From positions 1 through 64,000 of the forward strand of contig NZ_RBXP01000004.1 in NCBI RefSeq assembly GCF_003634965.1: DNA of 64,000 bases. Direction: 5' to 3'. Position numbers and translations under genes: made by a program. The notes below the pieces were generated by a model, which was not told where the DNA came from, did no database searches, and saw nothing but the letters and a program-made list of their open reading frames with translations. Source of the stretch: Azonexus fungiphilus. GTDB taxonomy: Bacteria > Pseudomonadota > Gammaproteobacteria > Burkholderiales > Rhodocyclaceae. This document shows positions 1 to 64,000 of the stretch, piece after piece (the stretch's first letter is position 1; every line of letters begins with the position of its first letter).

Positions 1-43
1 TGATAGTGAGCACCTCGCTCGCGAAAGTAGGTCACCGCCAGGC
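1..43 (+). rRNA. rrf: 5S ribosomal RNA, 3' end only
   Basis: The first bases match the 3' part of proteobacterial 5S rRNA: the GATAGTG segment, the GCGAAAGTAGGTCACCGCCA tract and the closing CGCCAGGC that would pair with a 5' end outside the window. A rho-independent terminator follows at once. The 5' two thirds lie to the left of the window, so an rrn operon should end here. The exact 3' end is uncertain by a base or two. Confidence 0.88.
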
Positions 44-54
44 TCCCATTTCTC

Positions 55-85
55 AAACCCCCTCGCACCCAGTGCCAGGGGGTTT
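55..85 (+). terminator. rrn operon terminator
   Basis: An 8-bp perfect stem (AAACCCCC at 55-62 with GGGGGTTT at 78-85) starts about ten bases after the 5S rRNA end. The downstream tract is only moderately T-rich, with an A-rich stretch just after it. Confidence 0.8.
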
Positions 86-164
86 GGCCGTTTACAAAAA
101 AAATTTTGGCGAGTTCGGGTGCCGTGTTGAAATAGGCACATCGATCACGATTCAAGGAGCGGCG

Positions 165-698
165 ATGGCGACGGCAATTCTGGGCGGAGGATGCTTCTGG
201 TGCCTCGATGCAGTTTTTCGCCGTCTTCACGGCGTCGACCGTGTCACTTGCGGATACGCCGGCGGGGCGCATTCGGCGCCTGATTACGAATTGGTCTGCT
301 CCGGAACAAGTGGCCACATCGAGGTCGTGTCGATTGAGTTTCGGCCCGATCTGATCAGCTTCAGGCAACTGCTCGAAGTGTTTTTTTCAATCCATGACCC
401 GACAACGGTGGATCGGCAAGGGAACGATATCGGCTCCCAGTACGCCTCGGTGATCTTTTACACCGAGGCGGCTCAACGATCTGAGGCCTTGATGCTGATC
501 GCCGAACTGGATGCCGGCCAGGTCTTTCCGGGCTCTGTCGTTACTCGCTGCGAGGCGGCTCCAGTTTTTCACCCTGCCGAGTCCTATCACCAGAATTATT
601 ATTCAGCGCACCCGGAACAGGCTTACTGCCAGTTCGTGATCGCCCCGAAGCTGGCGAAGCTGCGGCACTTTCTTGCTGACCGCCTCAAGGGCGATTGA
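165..698 (+). CDS. msrA: Peptide-methionine (S)-S-oxide reductase MsrA
   Basis: MsrA reduces methionine-S-sulfoxide in proteins and as free amino acid, a cytoplasmic repair of oxidative damage that uses thioredoxin. The 177-residue product has the family's GCFWC signature at residues 9-13, with Cys10 as the expected catalytic nucleophile, and the length is normal for a single-domain MsrA. A Cys near the C-terminus (in YCQFVI) could be a resolving residue. The ATG at 165 is chosen because AAGGAG lies about six bases upstream and the protein then begins directly at the family's N-terminus; a longer in-frame reading would run back into the 5S rRNA. The gene's last 14 bases overlap the end of the convergent hydrolase gene. 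Confidence 0.9.
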   Translation: MATAILGGGCFWCLDAVFRRLHGVDRVTCGYAGGAHSAPDYELVCSGTSGHIEVVSIEFRPDLISFRQLLEVFFSIHDPTTVDRQGNDIGSQYASVIFYTEAAQRSEALMLIAELDAGQVFPGSVVTRCEAAPVFHPAESYHQNYYSAHPEQAYCQFVIAPKLAKLRHFLADRLKGD

Positions 699-1518
699 GA
701 AAATCCAGCAGGTCGCGAGTGAAGCGTTCACGCTGCCATTGATGCGGGGAGTGATCCGTTCCCTCGTAGATGTGCAGGATGGATTCGGGAATTCTGCCGG
801 CCACGTAGTGAGCTGTCGCCGTGCTGTAGAAATTGCTTTCACCGCCGTAGACGAGCATTGCCGGAACGTCGATACGGGCAAGTACATCACGGTAGTCGGC
901 GGCGGTGAGGCTGGCCCAGCAGGCAATCAAGGGGCCTGCCGCCTGGTCGCGGAGCGCGCTGCGTGAGCGTTGCCATCCGGCGGCGTTGGCCAGGTACTTT
1001 TCACGAGCCCGCTGGTTGAGTCCGAACGCGGTCAATTTGAGGACAGCTTCCGCGAAGTCCTCATGCAGCGAAGCCATCATTGCTGCCGCCTTGTCGGCGT
1101 CAAAATCGCCATAGATGCCATGCGACCATTCGGCGTCGGTCATCAGTTTTGGCGACTGGTCAATGATGCAGACGCGCGACAGGCGCTCGGTGCCAAAGTC
1201 CCGGATGTACTGCCAGAGCGTGAGGGCCCCCATCGAGTGTCCGACCACCGCGGCTTTTTTCAGAGCGTAGTGATCGAGCAGGTTGGCCAGGTCGCGTGCC
1301 ATGCGTGCGGCAGTGGGCGGCGCGCCATCAACGAGAGGATGGCCACCGTGGCCGCGGGCATCCCAGCGGTAGATTCGGTGCGTCGGATGCAGGCCATCGA
1401 GAAAGGGGAACCACTCTTGATGGCTGGCGGTCCAGCCGTGCAGCATGACCAGCGGATCTCCGTCGCCGGATATCTTGAGATGAATCCTGGTGCCGTCGTC
1501 GGCCTGGAAGTGGGTCAT
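685..1518 (-). CDS. Alpha/beta-fold hydrolase
   Basis: The 277-residue protein has the alpha/beta-hydrolase pattern: an HGW oxyanion-region motif near residue 27, the nucleophile elbow GHSMG with Ser95, and a late catalytic-type His in GTDHSPHQ close to the C-terminus. The acid residue is less clear, because the usual Asp after strand 6 or 7 appears as a GGESN segment. No signal peptide is visible, so it is probably cytoplasmic. The substrate cannot be told from sequence; esterases, lactonases and C-C hydrolases share this fold. It is divergent from the metallo-hydrolase gene at 1583 across a 64-base gap that must hold both promoters. Confidence 0.85.
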   Translation of the reverse strand: MTHFQADDGTRIHLKISGDGDPLVMLHGWTASHQEWFPFLDGLHPTHRIYRWDARGHGGHPLVDGAPPTAARMARDLANLLDHYALKKAAVVGHSMGALTLWQYIRDFGTERLSRVCIIDQSPKLMTDAEWSHGIYGDFDADKAAAMMASLHEDFAEAVLKLTAFGLNQRAREKYLANAAGWQRSRSALRDQAAGPLIACWASLTAADYRDVLARIDVPAMLVYGGESNFYSTATAHYVAGRIPESILHIYEGTDHSPHQWQRERFTRDLLDFLNRP

Positions 1519-1582
1519 GGTGCAGCATCGAGAAGCAGAACTGGCGGCTAGTATAATCGGAGCACAATCAATACGGAGGAGT

Positions 1583-2536
1583 ATGGCGATGTTCGATTGG
1601 CGGGATTACGGGAACGGCATCATTGCGTTCGATGCTGGCTATGTCAGGCCGATTCTGGCGGCGATCCACATGGTCGTTGACCATGGCAGGGTTGCCTTCA
1701 TCGATACCGGCAGCAACGATTCGCTGCCGAACGCTATCGCAGCCTTGAAGAAGGTCGGACTTGACGAAAGTGCGGTCGATTTCGTCATCCTCACGCATAT
1801 CCACCTCGATCACGCAGGCGGTGCCGGGAGCATGATGCGAGTCTTTCCCAATGCCCGCCTGGTCGTTCATCCGCGGGGCGCCAGGCACATGGCTGAGCCG
1901 TCGAAACTGGTCGCGGGGGTTTCCGCGGTCTACGGTCCGGAATACGTAAAAAACATCTACGGGGACATCCTGCCGATTCCGGCCGAGCGCATCATTGAGG
2001 CCGGTGACGGACAGGTCGTCACCGTTGGCCAACGCCCGCTGCAGTGCATTGACACTCCGGGGCACGCCCGCCATCACATCTGTATCGTTGATGCGCAGGC
2101 GCATGCCATCTTCACCGGTGACATGTTTGGCCTTTCCTACCGGGAGCTCGATGTCGATGGCCGCCCATTCATCTTCCCGACGACCACGCCGACACAGTTC
2201 GAGCCGGAGGCCATGCGCGATTCGATTGCCCGTCTGCTCGCCTTCGAGCCTGAAGCGATGTACCTGACCCACTACAGCCGTGTGCCCGATGTTGCTGACC
2301 GCGGCCGCGATCTGCTGCGTCACCTCGACGTCCTGGTCGGCATTGCCGAGCGTGAGGCGAATGCCGGTGAGGCCCGGCATGACAGGATCAAGCAAGCGAT
2401 GACCGAGTACCTGTTCGGTGAGATTCGTACGCACGGCTGCCAGCTACCGGAAGCGAGCCTGCAGGAAATCTGGGCCACCGATCTCGAGCTCAACGCCCAG
2501 GGACTTGGCGTCTGGCTCGATCAGCGTGCTTCCTGA
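1583..2536 (+). CDS. Metallo-beta-lactamase-fold hydrolase
   Basis: The 317-residue protein carries the metal-binding signature of the metallo-beta-lactamase superfamily: THIHLDHAGG at 71-80 (His72, His74, Asp76, His77), then a downstream His in the PGHARHH segment, Asp in FTGDMFG and a final His in LTHYSR. This predicts a dinuclear Zn or Fe hydrolase. The ATG at 1583 (MAMFDW) is preceded by GGAGG at 1575-1579, which makes it better than the upstream in-frame codons. About 90 residues follow the core and may form a helical lid. The substrate is not identifiable; glyoxalase-II-like and lactonase-like members look similar. Confidence 0.86.
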   Translation: MAMFDWRDYGNGIIAFDAGYVRPILAAIHMVVDHGRVAFIDTGSNDSLPNAIAALKKVGLDESAVDFVILTHIHLDHAGGAGSMMRVFPNARLVVHPRGARHMAEPSKLVAGVSAVYGPEYVKNIYGDILPIPAERIIEAGDGQVVTVGQRPLQCIDTPGHARHHICIVDAQAHAIFTGDMFGLSYRELDVDGRPFIFPTTTPTQFEPEAMRDSIARLLAFEPEAMYLTHYSRVPDVADRGRDLLRHLDVLVGIAEREANAGEARHDRIKQAMTEYLFGEIRTHGCQLPEASLQEIWATDLELNAQGLGVWLDQRAS

Positions 2537-2539
2537 CGC

Positions 2540-3301
2540 CTAGCTGCCTGCAATAATCCGGCGGATGGCCTCGCTGGCCGCGGCCATCCCGAAGACCGAG
2601 GTGACGCAGACCGAGGAACCGAAACCGGCGCAGTTGAGACCGCTTGGTGCGGCATCGACCGTGCAGCTGTTGTCCTTGGCCGGATAGCGCAGAGGCTCGG
2701 TCGAATAAACAGCCGTGACCCCGAACTTGCCCTGGCGCGGGAATCCGTGGTCGCGCCGCAGGCTGGCGCGGACCTTGGCGAGCAAGGGATCCTGGACGGT
2801 CTGGCTGAGGTCGGCGAGCCGAACCTGGGTCGGGTCGGTCTGGCCGCCAGCGGCGCCGGCGACGATGATCGGCAGGCGCCGCCGCTTGCAGTAGGCAATC
2901 ATCGCCACCTTGACCCTGGCCTGGTCGATGGCATCGATGACGAAATCAAAGTTGTCGCCAAGCGTCGTCTCCAGGTTGTCCGGGGTGACGAAATCCTCGA
3001 TGCAGCGCACCGTGCAGTCCGGGTTGATCTGTGCAATCCGTTCGGCCATGGCGTCGACCTTGGCTTTGCCGTAGATGTCGCCGAGGGCATGGATCTGGCG
3101 GTTGGTGTTCGATTCGGCGACCATGTCGAGATCGATCAGCGTCAGCTGGCCGATTCCGGTACGTGCCAGTGCTTCTGCGCACCAGGAGCCGACACCACCG
3201 ATGCCGACCAGGCAAACCCTGGCCTGCGTCAGGCGCTGATAGCCTGACTCGCCGTAAAGGCGTCCGACGCCGCCGAAGCGGCGATTTTCCACTGCATTCA
3301 T
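2540..3301 (-). CDS. tcdA: tRNA threonylcarbamoyladenosine dehydratase TcdA
   Basis: TcdA (CsdL) is an E1-like enzyme that uses ATP to cyclise t6A37 of ANN-decoding tRNAs to ct6A. The 253-residue sequence has the ThiF/MoeB Rossmann motif GIGGVGSWCAEALARTGIG near residue 32, followed by LIDLD and the SNTNRQ segment typical of this family, then AGAAGGQTDPTQ and a C-terminal GFGSSVCVTSVFG. The length is normal for the family. The gene is four bases from the upstream HD-GYP gene, so the two are probably co-transcribed, and it is convergent with the metallo-hydrolase. Confidence 0.92.
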   Translation of the reverse strand: MNAVENRRFGGVGRLYGESGYQRLTQARVCLVGIGGVGSWCAEALARTGIGQLTLIDLDMVAESNTNRQIHALGDIYGKAKVDAMAERIAQINPDCTVRCIEDFVTPDNLETTLGDNFDFVIDAIDQARVKVAMIAYCKRRRLPIIVAGAAGGQTDPTQVRLADLSQTVQDPLLAKVRASLRRDHGFPRQGKFGVTAVYSTEPLRYPAKDNSCTVDAAPSGLNCAGFGSSVCVTSVFGMAAASEAIRRIIAGS

Positions 3302-3304
3302 GAA

Positions 3305-4408
3305 TCAGTTTTCTATGGTCTTGCGGATCACTGCGTTGAACGGAGCGATCCATTCCGGCGCGAACTGCTTGTCGCAGGCGTTGATTTCGGCGATGGCGCG
3401 GAGCACCGAGCGGTTCTTGCCGCGATGGATATGCTTGAGCATGACTGCCTCGAAGGCATCGACAATCGCCAGTATCTTGGCGCCGGGACAGATTTCGGCA
3501 GCGCTCAGCTGATTCGGGTAGCCGCCGCCGTCAGGCATCTCGTGGTGCTGGGCGACCATTTCGGCGGCCGCTTGCCAGCCATGCATCCGTTGCAGCAGGC
3601 CGGCCGCGTAACCGGGGTGGTTGCGCAGCAACTGCTTGTCGGCATCGGTCATCCTGCCCACCTTGAGCCATGTGCTTTCCGGCAGCAGCATCATCCCGAC
3701 ATCGTGGAGGTAGACCGCCGCCTCGAGTTGCAGGGGATCGACCTGGGCGCCGCCGGCCTTGTTGGTCTCGAGGGCCAGGCGCAGGATGCGCATCGTTCTG
3801 CCCTTGAACAGAGGCGAGCGGCTTTCGAACTGCAGTGCCAGCGAACGGAAGAACTGCAGGTCATCGGTGGCGCCGGTATGTGGCGTCTTGTCGGCTGCCG
3901 ATTTCGGTGCCCGCGCCGACATCCCGGTGATCACCGGCGGAAAGCCGGTGACGCTCTCGATCAGTTCGGCGCAGCTCGCATCGAGTTTTTCCGGCGCTGC
4001 GCGGGCAGTCAGTTCTAGGCCCTGAACAAGATCGAGCAGGCGCAGGTTTTCCAGCGGCTTGTGCGCTAGGACGGCGTCGGTTGCCAGCTCGAGGCGGTCG
4101 ATTGCCAGCAAGATCAGTTCTGCGAGCAGGTCGGAAAAGACGATCTCGCCTTCGCGAAAGCGCGACATCATCGATTCGATCGGATGGGCGATGGCGATGC
4201 CGAGCTCGAACTTGCACAGTGCCGCATCGCCCTTGATGTTGTGGATGGCGCGGAACAGATCGGCGGTAATCTCGCGATCGCCCGGTGACTTCTTGAGGCG
4301 GGCGACATCGCGTTCGACCTCCGGCGCGCGGTCGGTCAGCGCGTCGGCGAATTCTTCCAGTGCTTCCCGATCCTGGATCGCCGGGGCAATGATCGCGCGA
4401 ATGTCCAT
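3305..4408 (-). CDS. Hpt-like and HD-GYP domain protein
   Basis: This 367-residue protein joins two signalling modules. Residues about 1-130 look like a histidine phosphotransfer (Hpt) bundle, with His56 in the motif HNIKGDAALC. Residues about 185-365 form an HD-GYP-type domain with HDVG at 235-238, a later HP, then HHE and PDGGGYP, the hallmark of c-di-GMP phosphodiesterases. The usual HDIGK reads HDVGM, so the Lys is lost and activity is not assured. The probable role is a phosphorelay-controlled c-di-GMP hydrolase. It lies upstream of tcdA by four bases; no cognate kinase is nearby. Confidence 0.85.
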   Translation of the reverse strand: MDIRAIIAPAIQDREALEEFADALTDRAPEVERDVARLKKSPGDREITADLFRAIHNIKGDAALCKFELGIAIAHPIESMMSRFREGEIVFSDLLAELILLAIDRLELATDAVLAHKPLENLRLLDLVQGLELTARAAPEKLDASCAELIESVTGFPPVITGMSARAPKSAADKTPHTGATDDLQFFRSLALQFESRSPLFKGRTMRILRLALETNKAGGAQVDPLQLEAAVYLHDVGMMLLPESTWLKVGRMTDADKQLLRNHPGYAAGLLQRMHGWQAAAEMVAQHHEMPDGGGYPNQLSAAEICPGAKILAIVDAFEAVMLKHIHRGKNRSVLRAIAEINACDKQFAPEWIAPFNAVIRKTIEN

Positions 4409-4546
4409 CCCTGTCTCCCTGTGCTTTTAATGGTGTCGAGTTTAGCAAAGGCACCGGGCCTCAGGGGCGCCGTTACGCCCTTTTTGGCCTTGACTGGGCA
4501 CCGCCCGGCACCTAAGATTCCGCGCTTCTTCCCGAGATCGACCACC

Positions 4547-5515
4547 GTGACCCTGGAACAGCTATACGCCCTGATCGGGCCCGATATGAAGGCCGTCGAC
4601 GCGGTCATCCGCGAACGCCTGCATTCCGACGTGGTGCTGGTCCGCCAGGTAGCCGAGTACATCATCAACAGCGGTGGCAAGCGGATGCGCCCGGCGCTGG
4701 TGCTGCTCGCCGCCGGGGCCTTGGGCTACCAGGGCCGCCACCACCACGAACTGGCGGCGGTGGTCGAGTTCATCCATACCGCGACGCTGCTGCATGACGA
4801 CGTGGTGGACGAATCCGAACTGCGCCGCGGGCGTGACACCGCCAACGCCGCCTTTGGCAATGCCGCCAGCGTGCTCGTCGGCGACTTCCTCTACTCGCGC
4901 GCCTTCCAGATGATGGTCGCGATCAACGACATGCGCGTCATGCAGGTGCTTTCCGATGCGACCAACGTCATCGCCGAGGGTGAAGTCCTGCAACTGATGA
5001 ACTGCCACGACGCAGATGTGGACGAAGCGCGCTACATGCAGGTCATCCATTACAAGACGGCCAAGCTGTTCGAAGCCGCCGCCCAGTTGGGGGGCATCGT
5101 TGCCGGCGCGGCACCTGATGTCGAAGCCGCCTTGGCCCGCTATGGCATGCATCTGGGCACGGCTTTCCAGCTGGTGGACGACGTTCTCGACTACTCTGGC
5201 CAGGAGGCCGATACCGGCAAGCATCTTGGCGACGATCTGGCCGAGGGCAAGCCGACCTTGCCGCTGATCTATGTGATGCAGCACGGCACGCCGGCGCAGG
5301 CCGCCTGCGTGCGCAAGGCGATCGAAGAAGGCGGTCGTGACGATTTCCCTGCAGTGCTTGCCGCAATCCAGCAGAGTGGTGCCCTGGCCCATGCGCGCAA
5401 GCGTGCCGCCGAAGAGGGCGAGCTCGCCAGAGCATCAATTTCTGCGCTGGGGGATTCAATTTACAAAAAAGCTCTGCTACAATTGTCCTTCTTAGCAGTT
5501 GAGAGAAATCACTAG
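4547..5515 (+). CDS. ispB: Octaprenyl diphosphate synthase IspB
   Basis: IspB extends farnesyl diphosphate to the C40 side chain of ubiquinone or menaquinone. The protein (322 residues from the GTG at 4547) aligns end to end with E. coli IspB: GGKRMRPAL, the first Asp-rich motif DDVVDE near residue 85, AASVLVGDFLYSRAFQMM, and the second Asp-rich motif VDDVLDY near residue 210. The GTG start (MTLEQLYALIGPDMKAVD) matches the family N-terminus; the longer in-frame reading from 4421 adds about 40 residues of poor similarity. tRNA-Pro follows 15 bases after the stop. Confidence 0.93.
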   Translation: MTLEQLYALIGPDMKAVDAVIRERLHSDVVLVRQVAEYIINSGGKRMRPALVLLAAGALGYQGRHHHELAAVVEFIHTATLLHDDVVDESELRRGRDTANAAFGNAASVLVGDFLYSRAFQMMVAINDMRVMQVLSDATNVIAEGEVLQLMNCHDADVDEARYMQVIHYKTAKLFEAAAQLGGIVAGAAPDVEAALARYGMHLGTAFQLVDDVLDYSGQEADTGKHLGDDLAEGKPTLPLIYVMQHGTPAQAACVRKAIEEGGRDDFPAVLAAIQQSGALAHARKRAAEEGELARASISALGDSIYKKALLQLSFLAVERNH

Positions 5516-5529
5516 GTTTCTCGGATCGT

Positions 5530-5606
5530 CGGAGTGTAGCTCAGCCTGGTAGAGCACTGCGTTCGGGACGCAGGGGTCGCATGTTCGAATCATGTCACTC
5601 CGACCA
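5530..5606 (+). tRNA. proK: tRNA-Pro, anticodon CGG
   Basis: A full 77-base cloverleaf is visible: acceptor arm CGGAGTG pairing with CACTCCG, encoded ACCA tail, D-arm with AGCTCAGCCTGGTAGAGC, anticodon stem CTGCG/CGCAG around loop TTCGGGA, and a T-arm with GTTCGAATC. The anticodon CGG reads the CCG proline codon, which is common in this GC-rich window. It could be co-transcribed with ispB or have its own promoter. Confidence 0.95.
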
Positions 5607-5609
5607 CTT

Positions 5610-5644
5610 AAAACCCTCGTAAATCAATCGATTGCGAGGGTTTT
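5610..5644 (+). terminator. Terminator after tRNA-Pro
   Basis: The stem AAAACCCTCG (5610-5619) pairs with CGAGGGTTTT (5635-5644) and a T-run follows. It is a classical rho-independent terminator, and its A/T-flanked symmetry lets it also serve the minus-strand Lrp gene ending at 5681. Confidence 0.88.
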
Positions 5645-5680
5645 TTGTTTTCGGCGGCAGCGCATTGCTGCGCCATCGAT

Positions 5681-6157
5681 TCAGCTGCGCAGGTGGCCCA
5701 GGCTGATCGCCGATGAATCCTTGATTTCCTCCATCACTGCATAGCTGTGGGTTTCCCGGATGCCGGGGACCTTGCCCAGGACTTCGCCGAGGAAAGTGCG
5801 GTAGGCGGCCATGTCGGCGACGCGGACTTTCAGCAGGTAGTCGAAGCCGCCGGCGACCATGTGGCATTCCTGGATTTCCGGGATGTTGAGCACGGCGGCG
5901 CGGAATTTTCCGAAGGTTTCTTCCGAGGTGCGTTCAAGCAGAACCTCGATGAAGGCGGTCAGCCCGAGCCCGAGTCGGGGCGCCGAGAGATGGGCCGAAT
6001 AGCCGGCGATGATGCCCTCCGCTTCCAGCGACTTGACCCGCTCCAGGCAGGGCGTCGCGCTCAGGCCGACCTGTCTGGCCAGCGCCACGTTGGTCAGGCG
6101 GCCCTCCTTCTGCAGGGTCTCCAGGATGTCGATGTCGATCTGATCGAGCTTGCGCAT
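5681..6157 (-). CDS. Lrp/AsnC-family regulator, probable proline-catabolism regulator
   Basis: The 158-residue protein follows the Lrp layout: an N-terminal winged HTH (LDQIDIDILETLQKEGRLTN, then VGLSATPCLERVKSLE) and a C-terminal RAM ligand-binding domain containing IPEIQECHMVAGGFDYLLK. It resembles Lrp, BkdR and PutR. The start at 6157 (MRKLDQ) matches the family N-terminus; the in-frame extension to 6265 would add 36 unlikely residues. It is divergent from proC-putA, which suggests it senses proline and controls putA, like PutR in other proteobacteria. That role is an inference from position. Confidence 0.88.
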   Translation of the reverse strand: MRKLDQIDIDILETLQKEGRLTNVALARQVGLSATPCLERVKSLEAEGIIAGYSAHLSAPRLGLGLTAFIEVLLERTSEETFGKFRAAVLNIPEIQECHMVAGGFDYLLKVRVADMAAYRTFLGEVLGKVPGIRETHSYAVMEEIKDSSAISLGHLRS

Positions 6158-6469
6158 GGGTTTTGCCACAACAAGAAAGCGTGAGCGCGGATTATCGGTG
6201 AGCGTGTTCACCTTGGCAATTTGTCCGGTATCGGCATTGTCCTCTAGTTGAATATTCTGCAGCACCGCATTTTTTCGAGTGTTTCCGGTGATTGTTCAAG
6301 GATGTGACAGCGTATTTAGTGAAATATCCTGTTCGGAAATTTTAATCTGGTTTAATGTACTGAAAATACAGTTTGTTCTGGTTGTTTGTTGTTGACTTGT
6401 TGCTTTTTTAAAGAATACCATTCCGGAAAATTCTGTTTTTCTGGTGTGGTTCTCTGGTGGAGGCGGTCA
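6158..6469. promoter_or_regulatory. Divergent control region between the Lrp-type gene and proC-putA
   Basis: This 312-base stretch has no convincing gene and is strikingly A/T-rich compared with its surroundings, as expected for a regulated promoter region. It holds a short dyad ACTG-AAAATA-CAGT (6359-6372) that could be part of an Lrp-type operator, and a possible -35 element TTGACT at 6392. A clear -10 was not found at ideal spacing. A good ribosome-binding site, GGTGGAGG, precedes the proC ATG. Confidence 0.45.
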
Positions 6470-7291
6470 ATGCAGGTCAATCATTCTGTTCTGGTGGTCG
6501 GGTGCGGCAACATGGGCGCAGCCCTGGCCGGCGGCTACGCGGCGGCGCATCCACAGGCCCGGGTCGTGGCGGTCGATCGCGAGCCGCTGCGGGCACGTTC
6601 GCTGTTGCCGGCGAACAGCGGCGTGGTGGTGCTCGATACCGTCGCGGCGCTGGCCGACTGGCAGCCCGATCTGGTCATCCTGGCGCTGAAGCCGCAGGTG
6701 CTCGGTGATGTGCTGCCCGAACTGGTCGGCCGCTGCGCTGGCGCGCTGGTTGTTTCGATTGCTGCCGGCACCAGCCTGGGCCGTCTGCGCCAGTTGCTCG
6801 GCGGGCAGCGTCGGCTGGTGCGCGCGATGCCCAACCTGGCGGTCGTCGTCGGTTGCGGCATGAGCCTGCTGCACGCTGGGCGCGACGACTTGTCGGCGGC
6901 CGATGCGGCCCTGGCCGAGGCTTTCTTCGCTACCGTCGGTGCCACTGCCTGGGTTGCCGACGAAGCGATGATCGATGCCGGGACTGCGGTTGCCGGTAGC
7001 GGTCCGGCCTATTTCTTTGCGCTGGTCGAACACCTGGCGGCGGCCGGTGTCGGCGAGGGGTTGCCGGCTGAACTGGCCGCCCGCCTGGCGCGTCAAACCT
7101 GCATCGGCGCGGCTGTCTTGCTCGCCGCTGATCCGCGTGCGCCGGGCGAACTGAAGGCGGCGGTGTGCAGCCCGCGTGGCACGACCGAGGCCGGGCTGGC
7201 GGCGATGGAAGGTGCCGGCGGCCTGCCCGCCGTGGTGGCGGCCGGCGTGGCTGCGGCGCATCGCCGGGCGCGCGAGCTGGCGGCGGACTGA
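6470..7291 (+). CDS. proC: Pyrroline-5-carboxylate reductase ProC
   Basis: ProC reduces pyrroline-5-carboxylate to proline with NAD(P)H in the cytoplasm. The 273-residue product starts with the Rossmann motif VVGCGNMGAALAGG (residues 8-21) and contains the family core AGTAVAGSGPAYFFALVEHL and the C-terminal SPRGTTEAGLAAME. The ATG at 6470 follows GGTGGAGG; upstream in-frame codons add no homologous sequence. It lies 18 bases ahead of putA. Having the biosynthetic reductase in one operon with the proline catabolic enzyme is unusual: together they could run a proline/P5C redox cycle, or ProC may simply be expressed with putA. Confidence 0.93.
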   Translation: MQVNHSVLVVGCGNMGAALAGGYAAAHPQARVVAVDREPLRARSLLPANSGVVVLDTVAALADWQPDLVILALKPQVLGDVLPELVGRCAGALVVSIAAGTSLGRLRQLLGGQRRLVRAMPNLAVVVGCGMSLLHAGRDDLSAADAALAEAFFATVGATAWVADEAMIDAGTAVAGSGPAYFFALVEHLAAAGVGEGLPAELAARLARQTCIGAAVLLAADPRAPGELKAAVCSPRGTTEAGLAAMEGAGGLPAVVAAGVAAAHRRARELAAD

Positions 7292-7309
7292 AGCGAGGGA
7301 GTACGGACG

Positions 7310-10300
7310 ATGAACGAGATTCTCAGACAAGCCATCCGCGCCGCCCACCGCCGCGATGAAAGCCAGTGCGTCGCCGCCCTGTGCGACGAAGTCCGTGCCC
7401 TGCCGCGCGATGCCGGCCAAGTCGCCGATCTCGCCCGGCAACTGGTCGAGGCCGTCCGCCGGCAGCGCCGGCATGCCAGCGGCGTCGACCACCTGATGCA
7501 CGAATTCTCGCTGTCGAGCCAGGAAGGCGTCGCCCTGATGTGCCTGGCCGAGGCGCTGTTGCGGATTCCCGATGCACTGACGGTCGACCGCCTGATTCGC
7601 GACAAAATCAGCCGCGGCGACTGGGCGGCGCATCTTGGCGGCAGCCCCTCGCTGTTCGTCAATGCCGCGACCTGGGGCCTGCTGCTGACCGGCAAGCTGG
7701 TCGCCACGCACAGCGAGAACGCGCTCGCCGGCGCGCTCGGGCGGCTGATCGTCCGCGGCGGCGAGCCGCTGATCCGCAAGGGCGTCGACTTCGCGATGCG
7801 CCTGCTCGGCCAGCAGTTCGTCATGGGCGAGCAGATCGAGGCGGCGCTGCAGCGATCGGCGGCCAACGAGGCGCGTGGTTACGGCCACTCCTTCGACATG
7901 CTCGGCGAAGCCGCGTTGACCGAGGCCGACGCCCGCCGCTACGCCGATGCCTACGCCCAGGCCATCCATGCCATCGGCCGCGCCAGCGGCGGTCGCGGTC
8001 CGGTCGCCGGGCCCGGCATCTCGATCAAGCTGTCGGCGCTGCATCCGCGTTACCAGCGCAGCCAGCGCGAGCGCGTCAGCAGCGAACTGCTCGCCCGGCT
8101 GAAGGCGCTGCTGCTGCTGGCCAAGGGCTACGACATCGGCGTCAACATCGACGCCGAGGAGGCCGATCGCCTCGAACTCTCGCTCGATCTGCTCGAAGCC
8201 CTCGCCGGCGACCCCGAACTGGCCGGCTGGCACGGCCTCGGCTTCGTCGTCCAGGCTTACCAGAAGCGCTGCCCGGCGCTGATCGATGCGCTCATCGACC
8301 TCGCCCGGCGCAGCCGGCGGCGCTTGATGATCCGCCTGGTCAAGGGCGCCTACTGGGATAGCGAGATCAAGCGCGCCCAGGTCGACGGCCTGGCCGACTA
8401 CCCGGTCTATACCCGCAAGACGCACAGCGATCTCGCCTATCTCGCCTGCGCCGGCCGTCTGCTGGCGGCGCCGGACGCCATCTATCCGCAATTCGCCACG
8501 CACAACGCCCACACCCTGGCCAGCATCTACCAGATGGCCGGCGCGCGCGGCGTGCGCGACTACGAGTTCCAGTGCCTGCACGGCATGGGCGAGCCGCTCT
8601 ACGACAACGTCGTCGGCGCCGACAAGCTTGCCCGGCTGTGCCGCATCTATGCCCCGGTCGGCACCCACGAGACGCTGCTGCCCTACCTGGTTCGCCGCCT
8701 GCTCGAGAACGGCGCCAACAGTTCCTTCGTCAACCGCATCGTCGATGACGCGGTGTCGATCGACGAACTGGTCGAGGACCCGCTGCTCGCGGTCGCCCGC
8801 GAGGGCGGCACGCGGCACCCGGCGATCCCGCTGCCGCCGGCGCTGTACGGCGGCGAGCGGGTCAATTCGGCCGGCGTCGACCTGGCCGACGAAACGACGC
8901 TGGCCGAGCTGGCCCGCAGTTTCGCCGCCGGCGCCGGCAAGCGCTGGCAGGCCGTGCCGCTGGTCGGTGGCCACGCCGTGGTTGGCCAGCCCGGGCTGGC
9001 GGTGAGCAATCCGGCGGCGCGCGGCGAGATCGTCGGCAGCGTCGTCGAGGCCACCGTGGCCGACGTCGCGACGGCGGCGGCGATCGCCGAACAGGCCAGC
9101 GCCGGCTGGCATGCGACGGCGCCGGCGCAACGGGCGGCGATCCTGTTGCGCGCCGGCGACCTGCTCGAGGCGCGGCGCGACGAGATTCTCGCGCTGTGCA
9201 TCCGCGAAGCCGGCAAGACCTGGCCGAATGCCGTCGCCGAGCTGCGCGAGGCCGTCGATTTCTGCCGCTATTACGGTCAACAGCTGAAAACCGGCAATTT
9301 CCGCGACAGCGCGACGCCGCCCGGGCCGGTGGCCTGCATCAGCCCGTGGAATTTCCCGCTGGCGATCTTCGTCGGCGAAGTCTCGGCGGCACTTGCCGCC
9401 GGCAGCCCGGTGCTTGCCAAGCCGGCCGAGCAGACGCCGCTGATCGCCGCGCTGGCAGTCGAGGTGCTGCACCAGGCCGGCGTGCCCGGCGAGGTCCTGC
9501 AGTTCCTGCCCGGTCGCGGCGACGTCGTTGGCGCCGCCCTGACTGCCGACGCGCGGGTGCGCGGCGTGGTGTTCACCGGCTCGACCGAGGTCGCCCGGCT
9601 GATCAACCGCAACCTGGCGCCGCGTCCCGGTGTCCGCCTGATCGCCGAAACCGGCGGCCAGAACGCGATGATCGTCGATTCCTCGGCGCTGCCCGAGCAG
9701 GTCGTCCAGGATGTCCTGCAGTCGGCTTTCGACAGCGCCGGCCAGCGCTGTTCGGCGCTGCGCGTGCTGTGCCTGCAGCAGGACATCGCCGGGCGCGTCA
9801 GCGAGATGCTGAAGGCGGCGATGGCCGAGCTGGTGATCGGCAATCCGGCGGCGCTCGCCACCGACGTCGGCCCGGTCATCGACGAGGCGGCACGCGCCGC
9901 GCTCTGCGCGCACATCGAGACGATGCGCCGGCGCGGCCGGCCGGTACACCAGCTGCCCCTGCCCGAGGCCTGCGCCGGCGGCTGCTTCGTGCCGCCGACG
10001 CTGATCGAGATCGAATCGCTGGCCGACCTCGAGGCCGAGGTCTTCGGTCCGGTCGTCCATTTGCTGCGCTTCGACGGCCGCCAGCTGCCGGCCCTGGTCG
10101 AGGCCATCAACGCCACCGGCTACGGCCTGACCCTGGGCATCCACAGCCGCATCGACGAAAGCATCGACGCCATCGTCGCTGCCGCCCGCGTCGGCAACAT
10201 CTACGTCAACCGCAACATGGTCGGCGCCGTCGTCGGCGTCCAGCCGTTCGGCGGCGAAGGGCTCTCCGGTACCGGGCCGAAGGCCGGGGGGCCGCTTTAC

Positions 10301-10909
10301 CTGCCGCGCCTGGCCGAGACGCCGGTGCTCAGCGCGCTCGATCTCGGCGCGCCGCCACCGCCGCTGGCCGGTGCCCTGGCCGCGCTCGCCGAGTGGGCGG
10401 TCGCTGTCGGCGACGACTTCATCGCCCGCCGTTGCCGCGAGGCCGCTGCCGACAGCCTGCTCGGCGTCAGCCTCGCCCTGCCCGGGCCGACCGGTGAAAG
10501 CAACCGCCTGTGGTTCGCGCCGCGCGGCCGGCTGCTCTGCGTTGCCGCCGGTGAGACCGGGCTGCTCGCCCAGCTGGCTGCGGTGCTGGCGACCGGCAAC
10601 CGGGCGGCGCTGGTCGACGGCGATCCGGCGCGGGCGCTGCTCGCGCGCCTGCCCGAGGCCTTGCGCCAGGCGATCGAGCTGCGTGGCGAAGGCGATTTCG
10701 CCGGCCTCGCCGGCGTCCTCGTCGAACGGGGTGGGGCGGCGACGCTGGCGCCGCGCCTGGCCGCCGGCGACGGTCCGCTGCTGCCGCTGCTGGTGGAAAC
10801 CGCCGAGGCTGGCCGCTACCCGCTGTACCGCCTGCTCTGCGAACGCGTGCTCAGCATCAACACCACCGCCGCCGGCGGCAATACGACGCTGATGACGCTC
10901 GGCGCCTGA
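7310..10909 (+). CDS. putA: Bifunctional proline dehydrogenase / P5C dehydrogenase PutA
   Basis: PutA oxidises proline to glutamate in two steps: an FAD proline dehydrogenase passing electrons to quinone at the membrane, and an NAD-dependent P5C (glutamate semialdehyde) dehydrogenase. The 1199-residue protein has an N-terminal helical arm, a PRODH barrel to about residue 470, an ALDH-fold domain with general base Glu780 (IAETGGQ) and nucleophile Cys814 (GQRCSALR), and a C-terminal extension ending NTTAAGGNTTLM, a conserved PutA tail. There is no ribbon-helix-helix DNA-binding domain at the N-terminus, so it is not an autoregulator as in E. coli; regulation probably falls to the divergent Lrp-type protein. 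Confidence 0.95.
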   Translation: MNEILRQAIRAAHRRDESQCVAALCDEVRALPRDAGQVADLARQLVEAVRRQRRHASGVDHLMHEFSLSSQEGVALMCLAEALLRIPDALTVDRLIRDKISRGDWAAHLGGSPSLFVNAATWGLLLTGKLVATHSENALAGALGRLIVRGGEPLIRKGVDFAMRLLGQQFVMGEQIEAALQRSAANEARGYGHSFDMLGEAALTEADARRYADAYAQAIHAIGRASGGRGPVAGPGISIKLSALHPRYQRSQRERVSSELLARLKALLLLAKGYDIGVNIDAEEADRLELSLDLLEALAGDPELAGWHGLGFVVQAYQKRCPALIDALIDLARRSRRRLMIRLVKGAYWDSEIKRAQVDGLADYPVYTRKTHSDLAYLACAGRLLAAPDAIYPQFATHNAHTLASIYQMAGARGVRDYEFQCLHGMGEPLYDNVVGADKLARLCRIYAPVGTHETLLPYLVRRLLENGANSSFVNRIVDDAVSIDELVEDPLLAVAREGGTRHPAIPLPPALYGGERVNSAGVDLADETTLAELARSFAAGAGKRWQAVPLVGGHAVVGQPGLAVSNPAARGEIVGSVVEATVADVATAAAIAEQASAGWHATAPAQRAAILLRAGDLLEARRDEILALCIREAGKTWPNAVAELREAVDFCRYYGQQLKTGNFRDSATPPGPVACISPWNFPLAIFVGEVSAALAAGSPVLAKPAEQTPLIAALAVEVLHQAGVPGEVLQFLPGRGDVVGAALTADARVRGVVFTGSTEVARLINRNLAPRPGVRLIAETGGQNAMIVDSSALPEQVVQDVLQSAFDSAGQRCSALRVLCLQQDIAGRVSEMLKAAMAELVIGNPAALATDVGPVIDEAARAALCAHIETMRRRGRPVHQLPLPEACAGGCFVPPTLIEIESLADLEAEVFGPVVHLLRFDGRQLPALVEAINATGYGLTLGIHSRIDESIDAIVAAARVGNIYVNRNMVGAVVGVQPFGGEGLSGTGPKAGGPLYLPRLAETPVLSALDLGAPPPPLAGALAALAEWAVAVGDDFIARRCREAAADSLLGVSLALPGPTGESNRLWFAPRGRLLCVAAGETGLLAQLAAVLATGNRAALVDGDPARALLARLPEALRQAIELRGEGDFAGLAGVLVERGGAATLAPRLAAGDGPLLPLLVETAEAGRYPLYRLLCERVLSINTTAAGGNTTLMTLGA

Positions 10910-10912
10910 CGG

Positions 10913-11872
10913 CTATCCCTGCGCCGGCAGGCGGACGTTGGCGAGATGGCGCAGGAATTCCTGTTCGAGCGCCGGTGCGGTCGCCTCGAGCAGGAAGTTG
11001 CGGAAGCTCATGCCGGCCGGCAGCAGCCGCTTGGCGTTCATGTGCACCACGTACCAGGTACGCTCGACCGGCGTGCCGATCACGTCGAGCAGGCTGATCT
11101 CGCCGGTCTTCAGCTCGAGCGGCAGGGTGTGCAGCGACAGCAGGCTGATGCCCATGCCGGCCATCACCGCCTGCTTGATCGTCTCGTTGCTGCCCAGGCT
11201 GATCGTCCGTGCCGGCGTGAACAGGTGGTTCTTGAACATCTCCTCGGCGACCCGCCGCGATCCCGAGCCTTCCTCGCGCAGCAGGAAGGTCTCGCGGCGC
11301 AGTTCGTGCATGTCGAAGCGGCGCGCGTCGCGCAGCGGATGGTCGGCCGGCGCGATGAGCACGTAGGGGTGCTGGGCCATCGGTTCGCCGTGGGCGTCGA
11401 TCTCGACCGGGATGCGGCCCATCACGGCGAGGTCGATGGCGTTGTCCTGGAGCTTCTGCAGCAGCGCGGCACGGTTGCCGACGGTGAACTGGACGTCGAT
11501 GCCCGGGTGCGCCTGGGCGAACTTGGCGAGCAGGCGCGGCATGAAGTACTTGGCGGTACTGACCAGACCGACCGAGATCTGGCCGCTTTCGGCGCCGGCC
11601 AGCGAATGCAGGCTGGCCTCGGCGTCCTTGATCTCGCCGAGGATGCGCAGCGCGTGATGGACCAGCAGCTCGCCGGCACCGGTCAGTGCGACGCCGCGGC
11701 CCATGCGTTCGAACAGCGGCAGGCCGACGTTGTCCTCGAGCTGTTTCAGCTGCATCGAGACGGCCGGCGGCGTCAGGTGCAGTTCCTCGGCGGCGCGCGC
11801 GTAGCTGAGGTGACGGGCGGCGACGACGAAGATCTGCAGCTGGCGCAGCGTCAGGTTGCGGACGAAGTTCAT
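10913..11872 (-). CDS. cbbR: LysR-type regulator CbbR
   Basis: CbbR activates Calvin-cycle operons in response to metabolites such as RuBP or NADPH. The 319-residue protein has an N-terminal winged HTH (LRQLQIFVVAARHLSYARAAEELHLTP) and a periplasmic-binding-like effector domain; the N-terminus resembles known CbbR proteins closely. It lies downstream of cbbM on the same strand, not divergent from it as is common, with a terminator hairpin and about 110 bases between them. Likely targets are the promoters ahead of cbbM and of the fbp-led operon at 15.8 kb. The stop codon is three bases from putA's end. Confidence 0.9.
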   Translation of the reverse strand: MNFVRNLTLRQLQIFVVAARHLSYARAAEELHLTPPAVSMQLKQLEDNVGLPLFERMGRGVALTGAGELLVHHALRILGEIKDAEASLHSLAGAESGQISVGLVSTAKYFMPRLLAKFAQAHPGIDVQFTVGNRAALLQKLQDNAIDLAVMGRIPVEIDAHGEPMAQHPYVLIAPADHPLRDARRFDMHELRRETFLLREEGSGSRRVAEEMFKNHLFTPARTISLGSNETIKQAVMAGMGISLLSLHTLPLELKTGEISLLDVIGTPVERTWYVVHMNAKRLLPAGMSFRNFLLEATAPALEQEFLRHLANVRLPAQG

Positions 11873-11950
11873 GGTTCGCTGAATCCGGCGGGATTGAAGT
11901 GAAGTGATCGCTGACTTTAGTGTTTCGTCATCGGCGCGTCAAACCCCATG

Positions 11951-11973
11951 AAAAACCCCGCCGCAGCGGGGTT
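11951..11973 (-). terminator. cbbM terminator
   Basis: AACCCCGC (11954-11961) pairs with GCGGGGTT (11966-11973) around a four-base loop, and the minus strand continues into a T-run. It sits 12 bases past the cbbM stop and before cbbR, so cbbR is probably transcribed partly from its own promoter. Confidence 0.82.
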
Positions 11974-11984
11974 GACCGTCAGCG

Positions 11985-13364
11985 TCAGGCAGCTGGCCGC
12001 AGGACCTGGCGCCAGCCGGGATAGAGCAGGTCGGCGTCGTGCGGGAAGGACTCGAAGGCGCGGGCGAATTCGTGATGCTCACGCGCCCACTGCAGCGGAT
12101 CGGCGCCGGCCTTCCAGCATTCGTAGGCCTGGCGCAGCGAACGGGCGCCGGCGGCCGGGCTGTCGAGGTGGCCGTAGGAACCGCCGCCGGCCGTGTTGAT
12201 GACGTTGCCGTGGCCGAGGTTGTCGAAGAAACCGGGCAGGCGCAGCGCGTTCATGCCGCCGGAGATGATCGGCACGGTCGGTTTCATGCCGTACCAGTCC
12301 TGGGCGTAGACCGGCCCCTGGTAGCGGTCGCGCTCGATGATGTAGGCGCAGGCGCGGTCGTCCTTCTCGCCCTCCATCTTGCCGTAGCCCATGGTGCCGA
12401 CGTGGATGCCGGAAGCGCCCTGCAGGCGGCTCATCTTGGCCAGCACGTAGGCGCTGTAGCCGCGCTTGCTCTGCGGGCTGGTGACGGCGCCGTGGCCGGC
12501 GCGGTGGTAGTGCAGGAACTGGTTGGCGAAATGCCGGCGCGCCGTGGTGATCATGCCCGGCCCGCCGACGTAGCCGTCGACCAGGAAGGCCACCTTGTCG
12601 GCGTCCGGCCCGAAGGTCTCGAGGATGTATTCGCCGCGCGCGATCATCTCGTAATGGTCGTCGGCGGTGATGTTGGCAGAGAACAGCTTGGCCTCGCCAG
12701 TCTCGTCCATGGCCCGCTTCATCGCGTCGTAGACGAGCGGGATGGTCTGCTTCATCGGGGCGAAGGTCTGGTTGCCCTGCGGCTCGTCGTTCTTGATGAA
12801 GTCGCCGCCCAGCCAGAACTCGTAGGCGGCGCGGGCGAAGGGCTCGGGACGCAGGCCGAGCTTGGGCTTGATGATCGTGCCGCTGATGTAGCCGCCATCG
12901 ACCACCGGCCGGCCGAGCGTGCGCCAGAGGTCGGCGATGCCCCGGCTGGGGCCGTCGAACAGCTCGATGGCGCGGCGCGGCACGTGGAAATCGACCATCT
13001 TGGCGTACTCGATGTCGCCCATGCCCTGGTTGTTGCCGATCGTCAGCGTCAGGAAGGAGACCAGCATCATCCGGCCGTCGATCAGGTTGCGGTCGAACAG
13101 GTCGAGCGGATAGGCGATGCGCATGTCTTCGTTCGCCGCGTCGATGTAATAGACCAGCGCATCGACGCCGCGCGTGAAGTCGTCGGTGGTGCTGACCTCG
13201 ACGTTGGTGCCGGTCGAGGACTCGGCGGCGAAGTGAGCGGCCGCTTCGAGGTAGCCGTGGCCGGCCTTGGGCTTCATCCGGTAGGCGCAGAGGATGTGCC
13301 GGCCGCCGGCGATCAGCTCGGCTTCCTTGAGGCTCAGGTCGGCATAGCGCTTCGATTGATCCAT
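11985..13364 (-). CDS. cbbM: Form II ribulose-1,5-bisphosphate carboxylase CbbM
   Basis: CbbM fixes CO2 on ribulose bisphosphate to give two 3-phosphoglycerates; form II enzymes are L2-type oligomers without small subunits and suit high CO2 and low O2. The 459-residue sequence keeps Rhodospirillum numbering: catalytic Lys166 in GTIIKPKLG, and the carbamylation and Mg site Lys191-Asp193-Glu194 in [13 protein letters not shown]. Loop 6 ([11 protein letters not shown]) is intact. No cbbS is present, as expected, and no cbbQ/cbbO activase genes are adjacent, although form II genes often have them. A divergent 200-base region upstream holds its promoter. Confidence 0.97.
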
Positions 13365-13565
13365 CTTTTGTCTCCTTGGTGTGTTCGCCGGGTGGCTGGA
13401 ATGGAGACCATCTTAGGAAGGACAAAAGATAAATAACAGTCACGTGTTTTTATGGGATTGTTCAGCAATTTCTTATTGTTTTGCCGCCCGCAGACCGGGA
13501 ACTTCCCGTCGCCAGCCGGTCTAAGCCGCTCCAATCGATCAATAACCTTTTCTGCGGGGTGTTAA
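13365..13565. promoter_or_regulatory. cbbM promoter region, shared with the divergent microprotein gene
   Basis: This 201-base gap is A/T-rich next to the cbbM start. A TNA-N7-TNA pattern fitting the LysR/CbbR core site (TAA-ATAACAG-TCA) lies at 13430-13442. Such short motifs occur by chance in A/T-rich DNA, so the site is only a candidate. Confidence 0.4.
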
Positions 13566-13667
13566 ATGGATGAGCTTTCCCTGATGGGCATCGGCTTTGC
13601 CGTGGCGATTTTCGGCATGGCCTGTTTCATGGCCACGAAGCTGGCGTCGAAAAAAGCCTATCACTGA
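13566..13667 (+). CDS. 33-residue single-pass membrane microprotein
   Basis: A short frame, ATG at 13566 to TGA at 13667, encodes a 33-residue protein: a five-residue acidic N-terminus (MDELS), a hydrophobic segment at about 6-24 (LMGIGFAVAIFGMACFMAT) and a basic tail ending KLASKKAYH. The layout predicts one membrane helix, with the positive tail inside the cell. An intrinsic terminator begins four bases after the stop, which supports a real transcript. The ribosome-binding site is weak (a G-rich CGGGGTG). I do not recognise the family; it resembles in style the small subunits of respiratory oxidases, but nothing here shows that function. Confidence 0.6.
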   Translation: MDELSLMGIGFAVAIFGMACFMATKLASKKAYH

Positions 13668-13670
13668 AAG

Positions 13671-13692
13671 AAAGCCGGGGTTCCCCGGCTTT
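13671..13692. terminator. Bidirectional terminator between the microprotein and the GGDEF gene
   Basis: AAAGCCGGGG (13671-13680) pairs with CCCCGGCTTT (13683-13692), followed by T residues on the plus strand and preceded by A residues that serve as the T-run on the minus strand. It serves both converging genes. Confidence 0.88.
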
Positions 13693-13693
13693 T

Positions 13694-14755
13694 TCACACC
13701 GTCTCGGCCGGCGGGCTGAAGAAACGGACGGTGTTGCGCCCGGCATCCTTGGCCTCGTACATCGCCAGATCGGCCTGCTTGAGAATTTCGTCGGGATCGA
13801 CGCCGTTGCCGATGAAGACGCGGATCCCGATGCTCGCCGAGCAGCGGTGTTCGATTTCCTGCCCGGCCAGGCCGCCGTGCTCGACGCTCAAGCGGTAAGG
13901 CTCGGCCAGCCGGCCGCGGAGCTTCTCGGCAATCGTCGCCACCTGCTCGCGCGACACGGCGGGATCGCGATCCAGCTCGCGGATGATCACGACAAACTCG
14001 TCGCCGCCGAAGCGGGCGACCGTATCCGTTTCCCGCACCCCGGCTTTCAGGCGCCGGGCCGCTTCGATCAGCAGCAGATCGCCCGCTTCGTGGCCATGCA
14101 GATCGTTGAGCGGCTTGAAATTGTCCAGGTCGAGAAAGAGCAGCGCGCCGAAAACCCCCGTACGCCGGCTCGACGCCAGGCTCTGCCCGAGGCGATCCTC
14201 GAGCAGGCGGCGGTTGGGCAGGCCGGTCAGCGGATCGTAGAAGGCCAGCTGCTGGATCTGGTCCTGCAGCCGCTTGCGTTCGGTCGTCTCGCGGCTGATC
14301 CCGTGGTAACCGGTAATCCGCCCATGCGCGTCGCGCTCCGGCTTCGACAGCACCTCGCCCCACAGCAGCCGGCCGTCCTTGCAGCGATGCTGGACCTCGA
14401 AAGTGACCGCGCCGCTGATCGTTCCTCCCGCCTCCCTTTCCTGGCGCTGCTGGATGAGCTTGGTCACCGTTGCAATGCCCTCGTCGGTGAACATCTCGAA
14501 AACATGGTGGCCGATCACCTCGTCCGCCCTGAAACCGCGCAGTTTCTCGTCGGTCGGGTTGATGTAGGTGATGAACAGGTTCCGGTCGGCGCGCCAGATG
14601 ACATCGGAGACGTCCTCGGTCAGCCGCCGGAACAGCGCTTCGCTGGCCCGCAGCGTCACCAGCTCGCGGCGCATCCGCGCCAGCGTCGCGAGCAGAAACA
14701 GCAGAACCGCAAGCAGCAGCACGCCGCCCCCGAGCACCAGCATCCCGTCCAGCAT
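13694..14755 (-). CDS. Membrane-anchored PAS-GGDEF diguanylate cyclase
   Basis: This 353-residue protein has one N-terminal hydrophobic helix (about residues 5-25), a PAS domain at about 45-165 ending in the PAC-like GYHGISRETTERKR, and a GGDEF domain at about 180-345 with an intact active site FGGDEF and an RETD I-site five residues before it. It should make c-di-GMP and be subject to product inhibition. The start at 14755 (MLDGMLVL) has GGGAGG upstream; a reading from 14953 would add 66 residues lacking any domain. It sits between the CBB genes but is probably transcribed alone. Confidence 0.9.
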   Translation of the reverse strand: MLDGMLVLGGGVLLLAVLLFLLATLARMRRELVTLRASEALFRRLTEDVSDVIWRADRNLFITYINPTDEKLRGFRADEVIGHHVFEMFTDEGIATVTKLIQQRQEREAGGTISGAVTFEVQHRCKDGRLLWGEVLSKPERDAHGRITGYHGISRETTERKRLQDQIQQLAFYDPLTGLPNRRLLEDRLGQSLASSRRTGVFGALLFLDLDNFKPLNDLHGHEAGDLLLIEAARRLKAGVRETDTVARFGGDEFVVIIRELDRDPAVSREQVATIAEKLRGRLAEPYRLSVEHGGLAGQEIEHRCSASIGIRVFIGNGVDPDEILKQADLAMYEAKDAGRNTVRFFSPPAETV

Positions 14756-14945
14756 CACCAAGCAGCCTCCCTGTTTCGAACCCCGATTCCCGTCGCCCCG
14801 GCATGTCGGCAAACCGGCAGATGCCGCGAAGGTGCGCTGCACCGGGCTCGCGGGTCGAGTTTTGTGTCGGCGCATCGTACCGCAGGGAAGGGGGCGCTGG
14901 CGACTTTCGGCAAAGGACGGCGAAGCCAAGCAACCAGCCCCCGGG

Positions 14946-15668
14946 CTAGTCACAGTCCCCCGCGCTTGAGCGCAAACCCAGTTCCGCCAGCGAACTCCCC
15001 GCCAAGCCCTGCAACACTTGCCACGCCCCGCGGAAATCCTGGCCGCGGGTGTATTCGCTGACCGTGACGACGCAGCGCAATCCAGCGGCCAACGCCGATT
15101 TCAGGCCGATTTCCGAATCTTCGATGGCCAGGCAGGCGGATGGCGGCAGGGCGAGGCGGTCGAGGACCCACTGGTAGATGTCGGGGGCCGGCTTCTTGGC
15201 CGGGACGATGTCGCCGGCGCCGATGACGTCGAACCAGCCGGGGGCGTCGGGGCCGAGGTTGGCGCGGAGCAGCGCGTCGACGTTTTCCGGCGTGGTGGTG
15301 GTGGCGATGGCCAGGCGGAGGCCGGCCTGCCGGGCTTCACCGATCAGGCGGGCGATGCCCGGGCGCAGCGGCAGCTGGCCCTGGTCGGCCAGGCGCAGGT
15401 AGTGCGCGGTCTTGATCCTGTGCAGTTGGCCGACCAGCGCGTCGAAGTCCGGGCGGGCGGCGATGGCCGGGGCGTAGTGCGTGGCGTAGTGGCGGATGCG
15501 CTCCTTGCCGCCGGTGATGGCGAGCAGTGCGCCGTAGCGCTGTTCGTCCCAGTGCCAGGCCAGCCCGCAGTCGCGGAAGGCGGCGTTGAAGGCCGGGCGA
15601 TGGCCGTCGCGCTCGGTTTCGGCGAGCGTGCCGTCGACGTCGAAGATCAGTGCTTGCAGGGTAGCCAT
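14946..15668 (-). CDS. cbbY: HAD-family sugar bisphosphate phosphatase CbbY
   Basis: CbbY proteins dephosphorylate xylulose-1,5-bisphosphate, a misfire product that inhibits RubisCO. The 240-residue sequence has HAD motif I FDVDGTLAET (Asp9, Asp11), a cap domain, motif II Thr in ATTTTPE, a motif III Lys in AKKPAPDIY and motif IV EDSEIG. It is divergent from the fbp-prk-tkt-gap-fba operon across 180 bases, so both could be under CbbR. Other beta-phosphoglucomutase-like HAD enzymes look similar; the assignment leans on context as well as sequence. Confidence 0.87.
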   Translation of the reverse strand: MATLQALIFDVDGTLAETERDGHRPAFNAAFRDCGLAWHWDEQRYGALLAITGGKERIRHYATHYAPAIAARPDFDALVGQLHRIKTAHYLRLADQGQLPLRPGIARLIGEARQAGLRLAIATTTTPENVDALLRANLGPDAPGWFDVIGAGDIVPAKKPAPDIYQWVLDRLALPPSACLAIEDSEIGLKSALAAGLRCVVTVSEYTRGQDFRGAWQVLQGLAGSSLAELGLRSSAGDCD

Positions 15669-15848
15669 GGCGACAGCCTAGTGCCGGCGGACGGCGGAGG
15701 CCAGTCAGGTTTTCTGACTGCCGGGATCAGTTGCGTTTAATAAAGCGTAACTTATCAACCTATTAAGAAAGTCTGACTGTCCCTTAATTATCAAGTCACT
15801 TATCTTGGCTGCCATGGCGATAAGCCAACCATGAGGGGAGAGCAGACC
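15669..15848. promoter_or_regulatory. Control region of the divergent cbbY and CBB operons
   Basis: The gap is A/T-rich and contains TAA-TAAAGCG-TAA at 15738-15750, a perfect TNA-N7-TNA match to the CbbR core half-site, with further TTA/TAA triplets on its right. A strong ribosome-binding site GAGGGGAG (15832-15839) precedes the fbp start. CbbR binding here is an inference. Confidence 0.5.
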
Positions 15849-16910
15849 ATGTTATTCGGACGCACCACGCTGTCGAAGTTCGTCATCGAGCAGACCCGCG
15901 GCCAGCACAGCGAGATGGGGGCGCTGCTGATCGACGTCGCGGCGGCGGTCAAGGGCATTTCGGCGCTGGTCGGCAAGGGCGCGCTGTCCGGCGTCGCCGG
16001 TTCGGCGGCGGCGATCAACGTCCAGGGCGAGGAGCAGAAGAAGATCGACGTGCTCGCCAACGAGGCCTTCCTGCGTCACTGCGAATGGGGCGGCCAGCTC
16101 GCCGGCATGGCTTCCGAGGAACTCGAGGAGCCGTTCCGGATTCCCGACGACTACCCGCGCGGCCGCTACCTGCTGGTCTTCGATCCGCTCGACGGGTCGT
16201 CGAACAGCGACGTCAATGTCTCGGTCGGCAGCATTTTTTCCATCCTCGCACGGTCGACCGCCGGCGCGGCACAAAAACCGGATTTCCTCCGCCCCGGCCA
16301 TGAGCAGCTTGCCGCCGGCTACGCCATCTATGGCCCGGCGACGATGCTGGTGCTCACTGTCGGTACCGGTACGCACGGTTTCACGCTCGATCGCGAGAGC
16401 GGCAATTTCATCCTCACCCATCCGGCGATCCGGATTCCGGCGGCGACCCGCGAGTTCGCCATCAACACCTCCAACGAACGCTTCTGGGAGCCGCCGGTGC
16501 AGCGCTACGTCGGCGAATGCAAGGCCGGCAGCAGCGGCATCCGCGGCGTCGATTTCAACATGCGCTGGATCGCCTCGATGGTCGCCGAGGTGCATCGCAT
16601 CCTGATGCGCGGCGGCATCTTCATGTACCCCAGGGACAACAAGGACCCGGCCAAGCCCGGTCGCCTGCGCCTGCTCTACGAGGCCAACCCGATGGCGATG
16701 CTGGTCGAGCAGGCCGGCGGGGCGGCCAGTACCGGGCGCGGGCGCATCCTCGACGTAGTGCCGGACGCGCTGCACCAGCGCCTGCCGGTGATCCTCGGCT
16801 CGCGCGAGGAGGTCGAGCGGCTCGAACGCTACCACCACGAATACGACACCGGGGCCGACCGTCCCTTCGTCTCGCCGCTGTTCGCCGAACGCTCGCTGTT
16901 CCGCGACTGA
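15849..16910 (+). CDS. cbbF: Class I fructose-1,6-bisphosphatase, Calvin-cycle copy
   Basis: This enzyme releases phosphate from fructose-1,6-bisphosphate (and in CBB organisms often from sedoheptulose-1,7-bisphosphate). The 353-residue product has the class I signature: SEELEEP, then [22 protein letters not shown] with the metal-binding Asp residues, and near the end [22 protein letters not shown]. The ATG at 15849 ([12 protein letters not shown]) follows GAGGGGAG. It opens a five-gene plus-strand CBB operon. A short segment at [12 protein letters not shown] is encoded by DNA that resembles the GGTCGACC repeat. A second copy of the enzyme lies at 33949 on the other strand. Confidence 0.95.
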
Positions 16911-16943
16911 GCCGCCGCATTCCATCTTCCGGGGAGTCCCGCC

Positions 16944-17816
16944 ATGTCCGTCAAGCATCCGATCATCGCCATCACCGGCTCCTCCGGTGCCGGTACCAGC
17001 ACGGTGATGCAGAGTTTCCAGCACATCTTCCGGCGCGAGAAGATCAACGCCCAGATCGTCGAGGGCGATTCCTTCCACCGCTACGACCGGCTCGCCATGC
17101 GCGCCGAGATGCAGGCGCAGGAAGCTGCCGGCAATCTCAACTTCAGCCATTTCGGGCCGGACGCCAACCTGCTCGCCGAACTCGAGCAGCTCTTCGTCGA
17201 TTACGGTCGCGCCGGCAGCGGCAAGGTGCGCAAGTACCTGCACGATGCCGGGGAAGCCGAACCCTGGGGCCAGGAGCCGGGCACCTTCACGCCCTGGCAG
17301 GAGATTCCCGGCGACACCGACCTGATGTTCTACGAAGGCCTGCACGGCGCCTGGGCCGGTGACGGCATCGACATTGCCGCGCAGGTCGACCTTTGCGTCG
17401 GCGTCGTCCCGATCATCAACCTCGAGTGGATCCAGAAGCTGCACCGCGACCAGAAGCTGCGCGGCTACTCGCAGGAGGCGGTGACCGACACCATCCTGCG
17501 CCGCATGCCCGACTACGTCAGCCACCTCTGCCCGCAGTTCAGCCGCACGCATGTCAATTTCCAGCGCGTGCCGATCGTCGATACCTCCAATCCCTTCATC
17601 GCCCGCGACATTCCCAGCGCCGACGAAAGCATGGTGGTGATCCGCTTCGCCAACCCCAAGGGCATCGACTTCCAGTACCTGCTCAACATCCTGCACGGCA
17701 GCATGCTCACCCGCCCGAACACGCTGGTCGTCCCTGGCGGCAAGATGGGCCTGGCGATGCAGATGATCTTCACGCCGATGGTCCTGCGCCTGATCGACCA
17801 GAAGCGCCGTGCCTGA
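16944..17816 (+). CDS. cbbP: Phosphoribulokinase
   Basis: Phosphoribulokinase makes ribulose-1,5-bisphosphate from ribulose-5-phosphate and ATP, the committing step of the Calvin cycle. The 290-residue size is typical of the octameric proteobacterial form. It has the P-loop GSSGAGTST (12-20), the Asp/Arg-rich EGDSFHRYDR segment and FYEGLHGAW. It lies 33 bases after fbp and 16 before tkt; a GGGGAG ribosome-binding site precedes the start. There is only one copy in the window, so this operon is the dedicated carbon-fixation set. Confidence 0.97.
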   Translation: MSVKHPIIAITGSSGAGTSTVMQSFQHIFRREKINAQIVEGDSFHRYDRLAMRAEMQAQEAAGNLNFSHFGPDANLLAELEQLFVDYGRAGSGKVRKYLHDAGEAEPWGQEPGTFTPWQEIPGDTDLMFYEGLHGAWAGDGIDIAAQVDLCVGVVPIINLEWIQKLHRDQKLRGYSQEAVTDTILRRMPDYVSHLCPQFSRTHVNFQRVPIVDTSNPFIARDIPSADESMVVIRFANPKGIDFQYLLNILHGSMLTRPNTLVVPGGKMGLAMQMIFTPMVLRLIDQKRRA

Positions 17817-17832
17817 CCCCGAGGAGACGACC

Positions 17833-19878
17833 ATGGAACGTGACCCGACCCCGCTCGCGCTGCGTCGCGACCTCGCCAACGCCCTGCGCTTTCTCACGGT
17901 CGACGCCGTCGAACAGGCAAAATCCGGCCATCCCGGCGCGCCGCTCGGCATGGCCGACATCGCCGAAGTGCTGTGGCGCGACCACCTCAAACACAACCCG
18001 GCCAACCCGCAGTGGCCCGACCGCGACCGCTTCGTGCTGTCGAACGGCCACGGCTCGATGCTGCTCTACGCCTTGCTGCATCTGAGCGGCTACGCGCTGG
18101 CGCTGGATGACCTGAAAGCCTTCCGCCAGTTCGCCAGCAAGACCGCCGGCCATCCCGAAGTCGGCCACACGCCGGGTGTCGAGACGACCACCGGGCCGCT
18201 CGGCCAGGGCCTGGCCAACGCGGTCGGCATGGCGCTCGCCGAGAAGCTGCTGGCGCAGCGTTACAACCGGCCGGGGCACAACATCGTCGATCACCGCAGC
18301 TGGGTCTTCCTCGGCGACGGCTGCCTGATGGAAGGGATCAGCCACGAAGCCTGCTCGCTGGCCGGCGTCTGGGGCCTCGACAAGCTGGTCGCCTTCTACG
18401 ACGACAACGGGATTTCGATCGACGGCCACGTCGACGGCTGGTTCCGCGACGACACGCCGGGCCGCTTCCGCGCTTACGGCTGGCAGGTCGTCGGCCCGGT
18501 CGACGGGCACGACGCGACGGCGCTGGCGGCGGCGATTGCCGAGGCGAAAGCGGTGCGCGGCAAGCCGGTACTGATCGTCTGCCGTACCCGGATCGGCCAC
18601 GGCGCGCCGAGCAAGGCCGGCACGCACGACGTGCATGGTGCGCCGCTCGGCGCCGGCGAGATCGCCGCGATGCGCGCCGCGCTGAACTGGCCGCATCCGC
18701 CCTTCGTCGTGCCGGAGGCCCTGCGCGCCGCCTGGGACGCCCGTGCCGTCGGCGATCGCGCCGAAAGCGCCTGGCGCGCAAGCTTTGCCGCCTACCGCCG
18801 GCAGTATCCGGAACTCGCCGCCGAGTTCGAGCGCACCCAGGCCGGCGGCCTCCCCGAAAGCTGGCCGGAAATCCGCGGCGAACTGCTGGCGGGCGCAGCA
18901 GCCAAAAGCGGCGGCATCGCCAGCCGCAAGTCCTCGCAAAATTGCCTCGATTTCCTGGTCGACCGTCTCCCCGAACTGCTCGGCGGCTCGGCCGACCTGA
19001 CCGGCTCCAACCTCACCGCCGGCCGGGGCAGCGTCGCCTGGCACGCGGCCGGCGAGCGGACGCCCAACTACCTGTCCTACGGCGTGCGCGAATTCGGCAT
19101 GAGCGCGGTGATGAACGGCGTCGCCCTGCACGGCGGCCTGATTCCCTACGGCGGCACCTTCGCCGTGTTCTCCGACTACGCCCGCAACGCCATCCGCATG
19201 AGTGCGCTGATGCAGCAGCGCGTCGTCCATGTGCTGACGCACGACTCGATCGGCCTCGGCGAGGACGGCCCGACGCACCAGCCGGTCGAGCACCTCGGCA
19301 GCCTGCGCCTGATTCCCGGGCTCGACGTCTGGCGCCCGTGCGACGAACTGGAAACGGCGGTCGCCTGGGCCGAGTCGCTGCAGCGCGGCGACGGCCCGAG
19401 TGCGCTCTTCCTGTCGCGCCAGAACCTCGACCAGTGCGGCGGGGATCCCGGCCGCGCCGAGGCCATCGCGCGCGGCGGCTACATCCTGCGCGAGGCCGAC
19501 GGGCCGCTGCAGGCGGTGATCATCGCCACCGGCTCGGAAATCGGCATTGCCCTGGCGGCGCAGCGCGAACTGGCGGCGCAGGGCGTTGCCGTGCGCGTCG
19601 TCTCGATGCCCTGCTGCGAACGCTTCGACCGCCAGCCGGGCGCCTGGAAGCGCAGCGTCCTGCCGCCGGAGGTGGTCCGCGTCGCGATCGAGGCGGCGCA
19701 TCCCGACCCCTGGCGCAAGTATGTCGGGCTGGCCGGCGAGGTTCTCGGCATCGACGGCTTCGGCGCCTCGGCCCCGGCCGCCGATCTCTACCGGCATTTC
19801 GGCCTGACCGCCGCCCGCCTGACCAGCGTCGTGGTCGAGACGATCGCCCGCGAGAGCGCCAGCGACGGCGATTTCTGA
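17833..19878 (+). CDS. cbbT: Transketolase, Calvin-cycle copy
   Basis: Transketolase moves two-carbon units between sugar phosphates using thiamine diphosphate and regenerates ribulose-5-phosphate. The 681-residue protein has the N-terminal [15 protein letters not shown], the ThDP motif [18 protein letters not shown]...[10 protein letters not shown], and the middle-domain [19 protein letters not shown]. The start at 17833 (MERDPTPL) follows GAGGAGACG and fits the family. It is clearly paralogous to the 667-residue minus-strand copy at 31815 but diverged in the central region. Confidence 0.96.
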
Positions 19879-19879
19879 C

Positions 19880-19905
19880 GCTGACGGTCGACCCCAGTTT
19901 TTTCG
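19880..19905 (+). repeat. GGTCGACC repeat copy in the tkt-gap spacer
   Basis: The 46-base gap between the transketolase and GAPDH genes holds a CTGACGGTCGACC core followed by a T-run and an A-run able to form a small hairpin. It belongs to the dispersed GGTCGACC-centred family seen elsewhere in the window. Confidence 0.5.
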
Positions 19906-19924
19906 CAAAAATCAGGAGACAACC

Positions 19925-20941
19925 ATGCCCATCCGGGTGGCAATCAACGGCTTCGGCCGTATCGGGCGAATGGCCTTGCGCGCCATCGCCGCCGAGGCGG
20001 AATTCGCCGATCTCGAAGTGGTCGCGATCAACGACCTGCTCGAGCCCGACTACCTCGCCTATCTGCTGACGCACGATTCGGTGCACGGCCGTTTTGCCGG
20101 CGACGTCAGCGTCGACCGTGACACGCTGGTGGTCGACGGCCGGCGCATCCGGCTCAGCGCCGAGCGCGATCCGGCGGCACTGGACTGGGGCGGCGTCGGC
20201 GTCGACCTGGTGATCGAGGCCACCGGCTTCTTCCTGACCGAAGAAAGCTGCCGCGCCCATCTGAAGGCCGGCGCCCGCCAGGTGGTGCAGTCGGCGCCGG
20301 CCAGGGACGACACGCCGATGTTCGTCTATGGCGTCAATCACGCCGACTACGCCGGCCAGCCGATCGTCTCGGCGGCGTCGTGCACGACCAACGGCCTGGC
20401 GCCGGTAGCCAAGGTGCTCAACGACCGTTTCGGCATCCGCCGCGGCCTGATGAGCACGGTGCACGCCGCCACGGCCACGCAGAAGACCGTCGACGGCCCG
20501 TCCGGCAAGGACTGGCGCGGCGGGCGCGGCATCCTGGAAAACATCATTCCGTCCGCGACCGGCGCGGCCAAGGCGGTCGGCAAGGTGATCCCGGCGCTGA
20601 ACGGCCGGCTGACCGGCATGGCTTTCCGCGTGCCGACTTCCGACGTCTCGGTGGTCGACCTGACCGTCGAACTGAGCCGCGAGGCGAGCTACGCGGAGAT
20701 CTGCGCAGCGATGCGCGAGGCCGCCGGCGGTGCGCTCAAGGGCGTGCTCGCCTATACCGATGCAGCGGTGGTCTCGACCGATTTCCGTGGCTGCCCGCAG
20801 CCCTCGGTGTTCGACGCCGGCGCCGGCATCGCGCTGGATGCGAGCTTCGTCAAGGTCGTCGCCTGGTACGACAACGAGTACGGCTATACCTGCAACCTGC
20901 TGCGCCTGGCTCGCCACATCAGCCAGCCGGCGCTGCACTGA
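19925..20941 (+). CDS. cbbG: Glyceraldehyde-3-phosphate dehydrogenase, Calvin-cycle copy
   Basis: GAPDH interconverts 1,3-bisphosphoglycerate and glyceraldehyde-3-phosphate. The 338-residue sequence has the Rossmann motif INGFGRIGR near the N-terminus, the active-site [13 protein letters not shown] with the catalytic Cys, and the DNEYGYT C-terminal motif. It differs clearly from the other two family members here, one of which (30753) looks like the housekeeping GAPDH and the other (27727) like Epd. Its place between tkt and fba marks it as the CBB isozyme. Confidence 0.95.
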
Positions 20942-20951
20942 GGAGACGACG

Positions 20952-21989
20952 ATGGCCCTGATTTCCCTGCGCCAGTTGCTCGACGACGCCGCCGAGCACG
21001 CTTACGGTCTACCCGCGTTCAACGTCAATAATCTCGAGCAGATCCAGGCGATCATGCAGGCCGCCGAGGCCTGCGACAGCCCGGTCATCCTGCAGGCCTC
21101 GGCCGGCGCCCGCAAGTACGCCGGCGAGCCTTTCCTGCGCAAGCTCGTCGAAGCCGCCATCGAGCAGTACCCGGAGATTCCCGTCTGCCTGCATCAGGAC
21201 CACGGCGCCTCGCCGGCGGTCTGCCAGCAGGCGATGCGCAGCGGCTTTTCCAGCGTGATGATGGACGGTTCGCTGGGCGAGGACGGCAAGACGCCGACCA
21301 GCTATGCCTACAACGTCGCGACGACCGCCAGGGTGGTCGAGATGGCGCACGCCATCGGCGTCTCGGTCGAGGGCGAACTCGGCTGCCTGGGCTCGCTGGA
21401 AACCGGCGAGGCCGGCGAGGAGGACGGTGTCGGCGCCGCCGGCAAGCTCGACCACTCGCAACTCCTGACCGACCCCGACGAAGCCGCCGACTTCGTCGCC
21501 AGGACCGGCGTCGACGCGCTGGCCATCGCCATCGGCACCAGCCACGGCGCCTACAAGTTCACCCGCCCGCCGACCGGTGAAATCCTGGCCATCGACCGCA
21601 TCAAGGCGATCCATGCGCGCATTCCCGATACCCATCTGGTCATGCATGGCTCGTCGTCGGTGCCGCAGGAATGGCTGGCGACCATCCGCCAGTACGGTGG
21701 CGCGATCAAGGAGACCTACGGCGTGCCGGTCGAGGAAATCGTCGAAGGCATCCGCCACGGCGTGCGCAAGGTGAACATCGACACCGACATCCGCCTGGCG
21801 ATGACCGGCGCGATGCGCAAGGCGATGGCCGAGAAACCGGAGGAATTCGATCCGCGCGCCTTCCTGAAAGCCGCCGTGGCCGCCGCCCGCGACCTCTGCC
21901 GGGCGCGTTTCGAAGCCTTCGGTTCGGCCGGGCGGGCCAGCCGGATCAAGCCGCTGCCACTGGCGGCGATGGCCGGACGCTACCGCTGA
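20952..21989 (+). CDS. cbbA: Class II fructose-bisphosphate aldolase, Calvin-cycle copy
   Basis: This zinc aldolase condenses dihydroxyacetone phosphate with glyceraldehyde-3-phosphate (and in the Calvin cycle with erythrose-4-phosphate). The 345-residue protein has the class II features [12 protein letters not shown] (zinc-ligand His), [35 protein letters not shown] and [14 protein letters not shown]. The ATG at 20952 sits ten bases after the gap stop behind AGGAGACGACG; the preceding in-frame reading belongs to the gap gene's other frame. It is the last gene of the operon before a terminator at 22031. A close paralogue lies at 22854 on the minus strand. Confidence 0.96.
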
Positions 21990-22030
21990 CGCCGCGACTG
22001 CCGATCTCTGCACGACCTCCGGTCGTTTTG

Positions 22031-22055
22031 CGCCCCGCCCGCCGGGGCGTCTTTT
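22031..22055 (+). terminator. Terminator of the CBB operon
   Basis: CGCCCCG (22031-22037) pairs with CGGGGCG (22043-22049), followed by a short T-run. It lies about 40 bases after the aldolase stop and 60 before gph. Confidence 0.78.
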
Positions 22056-22113
22056 TGCCCGCCTGCGCTATCATCGTCCTCCGCCTGTCGCCTCCGCCGC
22101 CCAAGGAAACCGC

Positions 22114-22776
22114 ATGAAATTCCGCTCCATCACCTTCGACCTCGACGGAACCCTGCTCGACACCGTTGCCGACCTGGCCGAGGCCTGCCGGCTGATGCTC
22201 GCCGAACTCGAGGCGCCGCCACGCAGCGAAGCCGAGATCCGCCGCTTCGTCGGGCGCGGCATGGTCGTTCTCGTCGAACGCTGCCTGACCTGGACAACGC
22301 CGCCCGACGCAGCGCTGCTGGCGCGCGGCATCGCTGCCTTCCAGCGCCACTATGCGACGGTCAACGGCCGCCTGGCGCAATTTTTCCCCGGCGTGCGCGA
22401 AGGCCTCGCCGCCTGGCAGGCGACCGGCCTGCCGCTGGCCGTGGTGACCAACAAGCCGGCCGCCTTCACCGGACCGCTGCTCGAACGCACCGGCATCGCC
22501 CATTACTTTTCCGCCGTCGTCTCCGGCGACACGACGCCCCACCGCAAACCGCATCCGGCACCGCTGCTGCACGCCTGCGCCGCCCTCGGCGTCGACCCGG
22601 CCGCCAACCTGCACATCGGCGATTCGAAACACGACATCGAAACCGCCCGCAACGCCGGCTGTGCCGTCTATTGCGTGCCCTACGGCTACAACGAGGGCGA
22701 GCCCCTGCGCGCCGCCGACTGCGACGCCCTCGTCGCCGACCTCGGCGTGGCGCTCAGGTTGGCGCACAGCGCCTGA
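22114..22776 (+). CDS. gph: Phosphoglycolate phosphatase Gph
   Basis: Gph removes phosphate from 2-phosphoglycolate, made by RubisCO oxygenase activity and by DNA repair. The 220-residue HAD protein has FDLDGTLLDT (motif I), VTNKP (motif II), a KPHPAP Lys (motif III) and GDSKHDIETARNAGC (motif IV), with the helical cap expected of the family. It follows the CBB operon after a terminator, so it probably has its own promoter or gets read-through; in other autotrophs the cbbZ gene sits in the same operon. Confidence 0.92.
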   Translation: MKFRSITFDLDGTLLDTVADLAEACRLMLAELEAPPRSEAEIRRFVGRGMVVLVERCLTWTTPPDAALLARGIAAFQRHYATVNGRLAQFFPGVREGLAAWQATGLPLAVVTNKPAAFTGPLLERTGIAHYFSAVVSGDTTPHRKPHPAPLLHACAALGVDPAANLHIGDSKHDIETARNAGCAVYCVPYGYNEGEPLRAADCDALVADLGVALRLAHSA

Positions 22777-22796
22777 GACCGGCGTCGGCAAATGAA

Positions 22797-22820
22797 AACA
22801 GCCACCCGCAGGTGGCTGTT
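22797..22820 (-). terminator. Terminator of the minus-strand aldolase gene
   Basis: AACAGCCACC (22797-22806) and GGTGGCTGTT (22811-22820) form a 10-bp stem with a four-base loop, and the minus strand runs into TTTTC. It also lies just past the gph stop, so it may work in both directions. Confidence 0.85.
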
Positions 22821-22853
22821 GACGGTCGACCGTGAAAAAAGCCGAAAAACCGT
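22821..22853. repeat. GGTCGACC repeat copy between gph and fba
   Basis: A perfect 12-base palindrome ACGGTCGACCGT (22822-22833) is followed by GAAAAAAGCCGAAAAACC, the same layout (palindrome, A-run, GCC, A-run, CC) seen after pstA and near 59.1 kb. It lies between two converging genes. Confidence 0.55.
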
Positions 22854-23918
22854 TTATTTGACGATCTGGTTCAATTCGCCCCTGGCGTAACGCTCGGCCA
22901 TCCGGTCCAGCGACAGCGGCTTGATCTTGCTCGCCTGGCCGGCGCAGCCGAAGGCTTCGAAGCGGGCGAGGCAGATCTTCTTGGCGGCTTCGCGGGCCGG
23001 CTTGAGGTAGTCGCGCGGGTCGAACTTGGACGGGTTCTCGAACAGGTAGCGACGGACCGCGCCGGTCATCGCCAGGCGGATGTCGGTGTCGATGTTGACC
23101 TTGCGCACGCCGTGCTTGATGCCCTTGACGATCTCCTCGACCGGCACGCCATAGGTTTCCTTCATGTCGCCGCCGAACTGGCGGATTTCCTCGAGCAGTT
23201 CCTGCGGCACGCTGGAGGAGCCGTGCATGACCAGGTGGGTGTTCGGGATGCGAGCGTGGATCTCGGCGATGCGGTCGATGGCGAGGATGTCGCCGGTCGG
23301 CTTCTTGGTGAACTTGTAGGCGCCGTGGCTGGTGCCGATGGCGATGGCGAGTGCGTCGCAGTTGGTCTGGCGGACGAAGTCGGCGGCCTGCTCGACGTCG
23401 GTCAGCAGCTGTTCGCGGGTCATCACGCCGTCGGCACCGTGGCCGTCTTCCTTGTCGCCCTTCATCGTTTCGAGCGAGCCGAGCACGCCCAGTTCGCCTT
23501 CGACCGAGACGCCGATGCTGTGCGCCAGTTCGGTCACCTTGCGGGTGACTTCGACGTTGTATTCATAGCTGGCGACGGTCTTGCCGTCGGCTTCCAGCGA
23601 GCCGTCCATCATCACCGACGAGAAGCCGGACTTGATCGCGGCCATGCACACCGCCGGGCTCTGGCCGTGATCCTGGTGCATCACCACCGGGATGTGCGGG
23701 TAGGCTTCGAGGGCGGCCAGGATCTGGTGGCGGAGGAAGGGTTCGCCGGCGTATTTGCGGGCGCCGGCCGAGGCCTGCATGATCACCGGGGCGTCGAGCT
23801 GGCTGGCCGCTTCCATGATCGCCCAGACCTGTTCCATGTTGTTGACGTTGAAGGCGGGCAGGCCGTAGTCGTGCTCGGCGGCATGGTCGAGCAGTTGGCG
23901 CAGGGAAACGAGCGGCAT
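22854..23918 (-). CDS. fba: Class II fructose-bisphosphate aldolase, housekeeping copy
   Basis: A second zinc-dependent aldolase of 354 residues with the same signatures as the CBB copy ([50 protein letters not shown]). It is co-directional with pyk, pgk, epd, gap, tkt and fbp, so it probably serves glycolysis and gluconeogenesis. The two aldolases remain very similar over their whole length, which points to an internal duplication or to retention of two close copies. It lies 46 bases after pyk. Confidence 0.95.
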
Positions 23919-23964
23919 GGGAACTCCTGTGTTCGGTAAGTTTCGGGGTCAGCCCGGTATTTTA

Positions 23965-25404
23965 TTACGGTTGGGTGCTCAGGTGATCGCCGACGCGGAC
24001 GATCTTCAGGGTATTGGTACCGCCGATGCTGCCGATCGGCTCGCCGATGGTGAGCACGATCAGGTCGCCGAGTTCGACCACGCCGCGTTCGATGAGCAGG
24101 CTTTCGGCCTCGGCCAGCAGTTGCTCGCGCTCGGTGTGCTGCTGCTGCATCAGCAGCGGCCGGACTTCGCGGAACAGGGCCATGCGCGACAGCGCACCGG
24201 CATCCGGCGTCAGCGCGTAGATCGGCACGCCGCAGTTGAGCCGGCTCATCCACAGCGCGGTCGAGCCGGACTGGGTGAGCGAGGCGATGGCCTTGACCTT
24301 GAGGTGGTGCGCGGTCCAGATCGCGGCCATGGCGATCGACTGGTCGATGCGGGTGAATACGCGGTCGAGGAATTCGCGGTCGAGGGTGACCTCGCTCGAG
24401 CGTTCGGCCTCGACGCAGATGCGGGCCATCGACTCGACGGTCTCGACCGGGTACTTGCCGGCGGCGGTTTCGGCCGAGAGCATCACCGCGTCGGTGCCGT
24501 CGAGCACGGCGTTGGCCACGTCGGAGACTTCGGCGCGGGTCGGTACCGGCGAGTGGATCATCGATTCCATCATCTGCGTCGCGGTGATGGTCAGCTTGTT
24601 CTTGTCGCGCGCCATGCGGATCATCTTCTTCTGCAGCGCCGGCACGGCGGCGTCGCCGACCTCGACCGCGAGGTCGCCGCGGGCGACCATGACGCCGTCG
24701 GAGGCGTCGAGGATCTCGGCCATGTTGGTGACCGCTTCGACGCGTTCGATCTTGGCGATCAGCACCGCCTCGCTGCCGGCAGCGCGCAGCAGCTGGCGCG
24801 CCATGTACATGTCGGCGGCGCTCTTGGGGAAGGAGACGGCGACGAAATCGACGCCGATCTCGGCGGCGGTCTTGATGTCGTCCATGTCCTTGGCGGTCAG
24901 CGCCGGCGCGGTCAGGCCGCCGCCCTGGCGGTTGATCCCCTTGTTGTTCGACAGCTCGCCGCCGACCAGCACGCGGGTGTGGATTTCCGTGCCGCGGACG
25001 GCGTCGACCGTCAACTTCAGGCGGCCGTCGTCGAGCAGCAGGATGTCGCCGGGGCGGACGTCCCTGGGCAGGTCCTTGTAGTCGAGGCCGACCCGCTCCT
25101 GGTTGCCGAGCTTGCAGGCGGCGTCGAGGATGAAGGTATCGCCCTGGGCGAGCGCGATCTTGTTGTTCTCGAACTTGCCGACGCGGATCTTCGGTCCCTG
25201 CAGGTCGCCGAGGATGCCGACGACCCGGCCGTGCCTGGCGGCGGCGGCGCGGATGCCTTCGGCACGCGCCTTGTGGTCGGCGGCGCTGCCGTGCGAGAAG
25301 TTCATGCGGACGACGTCGACGCCGGCCTGGACCATGCGTTCGAGGACTTCCGGCGTCGACGACGCGGGGCCGAGGGTGGCGACGATCTTGGTATGGCGGG
25401 TCAT
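23965..25404 (-). CDS. pyk: Pyruvate kinase
   Basis: Pyruvate kinase transfers phosphate from phosphoenolpyruvate to ADP, the last step of glycolysis. The 479-residue sequence opens with MTRHTKIVATLGPASSTPEVLERMVQAG and has MNFSHG, the catalytic-Lys segment VLIAKIERVEAV, MVARGDLAVEVG, and the substrate motif ATQMMESMIHSPVPTRAEVSDVANAVLDGTDAVMLSAETA. It lies 18 bases after the degenerate receiver-GGDEF gene and 46 before fba, so it is likely part of one long minus-strand transcript starting at pgk or epd. Confidence 0.96.
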   Translation of the reverse strand: MTRHTKIVATLGPASSTPEVLERMVQAGVDVVRMNFSHGSAADHKARAEGIRAAAARHGRVVGILGDLQGPKIRVGKFENNKIALAQGDTFILDAACKLGNQERVGLDYKDLPRDVRPGDILLLDDGRLKLTVDAVRGTEIHTRVLVGGELSNNKGINRQGGGLTAPALTAKDMDDIKTAAEIGVDFVAVSFPKSAADMYMARQLLRAAGSEAVLIAKIERVEAVTNMAEILDASDGVMVARGDLAVEVGDAAVPALQKKMIRMARDKNKLTITATQMMESMIHSPVPTRAEVSDVANAVLDGTDAVMLSAETAAGKYPVETVESMARICVEAERSSEVTLDREFLDRVFTRIDQSIAMAAIWTAHHLKVKAIASLTQSGSTALWMSRLNCGVPIYALTPDAGALSRMALFREVRPLLMQQQHTEREQLLAEAESLLIERGVVELGDLIVLTIGEPIGSIGGTNTLKIVRVGDHLSTQP

Positions 25405-25422
25405 GGTCTTTGTCTCGTGGTT

Positions 25423-26520
25423 TTAGGCCGGGTCGGCAGGCTCGCCGGCGTGTTTGCGAAAACGTTCTTCCATCTGCGTCAGCGGCAGGCCGAAGCGGAA
25501 CTGCTGTTCGAACAGGCGCAGCAGCGGCAGCACCTGCAGGCCGGCCTGGCCCAGTTGGCCGGCTTCGCTGGCCTGGCGCAGCTGGGCCTGCAGGCGGGCG
25601 AAGGGGTCGTCGGCCGGCGGGTCGCAGGCAACGACCTGGCCGCCGGGCGTCTGCCGGGCCAGCTCGAGGCGCTGCAGCGCCAGGTTGATCAGCTGGGCGG
25701 CGCTGCGGCCGCGGTCGGCGGGCAGGCTGGCGATACCGGCGCTGACGCCGAGCTGCATGCGCTGCTCGCCGATCTGGATCGATTGCTCGCCGAGCGCCCG
25801 GCAGACGCGCTGGGCGAAGGCGGTGGCGGTGGCCAGGCTGGTGCCCGGCGAGACGATCACGTAGGCCGAGGCGCCGGCGTGGCCGATGCTGTCGTGGCGG
25901 CCGATCTTGCCGCGGACGACGCGGGCGATGCGCTCGCCGATCTCGAGCATGCTGCTTTCGCCGAAGCGCTCGCCGATGGCCTTTTCGTTCTCCAGGCCGA
26001 AGGCCAGCACGCAGGCCGGCGTCGCCTCGTCCTCGGCCATCCCGTCGCAGAGCTTGCGGCAGACCTTGGTCCGTGTCGCGAACGGCGCCGGCGGCGGGCT
26101 GCCGCCCTCGACCGGTTCGGCGATCTCGGCGGCGATGTCCCAGTTGACCAGGCGGCCGATGCGCTGGCGGATCTCGTTGCCGGCCATGCCGCGCACGATG
26201 AAGTCGCTGACGCCGCGGCCCTTGGCCTGTTCACGGTTGGGGGCGGTTTCGTCGCGCGAGATGAGGAGGAAGAAGGGAATGTCGGCGAGCCGGCGCAGGC
26301 GGTTGTCGCGCAGCCGGGAGAGCAGCTCGTAGCCGCTCGCCCGCTCCAGGTTGATGGCCGAGACGACGGCGACGATCGAGGCGTCGAGGACCAGCGTCTG
26401 CCAGGCCGATTCGCCGTCGCTTTCCTCGCGGATCTCGAAATCGTCGCGCAGGTGCTTGACCAGCGCCGTCCTCGCGACGCGCGACGGATCGGCGATCAGG
26501 ATGCGCCGCTTCTCGGTCAT
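25423..26520 (-). CDS. Degenerate receiver plus degenerate GGDEF protein
   Basis: The 365-residue protein starts with a CheY-like receiver fold (ILIADPSRVARTALVKHL, residues 6-125), but the strand that should carry the phospho-acceptor Asp reads VVSAINLERASGYELL, with Ala in its place. A second domain at about 160-305 follows the GGDEF fold (RIARVVRG...GHAGASAYVIVSPG) but GGDEF itself reads GHAGAS, so no cyclase activity is expected. A C-terminal helical tail of about 60 residues follows. It is six bases from pgk and 18 from pyk, suggesting co-expression. It could be a c-di-GMP- or phosphate-independent scaffold; function unknown. Confidence 0.8.
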   Translation of the reverse strand: MTEKRRILIADPSRVARTALVKHLRDDFEIREESDGESAWQTLVLDASIVAVVSAINLERASGYELLSRLRDNRLRRLADIPFFLLISRDETAPNREQAKGRGVSDFIVRGMAGNEIRQRIGRLVNWDIAAEIAEPVEGGSPPPAPFATRTKVCRKLCDGMAEDEATPACVLAFGLENEKAIGERFGESSMLEIGERIARVVRGKIGRHDSIGHAGASAYVIVSPGTSLATATAFAQRVCRALGEQSIQIGEQRMQLGVSAGIASLPADRGRSAAQLINLALQRLELARQTPGGQVVACDPPADDPFARLQAQLRQASEAGQLGQAGLQVLPLLRLFEQQFRFGLPLTQMEERFRKHAGEPADPA

Positions 26521-26525
26521 CGGGC

Positions 26526-27710
26526 TCAGCTCGCGGCGCGCTCTTCGAGCACGGCGATGGCCGGCAGCGTCTTGCCCTCGAGGAATTCGAGGAAGGCACC
26601 GCCGCCGGTCGAGATGTAGCCGACATCGTCGGCGATGTGGAACTTGGCGATGGCGGCCAGGGTGTCGCCGCCGCCGGCGATCGAGAAGGCTTCCGAGTGG
26701 GCGATCGCCGAGGCCAGCATCTTGGTGCCGCCGGCGAACTGCGGCAGTTCGAAGACGCCGACCGGGCCGTTCCAGACGATGGTGCCGGCGTTGGCGACGA
26801 TCTCGGCGAGCTTGACGGCGGTCTTCGGGCCGACGTCGAGGATGCGGTCGTGGGCGCCGACATCGTCGATCGAGATCTTGTTGGCGCGGGCCAGGGCCGA
26901 GACTTCGTCGGCGACGACGACGTCGGTCGGCAGTGGCACTTCGGCGCCGCGTTCCTTCATCATGTCCATGATCGCGTGCGCTTCCTTGACCAGGTCGGGC
27001 TCGGCCAGCGATTCGCCGATGCGCTTGCCGGAAGCGAGCAGGAAGGTGTTGGCGATGCCGCCACCGACGATCAGCTGGTCGACCTTGTCGGCCAGCGACT
27101 TGAGGATGGTCAGCTTGGACGACACCTTGGAACCGCCGACGATCGCCACCAGCGGCCGCTTCGGCGCGTGCAGGGCCTTGCCCAGGGCGTCGATCTCGGC
27201 GCCCATGAGCACGCCGGCGCAGGCCACCGGTGCGTACTTGGCCATGCCGTGGGTGGTCGCTTCGGCGCGGTGGGCGGTACCGAAGGCGTCATTGACGTAG
27301 ATGTCGCAGAGCTTGGCCATCTTCTGGGCGAGCTCGTCGTTGTTCTTCTTCTCGCCCTTGTTGACGCGGCAGTTCTCGAGCAGGACGACCTCGCCCGGCT
27401 TGACCTCGAAGCCGCCGTCGACCCAGTCGGCGATCAGGCGCACCGGCTGGTGCAGCATCTGGCCGAGGCGCACGGCGACCGGCATCAGGCTGTCGTCGGG
27501 ATTGAGCTCGCCTTCGGTCGGCCGGCCGAGGTGCGAGGTGACCATCACTGCCGCGCCCTTCTCCAGGCAGTAGCGGATCGACGGTAGCGAGGCGCGGATG
27601 CGGGTGTCTTCGGTGATGTTGCCGGCTTCGTCCTGCGGTACGTTGAGGTCGGCGCGGATGAAAACGCGTTTGCCGGATACATCGAGGTCGGTCAGCTTGA
27701 TGACGTTCAT
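26526..27710 (-). CDS. pgk: Phosphoglycerate kinase
   Basis: Pgk transfers phosphate between 1,3-bisphosphoglycerate and ADP. The 394-residue protein starts [25 protein letters not shown] and shows [33 protein letters not shown] and the nucleotide motif [14 protein letters not shown]. The ATG at 27710 is chosen because a longer frame adds 20 unrelated residues. It is the only pgk in the window, so both the Calvin operon and glycolysis must share it unless another copy lies elsewhere. It lies 16 bases after epd. Confidence 0.97.
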
Positions 27711-27726
27711 GGTCTTCTCCAAGGGT

Positions 27727-28788
27727 TTATTGTCGGTAATCGGTCCAGCGGCTCGCCCAGTGGCCGGCAACGTCGATCAGCCGGTTGGCGAAGCCCCACT
27801 CGTTGTCGAACCAGACGAAGAGGTTGAGCAGGTGGCCGCCGGCGGCGCGCGTCTGGCTGCCGTCGACGATCGCCGAGTGCGGGTCGTGGTTGAAATCGAT
27901 CGAGGCGTGTGCCGCTTCGGAATAGGCCAGCAGCCGCGCCAGCGGGCCGGCGGCAGCGTCGCGCAGGAGGCGGTTGGCGGCGGCCGCGTCGAGCGGCCGG
28001 CGGGTGGTCAGGGTCAGGTCGATGGCCGAGACGTTCAGCGTCGGCACGCGGATCGCCTTGGCGCTGACGCGCCCGGCCAGCCCCGGCAGCAGGCGTTCGA
28101 CGCCGCGCGAAAGGCCGGTCGACACCGGGATGATCGACTGCATCGCCGAGCGCGTGCGGCGCAGGTCGGCGTGGTGGTAGCCGTCGATCAGCGGCTGGTC
28201 GTTCATCACCGAGTGCAGCGTCGTCAGCAGCACCTGCTCGAGGCCGCAGGCGCGGTCGAGCAGGTCGAGCACCGGCACCACCGCGTTGGTCGTGCACGAG
28301 CCGGCCGAGACCAGGCGCTCGCCGCCGTTCAGCGCGTCGAGGTTGACGCCGTTGACGATGGTCGCATCGACGTCGTCGGCCGAGTGGCCGGGGTGCGAGA
28401 GGAGCAGCCGGGGACAGCCGGCGGCGAGAAAACGCTCGAGTTCGGCGCGTCGACCGTAGACGCCCGAACATTCGACGAGCAGGTCGATGCCGAGGCTGGC
28501 CCAGTCCACGGCTTCCGGCGTCTCGGCGTGGCTGACGGCGATCTCGCGGCCGCCGACGCAAAGTCGGCCGGGGGCGGTTGAAACGCTGCCGGGAAAGCGG
28601 CCGTGGGTCGAGTCGTACTCGGTCAGGTAGGCCATGCTCGCCAGGTCGGCCGGTTCGTTGATGGCGACGACGGCGAGGCGGTCGCTGACGGTCGACGCCT
28701 GCAAAGCGCGCAAAAAGCAGCGACCGATGCGGCCATAGCCGTTGATGGCGAGACGAAGGGGCGAACGGGAGCCGGGCACGCAGTCCAA
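27727..28788 (-). CDS. epd: Erythrose-4-phosphate dehydrogenase-like GAPDH homologue
   Basis: Epd oxidises erythrose-4-phosphate to 4-phosphoerythronate, the first step of the DXP-dependent pyridoxal phosphate route. The 353-residue sequence has the GAPDH fold ([25 protein letters not shown] with the catalytic Cys) but matches E. coli Epd in family-specific stretches: [24 protein letters not shown], and [16 protein letters not shown]. The start is uncertain: TTG at 28788 or GTG at 28779 ([13 protein letters not shown]), neither with a strong ribosome-binding site. The epd-pgk-fba order recalls the E. coli epd-pgk-fbaA operon. Confidence 0.87.
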
Positions 28789-28986
28789 CCGGAGAAGGAG
28801 AATGTCGGGATTTTACCGCGTTGCCGCCCGAAAACCGAGGGCTGGCGGCGTTGCCGACGGCATGGTCGCCGGCAATTCCTGCCGATTGCTGCCGCCATCC
28901 GCCGCCACAAGGCCGGAAATCGGCCGGCTGGGCGCGGGTACGCTCCTTGCATGATGGCGTCGTCGAAATTTTTCTGCGAGGACAGG

Positions 28987-29511
28987 ATGAAGATCGCCAA
29001 CGATTACATGGTCACCCCGGCGGGCGCGGTCGGCAGCGGCGGCGCGGCGCAGGCCGGCGATTTCGCGGCGGCGATGGCGCAGGCCCGCGCGGCCCGGCAG
29101 GCGGCCGAGGAGAGCACCGCCAGCAGCCAGGAGAAGCAGCCGCCAACCGAGGCCGAGCGCATCGCCGCGGCGCGCGAGGCACGCGCGGCGCTGCGCCAGG
29201 AGCTGGTCGATTTCCTGGAGAAACCGCTGGAGGTTCATCTGCGCGAGGCGGTGATGAAGGAAATGGGCATCACCGAGGAGGATCTCGCGGCGATGACGCC
29301 GACCGACCGCCTGGCGGCCGAGTCGATGATTGCCCAGAAGGTGCGCGAGCGGCTGCTCGAGCGCAAGGACGACGGCGAACGGGCGGCGACGGGTGAGACC
29401 ACCCTGCAGGCCGGCAGCGAGGCGATCGCCGCGCCGGCGGTCGAATTCACCGCCGACCGCCTGGCCGAGATCATGACCAACAGCATGGCGATGGTCGGCC
29501 GCCAGGCCTGA
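28987..29511 (+). CDS. Hypothetical protein, helical and Ala-rich
   Basis: I do not recognise this 174-residue protein. It opens MKIANDYMVTPAGAVGSGG, has a low-complexity Ala/Gln/Glu stretch to about residue 75, then a more ordered helical part (VDFLEKPLEVHLREAVMKEMGITEEDLAAMTPTDR) and a final TADRLAEIMTNSMAMVGR. No signal peptide or membrane helix is visible. The ATG at 28987 is preceded by GAGGACAGG. It stands alone on the plus strand between minus-strand genes, with a GGTCGACC repeat right after its stop. Real coding is supported by start context and codon use, not by homology. Confidence 0.65.
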   Translation: MKIANDYMVTPAGAVGSGGAAQAGDFAAAMAQARAARQAAEESTASSQEKQPPTEAERIAAAREARAALRQELVDFLEKPLEVHLREAVMKEMGITEEDLAAMTPTDRLAAESMIAQKVRERLLERKDDGERAATGETTLQAGSEAIAAPAVEFTADRLAEIMTNSMAMVGRQA

Positions 29512-29512
29512 A

Positions 29513-29560
29513 AAAGCCCCGGATCTTGCGGTCGACCGTGAAATCCGGGCAAAAATGCCG
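29513..29560. repeat. GGTCGACC repeat / hairpin between convergent genes
   Basis: CCCGGAT and ATCCGGG arms flank a CGGTCGACCG core (29529-29538), followed by CAAAAATGCC. The hairpin lies between the converging hypothetical and FUSC genes and could act as a bidirectional terminator. Confidence 0.6.
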
Positions 29561-29572
29561 GCGCTTGCCGGT

Positions 29573-30679
29573 TCAGCCGCGATCGGGCGCCGCGGCCGGT
29601 TGCCGGCGCAGCTGGTGCAAGGCCTTGTCGAGCGCCGCGCGCAGGCGCGGGCTGTGCAGGCAGATACCGCCGAGGAGACCGATGACGGCGCCGAGCGTGG
29701 TGTCGAGAAAGCGCGCCTGCAGCAGCGGGCCGCTGTCGATCTGGCCGAGCTGCGCCGCTTCGGCAAGGAAGATGGTCAGCGGCGTGATGAAGATCACCGC
29801 CAGCCCGTAGTGGCGCACGACCAGGATCTCGATGGTGAAGGCCAGCAGCATCAGCAGCAAGGAAATGCGCCACGGATCGAGCGGCAGCATCAGCAGCGTC
29901 CAGGTCAGCAACAGCCCGACGGCGGTGCCGAGAATCCGGTGCACCTGTTTGCGCCAGACGGCGCGCAGGCTCATTCCCTGGATCACCGCCAGGCAGCTGA
30001 CCGGCACCCAGTAAGGGCGTTCGAGTGCGAGCAGCTGGGCGGCAGCGAGCGCAAGCGCGACGAACAGCCCGATCAGGACGCTGTCGACGAGGATGCAGGC
30101 GAAGTCCGCCGGCACCGGTGTCGGGTTCGCCGGTGCTGCTTGCCGGCGCAGGCTGTGGATGGCGTGGGCGAAGGCGATCAGGCAGCCGAGCAGGCTGCCG
30201 AGCGTGATCAGGCCGACGAACAGCGGCACTTGCAGCAGGTCGATCGGGGCGTAGGCGCCGATCGCCGCGGCCATCACGAAAAACAGGCTGCCCGGAGGAC
30301 CGATCCGGTAGAAGCGGCAGATCATCGTCACCAGGACGGTCAGCCCGCCGAGCAACGGCACCAGCAGGACAGGCAGGAAGTGCGCCGCCAGGCCGAAGGC
30401 GTAGCAGGCGCTGAGGCCGAAACTGCAGGCCATCAGTTGCAGCATCCGGTGCGCCAGCGCGCTGTCCGGCGCATACAGGAAGACCAGGCCGCCGAGCGAG
30501 GCCGTCAGCCCGTAATCCATGCGCCCGAACCAGGCGCCGATGAACAGTGGCAGGCCGCTGGCCAGTGCCGCACATAAAGGCATCGGCCAACGCCGGTCGC
30601 TCGGCGCGATGGCGCCGAGGTCGCGGAGTTCGGCCTGGACCCGGTGACCAATCCGCTGCCAGCGTTGTCGGTTGTGCAT
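29573..30679 (-). CDS. FUSC-family inner-membrane protein
   Basis: The 368-residue protein has two blocks of hydrophobic helices, at about 32-165 and 190-345, separated by a short hydrophilic linker, the layout of the FUSC (fusaric-acid-resistance/AaeB-like) superfamily. The region WVPVSCLAVIQGMSLRAVWRKQVHRILGTAVGLLL matches the second conserved FUSC block. Members are putative exporters of aromatic acids and other small molecules; the substrate here is unknown. It is shorter than full AaeB proteins and no HlyD/AaeA partner is adjacent. A terminator separates it from gap upstream. Confidence 0.82.
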   Translation of the reverse strand: MHNRQRWQRIGHRVQAELRDLGAIAPSDRRWPMPLCAALASGLPLFIGAWFGRMDYGLTASLGGLVFLYAPDSALAHRMLQLMACSFGLSACYAFGLAAHFLPVLLVPLLGGLTVLVTMICRFYRIGPPGSLFFVMAAAIGAYAPIDLLQVPLFVGLITLGSLLGCLIAFAHAIHSLRRQAAPANPTPVPADFACILVDSVLIGLFVALALAAAQLLALERPYWVPVSCLAVIQGMSLRAVWRKQVHRILGTAVGLLLTWTLLMLPLDPWRISLLLMLLAFTIEILVVRHYGLAVIFITPLTIFLAEAAQLGQIDSGPLLQARFLDTTLGAVIGLLGGICLHSPRLRAALDKALHQLRRQPAAAPDRG

Positions 30680-30702
30680 GCTCGATCCGTCTGCGTTAAC
30701 GT

Positions 30703-30729
30703 AAAACCGCCGGGCAGGCCGGCGGTTTT
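30703..30729 (-). terminator. Terminator of the minus-strand gap gene
   Basis: AAAACCGCCGG (30703-30713) pairs with CCGGCGGTTTT (30719-30729), an 11-bp stem with A/T flanks, 24 bases past the gap stop. Confidence 0.88.
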
Positions 30730-30752
30730 GTCATGTCGGTCCGGGGACCGGT

Positions 30753-31781
30753 TTACTTGGCAGCCATCCAGGCGCGGGCGGCGTCGAGCATGCGGCAGGA
30801 GTAGCCCCACTCGTTGTCGTACCAGGCCAGCACCTTGACCAGCGTCGAGCCGTCTTCGGCCTTGAGGACGCGCGTCTGCGTCGCGTCGAAGGTCGAGGAG
30901 ACGGTGGTGTGGTTGAAGTCGGACGACACCAGCGGCTCGGTATTCACCGCCATGATGCCCTTGAGCGGGCCGTTGGCCGCCTTGGTCATCAGTTCGTTGA
31001 TCTCTTCCTTGGTGGTGGCGCGCTCGGCGGTGAAGGTCAGGTCAACGAGGGAGACGTTGATCGTCGGCACGCGCAGCGCGAAGCCGTCGAACTTGCCGAC
31101 CAGTTGCGGCAGCACCAAGCCGACGGCCTTGGCCGCGCCGGTCTTGGTCGGGATGATGTTGGCGGCAGCGGCGCGGGCGCGGCGCAGGTCCTTGTGGCGG
31201 ACGTCGACGGTGACCTGGTCGTTGGTGTAGGCGTGCACCGTGGTCATCAGGCCGGACTTGATGCCGATGGCGTCGGACAGCACCTTGGCCACCGGGGCCA
31301 GGCAGTTGGTGGTGCACGAGGCGTTGGAGACGACGCTCATGGCCTGGGTCAGGATGCCTTCGTTGACGCCCATGACGATGGTGCCGTCGACGTCGTCGCC
31401 GCCCGGGGCTGAGATCAGCACGCGCTTGGCGCCCTGTTCGAGCAGCGCCTGGGCCTTGGCCTTGGAGGTGTAGGCGCCGGTGCATTCGAGCAGGACGTCG
31501 ACGCCGTGGTCGGCCCAGTTGATGTCCTTGGGGTTCTTGGTCGAGTAGAAGGCGATCTTCTTGCCGTCGATGATGATGCAGTTCTCACCTTCGGTTTCGA
31601 CGGAGGTGCCGAAGCGGCCGTGCGTCGTGTCGTACTTCAGCAGGTGGGCGTTGGTCGCCAGGTCGCCGGAGGCGTTGATGGCGACGACGTCGAACTCGTT
31701 CTGCAGGCCCTGCTCGTAGATCGCGCGCAGCGTGCAGCGACCGATGCGACCGAAACCGTTGATTGCAACCTTGATAGCCAT
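30753..31781 (-). CDS. gap: Glyceraldehyde-3-phosphate dehydrogenase, housekeeping copy
   Basis: A type I GAPDH of 342 residues with [18 protein letters not shown], the active-site [17 protein letters not shown] and the C-terminal [14 protein letters not shown]. It differs from the CBB copy at 19925 in the active-site neighbourhood (SNASCTTNC versus SAASCTTNG) and in the S-loop. It lies 33 bases after the minus-strand tkt, with which it should form an operon (tkt-gap), a common arrangement in betaproteobacteria. Its lower use of the rarest GC-rich codon runs suggests strong expression. Confidence 0.96.
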
Positions 31782-31814
31782 GGATGTTTTTCCTCTTTGC
31801 GTTGGTATTCGTGA

Positions 31815-33818
31815 TCAGGACAGCAGTGCTTTCGCCGTCGCGACGACGTTGCCGACGGTGAAGCCGAACAGGTCGAACAGCTGGCCGGCCGGTGCCGATT
31901 CGCCGAAGCGGTCGATACCGATCACCGCGCCATGCAGGCCGACGTACTTGCGCCAGAAATCCGGGTGCGCCGCTTCGATGGCGATGCGCTTCTTGCAGCT
32001 GCCGAGGACCGAAGCCTTGTACTCGTCGCTCTGGCGGTCGAAGACGTTGGTGCAGGGCATCGAGACGACGCGTGCGGCGATGCCTTCGTTGGCCAGTGCG
32101 GCCTGGGCGTCGAGCGCCAGCTTGACTTCGGAGCCGGTGGCGATCAGCGTCACCTGGGCGTCGGCGTTCTCGGCCAGCACGTAGCCGCCCTTGGCGATGT
32201 CGGCGTCGGCGGCATTCTGCGTCACGGTCGGCAGGTTCTGCCGCGACAGGGCGAGCAGGCTCGGCCCGGTTTTACGGTCGACCGCGGAAATCCAGGCAAT
32301 TGCGGTTTCCGTCGCGTCGGCCGGACGCCACACATCGAGGTTCGGGATGATGCGCATCGACGGGATGTGCTCGACCGGCTGGTGCGTCGGGCCGTCTTCG
32401 CCGAGGCCGATGGAGTCATGGGTGTAGACCATGATCTGGCGCTGCTTCATCAGCGCCGCCATGCGGATGCCGTTGCGCGCGTAGTCGGAGAAGACGAGGA
32501 AGGTGGCGGTGTAGGGAATCAGGCCGCCGTGCAGCGCGATGCCGTTGGCGATCGCGGTCATGCCGAATTCGCGCACGCCGTAGTAGCAGTAGTTGCCGCC
32601 TTCGGTGCGGGTGACGCCCTTGCTGCCCTTGACGAAGGTCAGGTTGGAGCCGGCCAGGTCGGCCGAGCCGCCGAAGATTTCCGGAATCGCCGGAACCAGC
32701 GCGGCGATGGCGTTCTGCGAGGCCTTGCGGGTGGCGATGTTCTCGGCCTTGTCGCGGCAGGCCTGCAGGTAGGCGGCCTTGGTCGCTGCCCAGGTGGCCG
32801 GCAATTCGCCCTTGATCACGCGGCGCTCGAATTCGGCGGCCAGTTCGGGGAATTCGGCCTGGTACTTGGCGAAACGGCGTTGCCAGTTTTCCTCGAAGGC
32901 GGCGCCGCGGACCTTGCCGTTCCAGGCGGCGTAGACCTCGCCCGGGATTTCGAAGGCCGGATGATTCCAGCCGATGTAGGCGCGGGCGGCGGCGATTTCA
33001 TCCTTGCCCAGCGGCGCGCCGTGGCAGTCGTGGCTGCCCTGCTTGTTCGGCGAGCCGGCGCCGATCACGGTGCGGCAGCAGATCAGGCTGGGCTTGTCGG
33101 TCACCGCCTTGGCGGCGAGCAGGGCGCGCTCGATGGCTTCCGGGTCATGCCCGTCGACATTGGGCACGACGTGCCAGCCGTAGGCTTCGAAGCGCTTCGG
33201 CGTGTCGTCGGTGAACCAGCCTTCGACGTGGCCGTCGATCGAGATGCCGTTATCGTCCCAGAAGGCGATCAGCTTGCCCAGGCCGAGCGTGCCGGCGAGC
33301 GAGCAGGCTTCGTGCGAGACGCCTTCCATCAGGCAGCCGTCGCCGAGGAAGGTGTAGGTGTGGTGATTGACGATGTCGTGGCCGGGGCGGTTGAACTCGG
33401 CGGCGAGCACCTTCTCGGCCAGCGCGAAGCCGACGGCGTTGGTGATGCCCTGGCCGAGCGGCCCGGTGGTCGTCTCGACGCCCGGCGTGTAGCCGTACTC
33501 CGGATGGCCCGGCGTCCTGGCGTGCAGCTGGCGGAAGTTCTTCAGGTCGTCGATGCTGACGTCGTAGCCGGTCAGGTGCAGCAGCGCGTAGATCAGCATC
33601 GAGCCATGGCCGTTCGAGAGCACGAAGCGGTCGCGGTCGGGCCACGCCGGATTCGCCGGATTGTGGCGCAGGTGGCGACGCCACAGCACCTCGGCGATTT
33701 CGGCCATGCCCATCGGGGCACCCGGGTGACCGGAGTTGGCCTGTTGCACGGCATCCATGGCCAAGGCGCGGATGGCGCCGGTCAGGGGATTGAATTTGGG
33801 AGGGATGCTGACGCTCAT
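31815..33818 (-). CDS. tkt: Transketolase, housekeeping copy
   Basis: A 667-residue thiamine-diphosphate transketolase with [57 protein letters not shown] and [18 protein letters not shown]. It probably serves the non-oxidative pentose phosphate pathway together with rpiA at 45496, and precedes gap. Compared with the CBB copy it is about 14 residues shorter. A GGTCGACC core occurs inside its coding sequence at 32277-32284 (encoding AVDRKTG). Confidence 0.96.
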
Positions 33819-33909
33819 GATCCGGAAATCCAGCCTGCTGAAAAGCTGGAATTATCGGCGAAAAGCACTGTTTTGGATAGGCTTGTGCCGCCGCCGGGCG
33901 AGTCCGGAA

Positions 33910-33937
33910 GACGTCCGCACCAGGCGGGGCGGACGTC
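33910..33937 (-). terminator. Possible terminator after the minus-strand fbp
   Basis: A 9-bp GC-rich stem lies 12 bases past the fbp stop but lacks a clear T-run, so it may be a weak terminator or an mRNA-end stabiliser. Confidence 0.5.
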
Positions 33938-33948
33938 TGCGCGGGCGC

Positions 33949-34962
<1,014 letters not shown>

Positions 34963-34997
34963 GGAAACTCCGGACGGGAAAATGGAAAAAAGGGATT

Positions 34998-37481
34998 TTA
35001 CTCCGCCCGCTCGGCGGCGTGCAGGAAGGCGAAGGCGCCGGCGTTGTTCAGCGGTTTGCTGAACAGGTAGCCCTGGACCTCGTCGCAGCCGTTGCTGCGC
35101 AGCAGCTCGAGCTGGTCCTCGGTCTCGACGCCTTCGGCGATGACGTTGAGGCCGAGCGAATGGGCGAGTGCGATGGTGCCGAAGGCGATCGCCCGGTCGT
35201 TGAGGTCGTGCTCGATGTCGCGGACGAAGGAGCGGTCGATCTTCAGGTGGTCGATCGGGAACAGCTTGAGGTAGGCGAGCGACGAATAGCCGGTGCCGAA
35301 GTCGTCGATCGCCAGGCTGATGCCCATGCGGCCGAGGCGCTGCAGGATGTGGATGGCTTCCTGCGGGTTTTCCATCACCGAGCTTTCGGTGATTTCGAGT
35401 TCGAGCAACTCGGCCGGCAGGCCGGATTCGGCGAGCGCGCCGGCGACCGTTTCGCAGAAATCACGGCGGCGCAACTGGCGGGCCGAGACGTTGACGGCAA
35501 CGCGCAGCGGCGGCAGGCCACTGTCGATCCAGTGCTTCATCTCGCGGCAGGCGGTGAGCATGACCCAGTCGCCGATCTCGACGATCATCCCGGTTTCCTC
35601 GGCGACCGGGATGAAGCGGTCGGGCGAGATCATGCCGTCGACCGGGTGGTGCCAGCGCAGCAGGGCTTCGACGCCGGTCGGCCGCGATCCGTCGGCGCGG
35701 AACTGCGGCTGGTACACCAGGGCCAGTTCGTTGCGGCTGATCGCGTGGCGCAGCTTGCGTTCGATGTCCAGGCGCTCGGTGGCGATCTGGTTCATGTCGG
35801 CGGCGAAGAACTGGTAGTTGTTCCGGCCGGCCGACTTGGCGTGGTACATCGCGGTGTCGGCGTTCTTCAGGATGCTGTCGCCGTCGGCGCCGTCGTCGGG
35901 GAAGAGGCTGATGCCGATCGACGGGCTGGTGTGCAGTTCGTGGCCTTCGGCCTCGATCGGCGTGCTCAGCGCGTTGACGATCTTGCTGGCGACCAGCGCG
36001 GCGTCGCCCGGGTTGGCGATGCCGGGCAGGATGACGACGAACTCGTCACCGCCGAGGCGGGCCACGAAATCGGTTTCGCGGACGACGCCGGACAGCCGAC
36101 AGGCGACCTCGCGCAGCATCTCGTCGCCGACCTGGTGGCCGAGCGTGTCGTTGATGATCTTGAAGCGGTCGAGGTCGATGAACATGATCCCGACCTTCCA
36201 TTCGTGCCGGCGTGCTTCCGGCAGCAGCTGGCCGAGGCGCATCAGCAGCGCCAGCCGGTTGGGCAGGCCGGTCAGCGAGTCGTGCTGGGCGATGTGCTGC
36301 ATCCGCGCTTCGGCTTCCTTGCGCTCGGTGATGTCGGCGAAGATCCAGATGTAGTGGCGGGGCAGGTTGTTGCCGCTGTCCTCGACGCGGTTGACGCGCA
36401 GGCTGGCGGGGAAGCTCTGGCCATCGTGGCGGCGCATCGCGATCTCGCCGCGCCAGCTGCCGTGAAGGACCAGGCTGGCGTGCAGCTGTTCGCGCTTCCA
36501 CAGGTCGTCGGCCTGGATCAGGTCGAGCACCGAGGCGCCGCAGAGCTCGTCGGCACTGCGCACGGTCATGCCGGTCGCGGCCGGGTTGACCGAAAGGATC
36601 CGGTGGTTTTCGTCGCTGACGACGATGCCGGCCGGCGTGTGGTTGAACACCACCTGTGCCAGCTGTTCGCGTTCGGCGCTGGCGCGGCGCTCGCTGACGT
36701 CGGTATAGACGGTGACGATGCTGCCGTCGTCGAGCGGCACGCCGCGGACGTCGAGGGTCTGGCCGTTCGGCCGGGTGCGTTCGAAATGGTGGGCGACCGG
36801 GTGGCGGGCGCGGGCCAGCAGCGCCCGGACGATCGATTCCGGATCGCCCGGGCCGTATTCGCCGCGCTCGGCGTTGTAGCGGAAGATCGCCTCGATGGTC
36901 GTCGGTGGCTTGGCGAACAGTTGCTCGGGCAGGTCGAGCAGCTTGAGGAACTCGCGGTTGTGCAGCAGCAGGTTGAGCTTGCTGTCGAACAGCGTCACCG
37001 CGCAGGGAATTGCTTCGATCACCGTCTCCAGCAGGGCGTGCTGGTGGCGCAGTTCCTCCTCAGCGGTCTTGCGCTCGGTGATGTCGGTATAGGTAGTGAT
37101 GAAGCCGGCGAGCACCCCGTCGATCAGCAGCGGTTCGCCATGGACCAGGTGGGTGCGGCCGCCCGGCCGGGTGCGTTCGAAGCGGTGCGGCTGGAAAGCC
37201 ATTGCCAGCGCATTGAGGCGCTCGACGTGGTGTTCCGGATCACCCGGCCCGTATTCGCCACGCTGCGCCGGTATCCGTACCAGGTCGGCGAAGCTGACGC
37301 CATCGACGACCAGCCCGGGTGGCAGATCGAGCATTTCGATGAACTCGTCGTTCCACACGCGCAGGCGCAGCGCTTCGTCAAAGACGCTGATGCCCTGCGG
37401 CAGGCTGGAAACCACTGCCTGCAGGTAGGCGAGGCGCCGCCGCGAATCGTCGGGAGCGGAGTTGGGCGTGTCGATGTTCAC
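34998..37481 (-). CDS. Triple-PAS GGDEF-EAL protein
   Basis: The 827-residue protein has two related PAS domains (about 15-135 and 145-270, each with an [10 protein letters not shown] motif and an RTRP-G region, of the PAS-7 kind), a third PAS (about 275-395) ending in DITERKEAE, a GGDEF domain with LGGDEF and an RETD I-site, and an EAL domain with [36 protein letters not shown] and EGVET. All catalytic signatures of both domains look intact, so it could make or break c-di-GMP. No membrane helix is visible, so sensing is probably cytoplasmic. It stands alone downstream of the thioredoxin-fold gene. Confidence 0.93.
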
Positions 37482-37538
37482 GTCAGTGGCGGATTGGCGG
37501 ATGTCGGGTCAATGATAGCCGAATGGCATGGTCAGGTT

Positions 37539-38096
37539 TCAGGTCTCGCGCCACTTGATCGAGCAGCCGATCGACGCGTGCTGATCTGACGGTCCACGCC
37601 CGGTTTCGGCAATTTTTCGCAGGGCCGCGAAAAGTTCGCGCGGGGCGTCGGCCGGTGCCGGGTTTTTGCCCGAGGCGTCGAGTCGACCGCGATATTGCAG
37701 GGTGAGCCCGGCGTTGTAGCCGAAGAAGTCGGGCGTGCACACCGCGCCGTAGGCACGGGCGACCGACTGGTCGGCATCGAGCAGGTAGGGAAAGGGGAAG
37801 TCGAGCTCCCTGGCCCAGCGTTGCATGTTGGGAAAGGCGTCGTCGGGATAGGCTTCGGTATCGTTGCTCATGATCGCCGCGCAACCGATGCCGAGCCCCT
37901 GCAACTCGCGGCAGTCGCGGAGCAGGCGGTCGATGATCGCGCGGACGTAGGGGCAGTGGTTGCAGATGAACATCACCAGCAGCCCGTTCGGGCCGCGGCA
38001 GTCGGCCAGCGTCCAGATCCTGCTGTCGGTGCCGGGGAGCGAAAAATCGATGGCCGGCCGGCCGAATTCGCAGACCGGCGGATTGAGTGCGACCAT
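37539..38096 (-). CDS. Thioredoxin-fold (AhpC/TSA-like) protein
   Basis: A 185-residue protein with a peroxiredoxin/TlpA-like N-terminus (DFSLPGTDSRIWTLADCRGPNGLLVMFICNHCPYV) in which CNHC provides a CxxC redox centre. The GLLVMFICNHCPYVRAI stretch and the later NDTEAYPDDAFPNM are typical of a widespread family of uncharacterised thioredoxin-like proteins. No signal peptide is visible. The ATG at 38096 follows GGGAGG; a much longer frame upstream is the shadow of rsmE. The C-terminal tail is encoded by DNA that resembles a decayed GGTCGACC repeat, so the real tail may be variable. It is divergent from rsmE. Confidence 0.85.
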   Translation of the reverse strand: MVALNPPVCEFGRPAIDFSLPGTDSRIWTLADCRGPNGLLVMFICNHCPYVRAIIDRLLRDCRELQGLGIGCAAIMSNDTEAYPDDAFPNMQRWARELDFPFPYLLDADQSVARAYGAVCTPDFFGYNAGLTLQYRGRLDASGKNPAPADAPRELFAALRKIAETGRGPSDQHASIGCSIKWRET

Positions 38097-38138
38097 GATC
38101 CTCCCTTCGACAACGTGTTTCACCGCATAATAGCATCG

Positions 38139-38876
38139 ATGAATCTGCCCCGTTTCTATTGCCGGGAGGCCCTTTCGCCGGGCGCCCACGTCGAGTTGCC
38201 CGAGCCGGTTGCCCGCCACGCCGTGCGCGTCCTGCGCCTGCCGCCGGGGGCGCCGATGGTGCTGTTCGACGGCCGTGGTGGCGAATACCTGGCGCACATC
38301 GAGCGCATCGAGAAAAACCGCGTTTTCGCCGAGCTGGCCGACTGGCGCGACGTCGAGCGCGAATCGCGGCTGGCGGTGACGCTGGTGCAGGCGCTGCAGG
38401 CCGGCGACAAGATGGATTTCACGATCCAGAAGGCGGTCGAGCTCGGTGTCCGCGACATCGTTCCGGTCGACAGCCGGCGCAGCGTGCTCAAGCTGGCCGG
38501 CGACCGTGCCGGCAAGCGCGTTGCCCACTGGCAGGGCGTTGCCGCCTCGGCCTGCGAGCAATGCGGGCGCAACCAGGTGCCGCTGGTGGCGCCGCTCGAG
38601 CGCCTGGAGCAGTGGCTGGCGCGGCCGGCCGACGGCGGCCTGCGCCTGATGCTGGCGCCGGATGCCGAGGAAACGCTGGCCGACCTGGTGCCGGCGACGC
38701 GGGTGCAGTTGCTGATCGGGGCCGAAGGGGGGCTCGATCCGCAGGAAATGATCGCGGCGCGGCAGGCCGGATTCCGGGCGGTACGCCTGGGGCCGCGCGT
38801 GCTGCGCACGGAAACGGCAGGGCTGGCGGCGCTGGCGGCGTTGCAGGCGCTCTGGGGGGATTTCAGGGAGGGGTAG
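38139..38876 (+). CDS. rsmE: 16S rRNA m3U1498 methyltransferase RsmE
   Basis: RsmE methylates N3 of U1498 in 16S rRNA using S-adenosylmethionine. The 245-residue sequence begins MNLPRFYCREALSPG and ends with the SPOUT knot motifs IGAEGGLDPQE and LGPRVLRTETAGLAAL. The ATG at 38139 fits the family N-terminus and the previous frame is a shadow of the thioredoxin-fold gene. It is the first gene of a tight plus-strand run with pap and argA (three and one bases apart). Confidence 0.95.
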   Translation: MNLPRFYCREALSPGAHVELPEPVARHAVRVLRLPPGAPMVLFDGRGGEYLAHIERIEKNRVFAELADWRDVERESRLAVTLVQALQAGDKMDFTIQKAVELGVRDIVPVDSRRSVLKLAGDRAGKRVAHWQGVAASACEQCGRNQVPLVAPLERLEQWLARPADGGLRLMLAPDAEETLADLVPATRVQLLIGAEGGLDPQEMIAARQAGFRAVRLGPRVLRTETAGLAALAALQALWGDFREG

Positions 38877-38879
38877 AAG

Positions 38880-40376
38880 ATGTTCGAATCGGCGGAACTC
38901 GGTCACGAGATCGACAAGGAAACGTTCAAGCAGGAGGTGCCCAAGCTGCGCGCGGCGCTGCTCGACGTCCAGTACGACGTCCTGCAGAAGAAGGAATTCC
39001 CGGTGGTCATCCTGATTTCCGGGGTCGACGGCAGCGGCAAGGGCGAAACCATCAACCTGCTCTACTCATGGATGGACCCGCGTCACATCTCGACGCTGGC
39101 CTTTTCCGCGCCGAGCGACGAGGAGGCCGAGCGGCCGGCGATGTGGCGCTACTGGCGCGCCCTGCCGGCCAAGGGCAAGGTCGGCATCTTCGCCGGGTCG
39201 TGGTATTCGCAGCCGATCGCCGATCGCATCACCGGCGCGTTGCGCCGTTCCGAACTCGACGAGCGACTCGACGACATCAACCGCTTCGAGGCAATGCTGG
39301 TCAACGAGGGGGCGCTGGTCCTCAAGTTCTGGTTCCACCTTTCGAAGGACGGCCAGAAAAAGCGCCTCAAGGCGCTCGAGAAGGACCCGCGCACTGCCTG
39401 GCGGGTGACCCAGGAAAGCTACGACCGCCTGAAGACCTACGACAAGCTGCAGGATGTCGCCGGGCACGTGCTGCGCGTCACCAATACCGCCAAGGCGCCG
39501 TGGATCATCGTCGAGGGCACCGACGACGCCTACCGTTCGCTGACGGTCGGCCGGATCGTCCTCGACGCCATGCAGCGCCGTCTGCAGCAGCCCCTGCAGC
39601 AGGTACCGGTGGCGCCGCCGATCGTGCATCCGATCGACCGCAAGAACGTGCTCAGCGAACTCGACCTCGACCAGAAGCTGGGTAAGAAGGACTACGAAAG
39701 CCAGCTGGCGAAGTACCAGTCGCGCCTGTCCGAACTGGTCCGCGACCCGCGCTTCACCGAGCACCATTCGCTGGTGCTGGTCTTCGAGGGCTCCGACGCG
39801 GCCGGCAAGGGCGGCAGCATCCGCCGCGTCGGCGCGGCGATGGATGCCCGTCAGTACCAGATCGTCCCGATCGCTGCGCCGACCGAGGAAGAGCGCGCCC
39901 AGCCCTACCTCTGGCGCTTCTGGCGCCACCTGCCGCGCACCGGCCGGGCGACCATCTTCGACCGATCCTGGTATGGGCGGGTGCTCGTCGAGCGGGTCGA
40001 GGGGTTCTGTTCCGAGGCCGACTGGCTGCGCGCCTACGCCGAGATCAACGACTTCGAGCACCAGCTGGTCGAGGCCGGCGCCGTCGTCGTCAAGTTCTGG
40101 CTGCAGATTTCCGCCGACGAACAGCTGCGTCGCTTCAAGGAGCGCCAGGACACCGAGTTCAAGCGCTTCAAGATCACCGACGAGGACTGGCGCAACCGCG
40201 AGAAATGGGACCAGTACGTCGCCGCCGTCTGCGACATGGTCGACCGGACCTCGACCGGCCTGGCGCCGTGGACCCTGGTCGAAGCCAACGACAAGAACTT
40301 TGCCCGCGTGAAGGTGCTGAAGACCGTCTGCGAGCGTCTCGAAGCCGCCCTCAAGGGCGCAGGAAAAAAGAACTGA
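38880..40376 (+). CDS. pap: Polyphosphate:AMP phosphotransferase (class II PPK2, double domain)
   Basis: This enzyme uses polyphosphate to phosphorylate AMP to ADP. The 498-residue protein is a tandem fusion of two PPK2 domains: residues about 10-240 with P-loop SGVDGSGKGE, and about 275-495 with P-loop EGSDAAGKGG and the lid FDRSWYGRVLVERVEG. The first copy lacks the usual DRSWY (it reads AGSWYSQPIADRI), as in known class II enzymes, where only the C-terminal half keeps catalytic residues. It fits polyphosphate-accumulating physiology; the pst-pho genes are in the same window. Confidence 0.93.
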   Translation: MFESAELGHEIDKETFKQEVPKLRAALLDVQYDVLQKKEFPVVILISGVDGSGKGETINLLYSWMDPRHISTLAFSAPSDEEAERPAMWRYWRALPAKGKVGIFAGSWYSQPIADRITGALRRSELDERLDDINRFEAMLVNEGALVLKFWFHLSKDGQKKRLKALEKDPRTAWRVTQESYDRLKTYDKLQDVAGHVLRVTNTAKAPWIIVEGTDDAYRSLTVGRIVLDAMQRRLQQPLQQVPVAPPIVHPIDRKNVLSELDLDQKLGKKDYESQLAKYQSRLSELVRDPRFTEHHSLVLVFEGSDAAGKGGSIRRVGAAMDARQYQIVPIAAPTEEERAQPYLWRFWRHLPRTGRATIFDRSWYGRVLVERVEGFCSEADWLRAYAEINDFEHQLVEAGAVVVKFWLQISADEQLRRFKERQDTEFKRFKITDEDWRNREKWDQYVAAVCDMVDRTSTGLAPWTLVEANDKNFARVKVLKTVCERLEAALKGAGKKN

Positions 40377-40377
40377 C

Positions 40378-41697
40378 ATGAGCGACACGCCGTACGACGA
40401 CCACTTCGTCTCCTGGTTCCGGGCCGTCACGCCCTACATCAACGCCTTCCGCGGCAAGACCTTCGTCATCGCCTTCGGCGGCAAGGCGATCGCCAGCGAG
40501 TTCATCAAGACGCTGGCCTACGACGTCAACCTGCTGGCCAGCCTGGGCATCCGCCTGGTGCTGGTGCACGGGGCGCGGCCGCAGATCGAGGAAGAGCTGC
40601 GCGAGAAGAACCTGGAGTCGCGATACCACCGCGGCTATCGCATCACCGATGCGGAGACCCTCGACTGCGTGCTCGACGCGGTCGGCAGCGTGTACCTCGA
40701 GATCGAGGCGATGCTGTCGCAGGGGCTGCCCAACACGCCGATGGCCAACAGCCGGATCCGCGTGATCGGCGGCAATTTCATCACCGGCCAGCCGATCGGC
40801 GTGCTCGACGGGATCGACATGCACTACGCCGGCAAGGTGCGCAAGGTCGACAGCGAGGGCATCAACGCCCAGCTCGGCTTGGGCAACATCGTGCTGCTCA
40901 ACTGCGAGGGGCCGTCGCCGACCGGCGAGATCTTCAACCTGCAGATGGAAGAGGTCGCCGAGGCGATCGCCGTCGCGATCAAGGCCGACAAGCTCGTCTA
41001 TCTCACCGACAGCCGTGGCGTTACCGACGAATCCGGCGAGCTGCTCGACGCGGTGACCGCCGACGAGGCCTCGCAGCTGCTGCGCGACGCCGGCTGGCTG
41101 AGCAACGACATCATGCGCTACCTGCCCTGCGCGGTGCGGGCCAGCCGCGTCGGCGTCGGCCGTGTGCACCTGATCGGCTACACCCAGGACGGCGCGCTGC
41201 TGCGCGAGCTGTTCACCCACGACGGCGTCGGCACCGTGGTCACCCGCGAATCGCTGGAAAACATCCGCGAGGCCAAGCCCGACGACATCGCCGCGCTGAT
41301 CGCCCTGATCGAGCCGATGGAGCAGGAGGGCATCCTCGTGCACCGGCCGCGCGAGCTGCTCGAGCGCGAGATCGAGCAGTTCTCGATCATGCTCCACGAC
41401 GGCATCATCGTCGGCTGCGCCGCGCTCTACCAGCACTCGCCCGAGGAGGCCGAGCTGGCCTGCCTGGCGGTCAGCCCCGAGCACCGCGAATGGGGCTACG
41501 GCGAGCAACTGATGGAGCGCATCGTCCGCCGCGCCAAGAAAGCCGGGATCAAGCGCCTGTGCGTGCTGACCACGCGCACCGAACACTGGTTCGTCGAGCG
41601 CGGTTTCAAGCTGGGCACGGTCGACGACCTGCCGGCGGCAAAAAAGGAGATGTACAACTACCAGCGGCGTTCGAAGGTCCTGTTCAAGACCTTATAA
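40378..41697 (+). CDS. argA: N-acetylglutamate synthase ArgA
   Basis: ArgA acetylates glutamate with acetyl-CoA, the first step of arginine synthesis. The 439-residue protein has the E. coli-type layout: an amino-acid-kinase-like regulatory domain (about 25-290, with VLVHGARPQIEEEL, where arginine feedback acts) and a C-terminal GNAT acetyltransferase domain with CLAVSPEHREWGYGEQLMERI. Its ATG lies one base after the pap stop, so the two genes are translationally coupled. Confidence 0.95.
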   Translation: MSDTPYDDHFVSWFRAVTPYINAFRGKTFVIAFGGKAIASEFIKTLAYDVNLLASLGIRLVLVHGARPQIEEELREKNLESRYHRGYRITDAETLDCVLDAVGSVYLEIEAMLSQGLPNTPMANSRIRVIGGNFITGQPIGVLDGIDMHYAGKVRKVDSEGINAQLGLGNIVLLNCEGPSPTGEIFNLQMEEVAEAIAVAIKADKLVYLTDSRGVTDESGELLDAVTADEASQLLRDAGWLSNDIMRYLPCAVRASRVGVGRVHLIGYTQDGALLRELFTHDGVGTVVTRESLENIREAKPDDIAALIALIEPMEQEGILVHRPRELLEREIEQFSIMLHDGIIVGCAALYQHSPEEAELACLAVSPEHREWGYGEQLMERIVRRAKKAGIKRLCVLTTRTEHWFVERGFKLGTVDDLPAAKKEMYNYQRRSKVLFKTL

Positions 41698-41726
41698 TGC
41701 GGCGAAGTCTTTCCACGGAGTAACAC

Positions 41727-41999
41727 ATGGCACGTACCGTCAATTGCATCAAGCTCGGCCGCGAGGCCGAAGGCCTCGACCTGCCGCCCTATCCCGGCGC
41801 GCTCGGCCAGCGCATCTTCGAGAATGTCTCGAAGGAAGCCTGGCAGCAGTGGATCAAGCTGCAGACGATGATCATCAACGAGAATCGCCTCAACCTGGTC
41901 GATGCCCGCCACCGCAAGTACCTCGCCGAACAGGTCGAGAAGCACTTCTTCGGCGACGGTGCCGACCAGATCCAGGGCTACGTGCCGCCGCAGTCCTGA
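41727..41999 (+). CDS. yggX: Fe(2+)-trafficking / oxidative damage protection protein YggX
   Basis: YggX is a small cytoplasmic protein that protects Fe-S clusters and labile iron from oxidation. The 90-residue product has the family start [18 protein letters not shown] and the conserved [15 protein letters not shown] and [15 protein letters not shown] ribosome-binding site precedes it. It closes the rsmE-pap-argA run after a 29-base gap and is followed by a GC-rich hairpin. Confidence 0.95.
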
Positions 42000-42020
42000 G
42001 CCGGCGACGACGCAAAAGCA

Positions 42021-42044
42021 AGGCCCCCGCCGCGGCGGGGGCCT
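42021..42044 (+). terminator. Terminator after yggX
   Basis: AGGCCCCCGCC (42021-42031) and GGCGGGGGCCT (42034-42044) form an 11-bp perfect GC-rich stem. The T-run is poor, but the site lies between converging genes. Confidence 0.72.
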
Positions 42045-42064
42045 CGTCGTTTACGGCGTGCGCT

Positions 42065-42274
42065 TCAGTAGCGGAAGTGACCGATCGCGTAGAGGACGAT
42101 GCCGGCACTCGGCAGCAGCACGCCGCCCAGCCATAGCCAGGCCAGGCGGATGGCGTTGTCGATGCTGGCGCTGTCGCCCTCGAGTTCGCTGGGTGCCAGC
42201 CAGGTATCGCCGTTGCCGGTGGCGAGCCTGAGTCTGGCGGTGTCGTGGTGCTGCTGGTGGGCGCTTGCTTGCAT
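42065..42274 (-). CDS. Small single-helix membrane protein, unknown
   Basis: A 69-residue protein with a polar N-terminal 40 residues (MQASAHQQHHDTARLRLATG) and one hydrophobic helix near 44-63 (WLWLGGVLLPSAGIVLYAIG). A clear AAGGAG ribosome-binding site lies just upstream of the ATG, supporting translation. It belongs to a run of three tiny minus-strand genes (42065, 42364, 42543). I do not recognise a family. Confidence 0.6.
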   Translation of the reverse strand: MQASAHQQHHDTARLRLATGNGDTWLAPSELEGDSASIDNAIRLAWLWLGGVLLPSAGIVLYAIGHFRY

Positions 42275-42363
42275 GCACGGCTCCTTTTGTCATGTCCCTG
42301 TTGGCATGGCGATGATATACCGGATGCGTTTTTTGGCAATGACGAAGCGATTTTTTTCCGCTT

Positions 42364-42528
42364 TCAGGCCGCCCGTTCGAGCAGCCAGGCCACCACCAGG
42401 CCGCCGCTGACGGCCAGCGTCGCCGACCACAGGCCGGCCTGCTTGAGGCGCAGCAGTTGTTCGTCGAGAAACTGTTCCATGCCGTCGAACAGTTCGGGAA
42501 AGCTGGCGATGTCGCGCTGCTTGTTCAT
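42364..42528 (-). CDS. Very small membrane protein, unknown
   Basis: A 54-residue frame, start ATG at 42528, stop at 42364: MNKQRDIASFPELFDGMEQF, then an amphipathic part (LDEQLLRLKQ) and a C-terminal hydrophobic helix (about 33-50, LWSATLAVSGGLVVAWLL). TGGAG precedes the start. It is shorter than many gene callers accept. It sits 14 bases after the 42543 gene, suggesting an operon of small proteins. Confidence 0.55.
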   Translation of the reverse strand: MNKQRDIASFPELFDGMEQFLDEQLLRLKQAGLWSATLAVSGGLVVAWLLERAA

Positions 42529-42542
42529 GCTTGGCTCCAGTG

Positions 42543-42797
42543 TCAGAGGGTTTTGCCGAGGCGCTGCAGCAGGTTCCAGGCGGCCTGGCGCTGGCTCGTC
42601 TCGTGGTTGATGCGGGTTTGTTGCCGGCCGAAGGCGTCGCGACTCTGGCGGTCAAGGCGGGCCGCCTCGATGCTGCGCACGCAGCGCCAGCGATGGCCGG
42701 CGCGGGTCGGATAGAGGCGCATCTGGTCGCGCGGGTGATGCACCCGGCAGCAATAGCAGTACTGCAGGTCGTCGGTCATCGCAGGCGTCGTCGTCAT
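42543..42797 (-). CDS. Small Cys/His-rich protein, possible zinc ribbon
   Basis: An 84-residue frame (or 78 from the internal ATG at 42779) with an N-terminal Cys/His cluster, YCYCCRVHHPRDQMRLY, then HRWRC and a basic helical C-terminus (RINHETSQRQAAWNLLQRLGK). The Cys and His spacing suggests a small metal-binding finger. Neither start has a good ribosome-binding site. A much longer antisense frame through the EAL gene shares this reading frame and is not real. Function unknown. Confidence 0.5.
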   Translation of the reverse strand: MTTTPAMTDDLQYCYCCRVHHPRDQMRLYPTRAGHRWRCVRSIEAARLDRQSRDAFGRQQTRINHETSQRQAAWNLLQRLGKTL

Positions 42798-42950
42798 GGT
42801 CGTGGACAGGGCGTTGCAGGCGCTGCCAGCATGCCGCCCCTTGATTACATCGACATGACAGCGGCGATGGTCGTGGCGCCGGGTGTCACCGAACTGAAAC
42901 ATGCGCCGCCTAAACTGGGTTTCCCGTATCCGTTTCCCCGGCCGCCATCC

Positions 42951-44780
42951 ATGCTCTCCCTGATCGACAACGAAACCGCCGAACTGCGCGACATCCTCGC
43001 GCGCGGCCTGCTGGTGCCCGTCTTCCAGCCGATCGTCGATTTCCGGGCGCGGGCGGTGTTCGGCTACGAAGCGCTGATCCGCGGCCCGGAAGGCAGCCGG
43101 CTGCATGCGCCCGACGCCCTCTTCGCCGCCGCCAAGCGCGCCGGGCTCGGTCTGGCGCTCGAGCACGCCTGCCGCGAGGCCAGCCTGCGCGGTTTCGCCG
43201 GCCAGGCCCTGGTCGGCCGCCTGTTCCTCAACGTCACCCCGGGTTGCCTGCTCGATCCGCTGCTGATGAACGGACACACCCAGTCCTTGCTGCGCGAGCT
43301 TGGCCTGCCGGCCAACCGGATTGTCCTCGAGCTGACCGAGAACCAGCAGATCACCGACCTGCCGGGCATCCAGGAGGCCCTGCTGCACTACCGCGGGCGC
43401 GGCTTCCAGATCGCCATCGACGATCTCGGCGAGGGCTTTGCCAACCTGCGCATGTGGTCGGACCTGCGTCCGGAGTTCGTCAAGATCGACAAGCACTTCG
43501 TGCGCGGCATCGCCGACGACCGGATCAAGTACCACTTCGTCCGCGCCATGCAGGATCTGGCCGAGATCTGCAATGCCTCGCTGGTTGCCGAGGGGATCGA
43601 GTCGGTCGAGGATTTCAACTGCATCCGCGACATGGGTATCGCCTGCGGCCAGGGTTTCTTCATCGCCAAGCCGGCGGTGACGCCGCCGCGCCAGCTGCCG
43701 CAGACGGTTGCCGGCGCGCTCGACCAGCGCCGGGTCTCGGTGACGCCGCTGGCCGCCGGGCCGGGCAAGCTGCCGACGGCGCGGACCCTGCTGCGACCGA
43801 TCGAGCCGTTGCCGCACACCGCCACCAACGATGTCGCGATCGCCCGTTTCGAAGCCGATCCCGAGCTCTATGTGCTGCCTGTGGTCAATGGCGGCCAGCC
43901 GGTCGGCATGCTCAACCGGCACAGCCTGATCGACCGCTTTGCCAGGCCGTTCCGGCGCGAGCTCTATGGCAGCAAGAGCTGCGAGCTGTTCATGGATCAC
44001 GCGCCGCTGATCGTCGACCAGCAGGCGAGCATCCAGGAACTGGCGCTGATGCTGGCGCTGGCGCCCAAGCACTACCTCTACGACGGCTTCATCGTCACCG
44101 GCGACGGGCGCTACCTCGGTGTCGGCAGCAGCCAGGACCTGATGGGCACGATCACCGAGATGCAGATCAGCGCCGCCCGCTACGCCAATCCGCTGACCCA
44201 GCTGCCGGGCAACGTGCCGATCAACGAGCACATCGACCGGATGCTCACCGCCGATGCCGAGTTCGTCGCCGCCTACATCGATATCGACAACTTCAAGCCG
44301 TTCAACGACAACTTCGGCTACCGGCGCGGCGACGACCTGATCCAGACGCTCGGCCAGCTGGTCTGCGAGGCCGTCGATCCGCGCAACGACTTCGTCGGGC
44401 ACATCGGCGGCGACGACTTCTTCGTCGTTTTCCAGAGCCACGACTGGGAAATGCGCTGCTGGCAGCTGGTGCGCGGCTTCGCCGAGCGCATGGAGGCGAT
44501 GATCGCGCCCGAGGAGCGTGCGCAGGGCGGCTACATGGCCGAAAACCGGCGCGGCGAGCTTGGCTTCCAGAGCCTGCCGACCTTGTCGATCGGCGCCGTG
44601 CGCGTTGGCGCCGGGCATTTCGAGTCGCATCGCGAAGTCGCCGCCGCCGCCTCGGTGGCCAAGAAGCAGGCCAAGAAACGGGCCAAGGAACCGGGCGGCG
44701 TCATCGGCGGCAGCGTCTTCATCGAGCGCCGCCGGCCGAATGTCGACGGTGGCGGCCCGGTCGTTCGCCAGCTCAACTGA
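42951..44780 (+). CDS. EAL-CBS-GGDEF c-di-GMP protein
   Basis: The 609-residue protein begins with an EAL domain (about 15-250: YEALIRGP, LNVTPG, LELTEN, IAIDDLGEGFANL, KIDKHFV, AEGIESVED), whose metal and catalytic residues look intact, then a CBS pair (about 285-405) and a GGDEF-type domain (about 410-570) whose signature reads GGDDF instead of GGDEF. The probable role is a c-di-GMP phosphodiesterase gated by nucleotide binding to the CBS module. A Lys-rich tail follows (KKQAKKRAK). The ATG at 42951 is favoured; a start at 42831 would add 40 weakly conserved residues. Confidence 0.88.
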   Translation: MLSLIDNETAELRDILARGLLVPVFQPIVDFRARAVFGYEALIRGPEGSRLHAPDALFAAAKRAGLGLALEHACREASLRGFAGQALVGRLFLNVTPGCLLDPLLMNGHTQSLLRELGLPANRIVLELTENQQITDLPGIQEALLHYRGRGFQIAIDDLGEGFANLRMWSDLRPEFVKIDKHFVRGIADDRIKYHFVRAMQDLAEICNASLVAEGIESVEDFNCIRDMGIACGQGFFIAKPAVTPPRQLPQTVAGALDQRRVSVTPLAAGPGKLPTARTLLRPIEPLPHTATNDVAIARFEADPELYVLPVVNGGQPVGMLNRHSLIDRFARPFRRELYGSKSCELFMDHAPLIVDQQASIQELALMLALAPKHYLYDGFIVTGDGRYLGVGSSQDLMGTITEMQISAARYANPLTQLPGNVPINEHIDRMLTADAEFVAAYIDIDNFKPFNDNFGYRRGDDLIQTLGQLVCEAVDPRNDFVGHIGGDDFFVVFQSHDWEMRCWQLVRGFAERMEAMIAPEERAQGGYMAENRRGELGFQSLPTLSIGAVRVGAGHFESHREVAAAASVAKKQAKKRAKEPGGVIGGSVFIERRRPNVDGGGPVVRQLN

Positions 44781-44785
44781 AACGC

Positions 44786-44829
44786 TTTTTGCCTGGATTT
44801 GACGGTCGACCGTCGAATCCAGGCAAAAA
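44786..44829. repeat. 44-base near-perfect palindrome centred on GGTCGACC
   Basis: Arms at 44786-44799 and 44816-44829 are fully complementary (T-run, GCCTGGATT / AATCCAGGC, A-run), and the centre 44801-44814 is itself a perfect palindrome, GACGGTCGACCGTC. Only one base pair in the whole element is mismatched. It lies six bases after the EAL gene stop and before the convergent phasin gene, so it would be a strong bidirectional terminator. A second hairpin (ACCCGGC 44833-44839 / GCCGGGT 44844-44850) follows. Confidence 0.8.
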
Positions 44830-44883
44830 AGCACCCGGCCGCAGCCGGGTTGAAAGGAAGAGAGACGGGGTTGGTCCTGTCGC

Positions 44884-45435
44884 TCAGGCGGCGTTGCGGC
44901 TGCGCCGCCGCGGCGCGCGCGGCTCGCCGAGCGCGGCCGAGAGCTGGCGCATCTCGAGGCTGGCCTGTTCGACCCCCTCGATGGCGGCGGCATTGATTTC
45001 CTGAAGTGTCTTCTCGGCGCCGACCAGCGTCTTGCGCAGCGCACCGAGCGCGAGCTCGGCCTCGGGCGGGCTGTTTTTCTCGGCGTGGCGAAGGCTGGCG
45101 AAGACGATTTCGTCGATCACCCGGATCTGTCCTTCGCTGGTCCGCAGCAGCGCTTTCTGGGTATCGCCGACGATCGCCCAGGTGCCCTCGAGCAGTTCGC
45201 TGCTGCGGGCCAGTGCATCGAGCCAGAGGCTGGCGGGAAAGCGGGTCAGCGATTCGACCTGGCCGTGGCCGAGCGCCGACCAGTGGCGGCTGCCCTGCTC
45301 GATGCTGGCGCGGCCGGTGGCGGCGAGCAGTTCGTTGAGGCGCTGGCCGCCGTGGAGCAGGCTGGCCGAAAGGCCGAGCAGGTGGTTCAGCGCGTGTTCG
45401 CGGCTGGCGGCGATTTCCTGAGCGGACAAGAACAT
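44884..45435 (-). CDS. Phasin-family protein
   Basis: Phasins coat polyhydroxyalkanoate granules. The 183-residue sequence is almost wholly helical, with a phasin-type organisation: a pattern of Leu/Ala heptads, RFPASLWLDALARSSELLEGTWAIVGDTQKALLR in the middle, and a basic Ala/Arg tail (RAPRRRSRNAA). No membrane helix or signal is visible. Sequence identity to named phasins is not high enough for a symbol. PHA storage would fit the polyphosphate genes in the window. Confidence 0.7.
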   Translation of the reverse strand: MFLSAQEIAASREHALNHLLGLSASLLHGGQRLNELLAATGRASIEQGSRHWSALGHGQVESLTRFPASLWLDALARSSELLEGTWAIVGDTQKALLRTSEGQIRVIDEIVFASLRHAEKNSPPEAELALGALRKTLVGAEKTLQEINAAAIEGVEQASLEMRQLSAALGEPRAPRRRSRNAA

Positions 45436-45495
45436 GGGGCGCTCCCGGCGATTGAGTCCGGCCAGCCTAGCGCCCCGATGTGACAGGCCGATGAC

Positions 45496-46164
45496 TCAGC
45501 CGATGCGGCGTACCCCGGTGTCGGTGCCGAGCAGCAGCAGGTCGGCCGGGCGCATCGCGAACAGGCCGTTGGTGACGACGCCGACGATCTGGTTGATCTG
45601 CGCTTCCAGCCCCTTGGGATCGCTGATCGAGAGACCGCGGACATCGAGGATCAGGTTGCCGTTGTCGGTGACGAAGCCTTCGCGCAGCACCGGCGTGCCG
45701 CCGAGCTTGGTCAGCTGGCGGGCGACGTGGGCGCGGGCCATGGGGATGACCTCGACCGGCAGCGGGAACTTGCCCATGGTGTCGACCAGCTTCGAGCCAT
45801 CGGCGATGCAGACGAAGCGCTCGGCGACCGCGGCGACGATCTTCTCGCGCGTCAGCGCGCCGCCGCCGCCCTTGATCATGTTCAGGCCGGCGTCGATCTC
45901 GTCGGCGCCATCGACGTAGATCGGGATGCAATCGACGTCGTTGAGGTCGAGCACGGCGATGCCGTGGCTCTCGAGGCGCTTGCGCGTCGCCTCCGAACTG
46001 GCGACGGCGCCGCGGTAGCGGTCCTTGTGCGCGGCCAGCGCATCGATGAAGAAGTTGGCGGTCGACCCCGTGCCGACGCCAATAATCGCGCCGGCCGGCG
46101 CCTGTTCGGCGACATGGTCGGCCGCCGCCTGGGCGACCGCCTGCTTGAGTTCGTCCTGGGTCAT
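45496..46164 (-). CDS. rpiA: Ribose-5-phosphate isomerase A
   Basis: RpiA interconverts ribose-5-phosphate and ribulose-5-phosphate, supplying the Calvin cycle and nucleotide synthesis. The 222-residue protein has [56 protein letters not shown] and the DNGNLILDV motif. The length is normal. It is divergent from the H1-like gene across 111 bases. Confidence 0.96.
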
Positions 46165-46275
46165 GGCAATTCTCCGTGAATGGTGTTGGCGCGCATTTTA
46201 CCTGTCAAAAAACTTTAATCTTGTGACAGCGAGGAATCGCTAAACTGCGCATACCGTTTTCATGGGAGAGCAGTG

Positions 46276-46800
46276 ATGACCGACAGCAAGCAGGCGCCCA
46301 AGCGCCAACCGGCGAAACCCGCCACCCGCCAGCCCGCCGCCAAGCCGGCAGCCAAGCCCGTTGCCAAGCCGGCACCGGCCGCCAAGGCCGCCGCGCCGGC
46401 GACCGTTGCCGCCACCGTCCGGGCACGCTCGCCGCGCAAGGCCCCGGCCGTCGCCGAGACGGTTGCCCGGCACCAGAAGGAACTCGCCGCCGCGCTCGAG
46501 AAGGCCGAGGCGATCAGCTACGAGCCGGCGCCGGCGGCGAAGGCCAAGCCGGCCAAGGCAAGCAAGCCGGCCAAGGTCAAGAAGGCCAAGCTGGTACGCG
46601 ACAGCTACGCCATGCCCGAGGCCGAATACGCCCAGATCGCGGTGCTCAAGAAACGCCTCGGCGCGCTCGGCAGCGAGATCAAGAAGAGCGAACTGCTGCG
46701 CGCCGGCATCGCCGCGCTGGCGGCACTCAACGACACCGAACTGAAGGCGGTGACCGACCGCGTCGAACGCATCAAGACCGGCCGGCCGAGCAAGAAGTGA
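46276..46800 (+). CDS. Histone-H1-like basic protein with a conserved C-terminal domain
   Basis: The 174-residue protein has a long Lys/Ala/Pro-rich N-terminal part (repeated PAAKPAAKP, AKPAKASKPAKVKKAK), like the tails of bacterial H1-like proteins, and a compact C-terminal domain of about 65 residues (DSYAMPEAEYAQIAVLKKRLGALGSEIKKSELLRAGIAAL) that recurs in betaproteobacterial proteins. DNA binding is likely from charge but the fold is not identified. The ATG at 46276 follows GGGAGAG; an adjacent GTG is in frame. Confidence 0.7.
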   Translation: MTDSKQAPKRQPAKPATRQPAAKPAAKPVAKPAPAAKAAAPATVAATVRARSPRKAPAVAETVARHQKELAAALEKAEAISYEPAPAAKAKPAKASKPAKVKKAKLVRDSYAMPEAEYAQIAVLKKRLGALGSEIKKSELLRAGIAALAALNDTELKAVTDRVERIKTGRPSKK

Positions 46801-46831
46801 TCGGTGCGGGCGATCCCGTTCGCCCGCTGGT

Positions 46832-46859
46832 GCAGCCCCAGGACGCCGGACGGGGCTGC
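46832..46859. terminator. Hairpin between converging genes
   Basis: GCAGCCCC (46832-46839) pairs with GGGGCTGC (46852-46859), ending at the stop of the thioredoxin-like gene. It has no T-run, so its strength is uncertain. Confidence 0.5.
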
Positions 46860-47090
46860 CTAGAGCCAGCTCTCGATCCTGGTCCGATCCGGGACGCCGC
46901 CGGCGTGCACCACCTTGCCGTCGACAACCACGCCGGGCGTCGACATCACGCCGTATTTCATGATTTCCGGCAAATCCTCGATTTTCGTGATGTTGACCGC
47001 AACATTGCGCTCGCTAGCGACTTCCTCGATCAGCTTGACCGTGGTGCGGCAGTTGGCGCAGCCGGTACCGAGTACCTTGATGTCCTTCAT
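46860..47090 (-). CDS. Small thioredoxin-like redox protein
   Basis: A 76-residue protein with a TGCANC redox centre (CxxC) near residue 10, an ISO-type thioredoxin core (VAVNITKIEDLPEIMKYGVMSTPGVVVDGKVVHAGG) and the cis-Pro motif STPG. This family (redox-active disulfide protein 2) often accompanies permeases of the ArsP_1 type. Here it follows the permease by 11 bases and closes the ars operon, suggesting a role in handling a metal or thiol substrate. A GGAGAG ribosome-binding site lies upstream of the ATG. Confidence 0.88.
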   Translation of the reverse strand: MKDIKVLGTGCANCRTTVKLIEEVASERNVAVNITKIEDLPEIMKYGVMSTPGVVVDGKVVHAGGVPDRTRIESWL

Positions 47091-47101
47091 GGCATCTCTC
47101 C

Positions 47102-48148
47102 TTAAAGAATGAAGTTGAACAGGTAGCCGACGATGACGATGCCGCTGGCGACGATGGCGGCATAGATGGCGATCAGCTTCAGCTTGAGCGCCTTCCTCAG
47201 GATGATCATTTCCGGCAATGACAAGGCGACCACGCTCATCATGAACGCGAGCAGCGTGCCCATCGCCGCGCCTTTGCCGTAAAGCGCCTCGACGATGGGA
47301 ATGACGCCGGCGGTATTGGTGTACATCGGCACGCCGATGCCGACTGCTGCCGGCACCGCCCACCAGGCATCCTTGCCCATCAGCGTCGCCATCAGTTCCT
47401 GCGGTACGTAGCCGTGGATGCCGGCACCGATGGCGATGCCGACCATCACGTAAGGCCAGACGCGGCCGACGATTTCCTTGACGCTGGCCCAGGCCGAGGC
47501 GAAGCGTTCGGGCCAGGTCGGCGTGGCCATTTCGATGTCCAGCGCACCGTTCTGCTGGATGACGACGACCCAGTCTTCGAGCAGGTGCTCCAGATCCATC
47601 CGTGCCAGGATCATGCCGGCGCTGACTGCCAACGCGATGCCGAAGCCGAAATACAGCGCCGCCACTTTCCAGCCAAACATCGCGAACAGCATGACAACGG
47701 CGATCTGGTCGATCATTGGCGCTGCGACCAGGAAAGTCAGCGTGATGCCGAGCGGCACACCGGCCGACAGGAAGCCGATGAACAGCGGCACTGCGGAGCA
47801 TGAGCAGAACGGCGTCACCGCGCCGAGCAGGGCCGCCAGCAGGTAGTTGACCGAGGCTGCGCGGCCGGCCAGCAGCGCCCGCGTACGTTCCGGCGTGAAG
47901 AAGGTATGGACGATGCCCATGACGAAAACGACGCCGGTCAGCAGCAACAGGACTTTCGGCGTGTCGTAGAAGAAGAAATGCAGTGCCTCGCCCAAGCGGG
48001 TGCTGCGGTCGAAACCGAGCAGGCCGATGATCCGGTCGGCGAATTCGACCAGATGGCTGTAGCTGGCAATCCACAGCACCGCGCCGAGCGTGATCAGGGC
48101 CAGCCAGGCGGGGCTGCGGGTCGGTGGAAGCAGGCGGAAGGCGGACAT
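47102..48148 (-). CDS. ArsP_1-type membrane permease
   Basis: The 348-residue protein is an eight-or-more-helix permease with the FCSCSAVPLFIGFLSAGVPLGIT motif typical of the permease family that includes ArsP; members export organoarsenicals or other thiol-reactive compounds. The start MSAFRLLPP at 48148 is chosen; the GGGA that could act as ribosome-binding site lies inside the right arm of a hairpin. Genes upstream (sigZ) and downstream (thioredoxin-like) point to arsenic or redox stress. The substrate is not known. Confidence 0.85.
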   Translation of the reverse strand: MSAFRLLPPTRSPAWLALITLGAVLWIASYSHLVEFADRIIGLLGFDRSTRLGEALHFFFYDTPKVLLLLTGVVFVMGIVHTFFTPERTRALLAGRAASVNYLLAALLGAVTPFCSCSAVPLFIGFLSAGVPLGITLTFLVAAPMIDQIAVVMLFAMFGWKVAALYFGFGIALAVSAGMILARMDLEHLLEDWVVVIQQNGALDIEMATPTWPERFASAWASVKEIVGRVWPYVMVGIAIGAGIHGYVPQELMATLMGKDAWWAVPAAVGIGVPMYTNTAGVIPIVEALYGKGAAMGTLLAFMMSVVALSLPEMIILRKALKLKLIAIYAAIVASGIVIVGYLFNFIL

Positions 48149-48150
48149 GG

Positions 48151-48201
48151 TTTTTCCCGGAAATGCGTGGTCGACCGTGAAGACGGACGAACCGGGAAAA
48201 A
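48151..48201 (-). repeat. Hairpin with GGTCGACC core ahead of the permease gene
   Basis: TTTTTCCCGG (48151-48160) pairs with CCGGGAAAAA (48192-48201), enclosing GGTCGACC (48169-48176). On the transcribed strand the arm nearest the gene carries GGGA two bases from the permease ATG, so folding may hide the ribosome-binding site or terminate transcription after sigZ. Confidence 0.6.
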
Positions 48202-48212
48202 GACGCAGGCGC

Positions 48213-48782
48213 TCAGTCGAGAGGTGGCCGCGGGATGAAACCGGCCACCTGGCCGGCATCGTCGAAGCAGACCTGGCACCCCTCGACCAGGCGTGCCCGC
48301 AGACGCAGACGGGCACGCTGCAGGCGCGACTTGGCGCCGGACAGCGAGATGCCGAGTCGTTCGGCCAGCGCCTGTTGCGGCTGGCCGGCGATGTCGCAGA
48401 GCTCGATCGCCAGGCGGTCGCTGGCCGAGAGTTCGGCCAGCGCGCGCGGCAGGCACTGGCTCAGCTGCTCGACCGGTGCCGGCAGCTCGTTGTCGGCAGC
48501 GGCCAGATCGTCGGGCAGTTCGACTTGCGGGTGACGGGCGCGCAGGCGGTCGGTCAGCGCATTGCGCGCGACCTGAAACAGCCAGGCGCGCGGGTTGTCC
48601 AGCCGGCAGAAGGCGTCGCCCTGGCGCAGGGCGCGCAGGAAGACCTCCTGCAGGAGGTCCTCGGCCTCGGCGTCGCCGTCGAGCCGGTGGCGCAGCCAGC
48701 CGTGCAGTTCGCCACGCGTTTCGCGCCAGGCGCGGCTCAGGCAGGGGCGGTCGGGAGCGACCGCTTGGCCGGATGCAATCAT
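48213..48782 (-). CDS. sigZ: ECF RNA polymerase sigma factor, SigZ-like
   Basis: The 189-residue protein has sigma-70 region 2 (WRETRGELHGWLRHRL, AEDLLQEVFLRALRQ, NPRAWLFQVARNALTD) and region 4 (LAELSASDRLAIELCDIAGQPQQALAERLGISLSGAKSRLQRARLRLR), followed by an extra Cys-containing tail (EGCQVCFDDAGQVAGFIPR) typical of SigZ proteins. It overlaps the end of acr3 by four bases, so it is translated from the ars transcript. No anti-sigma factor is adjacent. The CxxC of the tail may sense thiol-reactive metals. Its target promoters are unknown. Confidence 0.88.
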   Translation of the reverse strand: MIASGQAVAPDRPCLSRAWRETRGELHGWLRHRLDGDAEAEDLLQEVFLRALRQGDAFCRLDNPRAWLFQVARNALTDRLRARHPQVELPDDLAAADNELPAPVEQLSQCLPRALAELSASDRLAIELCDIAGQPQQALAERLGISLSGAKSRLQRARLRLRARLVEGCQVCFDDAGQVAGFIPRPPLD

Positions 48783-49858
48783 CGATGCGACAGCGGTTTT
48801 TCGTACCAGGCCCGGGTCGAATTGACCATCCTTACCAGCCAGAGCATCACCGGCACCTCGATCAGCACGCCGACGACGGTGGCCAGCGCGGCGCCGGAGT
48901 CGAAGCCGTAGAGGACGATGGCAACGGCGACGGCGAGTTCGAAGAAATTCGAGGCGCCGATCATCGTCGCCGGGCCGGCGACGTCGTGCCGGACAGCGAA
49001 CTTGCGGCAGAGCCAGTAGCCGATGGCGGCGATCAGCAGGCCCTGCAGCAGGATCGGCACGGCGAGCATGGCGATGATCAGCGGCTGCTTGACGATGGCC
49101 TCGCCCTGGAAGGCAAAGAGCAGCACCAGGGTCGCCAGCAGCGCCGCGATGGTGAACGGTGCGATACGGTCGACTGCCTGTTTGAAGGCATTTTCACCGC
49201 CACGCAGGAAATGCCGGCGCAGCGCCTGGGCGATCGCCAGCGGGATGACGATGTACATCACCACCGACAGCAGCAGCGTGTCCCAGGGCACCGGGATCGC
49301 CGAGACGCCGAGCAGCAGCGCGACGATCGGAGCGAAGGCGAAGACCATGACGAGGTCGTTGAGCGCCACCTGCGAAATGGTGAAGTTGGCGTCGCCTCGG
49401 CACAGGTTGCTCCAGACGAAGACCATCGCCGTACATGGCGCCGCGCCGAGCAGGATCAGGCCGGCGATGTAGCTGTCGAGCTGGTCGGCCGGCAGCCAGG
49501 GGGCGAAGACATGGCGGATGAACAGCCAGCCGAGCGCGGCCATGGTGAACGGTTTGACCGCCCAGTTCACGAACAGCGTGATGCCGATGCCGGCCTTCTG
49601 CTCGCGGACCTCGCTGATCGAGGCGAAGTCGATCTTCATCAGCATCGGCACGATCATCACCCAGATCAGCAGGCCGACCGGCAGGTTGACCTGGGCGTAC
49701 TCGATCCGCCCGAGTGCCTGGAAAGCCGCCGGAAACCACTGGCCGAGCAGGATGCCGGCGACGATACAGAGCACCACCCAGAGGCTCAGGTAGCGCTCGA
49801 AGAAGCCGATCGGCGCTCCGGCCGCCTGTTTCGCGGCAACACCGCACTGCGCGCTCAT
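48779..49858 (-). CDS. arsB: Arsenite efflux permease ACR3
   Basis: The 359-residue protein is a ten-helix arsenite permease of the ACR3 family: PVGLLIWVMIVPMLMKIDF, LGAAPCTAMVFVWSNLCRGDANFTISQVALNDLVMV (with the conserved Cys needed for transport), and GASNFFELAVAVAI. It exports As(III), which ArsC supplies by reducing arsenate. It overlaps arsC upstream and sigZ downstream by four bases each, a fully coupled operon. The symbol acr3 is also used. Confidence 0.95.
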   Translation of the reverse strand: MSAQCGVAAKQAAGAPIGFFERYLSLWVVLCIVAGILLGQWFPAAFQALGRIEYAQVNLPVGLLIWVMIVPMLMKIDFASISEVREQKAGIGITLFVNWAVKPFTMAALGWLFIRHVFAPWLPADQLDSYIAGLILLGAAPCTAMVFVWSNLCRGDANFTISQVALNDLVMVFAFAPIVALLLGVSAIPVPWDTLLLSVVMYIVIPLAIAQALRRHFLRGGENAFKQAVDRIAPFTIAALLATLVLLFAFQGEAIVKQPLIIAMLAVPILLQGLLIAAIGYWLCRKFAVRHDVAGPATMIGASNFFELAVAVAIVLYGFDSGAALATVVGVLIEVPVMLWLVRMVNSTRAWYEKPLSHR

Positions 49859-50355
49859 GCCGATGCCTCCGCATGGATCTTGCGCGCCGCGTCGCGGACT
49901 TCGACGGTCGACAGGCTTGCCAGCGGCAATTTGACGAAGGCCTCGACGCGCTCGCGCAACTGCGCATAGGCTTGTTCGAAGGCTGCGCGGCGGGCTTCCA
50001 GTGGTTCGACATGCGCCGGATCAGCGATGCCCCAGTGCGCAGTGGTGGGGTGGCCAGGCCAGATCGGGCAGGTTTCGCCGGCCGCCGCGGCGCAGACGGT
50101 GAAGATGAAGTCGATCTGCGGTGCGTCGCCGCCGACGAACTCGTCCCATGACTTGCTGCGCGCCTCGGGCAAGGGGATGCCGTGCTTCGCCAGGGTCTCC
50201 AGTGCCAGCGGATTGACCGTGCCGGTCGGCCGGCTGCCGGCCGAAAAGGCGCGGATGCGGCCGCCGCCGAGATGGTTGAACAAGGCCTCGCCGAGGATGG
50301 AGCGGGCCGAGTTGCCGGTGCATAGCACCAGCACGTTGAAGGGTTTGCGGTTCAT
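49855..50355 (-). CDS. arsC: Arsenate reductase ArsC, low-molecular-weight phosphatase type
   Basis: ArsC reduces As(V) to As(III). The 166-residue protein has the LMW-phosphatase P-loop CTGNSAR near residue 12 (CX5R), SAGSRP and the conserved FVGGDAP-IDFIFTVCAAA with a candidate redox Cys, matching thioredoxin-coupled ArsC rather than the glutaredoxin type. A Cys-rich CAAAAGETCP completes the pattern. It overlaps arsR and acr3 by four bases each. Confidence 0.93.
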   Translation of the reverse strand: MNRKPFNVLVLCTGNSARSILGEALFNHLGGGRIRAFSAGSRPTGTVNPLALETLAKHGIPLPEARSKSWDEFVGGDAPQIDFIFTVCAAAAGETCPIWPGHPTTAHWGIADPAHVEPLEARRAAFEQAYAQLRERVEAFVKLPLASLSTVEVRDAARKIHAEASA

Positions 50356-50687
50356 GCTTTCTCCGTCGGCGTACAGGCATGTTGCTGCTCGCCGCAGGGC
50401 AGGCCGGCGCAGCAGTGCTCGGTCAGGTAGCCGAGCAGGTCGTTCATCGCCGGATAGTCGGCGATGTAGAAAATGAAGCGCCCCTCCTGGCGGCTGGCGA
50501 TCAATCCGGCACGGCTGAGCTCCTTGAGATGGAAGCTGAAGCTGCCGTTGGCCTCGGTGTCGAGTTCGGCGGCCAGGTCGGCGACGCAGAGCCCGCCCTT
50601 GCCCGCCTGGACCAGGCGACGATAGACGCGCAGCCGGGTTTCATGAGCGAGTGCCTTGAGTGCGGTGGTGGCAAGTTCGATATCCAT
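50352..50687 (-). CDS. arsR: Arsenic-responsive repressor ArsR
   Basis: A 111-residue winged-helix ArsR/SmtB protein (ALAHETRLRVYRRLVQAGKGGLCVADLAAEL...GSFSFHLKELSRAGLIASRQEGRFIFY). Its C-terminus ends in CCAGLPC (Cys92, Cys93, Cys98), resembling the C-terminal three-cysteine As(III) site known from the Acidithiobacillus ferrooxidans ArsR (there CC-x5-C). The start at 50687 (MDIELATTAL) fits; a longer frame adds 12 residues. It heads the operon and should repress it until As(III) binds. Confidence 0.93.
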   Translation of the reverse strand: MDIELATTALKALAHETRLRVYRRLVQAGKGGLCVADLAAELDTEANGSFSFHLKELSRAGLIASRQEGRFIFYIADYPAMNDLLGYLTEHCCAGLPCGEQQHACTPTEKA

Positions 50688-50705
50688 ATTTATAGAATAA
50701 TCGAA
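50676..50705 (-). promoter_or_regulatory. Candidate ArsR operator
   Basis: TTCGAT (50676-50681) and ATCGAA (50700-50705) form an inverted repeat flanking an A/T-rich core around the arsR start. ArsR-family operators are such A/T-rich dyads, but this one is only a candidate. Confidence 0.4.
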
Positions 50706-50753
50706 ATGATGATCTGCGGGCAAGGGCGACCGGCTGCGCTCGCCCTTGGCGCG

Positions 50754-52436
50754 CTAAACGCAGAAGCGCAGCGTCGATTCGCGCAGGCGGTCGGCCAGGG
50801 CGGCGACTTCGTCGGCGTTGGTCGACGAGGACTGGGCGGCGCGGGCGCCGCGTTCGATCATCTGCGCCATGCGTTCGGTGTTCTGGGCAATCTGTTCGGC
50901 GGCCAGGCGTTGCTCGCCGAGGACGTCGACGATCTCGCGGGCGGCGACCGCCGAGCGTTCGCAGAAATCCTCGATGCGGGCGATCGCGCTCTCCGCCTGC
51001 GCGGCGAGCTCGGTGCCGCGGCGCGAGCGTTCGGCGGTGGCGGCGACGGCACCGCTGCTGCGCGCGGCGGCATCGCCGAGGCGGCCGACCAGGTTTTCGA
51101 TCATGCGTGTGGTGTCGGCGGTGCGGGTGGCCAGCTTGCGCACCTCGTCGGCGACGACGGCGAAGCCGCGGCCGCTTTCGCCGGCGCGGGCGGCTTCGAT
51201 CGCGGCGTTGAGCGAGAGCAGGTTGGTCTGTTCGGAAATCTCCTTGATCTCGCGGGCGAAGCCGGAAATCTGCTGGGTGTGCTGCTGCAGCTCCTGCATC
51301 GAGGCCGCCGAGCTGCGTGCCTCGCCGGAGATGTTGCCGATTTCCTGGATCGCCGCCTGGATGATGCGCCCGCTCTCGCCGGCGGTTTCCCGGGTGACGC
51401 GGGTGGCGTCGGCGGCGCTGCCGGCGCTTTCGGCCATCACCGCGATGGCCGTGGTCAGTTCCTCGATCGCGGCGGTGATCATCGCTGCCGAATCGCTTTG
51501 CTGGCTGTTGGTCTCGGCCACTTCGCGGGTTGCCTGGCGCAGTGCCAGGGCGTTGCCGGCGGTGGTTTCGGCACCGAGCTTGACCTCGCCGATCAGCCGG
51601 CGCAGGCGTTCCTGCATGTCGTCGATGGCCGCCACCAGCGAATGCGCGGCGGCCTTGCCGCTGCCCAGCGTGCGGCTCAGGTCGCCGTCGGCAACCCGGC
51701 GCGTCGCCGCGACCACCGGTGCCAGTTCGCCGCCGAGGCGGCCGAGAATGTTGCGGCCGATGGCCAAGGCGAGGATCAGGAAGGCCGCCGAGCCGGCCAG
51801 GCCGACGGCGAGCACCAGCGCCGCCGCTTCGGCAAAGCGGCGGTCGGCCAGCGCGGCGGCAGTGGCGGCACTGTCGCTGCTGGCCGCGGCGATTGCCGCG
51901 AAGGTTTCGGCAAGGGCGGCGATCAGCGGCGTGTCGGCGTCGCGGATGCCGGCATCGACCATCTGGATGTATTTCGGCTCGCCCGGCGAATTGCCGGCGA
52001 GGACGTCGTCGTAGAGCCGGTTGAGCTCGTCGGCCAGCGGGCGCAGCTCGGCGATCCGGCCGGCGGCCGGCAGGCCGGCGGCCGGCAGGCCGGCACGCTG
52101 CAGCGCCTCGAGCTGGTCGAGGGCGGCGGCGAAGGCGCGCCGGCCGGCGTCGAACTCGGCCCTGCCCTTGTCGAACTCGCTGCTCATGAAGCTGCGCAGC
52201 ATCATTGCGTTGAGCCCGCGCTGCTGGGCCTGAAAGGCGTTCTGGGCGGCACTGACGCCGGCCAGCGCCTGGCTCGCCCGGGCGACCTGGCCGGCTTCCT
52301 CGTGCACGTCGTTGCGGAAACCCTGCAGGCTGAGCAGCGCGGTGAGCAGCAGCGCGATGCCGAGACCGCCGCCGACGCCGACCAGGGCGAGGATGCCGCC
52401 GCGGATGGAGAGTGAATTGATAAATTTCACAATCAA
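50754..52436 (-). CDS. Methyl-accepting chemotaxis protein
   Basis: The 560-residue receptor has an N-terminal membrane helix (about 10-37), a roughly 150-residue periplasmic helical region, a second helix (about 204-228) followed by a HAMP-like linker, and a long cytoplasmic coiled coil with the universal hairpin tip [41 protein letters not shown]. The ligand is unknown. A tandem 15-base repeat codes for LPAAG twice in the periplasmic part. It is alone in its transcript, head to head with pstS. Confidence 0.94.
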
Positions 52437-52514
52437 ATCGCCTTAAATGACAAAGTCGTCAGCGTATACCCCGAATATTTCAGGCGTTTTGCGGTGCCAG
52501 GGGGGCGGCGACGC

Positions 52515-52546
52515 TTTGTTACAGCCTGTCATCCGGCTGTAACAAA
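52515..52546 (+). promoter_or_regulatory. Pho box and overlapping dyad upstream of pstS
   Basis: CTGTCATCCGGCTGTAAC (52526-52543) matches the PhoB box consensus of two CTGTCAT-like heptamers four bases apart. It overlaps a perfect 12-bp inverted repeat (TTTGTTACAGCC 52515-52526 / GGCTGTAACAAA 52535-52546). It lies about 55 bases upstream of the pstS ATG, a proper distance for PhoB activation. Confidence 0.82.
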
Positions 52547-52597
52547 CGCTGGGTAACCTGCGTCCTGTCACTACTTCCACCCAACAGGAGTCCATTC

Positions 52598-53596
52598 ATG
52601 TTCAAGCAGTCCAAGCTCGTTTCCGCGCTCGCCGTTGCCGGCGTCGCCCTGTTTGCCCAGGCCGCTCACGCGCAGGTCGTCAAGATCGACGGCTCCTCGA
52701 CCGTCTACCCGATCACCGAAGCCGTCGCCGAAGATTTCCAGAAAGCCAAGAAGAACGCAGTCAAGGTGACGGTCGGCATTTCCGGTACCGGTGGCGGCTT
52801 CAAGAAGTTCTGCCGTGACGAGACCGATTTCCAGAACGCCTCGCGTCCGATCACCGCCAAGGAAATGGAAGACTGCAAGGCCGCCGGCGTCGAATACGTC
52901 GAAATGCCGGTCGCCTACGACGCGCTGACCGTCGTCATCAACCCGAAGAACAGCTTCCTCAAGCAAGCCACCGTCGAAGAGCTGAAGAAGCTGTGGGAAC
53001 CGGCTGCCCAGGGCACGATCACCAAGTGGAACCAGGTCAACCCGGCCTGGCCGGACGCGCCGGTCAAGCTGTTCGGCGCCGGCGCCGATTCGGGCACCTT
53101 CGAATACTTCACCGAAGCCATCGTCGGCAAGGCCAAGTCCTCGCGCGGCGACTACACCGCTTCCGAAGACGACAACGTGCTGGTCCAGGGCGTCTCGCGC
53201 GACGTCAATGGCATCGGCTACTTCGGTTACGCCTACTACGCCGAGAACATGTCTCGCCTGAAGGGTCTGCCGATCGTCAATCCGAAGACCGGCAAGGCGG
53301 TCGAACCGTCCGGCGCCAACGTCGAGAACGGCAGCTACGTGCCGCTGTCGCGCCCGATCTTCGTCTATGTCAAGGCCAAGTCGCTGCAGAAGCCGGAAGT
53401 CCGCGAGTTCCTCGAGTTCTACATGAAGAACGCCGAGAAGCTGGTCCGCGAAGTCAAGTACGTGCCGCTGCCGAAGGCCGCCTACGAAGGCAACCTGAAG
53501 CACGTCAAGGACAAGAAGTACGGCACCGTGTTCGGTGGCAAGAACGAAGTCGGCATCACCATCGAAGAGCTGATGAAGCGCGAAGCCAAGATGTAA
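52598..53596 (+). CDS. pstS: Phosphate ABC transporter, periplasmic binding protein PstS
   Basis: PstS captures phosphate in the periplasm for PstCAB. The 332-residue protein has a signal peptide ([19 protein letters not shown], cleavage before QVV), then [17 protein letters not shown], a phosphate-binding pattern, and [14 protein letters not shown]. It is longer in the domain-1 segment than E. coli PstS, as in the PstS family of many betaproteobacteria. It is the first gene of the Pho operon and is followed by a hairpin that may lower expression of the membrane genes. Confidence 0.95.
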
Positions 53597-53605
53597 GCAG
53601 CACCT

Positions 53606-53625
53606 GACGGACCCTTCGGTCCGTC
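53606..53625 (+). terminator. Stem-loop between pstS and pstC
   Basis: GACGGACC (53606-53613) pairs with GGTCCGTC (53618-53625) around a CTTC loop, without a T-run. It probably stabilises the pstS mRNA 3' end or attenuates transcription so the binding protein is made in excess. Confidence 0.6.
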
Positions 53626-53679
53626 GCCGCAAGGGGCCGGTCCGCATGGGCAGGCCCCGTTTCCGAAAGGAACCTTCAA

Positions 53680-54627
53680 GTGAATCACGCCATGTCCGCA
53701 AATTCCGCCTCCGACCTGCCGCAGGTCAGCGACCGCCTGGCCAAGAACGCCATGCGCCACGTCAGCGAGCGCCTGATCGAGAGCGTCCTCTTCGCCGCCG
53801 CCGCGGTGTCGGTGCTGACGACGATCGGCATCGTCTATGTGCTCGTCACCGAGTCCATCCATTTCTTCCAGAACGTCAGCATCGTCGAGTTCCTCACCGA
53901 CACGCAGTGGACCCCGCTGTTCGACGATGCCCACTACGGCATCATGGTGCTCATCTCGGGCACCCTTGTTTCTTCCGGCGTGGCGCTCGCCGTCGCCATC
54001 CCGATGGGCACGATCATCGCGATCTACCTGTCGGAGTTCGCCAATCCCAAGGTCCGCGAAGTCGCCAAGCCGGTGCTTGAACTGCTCGGCGGCATTCCGA
54101 CCATCGTCTTCGGCTATTTCGCGCTGTTGATCGTCACCCCGCTGCTGCAGAAGATCTTCCCGGAGCTGCCCGGCTTCTCGCTGCTCTCGGCCGGCCTGGT
54201 GATGGGCATCATGATCGTTCCCTACATCGCCTCGCTGTCCGAGGACGCGATGCGCGCGGTGCCGATGAGCATGCGCGAAGGCTCCTACGCGATGGGCGCG
54301 ACCAAGCTCTACACCGCGATCCACGTCGTCGTCCCGGCCGCCGTCTCCGGCCTGGCCGCTTCCTACATCCTGGGCATCTCGCGGGCTGTCGGCGAAACCA
54401 TGATCCTGGCGGTCGCCGCCGGCATGCAGCCGAACCTGACCTGGAATCCGATGGAACCGGCCGCGACGATCACCTCCTACATCGTCCAGGTGGCGCTCGG
54501 CGACCTGCCGCACGGCTCGATCGGCTACCAGACGATCTTCGCCGCCGGCCTGACGCTGCTGCTGATCACGCTGCTCTTCAACATTCTCGGCCAATGGCTG
54601 CGCCGTCGCTTCCGTGAGGCTTACTAA
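53680..54627 (+). CDS. pstC: Phosphate ABC transporter permease PstC
   Basis: PstC is one of the two inner-membrane channel subunits of the high-affinity phosphate importer. The 315-residue protein has a long first helix (about 35-60) and five more in the permease core, with the ABC-permease EAA-type loop (SMREGSYAMGATKLYTAIHVVVPAAVSGL). The GTG at 53680 follows AAGGAA by seven bases; an ATG four codons later is possible. It is adjacent to pstA by one base. Confidence 0.95.
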   Translation: MNHAMSANSASDLPQVSDRLAKNAMRHVSERLIESVLFAAAAVSVLTTIGIVYVLVTESIHFFQNVSIVEFLTDTQWTPLFDDAHYGIMVLISGTLVSSGVALAVAIPMGTIIAIYLSEFANPKVREVAKPVLELLGGIPTIVFGYFALLIVTPLLQKIFPELPGFSLLSAGLVMGIMIVPYIASLSEDAMRAVPMSMREGSYAMGATKLYTAIHVVVPAAVSGLAASYILGISRAVGETMILAVAAGMQPNLTWNPMEPAATITSYIVQVALGDLPHGSIGYQTIFAAGLTLLLITLLFNILGQWLRRRFREAY

Positions 54628-54628
54628 C

Positions 54629-55564
54629 ATGCAACCGATGACTACCGAACAAATCCGCGTGCTGATCGCCCGCGGCAAACTCAAGGACACGGTCTTCCAG
54701 GCCCTCGGCATCATCTGCCTGGCGATCGGCCTGCTGGTGATCTTCCTGCTCGTCGGCGACATGCTGATGCGCGGCCTCGACCGCCTCAACCTCGAATTCT
54801 TCACCGAGTTCGCCTCGCGTCGCGCCTCCCAGTCCGGCATCCTCTCGGCCTGGGTCGGCACGCTGCTGGTGATGCTGGTCACCGCCGCCGCCGCCGTGCC
54901 GCTCGGCGTCGCCGCCGGCATCTACCTCGAGGAATACGCCAAGCGCAACTGGATCACCGACATCATCGAGATCAACATCACCAATCTCGCCGCCGTCCCG
55001 TCGATCGTCTATGGCCTGCTCGCGCTCGGCATCTTCGTCTACACCTTCGGCTTCGGCCAGAGCATCCTCTCGGCCGGCCTGACGCTGGCGCTGCTCATCC
55101 TGCCGATCGTCATCGTCGCCACTCGCGAGGCGATCCGGGCGATCCCGTCGATGATCCGCGAAGGCTCGATGGCGGTCGGTGCGACGCGCTGGCAGACCTG
55201 CCGCTACCACATCATCCCCTACGCCATGCCCGGCATCCTGACCGGCGTGATCATCGGCCTCGCCCGTGCGATCGGCGAAACCGCCCCGATCATCACCATC
55301 GGCGCGCTCACCTTCATCGCCTTCCTGCCGCCGGTGCCCTTCACCGCCACCGGCATGGATGGCGCGTCGGCCGGGCTGTTCGACTGGGTGATGTCGCCCT
55401 TCACGGTGATGCCGATCCAGATCTTCAACTGGACCTCGCGTCCCGACCCGGCCTTCGAGGTCAACGCCGCCGCTGCCGGCTTCGTGCTGATGGGCATGGT
55501 CCTGTCGATGAACGCCGTCGCCATCTGGTTGCGCTACCGGATGCGCAAGAACATCAAGTGGTAA
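54629..55564 (+). CDS. pstA: Phosphate ABC transporter permease PstA
   Basis: PstA is the second channel subunit. The 311-residue protein has a first helix at about 25-45 and a permease core with the EAA-type loop [45 protein letters not shown]. It starts at the ATG at 54629 ([10 protein letters not shown]), one base after pstC, and is followed by a GGTCGACC repeat before pstB. Confidence 0.95.
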
Positions 55565-55567
55565 GTG

Positions 55568-55605
55568 CACGGTCGACCGCCGGAAACGCCGAAAAACCGA
55601 ATTTC
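55568..55605 (+). repeat. GGTCGACC repeat copy between pstA and pstB
   Basis: CGGTCGACCG (55570-55579) is followed by CCGGAAACGCCGAAAAACCG, the same core-plus-A-run layout as the copies at 22.8 and 59.1 kb. It lies in the middle of an operon, so it is unlikely to be a full terminator here. Confidence 0.5.
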
Positions 55606-55620
55606 GAAATGGAACCGCAA

Positions 55621-56400
55621 ATGCAAACTCACGACAAACCCCAACTCAAGGCCGAGGCCCGCAACCTCAACTTCTACTACGGCGAAGCCAAGGCCCTGAA
55701 GAACATCAACATGCCGATCTACGACAAGAAGGTCACCGCGCTGATCGGGCCTTCGGGCTGCGGCAAGTCGACCTACCTGCGCAGCTTCAACCGCATGCAC
55801 GACCTCTACCCGGGCAACCGCTACGAGGGCGAGATCCGCTTCTACCCGGACAACACCAACCTGCTGTCGCCGGAAGTCGATCCGATCGAAGTGCGGATGC
55901 GCGTCGGCATGGTCTTCCAGAAGCCGAACCCCTTCCCCAAGACGATCTACGAGAACGTCGCCTACGGCCTGCGCGTGCGCGGCGAGAGCAACAAGCGCAT
56001 CCTCGACGAGAAGGTCGAGCAGGCGCTGCGCGGCGCCGCCATCTGGGAAGAAGTGAAGGACCGCCTGCAGGACCTGGCGCCGAACCTTTCCGGCGGTCAG
56101 CAGCAGCGCCTGTGCATTGCCCGCGCGCTGGCCACCGATCCCGAACTGCTGCTCTTCGACGAGCCGACCTCGGCGCTCGACCCGATCGCCACCGGCGCCA
56201 TCGAGGAACTGGTGCACGAACTGAAGAAGCGCGTCACCATCCTCATCGTCACCCACAACATGCAGCAGGCAGCGCGCGTTTCCGACTACACCGCCTACAT
56301 GTACCTGGGCGAGATGATCGAGTTCGGCAAGACCGATGAAATCTTCATCAAGCCGAACGACAAGCGTACCGAAGACTACATCACCGGCCGCATGGGCTGA
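55621..56400 (+). CDS. pstB: Phosphate ABC transporter ATPase PstB
   Basis: PstB hydrolyses ATP to drive phosphate import. The 259-residue protein has Walker [10 protein letters not shown], the Q-loop VFQKPNPFP, the ABC signature [16 protein letters not shown] and Walker [14 protein letters not shown], all normal for PstB. The ATG at 55621 (MQTHDKPQ) is chosen; one at 55609 is possible and adds four residues. It is followed closely by phoU. Confidence 0.95.
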
Positions 56401-56411
56401 GGAGAACGAAA

Positions 56412-57101
56412 ATGCCTGATTCCCTGCACGTATCCAGCCAGTTCGACGAGGACCTCGCCCGCCTGCGCACGCATGTGCTGCAAATGGGCGGCCTGGTCGA
56501 AACCCAGATCTCGTCGGCGATCGATGCCTATTCGACGGGCGAGGTCGCCAGCGTCAAGAGCATCATCGAGACCGACCGCAAGGTGAACGACCTCGAGAAG
56601 GCGATCGACGACGACTGCGCCCACATCATCGCCAAGCGCCAGCCGACCGCCTCCGACCTGCGCCTGGTCCTCGGCATCAGCAAGATCGTCACCGACCTCG
56701 AACGCGCCGGCGACGAAGCCAAGAAGATCGCCAAGGGCGTCCGCCGCATCTACGAAGCCGGCCACATGCCGACCCAGTACGGCGTCGGCATCCGCCACCT
56801 GGCCGAAGCCGCGCTGACGATGGTGCGCCAGGCGCTCGACGCCTTCGCCCGGCTCGACGGCAAGCTTGCGCTCAGCGTCATCCGTGCCGACGAGGACGTC
56901 GATGTCGAATTCAAGTCGATCATCCGTCAGTTGATCACGCACATGATGGAAGACCCGCGTACCATTACGACCTCGATCGACATCATCTCGATCTCGCGGG
57001 CCATCGAACGCATCGGCGACCATGCCAAGAACATCTCCGAGCAGGTGGTGTTCGTCGTCGAAGGCCGCGATATCCGCCATGACAAGGAGGCCATCAAGTG
57101 A
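56412..57101 (+). CDS. phoU: Phosphate signalling protein PhoU
   Basis: PhoU links PstB to PhoR and keeps the Pho regulon silent when phosphate is high. The 229-residue protein has the PhoU helical-bundle repeat: RLRTHVLQMGGLVETQISSAIDAY and a second copy (AEAALTMVRQALDAFARLDGKLALSVI), and metal-cluster-type residues ERAGDEAKKIAKGV and ERIGDHAKNISEQVVFVVEG. The stop overlaps the phoB GTG start by four bases. Confidence 0.95.
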   Translation: MPDSLHVSSQFDEDLARLRTHVLQMGGLVETQISSAIDAYSTGEVASVKSIIETDRKVNDLEKAIDDDCAHIIAKRQPTASDLRLVLGISKIVTDLERAGDEAKKIAKGVRRIYEAGHMPTQYGVGIRHLAEAALTMVRQALDAFARLDGKLALSVIRADEDVDVEFKSIIRQLITHMMEDPRTITTSIDIISISRAIERIGDHAKNISEQVVFVVEGRDIRHDKEAIK

Positions 57102-57784
57102 CACCGACGATTCTGGTCGTCGAGGACGAACCGGCGATTCAGGAACTGGTTGTGATCAACCTCAAGCACGCCGGCTTCCTCGCCGTGCGTGCCGCCAGCG
57201 CCGAAGAAGCCGATTCGGCGATCCGCGCCGCGTTGCCCGACCTGGTCATTCTCGACTGGATGCTGCCCGGCCAGTCCGGCGTTGCGCTGGCCAAGAAGAT
57301 CCGCGGCGACGAACGCACCCGCGAGATCCCGATCATCATGCTCACCGCCCGCGTGCATGAAGAAGACAAGGTCCAGGGCCTCGACGCCGGCGCCGACGAC
57401 TACGTGACCAAGCCCTTCTCGCCGAAGGAGCTGGTCGCCCGCGTCCGCGCCGTGCTGCGCCGCCGCGCCCCGCACCTGGCCGGCGAAGCGGTCGAGGTCG
57501 GCGACCTCCAGCTCAACCCGGCGACCCATCGCGTGCTCGCCGGCGGCCAGCCGATCGAGCTCGGGCCGACCGAGTTCCGCCTGCTCTTCTTCTTCATGAC
57601 CCACGCCGAGCGCGTCTACACCCGCGCCCAGCTGCTCGACGAAGTCTGGGGCGACCACGTCTTCATCGAGGAGCGCACCGTCGACGTCCATATCCGTCGC
57701 CTGCGCGCCGCCCTCGAATCGACCGGCCACCACGAGCGGGTCGAAACCGTGCGCGGCACCGGCTACCGTTTCCGGGGAGCCTGA
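57098..57784 (+). CDS. phoB: Phosphate response regulator PhoB
   Basis: PhoB is an OmpR-type regulator that binds Pho boxes when phosphorylated by PhoR. The 228-residue protein has a receiver domain (about 1-120) with phospho-acceptor Asp in VILDWMLPGQSG and a Lys in VTKPFSPKEL, and a winged-helix DNA-binding domain (about 130-228: LGPTEFRLLFFFMTHAERVYTRAQLLDEVWGDHVFIEERTVDVHIRRLRAAL). It begins with GTG overlapping phoU. It should regulate this operon and the one at 60.9 kb. Confidence 0.95.
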   Translation: MTPTILVVEDEPAIQELVVINLKHAGFLAVRAASAEEADSAIRAALPDLVILDWMLPGQSGVALAKKIRGDERTREIPIIMLTARVHEEDKVQGLDAGADDYVTKPFSPKELVARVRAVLRRRAPHLAGEAVEVGDLQLNPATHRVLAGGQPIELGPTEFRLLFFFMTHAERVYTRAQLLDEVWGDHVFIEERTVDVHIRRLRAALESTGHHERVETVRGTGYRFRGA

Positions 57785-57789
57785 CGGCA

Positions 57790-59070
57790 GTGCAGCGAGC
57801 CCTGGCTTACGGCGCCTTCACCGCCGTCATTGCATTCCTGCTCGGTTATTTCGGGGAAACCTGGATGGGCTGGGTGCTCTTCTACATCGGCCTCAGCGTG
57901 CACCTGGCGATGCACTACCGCAACTTCTCGCGCCTCGAACGCTGGTCGCACAAGCCGGTGCTCGACGCCAGCCTCGAAGGCGACGGCGAGTGGGATGCGG
58001 TCTTCCGCCGCCTCTACCGCCACGAGAAGGAACTGCTCGAGAAGATCGAGCACCGCGAGCGCGATATCGCCCGCCTGATTGCCGCCGTGCATGCGATGAA
58101 CGACGGCATCGTCCTGCTTGACGGCGAGTTCCGCATCCAGTTCTGCAACAAGACCGCCGAGCGCCAGCTCGACATCGACAGCAGCACCGACCGCGGCGCC
58201 GCCATCGCCAACATCGTCCGCCAGCCGCGCTTCATCGACTACCTCGGCAAGGGCGATTTCACGCGGCCGCTGGTGCTCCGCCTCGACCGCTACTTCGAGC
58301 GCGTGCTCTCGCTCTACCTGATCGCCTACGCCGAAGACCACTGGCTGCTGCAGGTCAAGGACATCACCCAGACCGACCGCCTCGACAGCATGCGCCGCGA
58401 CTTCGTCGCCAACGTCTCGCACGAGCTGCGCACGCCGCTGACCGTGCTCTCCGGTTTCGTCGAGACGCTGCAGGAAATCGAACTCGACGCCGACTCGCGC
58501 CGCCACTACCTGCAACTGATGGGCGAGCAGTCGCAACGCATGCAGTCGATCGTCCAGGACCTGCTGACGCTGTCGTCGATCGAATCGGCACCGCCGCCGG
58601 AAGACCAGCCGGTGGACATGGCCAGCCTGGTGGACAAGCTCTACCGCGACGCCGTCGCACTCTCCGCCGGCCGCCACGACATCCGCCTCGACAGCGACGG
58701 CCAGGGCGACCTGCTCGGCGCCGAATCGGAACTGGTCAGCGCGCTTGCCAACCTGGTCGCCAATGCCGTCCGCTACACCCCGGCCGGCGGCACGATCACG
58801 CTGATCTGGAAAATCTCCGCCGAAGGCGCCGAATTCGCCGTCCAGGATACCGGCATCGGCATCGACCCCAAGCACATCCCGCGGCTGACCGAACGCTTCT
58901 ACCGCGTGGACCGCGGCCGCTCGCGCGACGCCGGCGGCACCGGCCTCGGCCTGGCGATCGTCAAGCACTCGCTCAACCGCCACCAGGCAACGCTCGAGAT
59001 CACCAGCAAACCCGGCGAAGGCAGCCGCTTCGCCACCCGCTTCCCGGCCAGCCGCGTCACCGGCCTCTGA
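57790..59070 (+). CDS. phoR: Phosphate sensor histidine kinase PhoR
   Basis: PhoR phosphorylates PhoB under phosphate limitation. The 426-residue protein has two N-terminal membrane helices (about 5-45), a PAS domain (about 95-195), the phospho-acceptor His in FVANVSHELRTPLTVLSGFVETL and a C-terminal ATPase domain with NLVANAVRYTPAGG and GTGLGLAIVKHSLNRH. There is no large periplasmic domain, as expected for PhoR. It begins with GTG five bases after phoB and ends the pst-pho run. Confidence 0.94.
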   Translation: MQRALAYGAFTAVIAFLLGYFGETWMGWVLFYIGLSVHLAMHYRNFSRLERWSHKPVLDASLEGDGEWDAVFRRLYRHEKELLEKIEHRERDIARLIAAVHAMNDGIVLLDGEFRIQFCNKTAERQLDIDSSTDRGAAIANIVRQPRFIDYLGKGDFTRPLVLRLDRYFERVLSLYLIAYAEDHWLLQVKDITQTDRLDSMRRDFVANVSHELRTPLTVLSGFVETLQEIELDADSRRHYLQLMGEQSQRMQSIVQDLLTLSSIESAPPPEDQPVDMASLVDKLYRDAVALSAGRHDIRLDSDGQGDLLGAESELVSALANLVANAVRYTPAGGTITLIWKISAEGAEFAVQDTGIGIDPKHIPRLTERFYRVDRGRSRDAGGTGLGLAIVKHSLNRHQATLEITSKPGEGSRFATRFPASRVTGL

Positions 59071-59080
59071 CCCCCGACGT

Positions 59081-59130
59081 TGACGGTCGACCCGGCAAAA
59101 ATGCCGAAAACCGGACGTCGACCGTGAAAT
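59081..59130. repeat. Double GGTCGACC repeat between phoR and the DUF3592 gene
   Basis: Two cores, TGACGGTCGACC (59081-59092) and GACGTCGACCGTGAAA (59114-59129), flank GGCAAAAATGCC and CGAAAACCGG. The pair lies between convergent genes and could fold into a long imperfect hairpin. Confidence 0.55.
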
Positions 59131-59193
59131 TTGCGGGAGCTCTTGCGACGACGTCCGGCGCGATGCGAATGCCGGATGTCGGGCTCGTTGCCC

Positions 59194-59682
59194 TCACAAG
59201 CGCCAGAGATAGAAGGCTGTGGTCAGAAAAATGAGCGCCGACAAAAAGCTGATGCTGGGCCAACCCGGCCGCAAGAGCAGGCTCTTCTCCGGACGCCCGG
59301 GGTTGTAGTAGATGGCGACCCGCCCCGTTTCGTCGGGGCAGACCTGCGCCGGCAGCAGTTTCGCCGTGTTCCTGAGCATGCCCGAGGCCGACATTTTCCA
59401 TATCGAGATGCCTTGGCCCGTATAGGACCGGCCATTCACCTCATACCGATAGAGTGCCGAAGGAACGTAGTCCTGGTCTCGGGTGCCAGGATCGGGGCCG
59501 CCCAGCGGACGAATGCCAAGGTCGAGAAGCTGCCCTTCCACCTGCGGCCACCGGCGAACGCGCAGTGCATGCCACAGCGAACCGGCGAGGACGACGAGCA
59601 CATACAGCGTCGCCCAGAAGTGGATGCCCTGCAACTCCTTGCGGAGCGCCAGATCGAGCATGCGGTGAAGATAGTCGAGCAT
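59194..59682 (-). CDS. DUF3592-type membrane protein
   Basis: A 162-residue protein with a hydrophobic helix near 25-45 (WATLYVLVVLAGSLWHAL), a central beta-rich domain (VEGQLLDLGIRPLG, YRYEVNGRSYTGQGIS, VAIYYNPGRPEKSLL) and a C-terminal helix (SFLSALIFLTTAFYLWRL). The YRYEVNGRSYTG and YYNP-PEKSLL motifs are those of DUF3592 proteins, whose function is unknown. It lies right after the phoR end on the other strand, in DNA less GC-rich than its surroundings. Confidence 0.8.
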   Translation of the reverse strand: MLDYLHRMLDLALRKELQGIHFWATLYVLVVLAGSLWHALRVRRWPQVEGQLLDLGIRPLGGPDPGTRDQDYVPSALYRYEVNGRSYTGQGISIWKMSASGMLRNTAKLLPAQVCPDETGRVAIYYNPGRPEKSLLLRPGWPSISFLSALIFLTTAFYLWRL

Positions 59683-59784
59683 GGTTTTTGATGCTTAGCT
59701 TAGCTTTGAGCGGCCTGCGCGGCTTTTTGCACAGGTCCCGAGGAATGGTGGAGTGGGTGTCGTGTGATCACACTAACCCGATAC

Positions 59785-60279
59785 CTATAGTTGAACTGAA
59801 ATCTGCCAGTTCATTGATTTTGTCCGTGCCAAAATTTCGGGTACTGAAGTAAGAAGTAGCTCTCCCGTCACATTGTTGTACAGCGCAACGCGGTGCCTTT
59901 CTTTCAACGCGTCGGCGGCGGCTATTTCTCCTTCAGTTAGCGCGAAAAAGAAACCAGTAAAGCCAGGGCGAACCCGCTCTTGGTTAGCGGTCTTGATTTC
60001 GATAAAGGTCATTCTTGGCAAAGCAGAACGGACCGCAACGGGATTGGTGAAGTCAATTTCCTCAGCAGTTGGAAAAGCAACAGCGTCAAAGCTGGATCCT
60101 TTGATCACCACGCCAATTTCAGCCAAGGCGGACAACAAAACCTTCAAGCCAGCACCTCGTGGCCGAGGGACCCAGTGTTCCATTTCTGCCAGTGCGCTCA
60201 ACTCGCCGGACGCACCGCTTTGATTTGCCATTCGCGTTAGGTGTTGACGCTTAGCCTTGATGACTTCAATAGGATTCAT
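59785..60279 (-). CDS. Cassette-type gene, possible PD-(D/E)XK nuclease-like protein
   Basis: The 164-residue product (from the ATG at 60279; 60291 also possible) has no named family that I recognise with certainty. It contains a nuclease-like pattern: GSSFDAVAF with an Asp, then MTFIEIKTANQ, giving the D...ExK arrangement of the PD-(D/E)XK fold, followed by PGFTGFFFALTEGEIAAADALKERHRVALYNN, which recalls DUF3883-like domains. Its start lies just seven bases from an attC site and its base composition is clearly lower in GC than the neighbours, so it is likely a mobile cassette gene. Confidence 0.6.
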   Translation of the reverse strand: MNPIEVIKAKRQHLTRMANQSGASGELSALAEMEHWVPRPRGAGLKVLLSALAEIGVVIKGSSFDAVAFPTAEEIDFTNPVAVRSALPRMTFIEIKTANQERVRPGFTGFFFALTEGEIAAADALKERHRVALYNNVTGELLLTSVPEILARTKSMNWQISVQL

Positions 60280-60285
60280 CGAAAT

Positions 60286-60357
60286 GCCCAACGTGCTAGC
60301 TCAGTGGCCCGAAGTCGGCTTGCTAGCGAAGCGTCCCTCTGGCGCGGCGGGTTAGGC
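60286..60357 (-). mobile_element. Integron-type attC recombination site
   Basis: A 72-base element bounded by GCCCAAC (60286-60292) and GTTAGGC (60351-60357), which match the RYYYAAC and GTTRRRY core sites and are inverted-complementary at six of seven bases. Between them are two GCTAGC blocks that can pair as the inner arms. Read on the minus strand, it comes directly after the 60400-60657 gene and before the ATG of the next one, exactly as in a gene-cassette array. A GTTAGAC core precedes the upstream cassette gene (60662-60668). No integrase gene is in the window. Confidence 0.72.
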
Positions 60358-60399
60358 TGATAGCCCAAAGCGTAAAAGTCGGTACTTGCGAGACGTTGG

Positions 60400-60657
60400 T
60401 TAAGCATTTGATTTGTCGTGATTTGCTACCCGAAAGTTGAATATTGCAACCACGATACCAATGCAACCCAAAACAGAAAATAAGACTACCTCACCCCAAG
60501 CGCCGAACAGGCTGGAAAAGGTATTGTGAAGCCAAGCCCAACGGCCTGTCGTAGTCGAAGACGTGGGGGCGGTATAGGAAAGCGAAGCGAGCAAAAAGAA
60601 GACGCTCGATAGGCCAAGCCATAGATTTCCTTTTTCCTTCTGCGACATGCGGCTCAT
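60400..60657 (-). CDS. Cassette-type small membrane protein, unknown
   Basis: An 85-residue protein with two hydrophobic helices, at about 12-30 (LWLGLSSVFFLLASLSY) and 57-76 (VVLFSVLGCIGIVVAIFNF), and a short polar loop. I do not recognise a family. In minus-strand sense it is preceded by a GTTAGAC core only four bases before the ATG and followed by the attC site, so the whole unit (60668 down to 60286, about 380 bases) has the size and layout of one integron cassette. Base composition is lower in GC than the flanks. Confidence 0.65.
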   Translation of the reverse strand: MSRMSQKEKGNLWLGLSSVFFLLASLSYTAPTSSTTTGRWAWLHNTFSSLFGAWGEVVLFSVLGCIGIVVAIFNFRVANHDKSNA

Positions 60658-60841
60658 AGTGGTCTAACAGTTATTTCCCAGCAAAAACGTCCGGGTCATC
60701 AGCAATAACACGGGCGCGACTGGGGCACTTGTAAGGGTTTGAATGACATGGAGATTATCTGAAGCCCATCTCCTGATCAATCATCCGCCACATCCGGCAG
60801 TAGCCTGCCGCCGCCCGCCCGCACCGTCGCCTTTCATCATC

Positions 60842-60859
60842 GCGTCACGGCGCTGTCAC
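60842..60859 (+). promoter_or_regulatory. Candidate Pho box upstream of the plcP-like gene
   Basis: GCGTCAC (60842-60848) and CTGTCAC (60853-60859), four bases apart, follow the PhoB-box architecture of two CTGTCAT-like heptamers. The second heptamer is a six-of-seven match, the first a five-of-seven. It ends about 33 bases before the ATG of the metallophosphoesterase gene. Confidence 0.6.
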
Positions 60860-60892
60860 GAAGCCTTCATCCGGGCTGGCTATCGTCGGCGC

Positions 60893-61705
60893 ATGCCCAA
60901 AGTCAGAAGCCTGTTCCTCTCCGACATCCACCTCGGCACGCGGGCGTGCCAGGCGGAGCGGCTCCTTGATTTCCTGCGCGAGCACCCGGCCGAGCAGACT
61001 TTCCTGATCGGCGACATCGTCGATTTCTGGGCGATGAGTCGCAGCATCTGCTGGACCCAGGCGCAGAACACCGTCGTCCAGAAACTGTTGCGCCGGGCGC
61101 GTGCCGGCGAGCGTGTCGTCTTCATCCCCGGCAACCACGACGAGGTGTTGCGCGAATACTGCGGCATCGTCTTCGGCGAGATCGAGGTGGTCGACGAGAT
61201 GGTGCACGAAACCGCCGACGGTCGCCGTTTCCTGCTCATCCACGGCGACCAGTTCGACCAGGTGACGCGCCATCACCGCTGGGTCGCGGTGCTGGGCGAC
61301 AAGGCCTACGACCTGCTGGTCCGCCTCAACCACTGGCTGTCGTGGATCCGCCGCAAGCTCGGCCGGCCCGGCTACTGGTCGCTGGCCGGCTACGCCAAGC
61401 GGCGGGTCAAGACGGCGCTCAATTTCATCTTCGACTTCGAGGAATCGGCCGTCCATCACGCCCGCGAGCGCGGCCTCGACGGTGTCATCTGCGGCCACAT
61501 CCACTGGGCGACGATGCGCGAGATCGACGGCCTGGCCTACATCAACTGCGGTGATTGGGTCGATTCCTGCACGGCCATCGTCGAGCATTTCGACGGTCGC
61601 CTCGAACTGGTTGCCTGGGGCGCCGGCAGCGCCCTTCCCGAACCCCGGCGGCTGGCCGCCCCGGCCGCAGGGCCGGTCAACGAAAGCGAAACGGCAGAGG
61701 CCTGA
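60893..61705 (+). CDS. plcP: PlcP-like metallophosphoesterase (phospholipase C, lipid remodelling)
   Basis: A 270-residue calcineurin-type phosphoesterase: SDIHLGTRACQAERLLDFLR (Asp, His), IGDIVDFW, PGNHDEVLREY, LLIHGDQFDQV, a mid-region typical of this subfamily (AYDLLVRLNHWLSWIRRKLG.PGYWSLAGYAKRRVKTALNFI) and ICGHIHWATM plus YINCGDWVDSCTAIVEH. These stretches resemble the PlcP group, known in alphaproteobacteria and marine bacteria to cleave phosphatidylcholine or phosphatidylethanolamine during phosphate starvation, better than LpxH. Automatic annotation would probably call it UDP-2,3-diacylglucosamine diphosphatase. The ATG at 60893 lies near a candidate Pho box and two glycosyltransferases follow. 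Confidence 0.82.
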   Translation: MPKVRSLFLSDIHLGTRACQAERLLDFLREHPAEQTFLIGDIVDFWAMSRSICWTQAQNTVVQKLLRRARAGERVVFIPGNHDEVLREYCGIVFGEIEVVDEMVHETADGRRFLLIHGDQFDQVTRHHRWVAVLGDKAYDLLVRLNHWLSWIRRKLGRPGYWSLAGYAKRRVKTALNFIFDFEESAVHHARERGLDGVICGHIHWATMREIDGLAYINCGDWVDSCTAIVEHFDGRLELVAWGAGSALPEPRRLAAPAAGPVNESETAEA

Positions 61706-61706
61706 A

Positions 61707-62891
61707 ATGCGCGTATTGATGGTGTCGGATGTCTATTTCCCGCGGGTCAACGGCGTATCCACGTCGATCGAGACCTTCCGCCGCACGCTCGCCGGCGAAG
61801 GCGTCGAGGTCCGCCTGGTGGTGCCGCGCTACGGCGACGAGCCCGAGGCGCCGGGCATCGTCCGCGTCGCCGGGCGGCCGGTGCCGGGCGACCGCGAGGA
61901 CCGGCTGGTCGGCTGGCGGGCGATGCACGCGGCGGTGCACGCGGCAGCGGCCGAGTGCGACGCGATCCACATCCAGACGCCCTTCGTCGCCCACTACGCC
62001 GGCCTCGCCGCGGCCCGTCGCCACGGGCTGCCGGTGCTGGCCACCTACCACACGCTGTTCGAGGAGTACGTCGAGCATTACGCGCCCTGGCTGCCCGCCG
62101 GCTGGCTGCGACGCCAGGCGCGGGCGCTGTCGCGGCGCCAGTGCAACGGGCTCGACGCGGTTGTCGTGCCGTCGCGGGCGATGCGCGACCGGCTGCTCAC
62201 CTACGGCGTGCAGCGGCCGCTGCACGTGCTGCCGACCGGCATCCCGCTCGGCCAGTTCGCCGCCGGCGACGGCGCCGCCTTCCGTGCCGCCCACGGCATC
62301 GCGCCGACGCGGCCGGTGGCGCTGTTCGTCGGCCGCGTCGCCCACGAAAAGAACATCGGCTTCCTGTTCGAGGCGCTGCAGCATGCGCATCGCCTGCAGC
62401 CGCAGATCCTCCTCGTCGTGGCCGGCGAGGGGCCGGCGATGCCCGAACTGCAGGCGCGCGTCGCCGCCCTCGGGCTGACCGATTCGGTCCGCTTCATCGG
62501 TTATCTCGACCGGCGCAGCGCGCTGCCGGCCTGCTACGCGGCGGCCGATGCCTTCGTCTTCGCGTCGCGCACCGAGACCCAGGGCCTGGTCCTGCTCGAG
62601 GCGATGGCCGCCGGCCTGCCGGTGGTCGCGCTGTCGGCGATGGGCACCGCCGACATCCTCGATGACGGCCGCGGCTGCCTGACGCCGCCCGACGACCCGC
62701 AGGCTTTCGGTGAGGCGCTCGGCCACCTGCTCGCCTACCCCGGGGCCTGGGGCCACCTGGCGCGCTCGGCGCTGGACTGCGCACGCGACTGGTCGGACAC
62801 GGCGATGGCGGCGCGGCTGGCGACGCTCTACCGTCAGCTGGCGACGGCGAAAAATGCCCGTTTTGCGGTGTCGACCGCAAAACCCGCCTGA
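61707..62891 (+). CDS. Family-4 glycosyltransferase, possible diacylglycerol glucosyltransferase
   Basis: The 394-residue protein has a GT-B fold: an N-terminal MVSDVYFPRVNGVSTSIETF typical of family GT4 and a C-terminal nucleotide-sugar domain with FVGRVAHEKNIGFL and the EX7E motif ETQGLVLLEAM. It resembles MgtA/PimB- and diacylglycerol-glycosylating enzymes. Its start is one base after the PlcP stop. In other bacteria a GT next to PlcP (Agt) makes glycolipids from the diacylglycerol that PlcP releases; the same use is inferred here. Its last codons lie within a GGTCGACC-like hairpin (62861-62882). Confidence 0.8.
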   Translation: MRVLMVSDVYFPRVNGVSTSIETFRRTLAGEGVEVRLVVPRYGDEPEAPGIVRVAGRPVPGDREDRLVGWRAMHAAVHAAAAECDAIHIQTPFVAHYAGLAAARRHGLPVLATYHTLFEEYVEHYAPWLPAGWLRRQARALSRRQCNGLDAVVVPSRAMRDRLLTYGVQRPLHVLPTGIPLGQFAAGDGAAFRAAHGIAPTRPVALFVGRVAHEKNIGFLFEALQHAHRLQPQILLVVAGEGPAMPELQARVAALGLTDSVRFIGYLDRRSALPACYAAADAFVFASRTETQGLVLLEAMAAGLPVVALSAMGTADILDDGRGCLTPPDDPQAFGEALGHLLAYPGAWGHLARSALDCARDWSDTAMAARLATLYRQLATAKNARFAVSTAKPA

Positions 62892-62908
62892 ATCCGGGAG
62901 AACGCCCG

Positions 62909-64000
62909 ATGCTCGAGATTGCCTTCGTCACCGAAACCTACCCGCCGGAAGTCAATGGCGTCGCCATGACCGTCGGTCGCCTGGTCGGCGGCCTGCGCGA
63001 ACGCGGCCACCGCGTCGAGGTGCTGCGTCCGCGCCAGGGCGCCGACGATGCTGCCGGCGAGCACGATTTTCCGTTGCCGGGGGCGCCGCTGCCCGGCTAT
63101 CCCGGGCTGCGCCTCGGCCTGCCCGCCGGGCGCGCGCTGCAGCGCCGCTGGCGCGCCCGCCGGCCGGACCTGGTCCATGTCGTCACCGAAGGGCCGCTCG
63201 GCTGGTCGGCGGTGAGCGCCGCACGCCGCCTCGGCATCCCGGTGACTTCGGGCTTCCACACCAACTTCGACCGCTACTGCGTGCATTACGGCGTCGGCTG
63301 GTTGCGCCCGGCGCTGGCCGCCTACCTGCGCACCCTGCACCGGCGCACGCTGGCGACGCTGGTACCGACCGCGGCGCTGGCCGCCGACCTGGCCGGCGAG
63401 GGCGTGCCCGGCGTGCGCGTGGTCGGCCGTGGCGTCGATGCCGGCCTGTTCGACCCGGCCCGGCGCAGCGCCGCCTTGCGCGCCGCCTGGGGCGCCGGCG
63501 AGGCCGACCCGGTCTGCCTTTACGTCGGCCGGCTGGCGCCGGAAAAGAACCTGGCGCTGGTCGAGCGCTGCTTTGCCGCGCTCCGTGCCGAGCATCCCGG
63601 GGCGCGCCTGGTCTGGGTCGGCGACGGGCCGTCGGCGGCGCGTCTGACGGTCGACCACCCGGAACAGCATTTTTCCGGCATGCGCCACGGCGAGGACCTC
63701 GCCGCCCACTACGCCAGCGCCGACCTGTTCCTCTTTCCCAGCCTCAGCGAAACCTACGGCAACGTGGTCGCCGAGGCGATGGCCAGCGGCCTGCCGGTGG
63801 TTGCCTACCGCAGCGCGGCGGCGGCCGAGCTGATCGACGATCGCGCCAACGGCCTGGTTGCGGCGCCCGGCGACGAGGCCGCCTTCATCGCCGCCGCCCG
63901 CTGGGCGCTGGCCGATCGCCCGCGCCTCGCCGGCATCGCCGGGCGGGCCCGCGCAGCGATGCTCGGGCGCAGCTGGCCGGCGGTTGTCGCCGCCTTCGAG
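62909..64000 (+). CDS. Family-4 glycosyltransferase, 3' end outside the window
   Basis: An open frame from the ATG at 62909, preceded by GGGAG, runs to the window edge (364 codons, no stop). It begins IAFVTETYPPEVNGVAMTVGRL, contains TSGFHTNFDRYCVHYGVGWL, the donor-site VGRLAPEKNLALV and the EX7E motif ETYGNVVAEAMASGLPVV. This pattern resembles GDP-mannose- or UDP-sugar-dependent lipid glycosyltransferases (MgtA, PimB and SqdX types). It is probably in the same operon as plcP and may add a second sugar. About 10-40 residues are likely missing. The product and sugar are not established. Confidence 0.82.
   Translation, partial: MLEIAFVTETYPPEVNGVAMTVGRLVGGLRERGHRVEVLRPRQGADDAAGEHDFPLPGAPLPGYPGLRLGLPAGRALQRRWRARRPDLVHVVTEGPLGWSAVSAARRLGIPVTSGFHTNFDRYCVHYGVGWLRPALAAYLRTLHRRTLATLVPTAALAADLAGEGVPGVRVVGRGVDAGLFDPARRSAALRAAWGAGEADPVCLYVGRLAPEKNLALVERCFAALRAEHPGARLVWVGDGPSAARLTVDHPEQHFSGMRHGEDLAAHYASADLFLFPSLSETYGNVVAEAMASGLPVVAYRSAAAAELIDDRANGLVAAPGDEAAFIAAARWALADRPRLAGIAGRARAAMLGRSWPAVVAAFE

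Follow-up and report, generated by a model that had tools for sequence, protein, structure and literature searches.

A predicted phosphate-starvation operon for membrane-lipid remodelling (plcP-GT1-GT2) beside the pst-pho cluster of Azonexus fungiphilus

The window analysed here, a stretch of 64,000 nucleotides from Azonexus fungiphilus (contig NZ_RBXP01000004.1, positions 1 to 64,000), ends in a row of three genes that lies behind a Pho-type promoter and downstream of a pst-pho cluster. The features are:

52526..52543, + strand: Pho box upstream of pstS, CTGTCATCCGGCTGTAAC, with 1 mismatch
52598..59070, + strand: neighbouring pstS-pstC-pstA-pstB-phoU-phoB-phoR cluster (Pfam matches for pstS, phoU, phoB and phoR)
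60831..60870, + strand: Pho-box array of four TGTCAY-type heptamers
60881..60886, + strand: predicted -10 hexamer, TATCGT
60893..61705, + strand: plcP, 270 aa, predicted phospholipase C of the PlcP type, calcineurin-like (Metallophos) superfamily
61707..62891, + strand: GT1, GT4 glycosyltransferase (394 aa) from a third clade, with a predicted role as diacylglycerol glucosyltransferase
62909..64000, + strand: GT2, GT4 glycosyltransferase, orthologue of Agt2 (PA0842), predicted glucuronosyl-diacylglycerol synthase; the gene exceeds the window

The open reading frame coordinates bear out the layout given in the initial annotation, a phosphoesterase gene with two GT4 genes one and 17 bases downstream: 1 nt separates the plcP stop codon from GT1, and 17 nt separate the GT1 stop codon from the GT2 ATG at 62909. 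The whole GT2 gene encodes 375 aa and ends at 64036 in contig coordinates. The distance of about 1.8 kb from phoR likewise holds, with phoR ending at 59070 and plcP starting at 60893. Within the neighbouring cluster, the Pfam domains are PBP_like_2 in PstS, PhoU in PhoU, Response_reg and Trans_reg_C in PhoB, and PhoR, HisKA and HATPase_c in PhoR; pstC, pstA and pstB were named by recognition, without a Pfam scan.

The four heptamers of the array start at 60831, 60842, 60853 and 60864, in an 11-nt register, and are followed by 10 nt, the TATCGT box, 6 nt and the plcP ATG. The two-heptamer CTGTCAC-type site of the initial annotation is indeed present at 60842-60859 (GCGTCAC-GGCG-CTGTCAC), but forms only the middle of this array, which is stronger than had been claimed. 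With a score of 20 of 24, the array is the top place on both strands of the 64-kb window, and none of 100 Markov-simulated windows reached that score. Two-heptamer matches with 2 mismatches are near chance genome-wide (22 sites, compared with 16 in the reversed control); it is therefore the four-heptamer array together with its fixed position in the genus, and not the two-heptamer match alone, that sets the plcP site beyond chance. The pattern of array, spacing, TATCGT and ATG is kept across the 30 genus loci examined: the Pho site at -40 scores at least 9 of 14 in all 30, the hexamer is exact in 25, and mean pairwise identity reaches 0.89 in the -10 region compared with 0.27 further upstream. 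We place the plcP start at 60893, since a longer frame from 60743 would enclose the array and an ATG stands in the equivalent position in 30/30 loci. No Shine-Dalgarno sequence was seen between the -10 hexamer and this ATG, and because the hexamer lies only 6 nt away, the promoter pattern suggests a leaderless plcP mRNA. Beyond the genus, the array is weak or absent: a site of at least 11 was found in 5 of the 24 loci of that scan, and the three of these that fall outside the genus group (L104, L112 and L116) show it at a different distance or on the opposite strand.

Only two places in the genome have a site with no more than 1 mismatch: one is upstream of pstS, and the other lies in the gap ahead of phnS2, where the box is oriented toward a divergent regulator gene. 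Of 10 distinct places with three heptamers, one each lies upstream of plcP, of an olsB-like gene and of a phoX gene; the other seven have no evident phosphate link, and include one of the three places with only 2 mismatches, which precedes an open reading frame without a Pfam match. The PhoB-site scan proposed initially thus returned a Pho-type promoter that is conserved in the genus and a motif that also marks recognisable phosphate-starvation genes.

The plcP product shares 54.2% identity with the protein at the P. aeruginosa PA3219 locus (238 aa aligned) and 51.3% with that at the S. meliloti PlcP locus (269 aa aligned); identity between these references is 46.6%, in agreement with the 46% stated in PMC8528852. 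In the tree, it groups with known PlcP and is split from LpxH, whose branches are long, at a support of 100. The signature GNHD, which it carries, is present in 120/120 PlcP-type sequences, whereas 10/10 LpxH-type sequences have GNRD. Residues D11, H13, D41, N81, H82, H117, H202 and H204, which we take to be the metal ligands of the calcineurin-like fold, are invariant in the PlcP alignments (10 rows and 22 rows), and a Pho box in the promoter, a further mark of PlcP, is present. Against the LpxH models the protein stays far under the curated cut-offs (TIGR01854, 42.7 bits with a cut-off of 190.35; NF003743, 46.7 with a cut-off of 134), while a separate LpxH elsewhere in the genome scores 239.3, over its cut-off. 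Both the tree grouping and this second protein identify the phosphoesterase as PlcP, as first proposed, and are the reverse of the combination that the initial annotation had set against its own reading, namely grouping with LpxH and no other lpxH in the genome.

GT2 falls inside the Agt2 clade (support 99), apart from Agt1, and is 51% identical over 374 aa to the PA0842-locus protein. We interpret it as a glucuronosyl-diacylglycerol synthase of the Agt2 type, a predicted role whose sugar is not fixed by orthology, since Agt enzymes can be promiscuous for the donor sugar, as PMC8231724 describes for GTcp of Pelagibacter. Two NDP-sugar dehydrogenases over cut-off are encoded in the genome.

GT1 forms a GT4 clade of its own (support 100), apart from both Agt1 and Agt2; we found no characterised member of this clade, and its characterised relatives in the reference set do not exceed about 33% identity (32% with Agt1). 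The separate clade and the missing TDT(F/Y)G motif set it apart from Agt1 and the alphaproteobacterial Agt. Its second-best NCBIfam match, nearly full length, is to the alpha-monoglucosyldiacylglycerol synthase model NF049988 (131.5 bits), but membership fails at the curated cut-off of 400, as it does for the Agt references. Because the scores of the Agt1 and Agt2 references are likewise far too low to pass, this measure is no guide to transferase function; PDB sequence searches with GT1 and GT2 gave general glycosyltransferase matches only. The enzyme group seems unstudied, and GT1 is predicted to be a glucosyltransferase acting on diacylglycerol, glucose being the most likely sugar.

PlcP and GT1 have an identical distribution in the genus: 31 of 36 genomes encode both, and the remaining five lack both. 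The co-occurrence, the PlcP grouping, the separate LpxH and the genus-conserved Pho-type promoter support the core of the initial annotation, a phosphate-starvation lipid-remodelling operon. On this sequence evidence, we have high confidence that plcP-GT1-GT2 represents a PhoB-controlled operon for membrane-lipid remodelling in an Azonexaceae-type betaproteobacterium, which very probably lets it swap, under phosphate shortage, phosphate-containing membrane lipids for sugar lipids. A drop in phosphate would activate the four-heptamer promoter through PhoR-PhoB, and PlcP, a presumably cytosolic and metal-dependent phospholipase C, would cleave phosphatidylethanolamine and/or phosphatidylglycerol into diacylglycerol and a phospho-headgroup. 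GT2 would then transfer glucuronic acid from UDP-glucuronate onto diacylglycerol, yielding the acidic lipid GADG, and GT1 would transfer most likely glucose from UDP-glucose, yielding the neutral lipid MGDG. The freed phosphate could thereby pass to other uses, and the membrane would retain one neutral and one acidic lipid.

Were the phosphoesterase instead an LpxH-type UDP-2,3-diacylglucosamine hydrolase, the transferases would decorate lipopolysaccharide or polysaccharide. The protein does share with LpxH the Metallophos superfamily, the weak profile matches and a database name: as the initial annotation expected, the first gene commonly goes under the name of this lipid A enzyme, wrongly in our reading, its homologue being called 'UDP-2,3-diacylglucosamine diphosphatase' in 25 of 36 matched plasmid-collection records, while no feature is listed in the remaining 11. 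Its sole PDB match at E<=0.001 is also an LpxH. However, the scores far under cut-off, the separate branch of LpxH with its GNRD signature, the distinct lpxH of the same genome and the Pho-type promoter before plcP lead us to reject this identity as scarcely credible. A less remote, yet unlikely, arrangement keeps PlcP-based remodelling and has GT1 act as a second-step enzyme on the GT2 product (or the reverse) to give diglycosyl lipids, an outcome also raised in the initial annotation for the second transferase. GT1 and GT2 do belong to clearly different GT4 clades and are found together in 28 of the 31 PlcP-bearing genus genomes. The remaining three, G006, G010 and G023 (100, 91 and 74% complete), have GT1 without GT2, so GT1 seems not to need the GT2 product. 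Five loci with GT1 as the only transferase within 4 kb of PlcP provide weaker evidence, because Agt2 can lie elsewhere, as in the L112 genome. In E. coli, moreover, Agt2 by itself sufficed to produce a monoglycosyl lipid (PMC8528852), and P. aeruginosa makes its two monoglycosyl lipids with two transferases. Since GT2 is of the Agt2 type, two monoglycosyl lipids are the likelier products.

The cluster might also serve general stress or envelope remodelling, its Pho-like repeats being bound by another regulator, which we regard as very improbable. The unclear array outside the genus would fit such a regulator, but the same motif precedes the pstS, olsB-like and phoX genes, control regions upstream of GT1, phoB and phoU contain no site of at least 11 (0/24, 0/17 and 0/15), and phoR lies on the same retrieved piece (13.6-19.9 kb) as the plcP locus in 17 of 23 genus loci. 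Counted against the remodelling reading itself were the weak array outside the genus, the lack of GT2 in three of 31 genomes, the orientation of the phnS2 box, the seven three-heptamer places described above, the low identity of GT1 to characterised transferases and the broad donor range of Agt enzymes.

In most relatives, GT2 is preceded by a second diacylglycerol kinase gene (dgkA2); here this kinase is gone and plcP, GT1 and GT2 stand in one operon. The row olsB-GT1-dgkA2-agt2-plcP is found in L114 and L116, and olsB and pst are joined to some related clusters. Such transferases occur without PlcP in three of 60 genomes, all with a zinc-phospholipase-C-like gene in the same cluster, and a certain gene of this kind (E<=1e-10) is confined to these three. 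Of the 12 loci retrieved for kinases outside the cluster, one (L205, G006) dropped out of the DgkA tree through the E-value limit; the kinase there is a distant third type (39 bits). We tentatively propose, with somewhat less than even confidence, that Betaproteobacteria of the Rhodocyclales/Nitrosomonadales type own a modular phosphate-starvation lipid cassette, in which a third family of diacylglycerol glycosyltransferases (GT1), Agt2, a dedicated DgkA2 returning or metering diacylglycerol, and OlsB would surround an interchangeable diacylglycerol-producing phospholipase (PlcP or, where it is absent, a PF00882 zinc-dependent phospholipase C-like protein), plcP of the window's genus being expressed leaderless directly from the PhoB promoter. 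This predicts an unstudied family of lipid glycosyltransferases, an alternative phospholipase and a second diacylglycerol kinase that would oppose or regulate the pathway. Relatives of the betaproteobacterial group studied here include Accumulibacter (L104), known for phosphate storage. Title and abstract searches, with subscription literature mostly outside their reach, found no publication tying PlcP to Azonexaceae or Rhodocyclales, nor to the third transferase, a cluster DgkA or a PF00882 role.

The lipid-swap strategy itself is known, and one enzyme group in it here, GT1, seems unstudied. Our reading would add a betaproteobacterial group to the organisms for which the consulted papers describe this pathway, namely marine bacteria, alphaproteobacteria, methanotrophs and Pseudomonas; plcP transcripts of Methylotenera, which is also a betaproteobacterium, are mentioned in PMC9239053. 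The plcP-agt systems of alphaproteobacteria (Sinorhizobium, Agrobacterium, Methylosinus OB3b and Pelagibacter; PMC9239053, PMC8231724, PMC4796936) share the combination of PlcP with a diacylglycerol glycosyltransferase and the link to low phosphate. Their Agt1-type transferases, however, mostly carry FPSxTDTFG, with Asp, and fall in clades separate from those of GT1 (FASRTETQG) and GT2 (FPSLSETYG). The closest parallel is the PlcP-Agt1/Agt2 lipid renovation of P. aeruginosa (PA3219, PA3218 and PA0842; PMC8528852), with which the locus shares orthologues of PlcP (54%) and Agt2 (51%), a Pho-box promoter and the presence of two transferases. It differs in that the genes form one operon and that GT1, from a different GT4 clade, stands in place of Agt1; a second DgkA, in some cases with OlsB, is an addition found in related clusters.

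The phosphoesterase and the two GT4 glycosyltransferases at the 3' end of the window follow one another closely on one strand:

60893–61705, plus strand: plcP, 270 aa
61707–62891, plus strand: GT1, 394 aa
from 62909, beyond the window end, plus strand: GT2, 375 aa in the contig

The window corresponds to C13:1–64000 of a 3.55-Mb genome with a completeness rating of 99.99%. The plcP-GT1-GT2 finding is real and the initial annotation was right in the main; the gaps it gave, 1 nt between plcP and GT1 and 17 nt between GT1 and GT2, are as claimed, and phoR indeed ends 1.8 kb upstream of plcP. The neighbours pstS, phoU, phoB and phoR are backed by Pfam matches, and three more genes are, by recognition, presumably pstC, pstA and pstB. 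Just before the pst genes, the minus strand (49855–50723) carries a helix-turn-helix gene (PF12840, ArsR-like) and a low-molecular-weight phosphatase/arsenate-reductase-type gene (PF01451), for which an arsenic role would be a guess.

The PlcP protein matches Metallophos (PF00149), and the initial annotation had placed it with PlcP while expecting it to be named after LpxH. The homologue is indeed called 'UDP-2,3-diacylglucosamine diphosphatase' in 25 of 36 matched records, the other 11 having no feature there. We reject an LpxH identity, since the protein reaches only 42.7 and 46.7 bits against two LpxH models that require 190.35 and 134 bits, carries GNHD rather than GNRD, and falls on the PlcP side of a fully supported split (support 100) in a tree with PlcP and LpxH references (113 rows, thinned from 130 sequences). 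As the LpxH branches are long, which drew a warning from treekit, the split rests also on the score cut-offs and on the motif, GNHD being present in 120/120 PlcP-type and GNRD in 10/10 LpxH-type sequences. Moreover, the genome encodes a separate LpxH (C2:254947–255630, 239.3 bits). The window PlcP lies in a 31-row clade whose class-named rows are betaproteobacterial, with the sole exception of a Lysobacteraceae row (L113). It shares 54.2% identity over 238 aa with a P. aeruginosa protein (L036), whose locus we take from recognised neighbours to be PA3219-PA3218, and 51.3% over 269 aa with an S. meliloti protein (L033), whose gene adjoins bluB and LuxR/autoinducer-synthase genes and is presumably the PlcP gene SMc00171. 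Between themselves, the two references share 46.6% identity, in agreement with the 46% given in PMC8528852. One genome, G049 (L059, L060/L112, L191), has two PlcP genes, the second with two internal stops as counted by the search, as well as two GT1 and two Agt2 copies; these genes are scattered across contigs C7, C57 and C59.

Upstream of plcP, a gapless alignment of 30 genus loci anchored on the ATG (our own plus 29; G023, whose plcP is partial, gave none) places four Pho-box-like heptamers at −62, −51, −40 and −29. Scored out of 14 against CTGTCAYN4CTGTCAY, the loci average 10.47 at −40 (range 9–13), 9.80 at −51 and 9.57 at −62 (lowest single loci 7 and 6, respectively), with an all-offset mean of 4.01; the z of 7.7 at −40 is not a probability, because the loci are related by descent. 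The array is followed by 10 nt, the hexamer TATCGT (exact in 25/30), 6 nt and the ATG. Averaged over pairs of loci, identity reaches 0.89 in the hexamer and 0.53 in the array, compared with 0.27 further upstream. Since no Shine-Dalgarno sequence was seen between hexamer and ATG, the plcP mRNA is predicted to be leaderless. The window array (60831–60870, CTTTCAT-CATC-GCGTCAC-GGCG-CTGTCAC-GAAG-CCTTCAT) is the top score within the 64 kb and was equalled in 0/100 simulated windows. The best site within 250 nt upstream scores on average 12.33 of 14 for pstS (12 loci), 11.69 for dgkA of the GT2 cluster (16) and 11.12 for plcP (24), compared with 8.79 for GT1 (24), 8.82 for phoB (17), 8.20 for phoU (15) and 9.20 for random segments (n=690, 2.8% reaching 12 or more). 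The array at plcP is weak or absent outside the genus.

Elsewhere in the genome, there are two two-heptamer boxes with at most one mismatch, one ahead of pstS and the other between a regulator (GntR-type by eye) and phnS2, a 2-aminoethylphosphonate binding protein gene (TIGR03261, 507 bits, cut-off 392.75); the latter site (G000:C8:194007–194024, L216) has one mismatch and is oriented toward the regulator. Two-mismatch sites are near chance (22 versus 16 in the reversed control). A three-heptamer pattern with up to three mismatches is matched 12 times, at 10 separate places (reversed control, 1), three of which stand before plcP, an OlsB-like gene and a gene for a PhoX-type alkaline phosphatase (PF05787, 296.8 bits; site G000:C10:65536–65563, L096, three mismatches, ~80 nt before the gene). 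No phosphate link was shown for the other seven, one of which (two mismatches) precedes an autotransporter-like ORF without a Pfam match. The OlsB-like gene (G000:C10:27552–28396, L214) is followed by an acyltransferase and scores 168.7 bits to NF052554, below the cut-off of 350, and passes the cut-off of PF13444; its position behind the heptamers suggests that ornithine lipid synthesis is probably also under phosphate control. Within the window, two facing Pho-box-like sites (42844–42901; 12/12 on the minus and 11/12 on the plus strand) stand before an EAL-GGDEF protein recognised by eye, and an EAL-type ORF (8955–10814) likewise flanks the olsA-olsB-dgkA2-agt2 cluster of a relative (L188).

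GT2 shares 51.3% identity over 374 aa with a P. aeruginosa transferase (L098) encoded beside plcR and a phospholipase gene, at what we take to be the PA0842 locus. PMC8528852 names the PA0842 product Agt2 and states that its expression in E. coli sufficed for glucuronosyl-diacylglycerol. GT1 is only 32–33% identical to Agt1, Agt2 and GT2, and 51% identical to a Thiodictyon transferase itself encoded beside plcP. A tree of 82 rows (five references plus 77 transferases out of the 130 collected, labelled beforehand by best BLAST reference) resolves GT1-like (28 rows, support 100), Agt1-like (22, 98) and Agt2-like (32, 99) clades, whose sister order is unrooted. The sugar-binding motif reads FASxTETQG in 36/42 GT1-type sequences (unmatched in 6), TDT or SDT in 42/45 Agt1-type (SET in 2, unmatched in 1) and ET in 41/43 Agt2-type sequences (unmatched in 2). 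No characterised enzyme was found in the GT1 clade.

Across 36 genus genomes (G000–G035; E below 1e-90 for PlcP, ≤1e-60 for the transferases), PlcP is found in 31 and GT1 in those very 31, both being missing from G004, G013, G022, G024 and G032 (completeness 79, 96, 99, 93 and 83%). GT2 accompanies PlcP in 28 of the 31 and occurs in 0/5 of the PlcP-less genomes. A diacylglycerol kinase gene, dgkA (PF01219, ~138 aa), lies before GT2 in 16 of the 20 genus loci whose analysed piece includes GT2; its alignment ends within 20 nt of GT2 in 14 of them, and 170 and 69 nt before it in L041 and L075. TGTCAT lies at about −55 before dgkA in 14/16 loci, and in 11/16 the highest score belongs to a box at −76 that points to the divergent gene. 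Cluster-encoded and elsewhere-encoded DgkA form separate paralogue clades (31 versus 11 rows, support 100), with the L205 kinase, a distant third type, outside this tree; the window genome has one DgkA only, of the elsewhere type. Compared with the sister genome G008, ~1 kb carrying a cyclic-nucleotide-binding gene (PF00027) and dgkA is missing here, leaving GT2 directly after GT1. Given the relatives' usual dgkA-GT2 order, the three-gene operon is probably a derived fusion. The region 3' of the cyclic-nucleotide gene differs in G006, where no GT2 was found at E≤1e-60. A conserved ~230-aa protein (ARPMxTDDARLTD...CQxESW), secreted judging by its start, is encoded on the opposite strand between GT1 and dgkA2 in L046, L048–L053, L056, L101 and L190, the L190 copy lacking a Pfam match; its gene is divergent from dgkA-GT2, where a Pho-like box stands.

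The 80 PlcP loci compared from the genome collection are the best 80 of 582 candidates listed and so lean toward close relatives. Within 4 kb of PlcP, 20 of them carry GT1, DgkA2 or Agt2 (18 Betaproteobacteria, 2 of unknown class) and 37 carry Agt1 (30 Alpha-, 5 Betaproteobacteria, 2 unknown); 23 have none of these four there. Rugosibacter (L114) and Sulfuritalea (L116) have a contiguous olsB-GT1-dgkA2-agt2-plcP cluster, which in L116 adjoins pstS and pstB. GT1- or Agt2-type genes (E≤1e-60) occur in 38 of 60 genomes, three of them without PlcP (G046, G058, G059). Exactly these three match the L188 phospholipase-like protein (E≤1e-10), within the same cluster, near dgkA2/agt2/GT1/olsB genes:

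L188, 4126–4968: zinc-dependent phospholipase C-like gene, PF00882 tested
L190, 5086–5913: zinc-dependent phospholipase C-like gene, PF00882 tested
L193, 7378–8175: zinc-dependent phospholipase C-like gene, by match to the L188 protein

The G058 and G059 proteins, the two scanned, match PF00882 with 74.3 and 75.3 bits (cut-off 26.8); in G058 the gene lies beside olsA-olsB-dgkA2-agt2, and Pho-like boxes in the three clusters score 8 to 13 of 14. This distribution, in three genomes, suggests that an unrelated phospholipase may have replaced PlcP in some relatives.

Under low phosphate, PhoB would most likely switch on the operon, PlcP would convert phospholipid to diacylglycerol, and GT2 would form an acidic glycolipid, the PlcP and Agt2 chemistry being taken over from published work on relatives. 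For GT1, a neutral glycolipid is the predicted product, given that the gene sits next to plcP and that P. aeruginosa offers a parallel. DgkA2 may convert excess diacylglycerol back to phosphatidic acid, for instance once phosphate returns. The pathway itself is already known; what the genome comparisons appear to add to it is the combination, a third transferase clade, a dedicated kinase and a possible phospholipase replacement.
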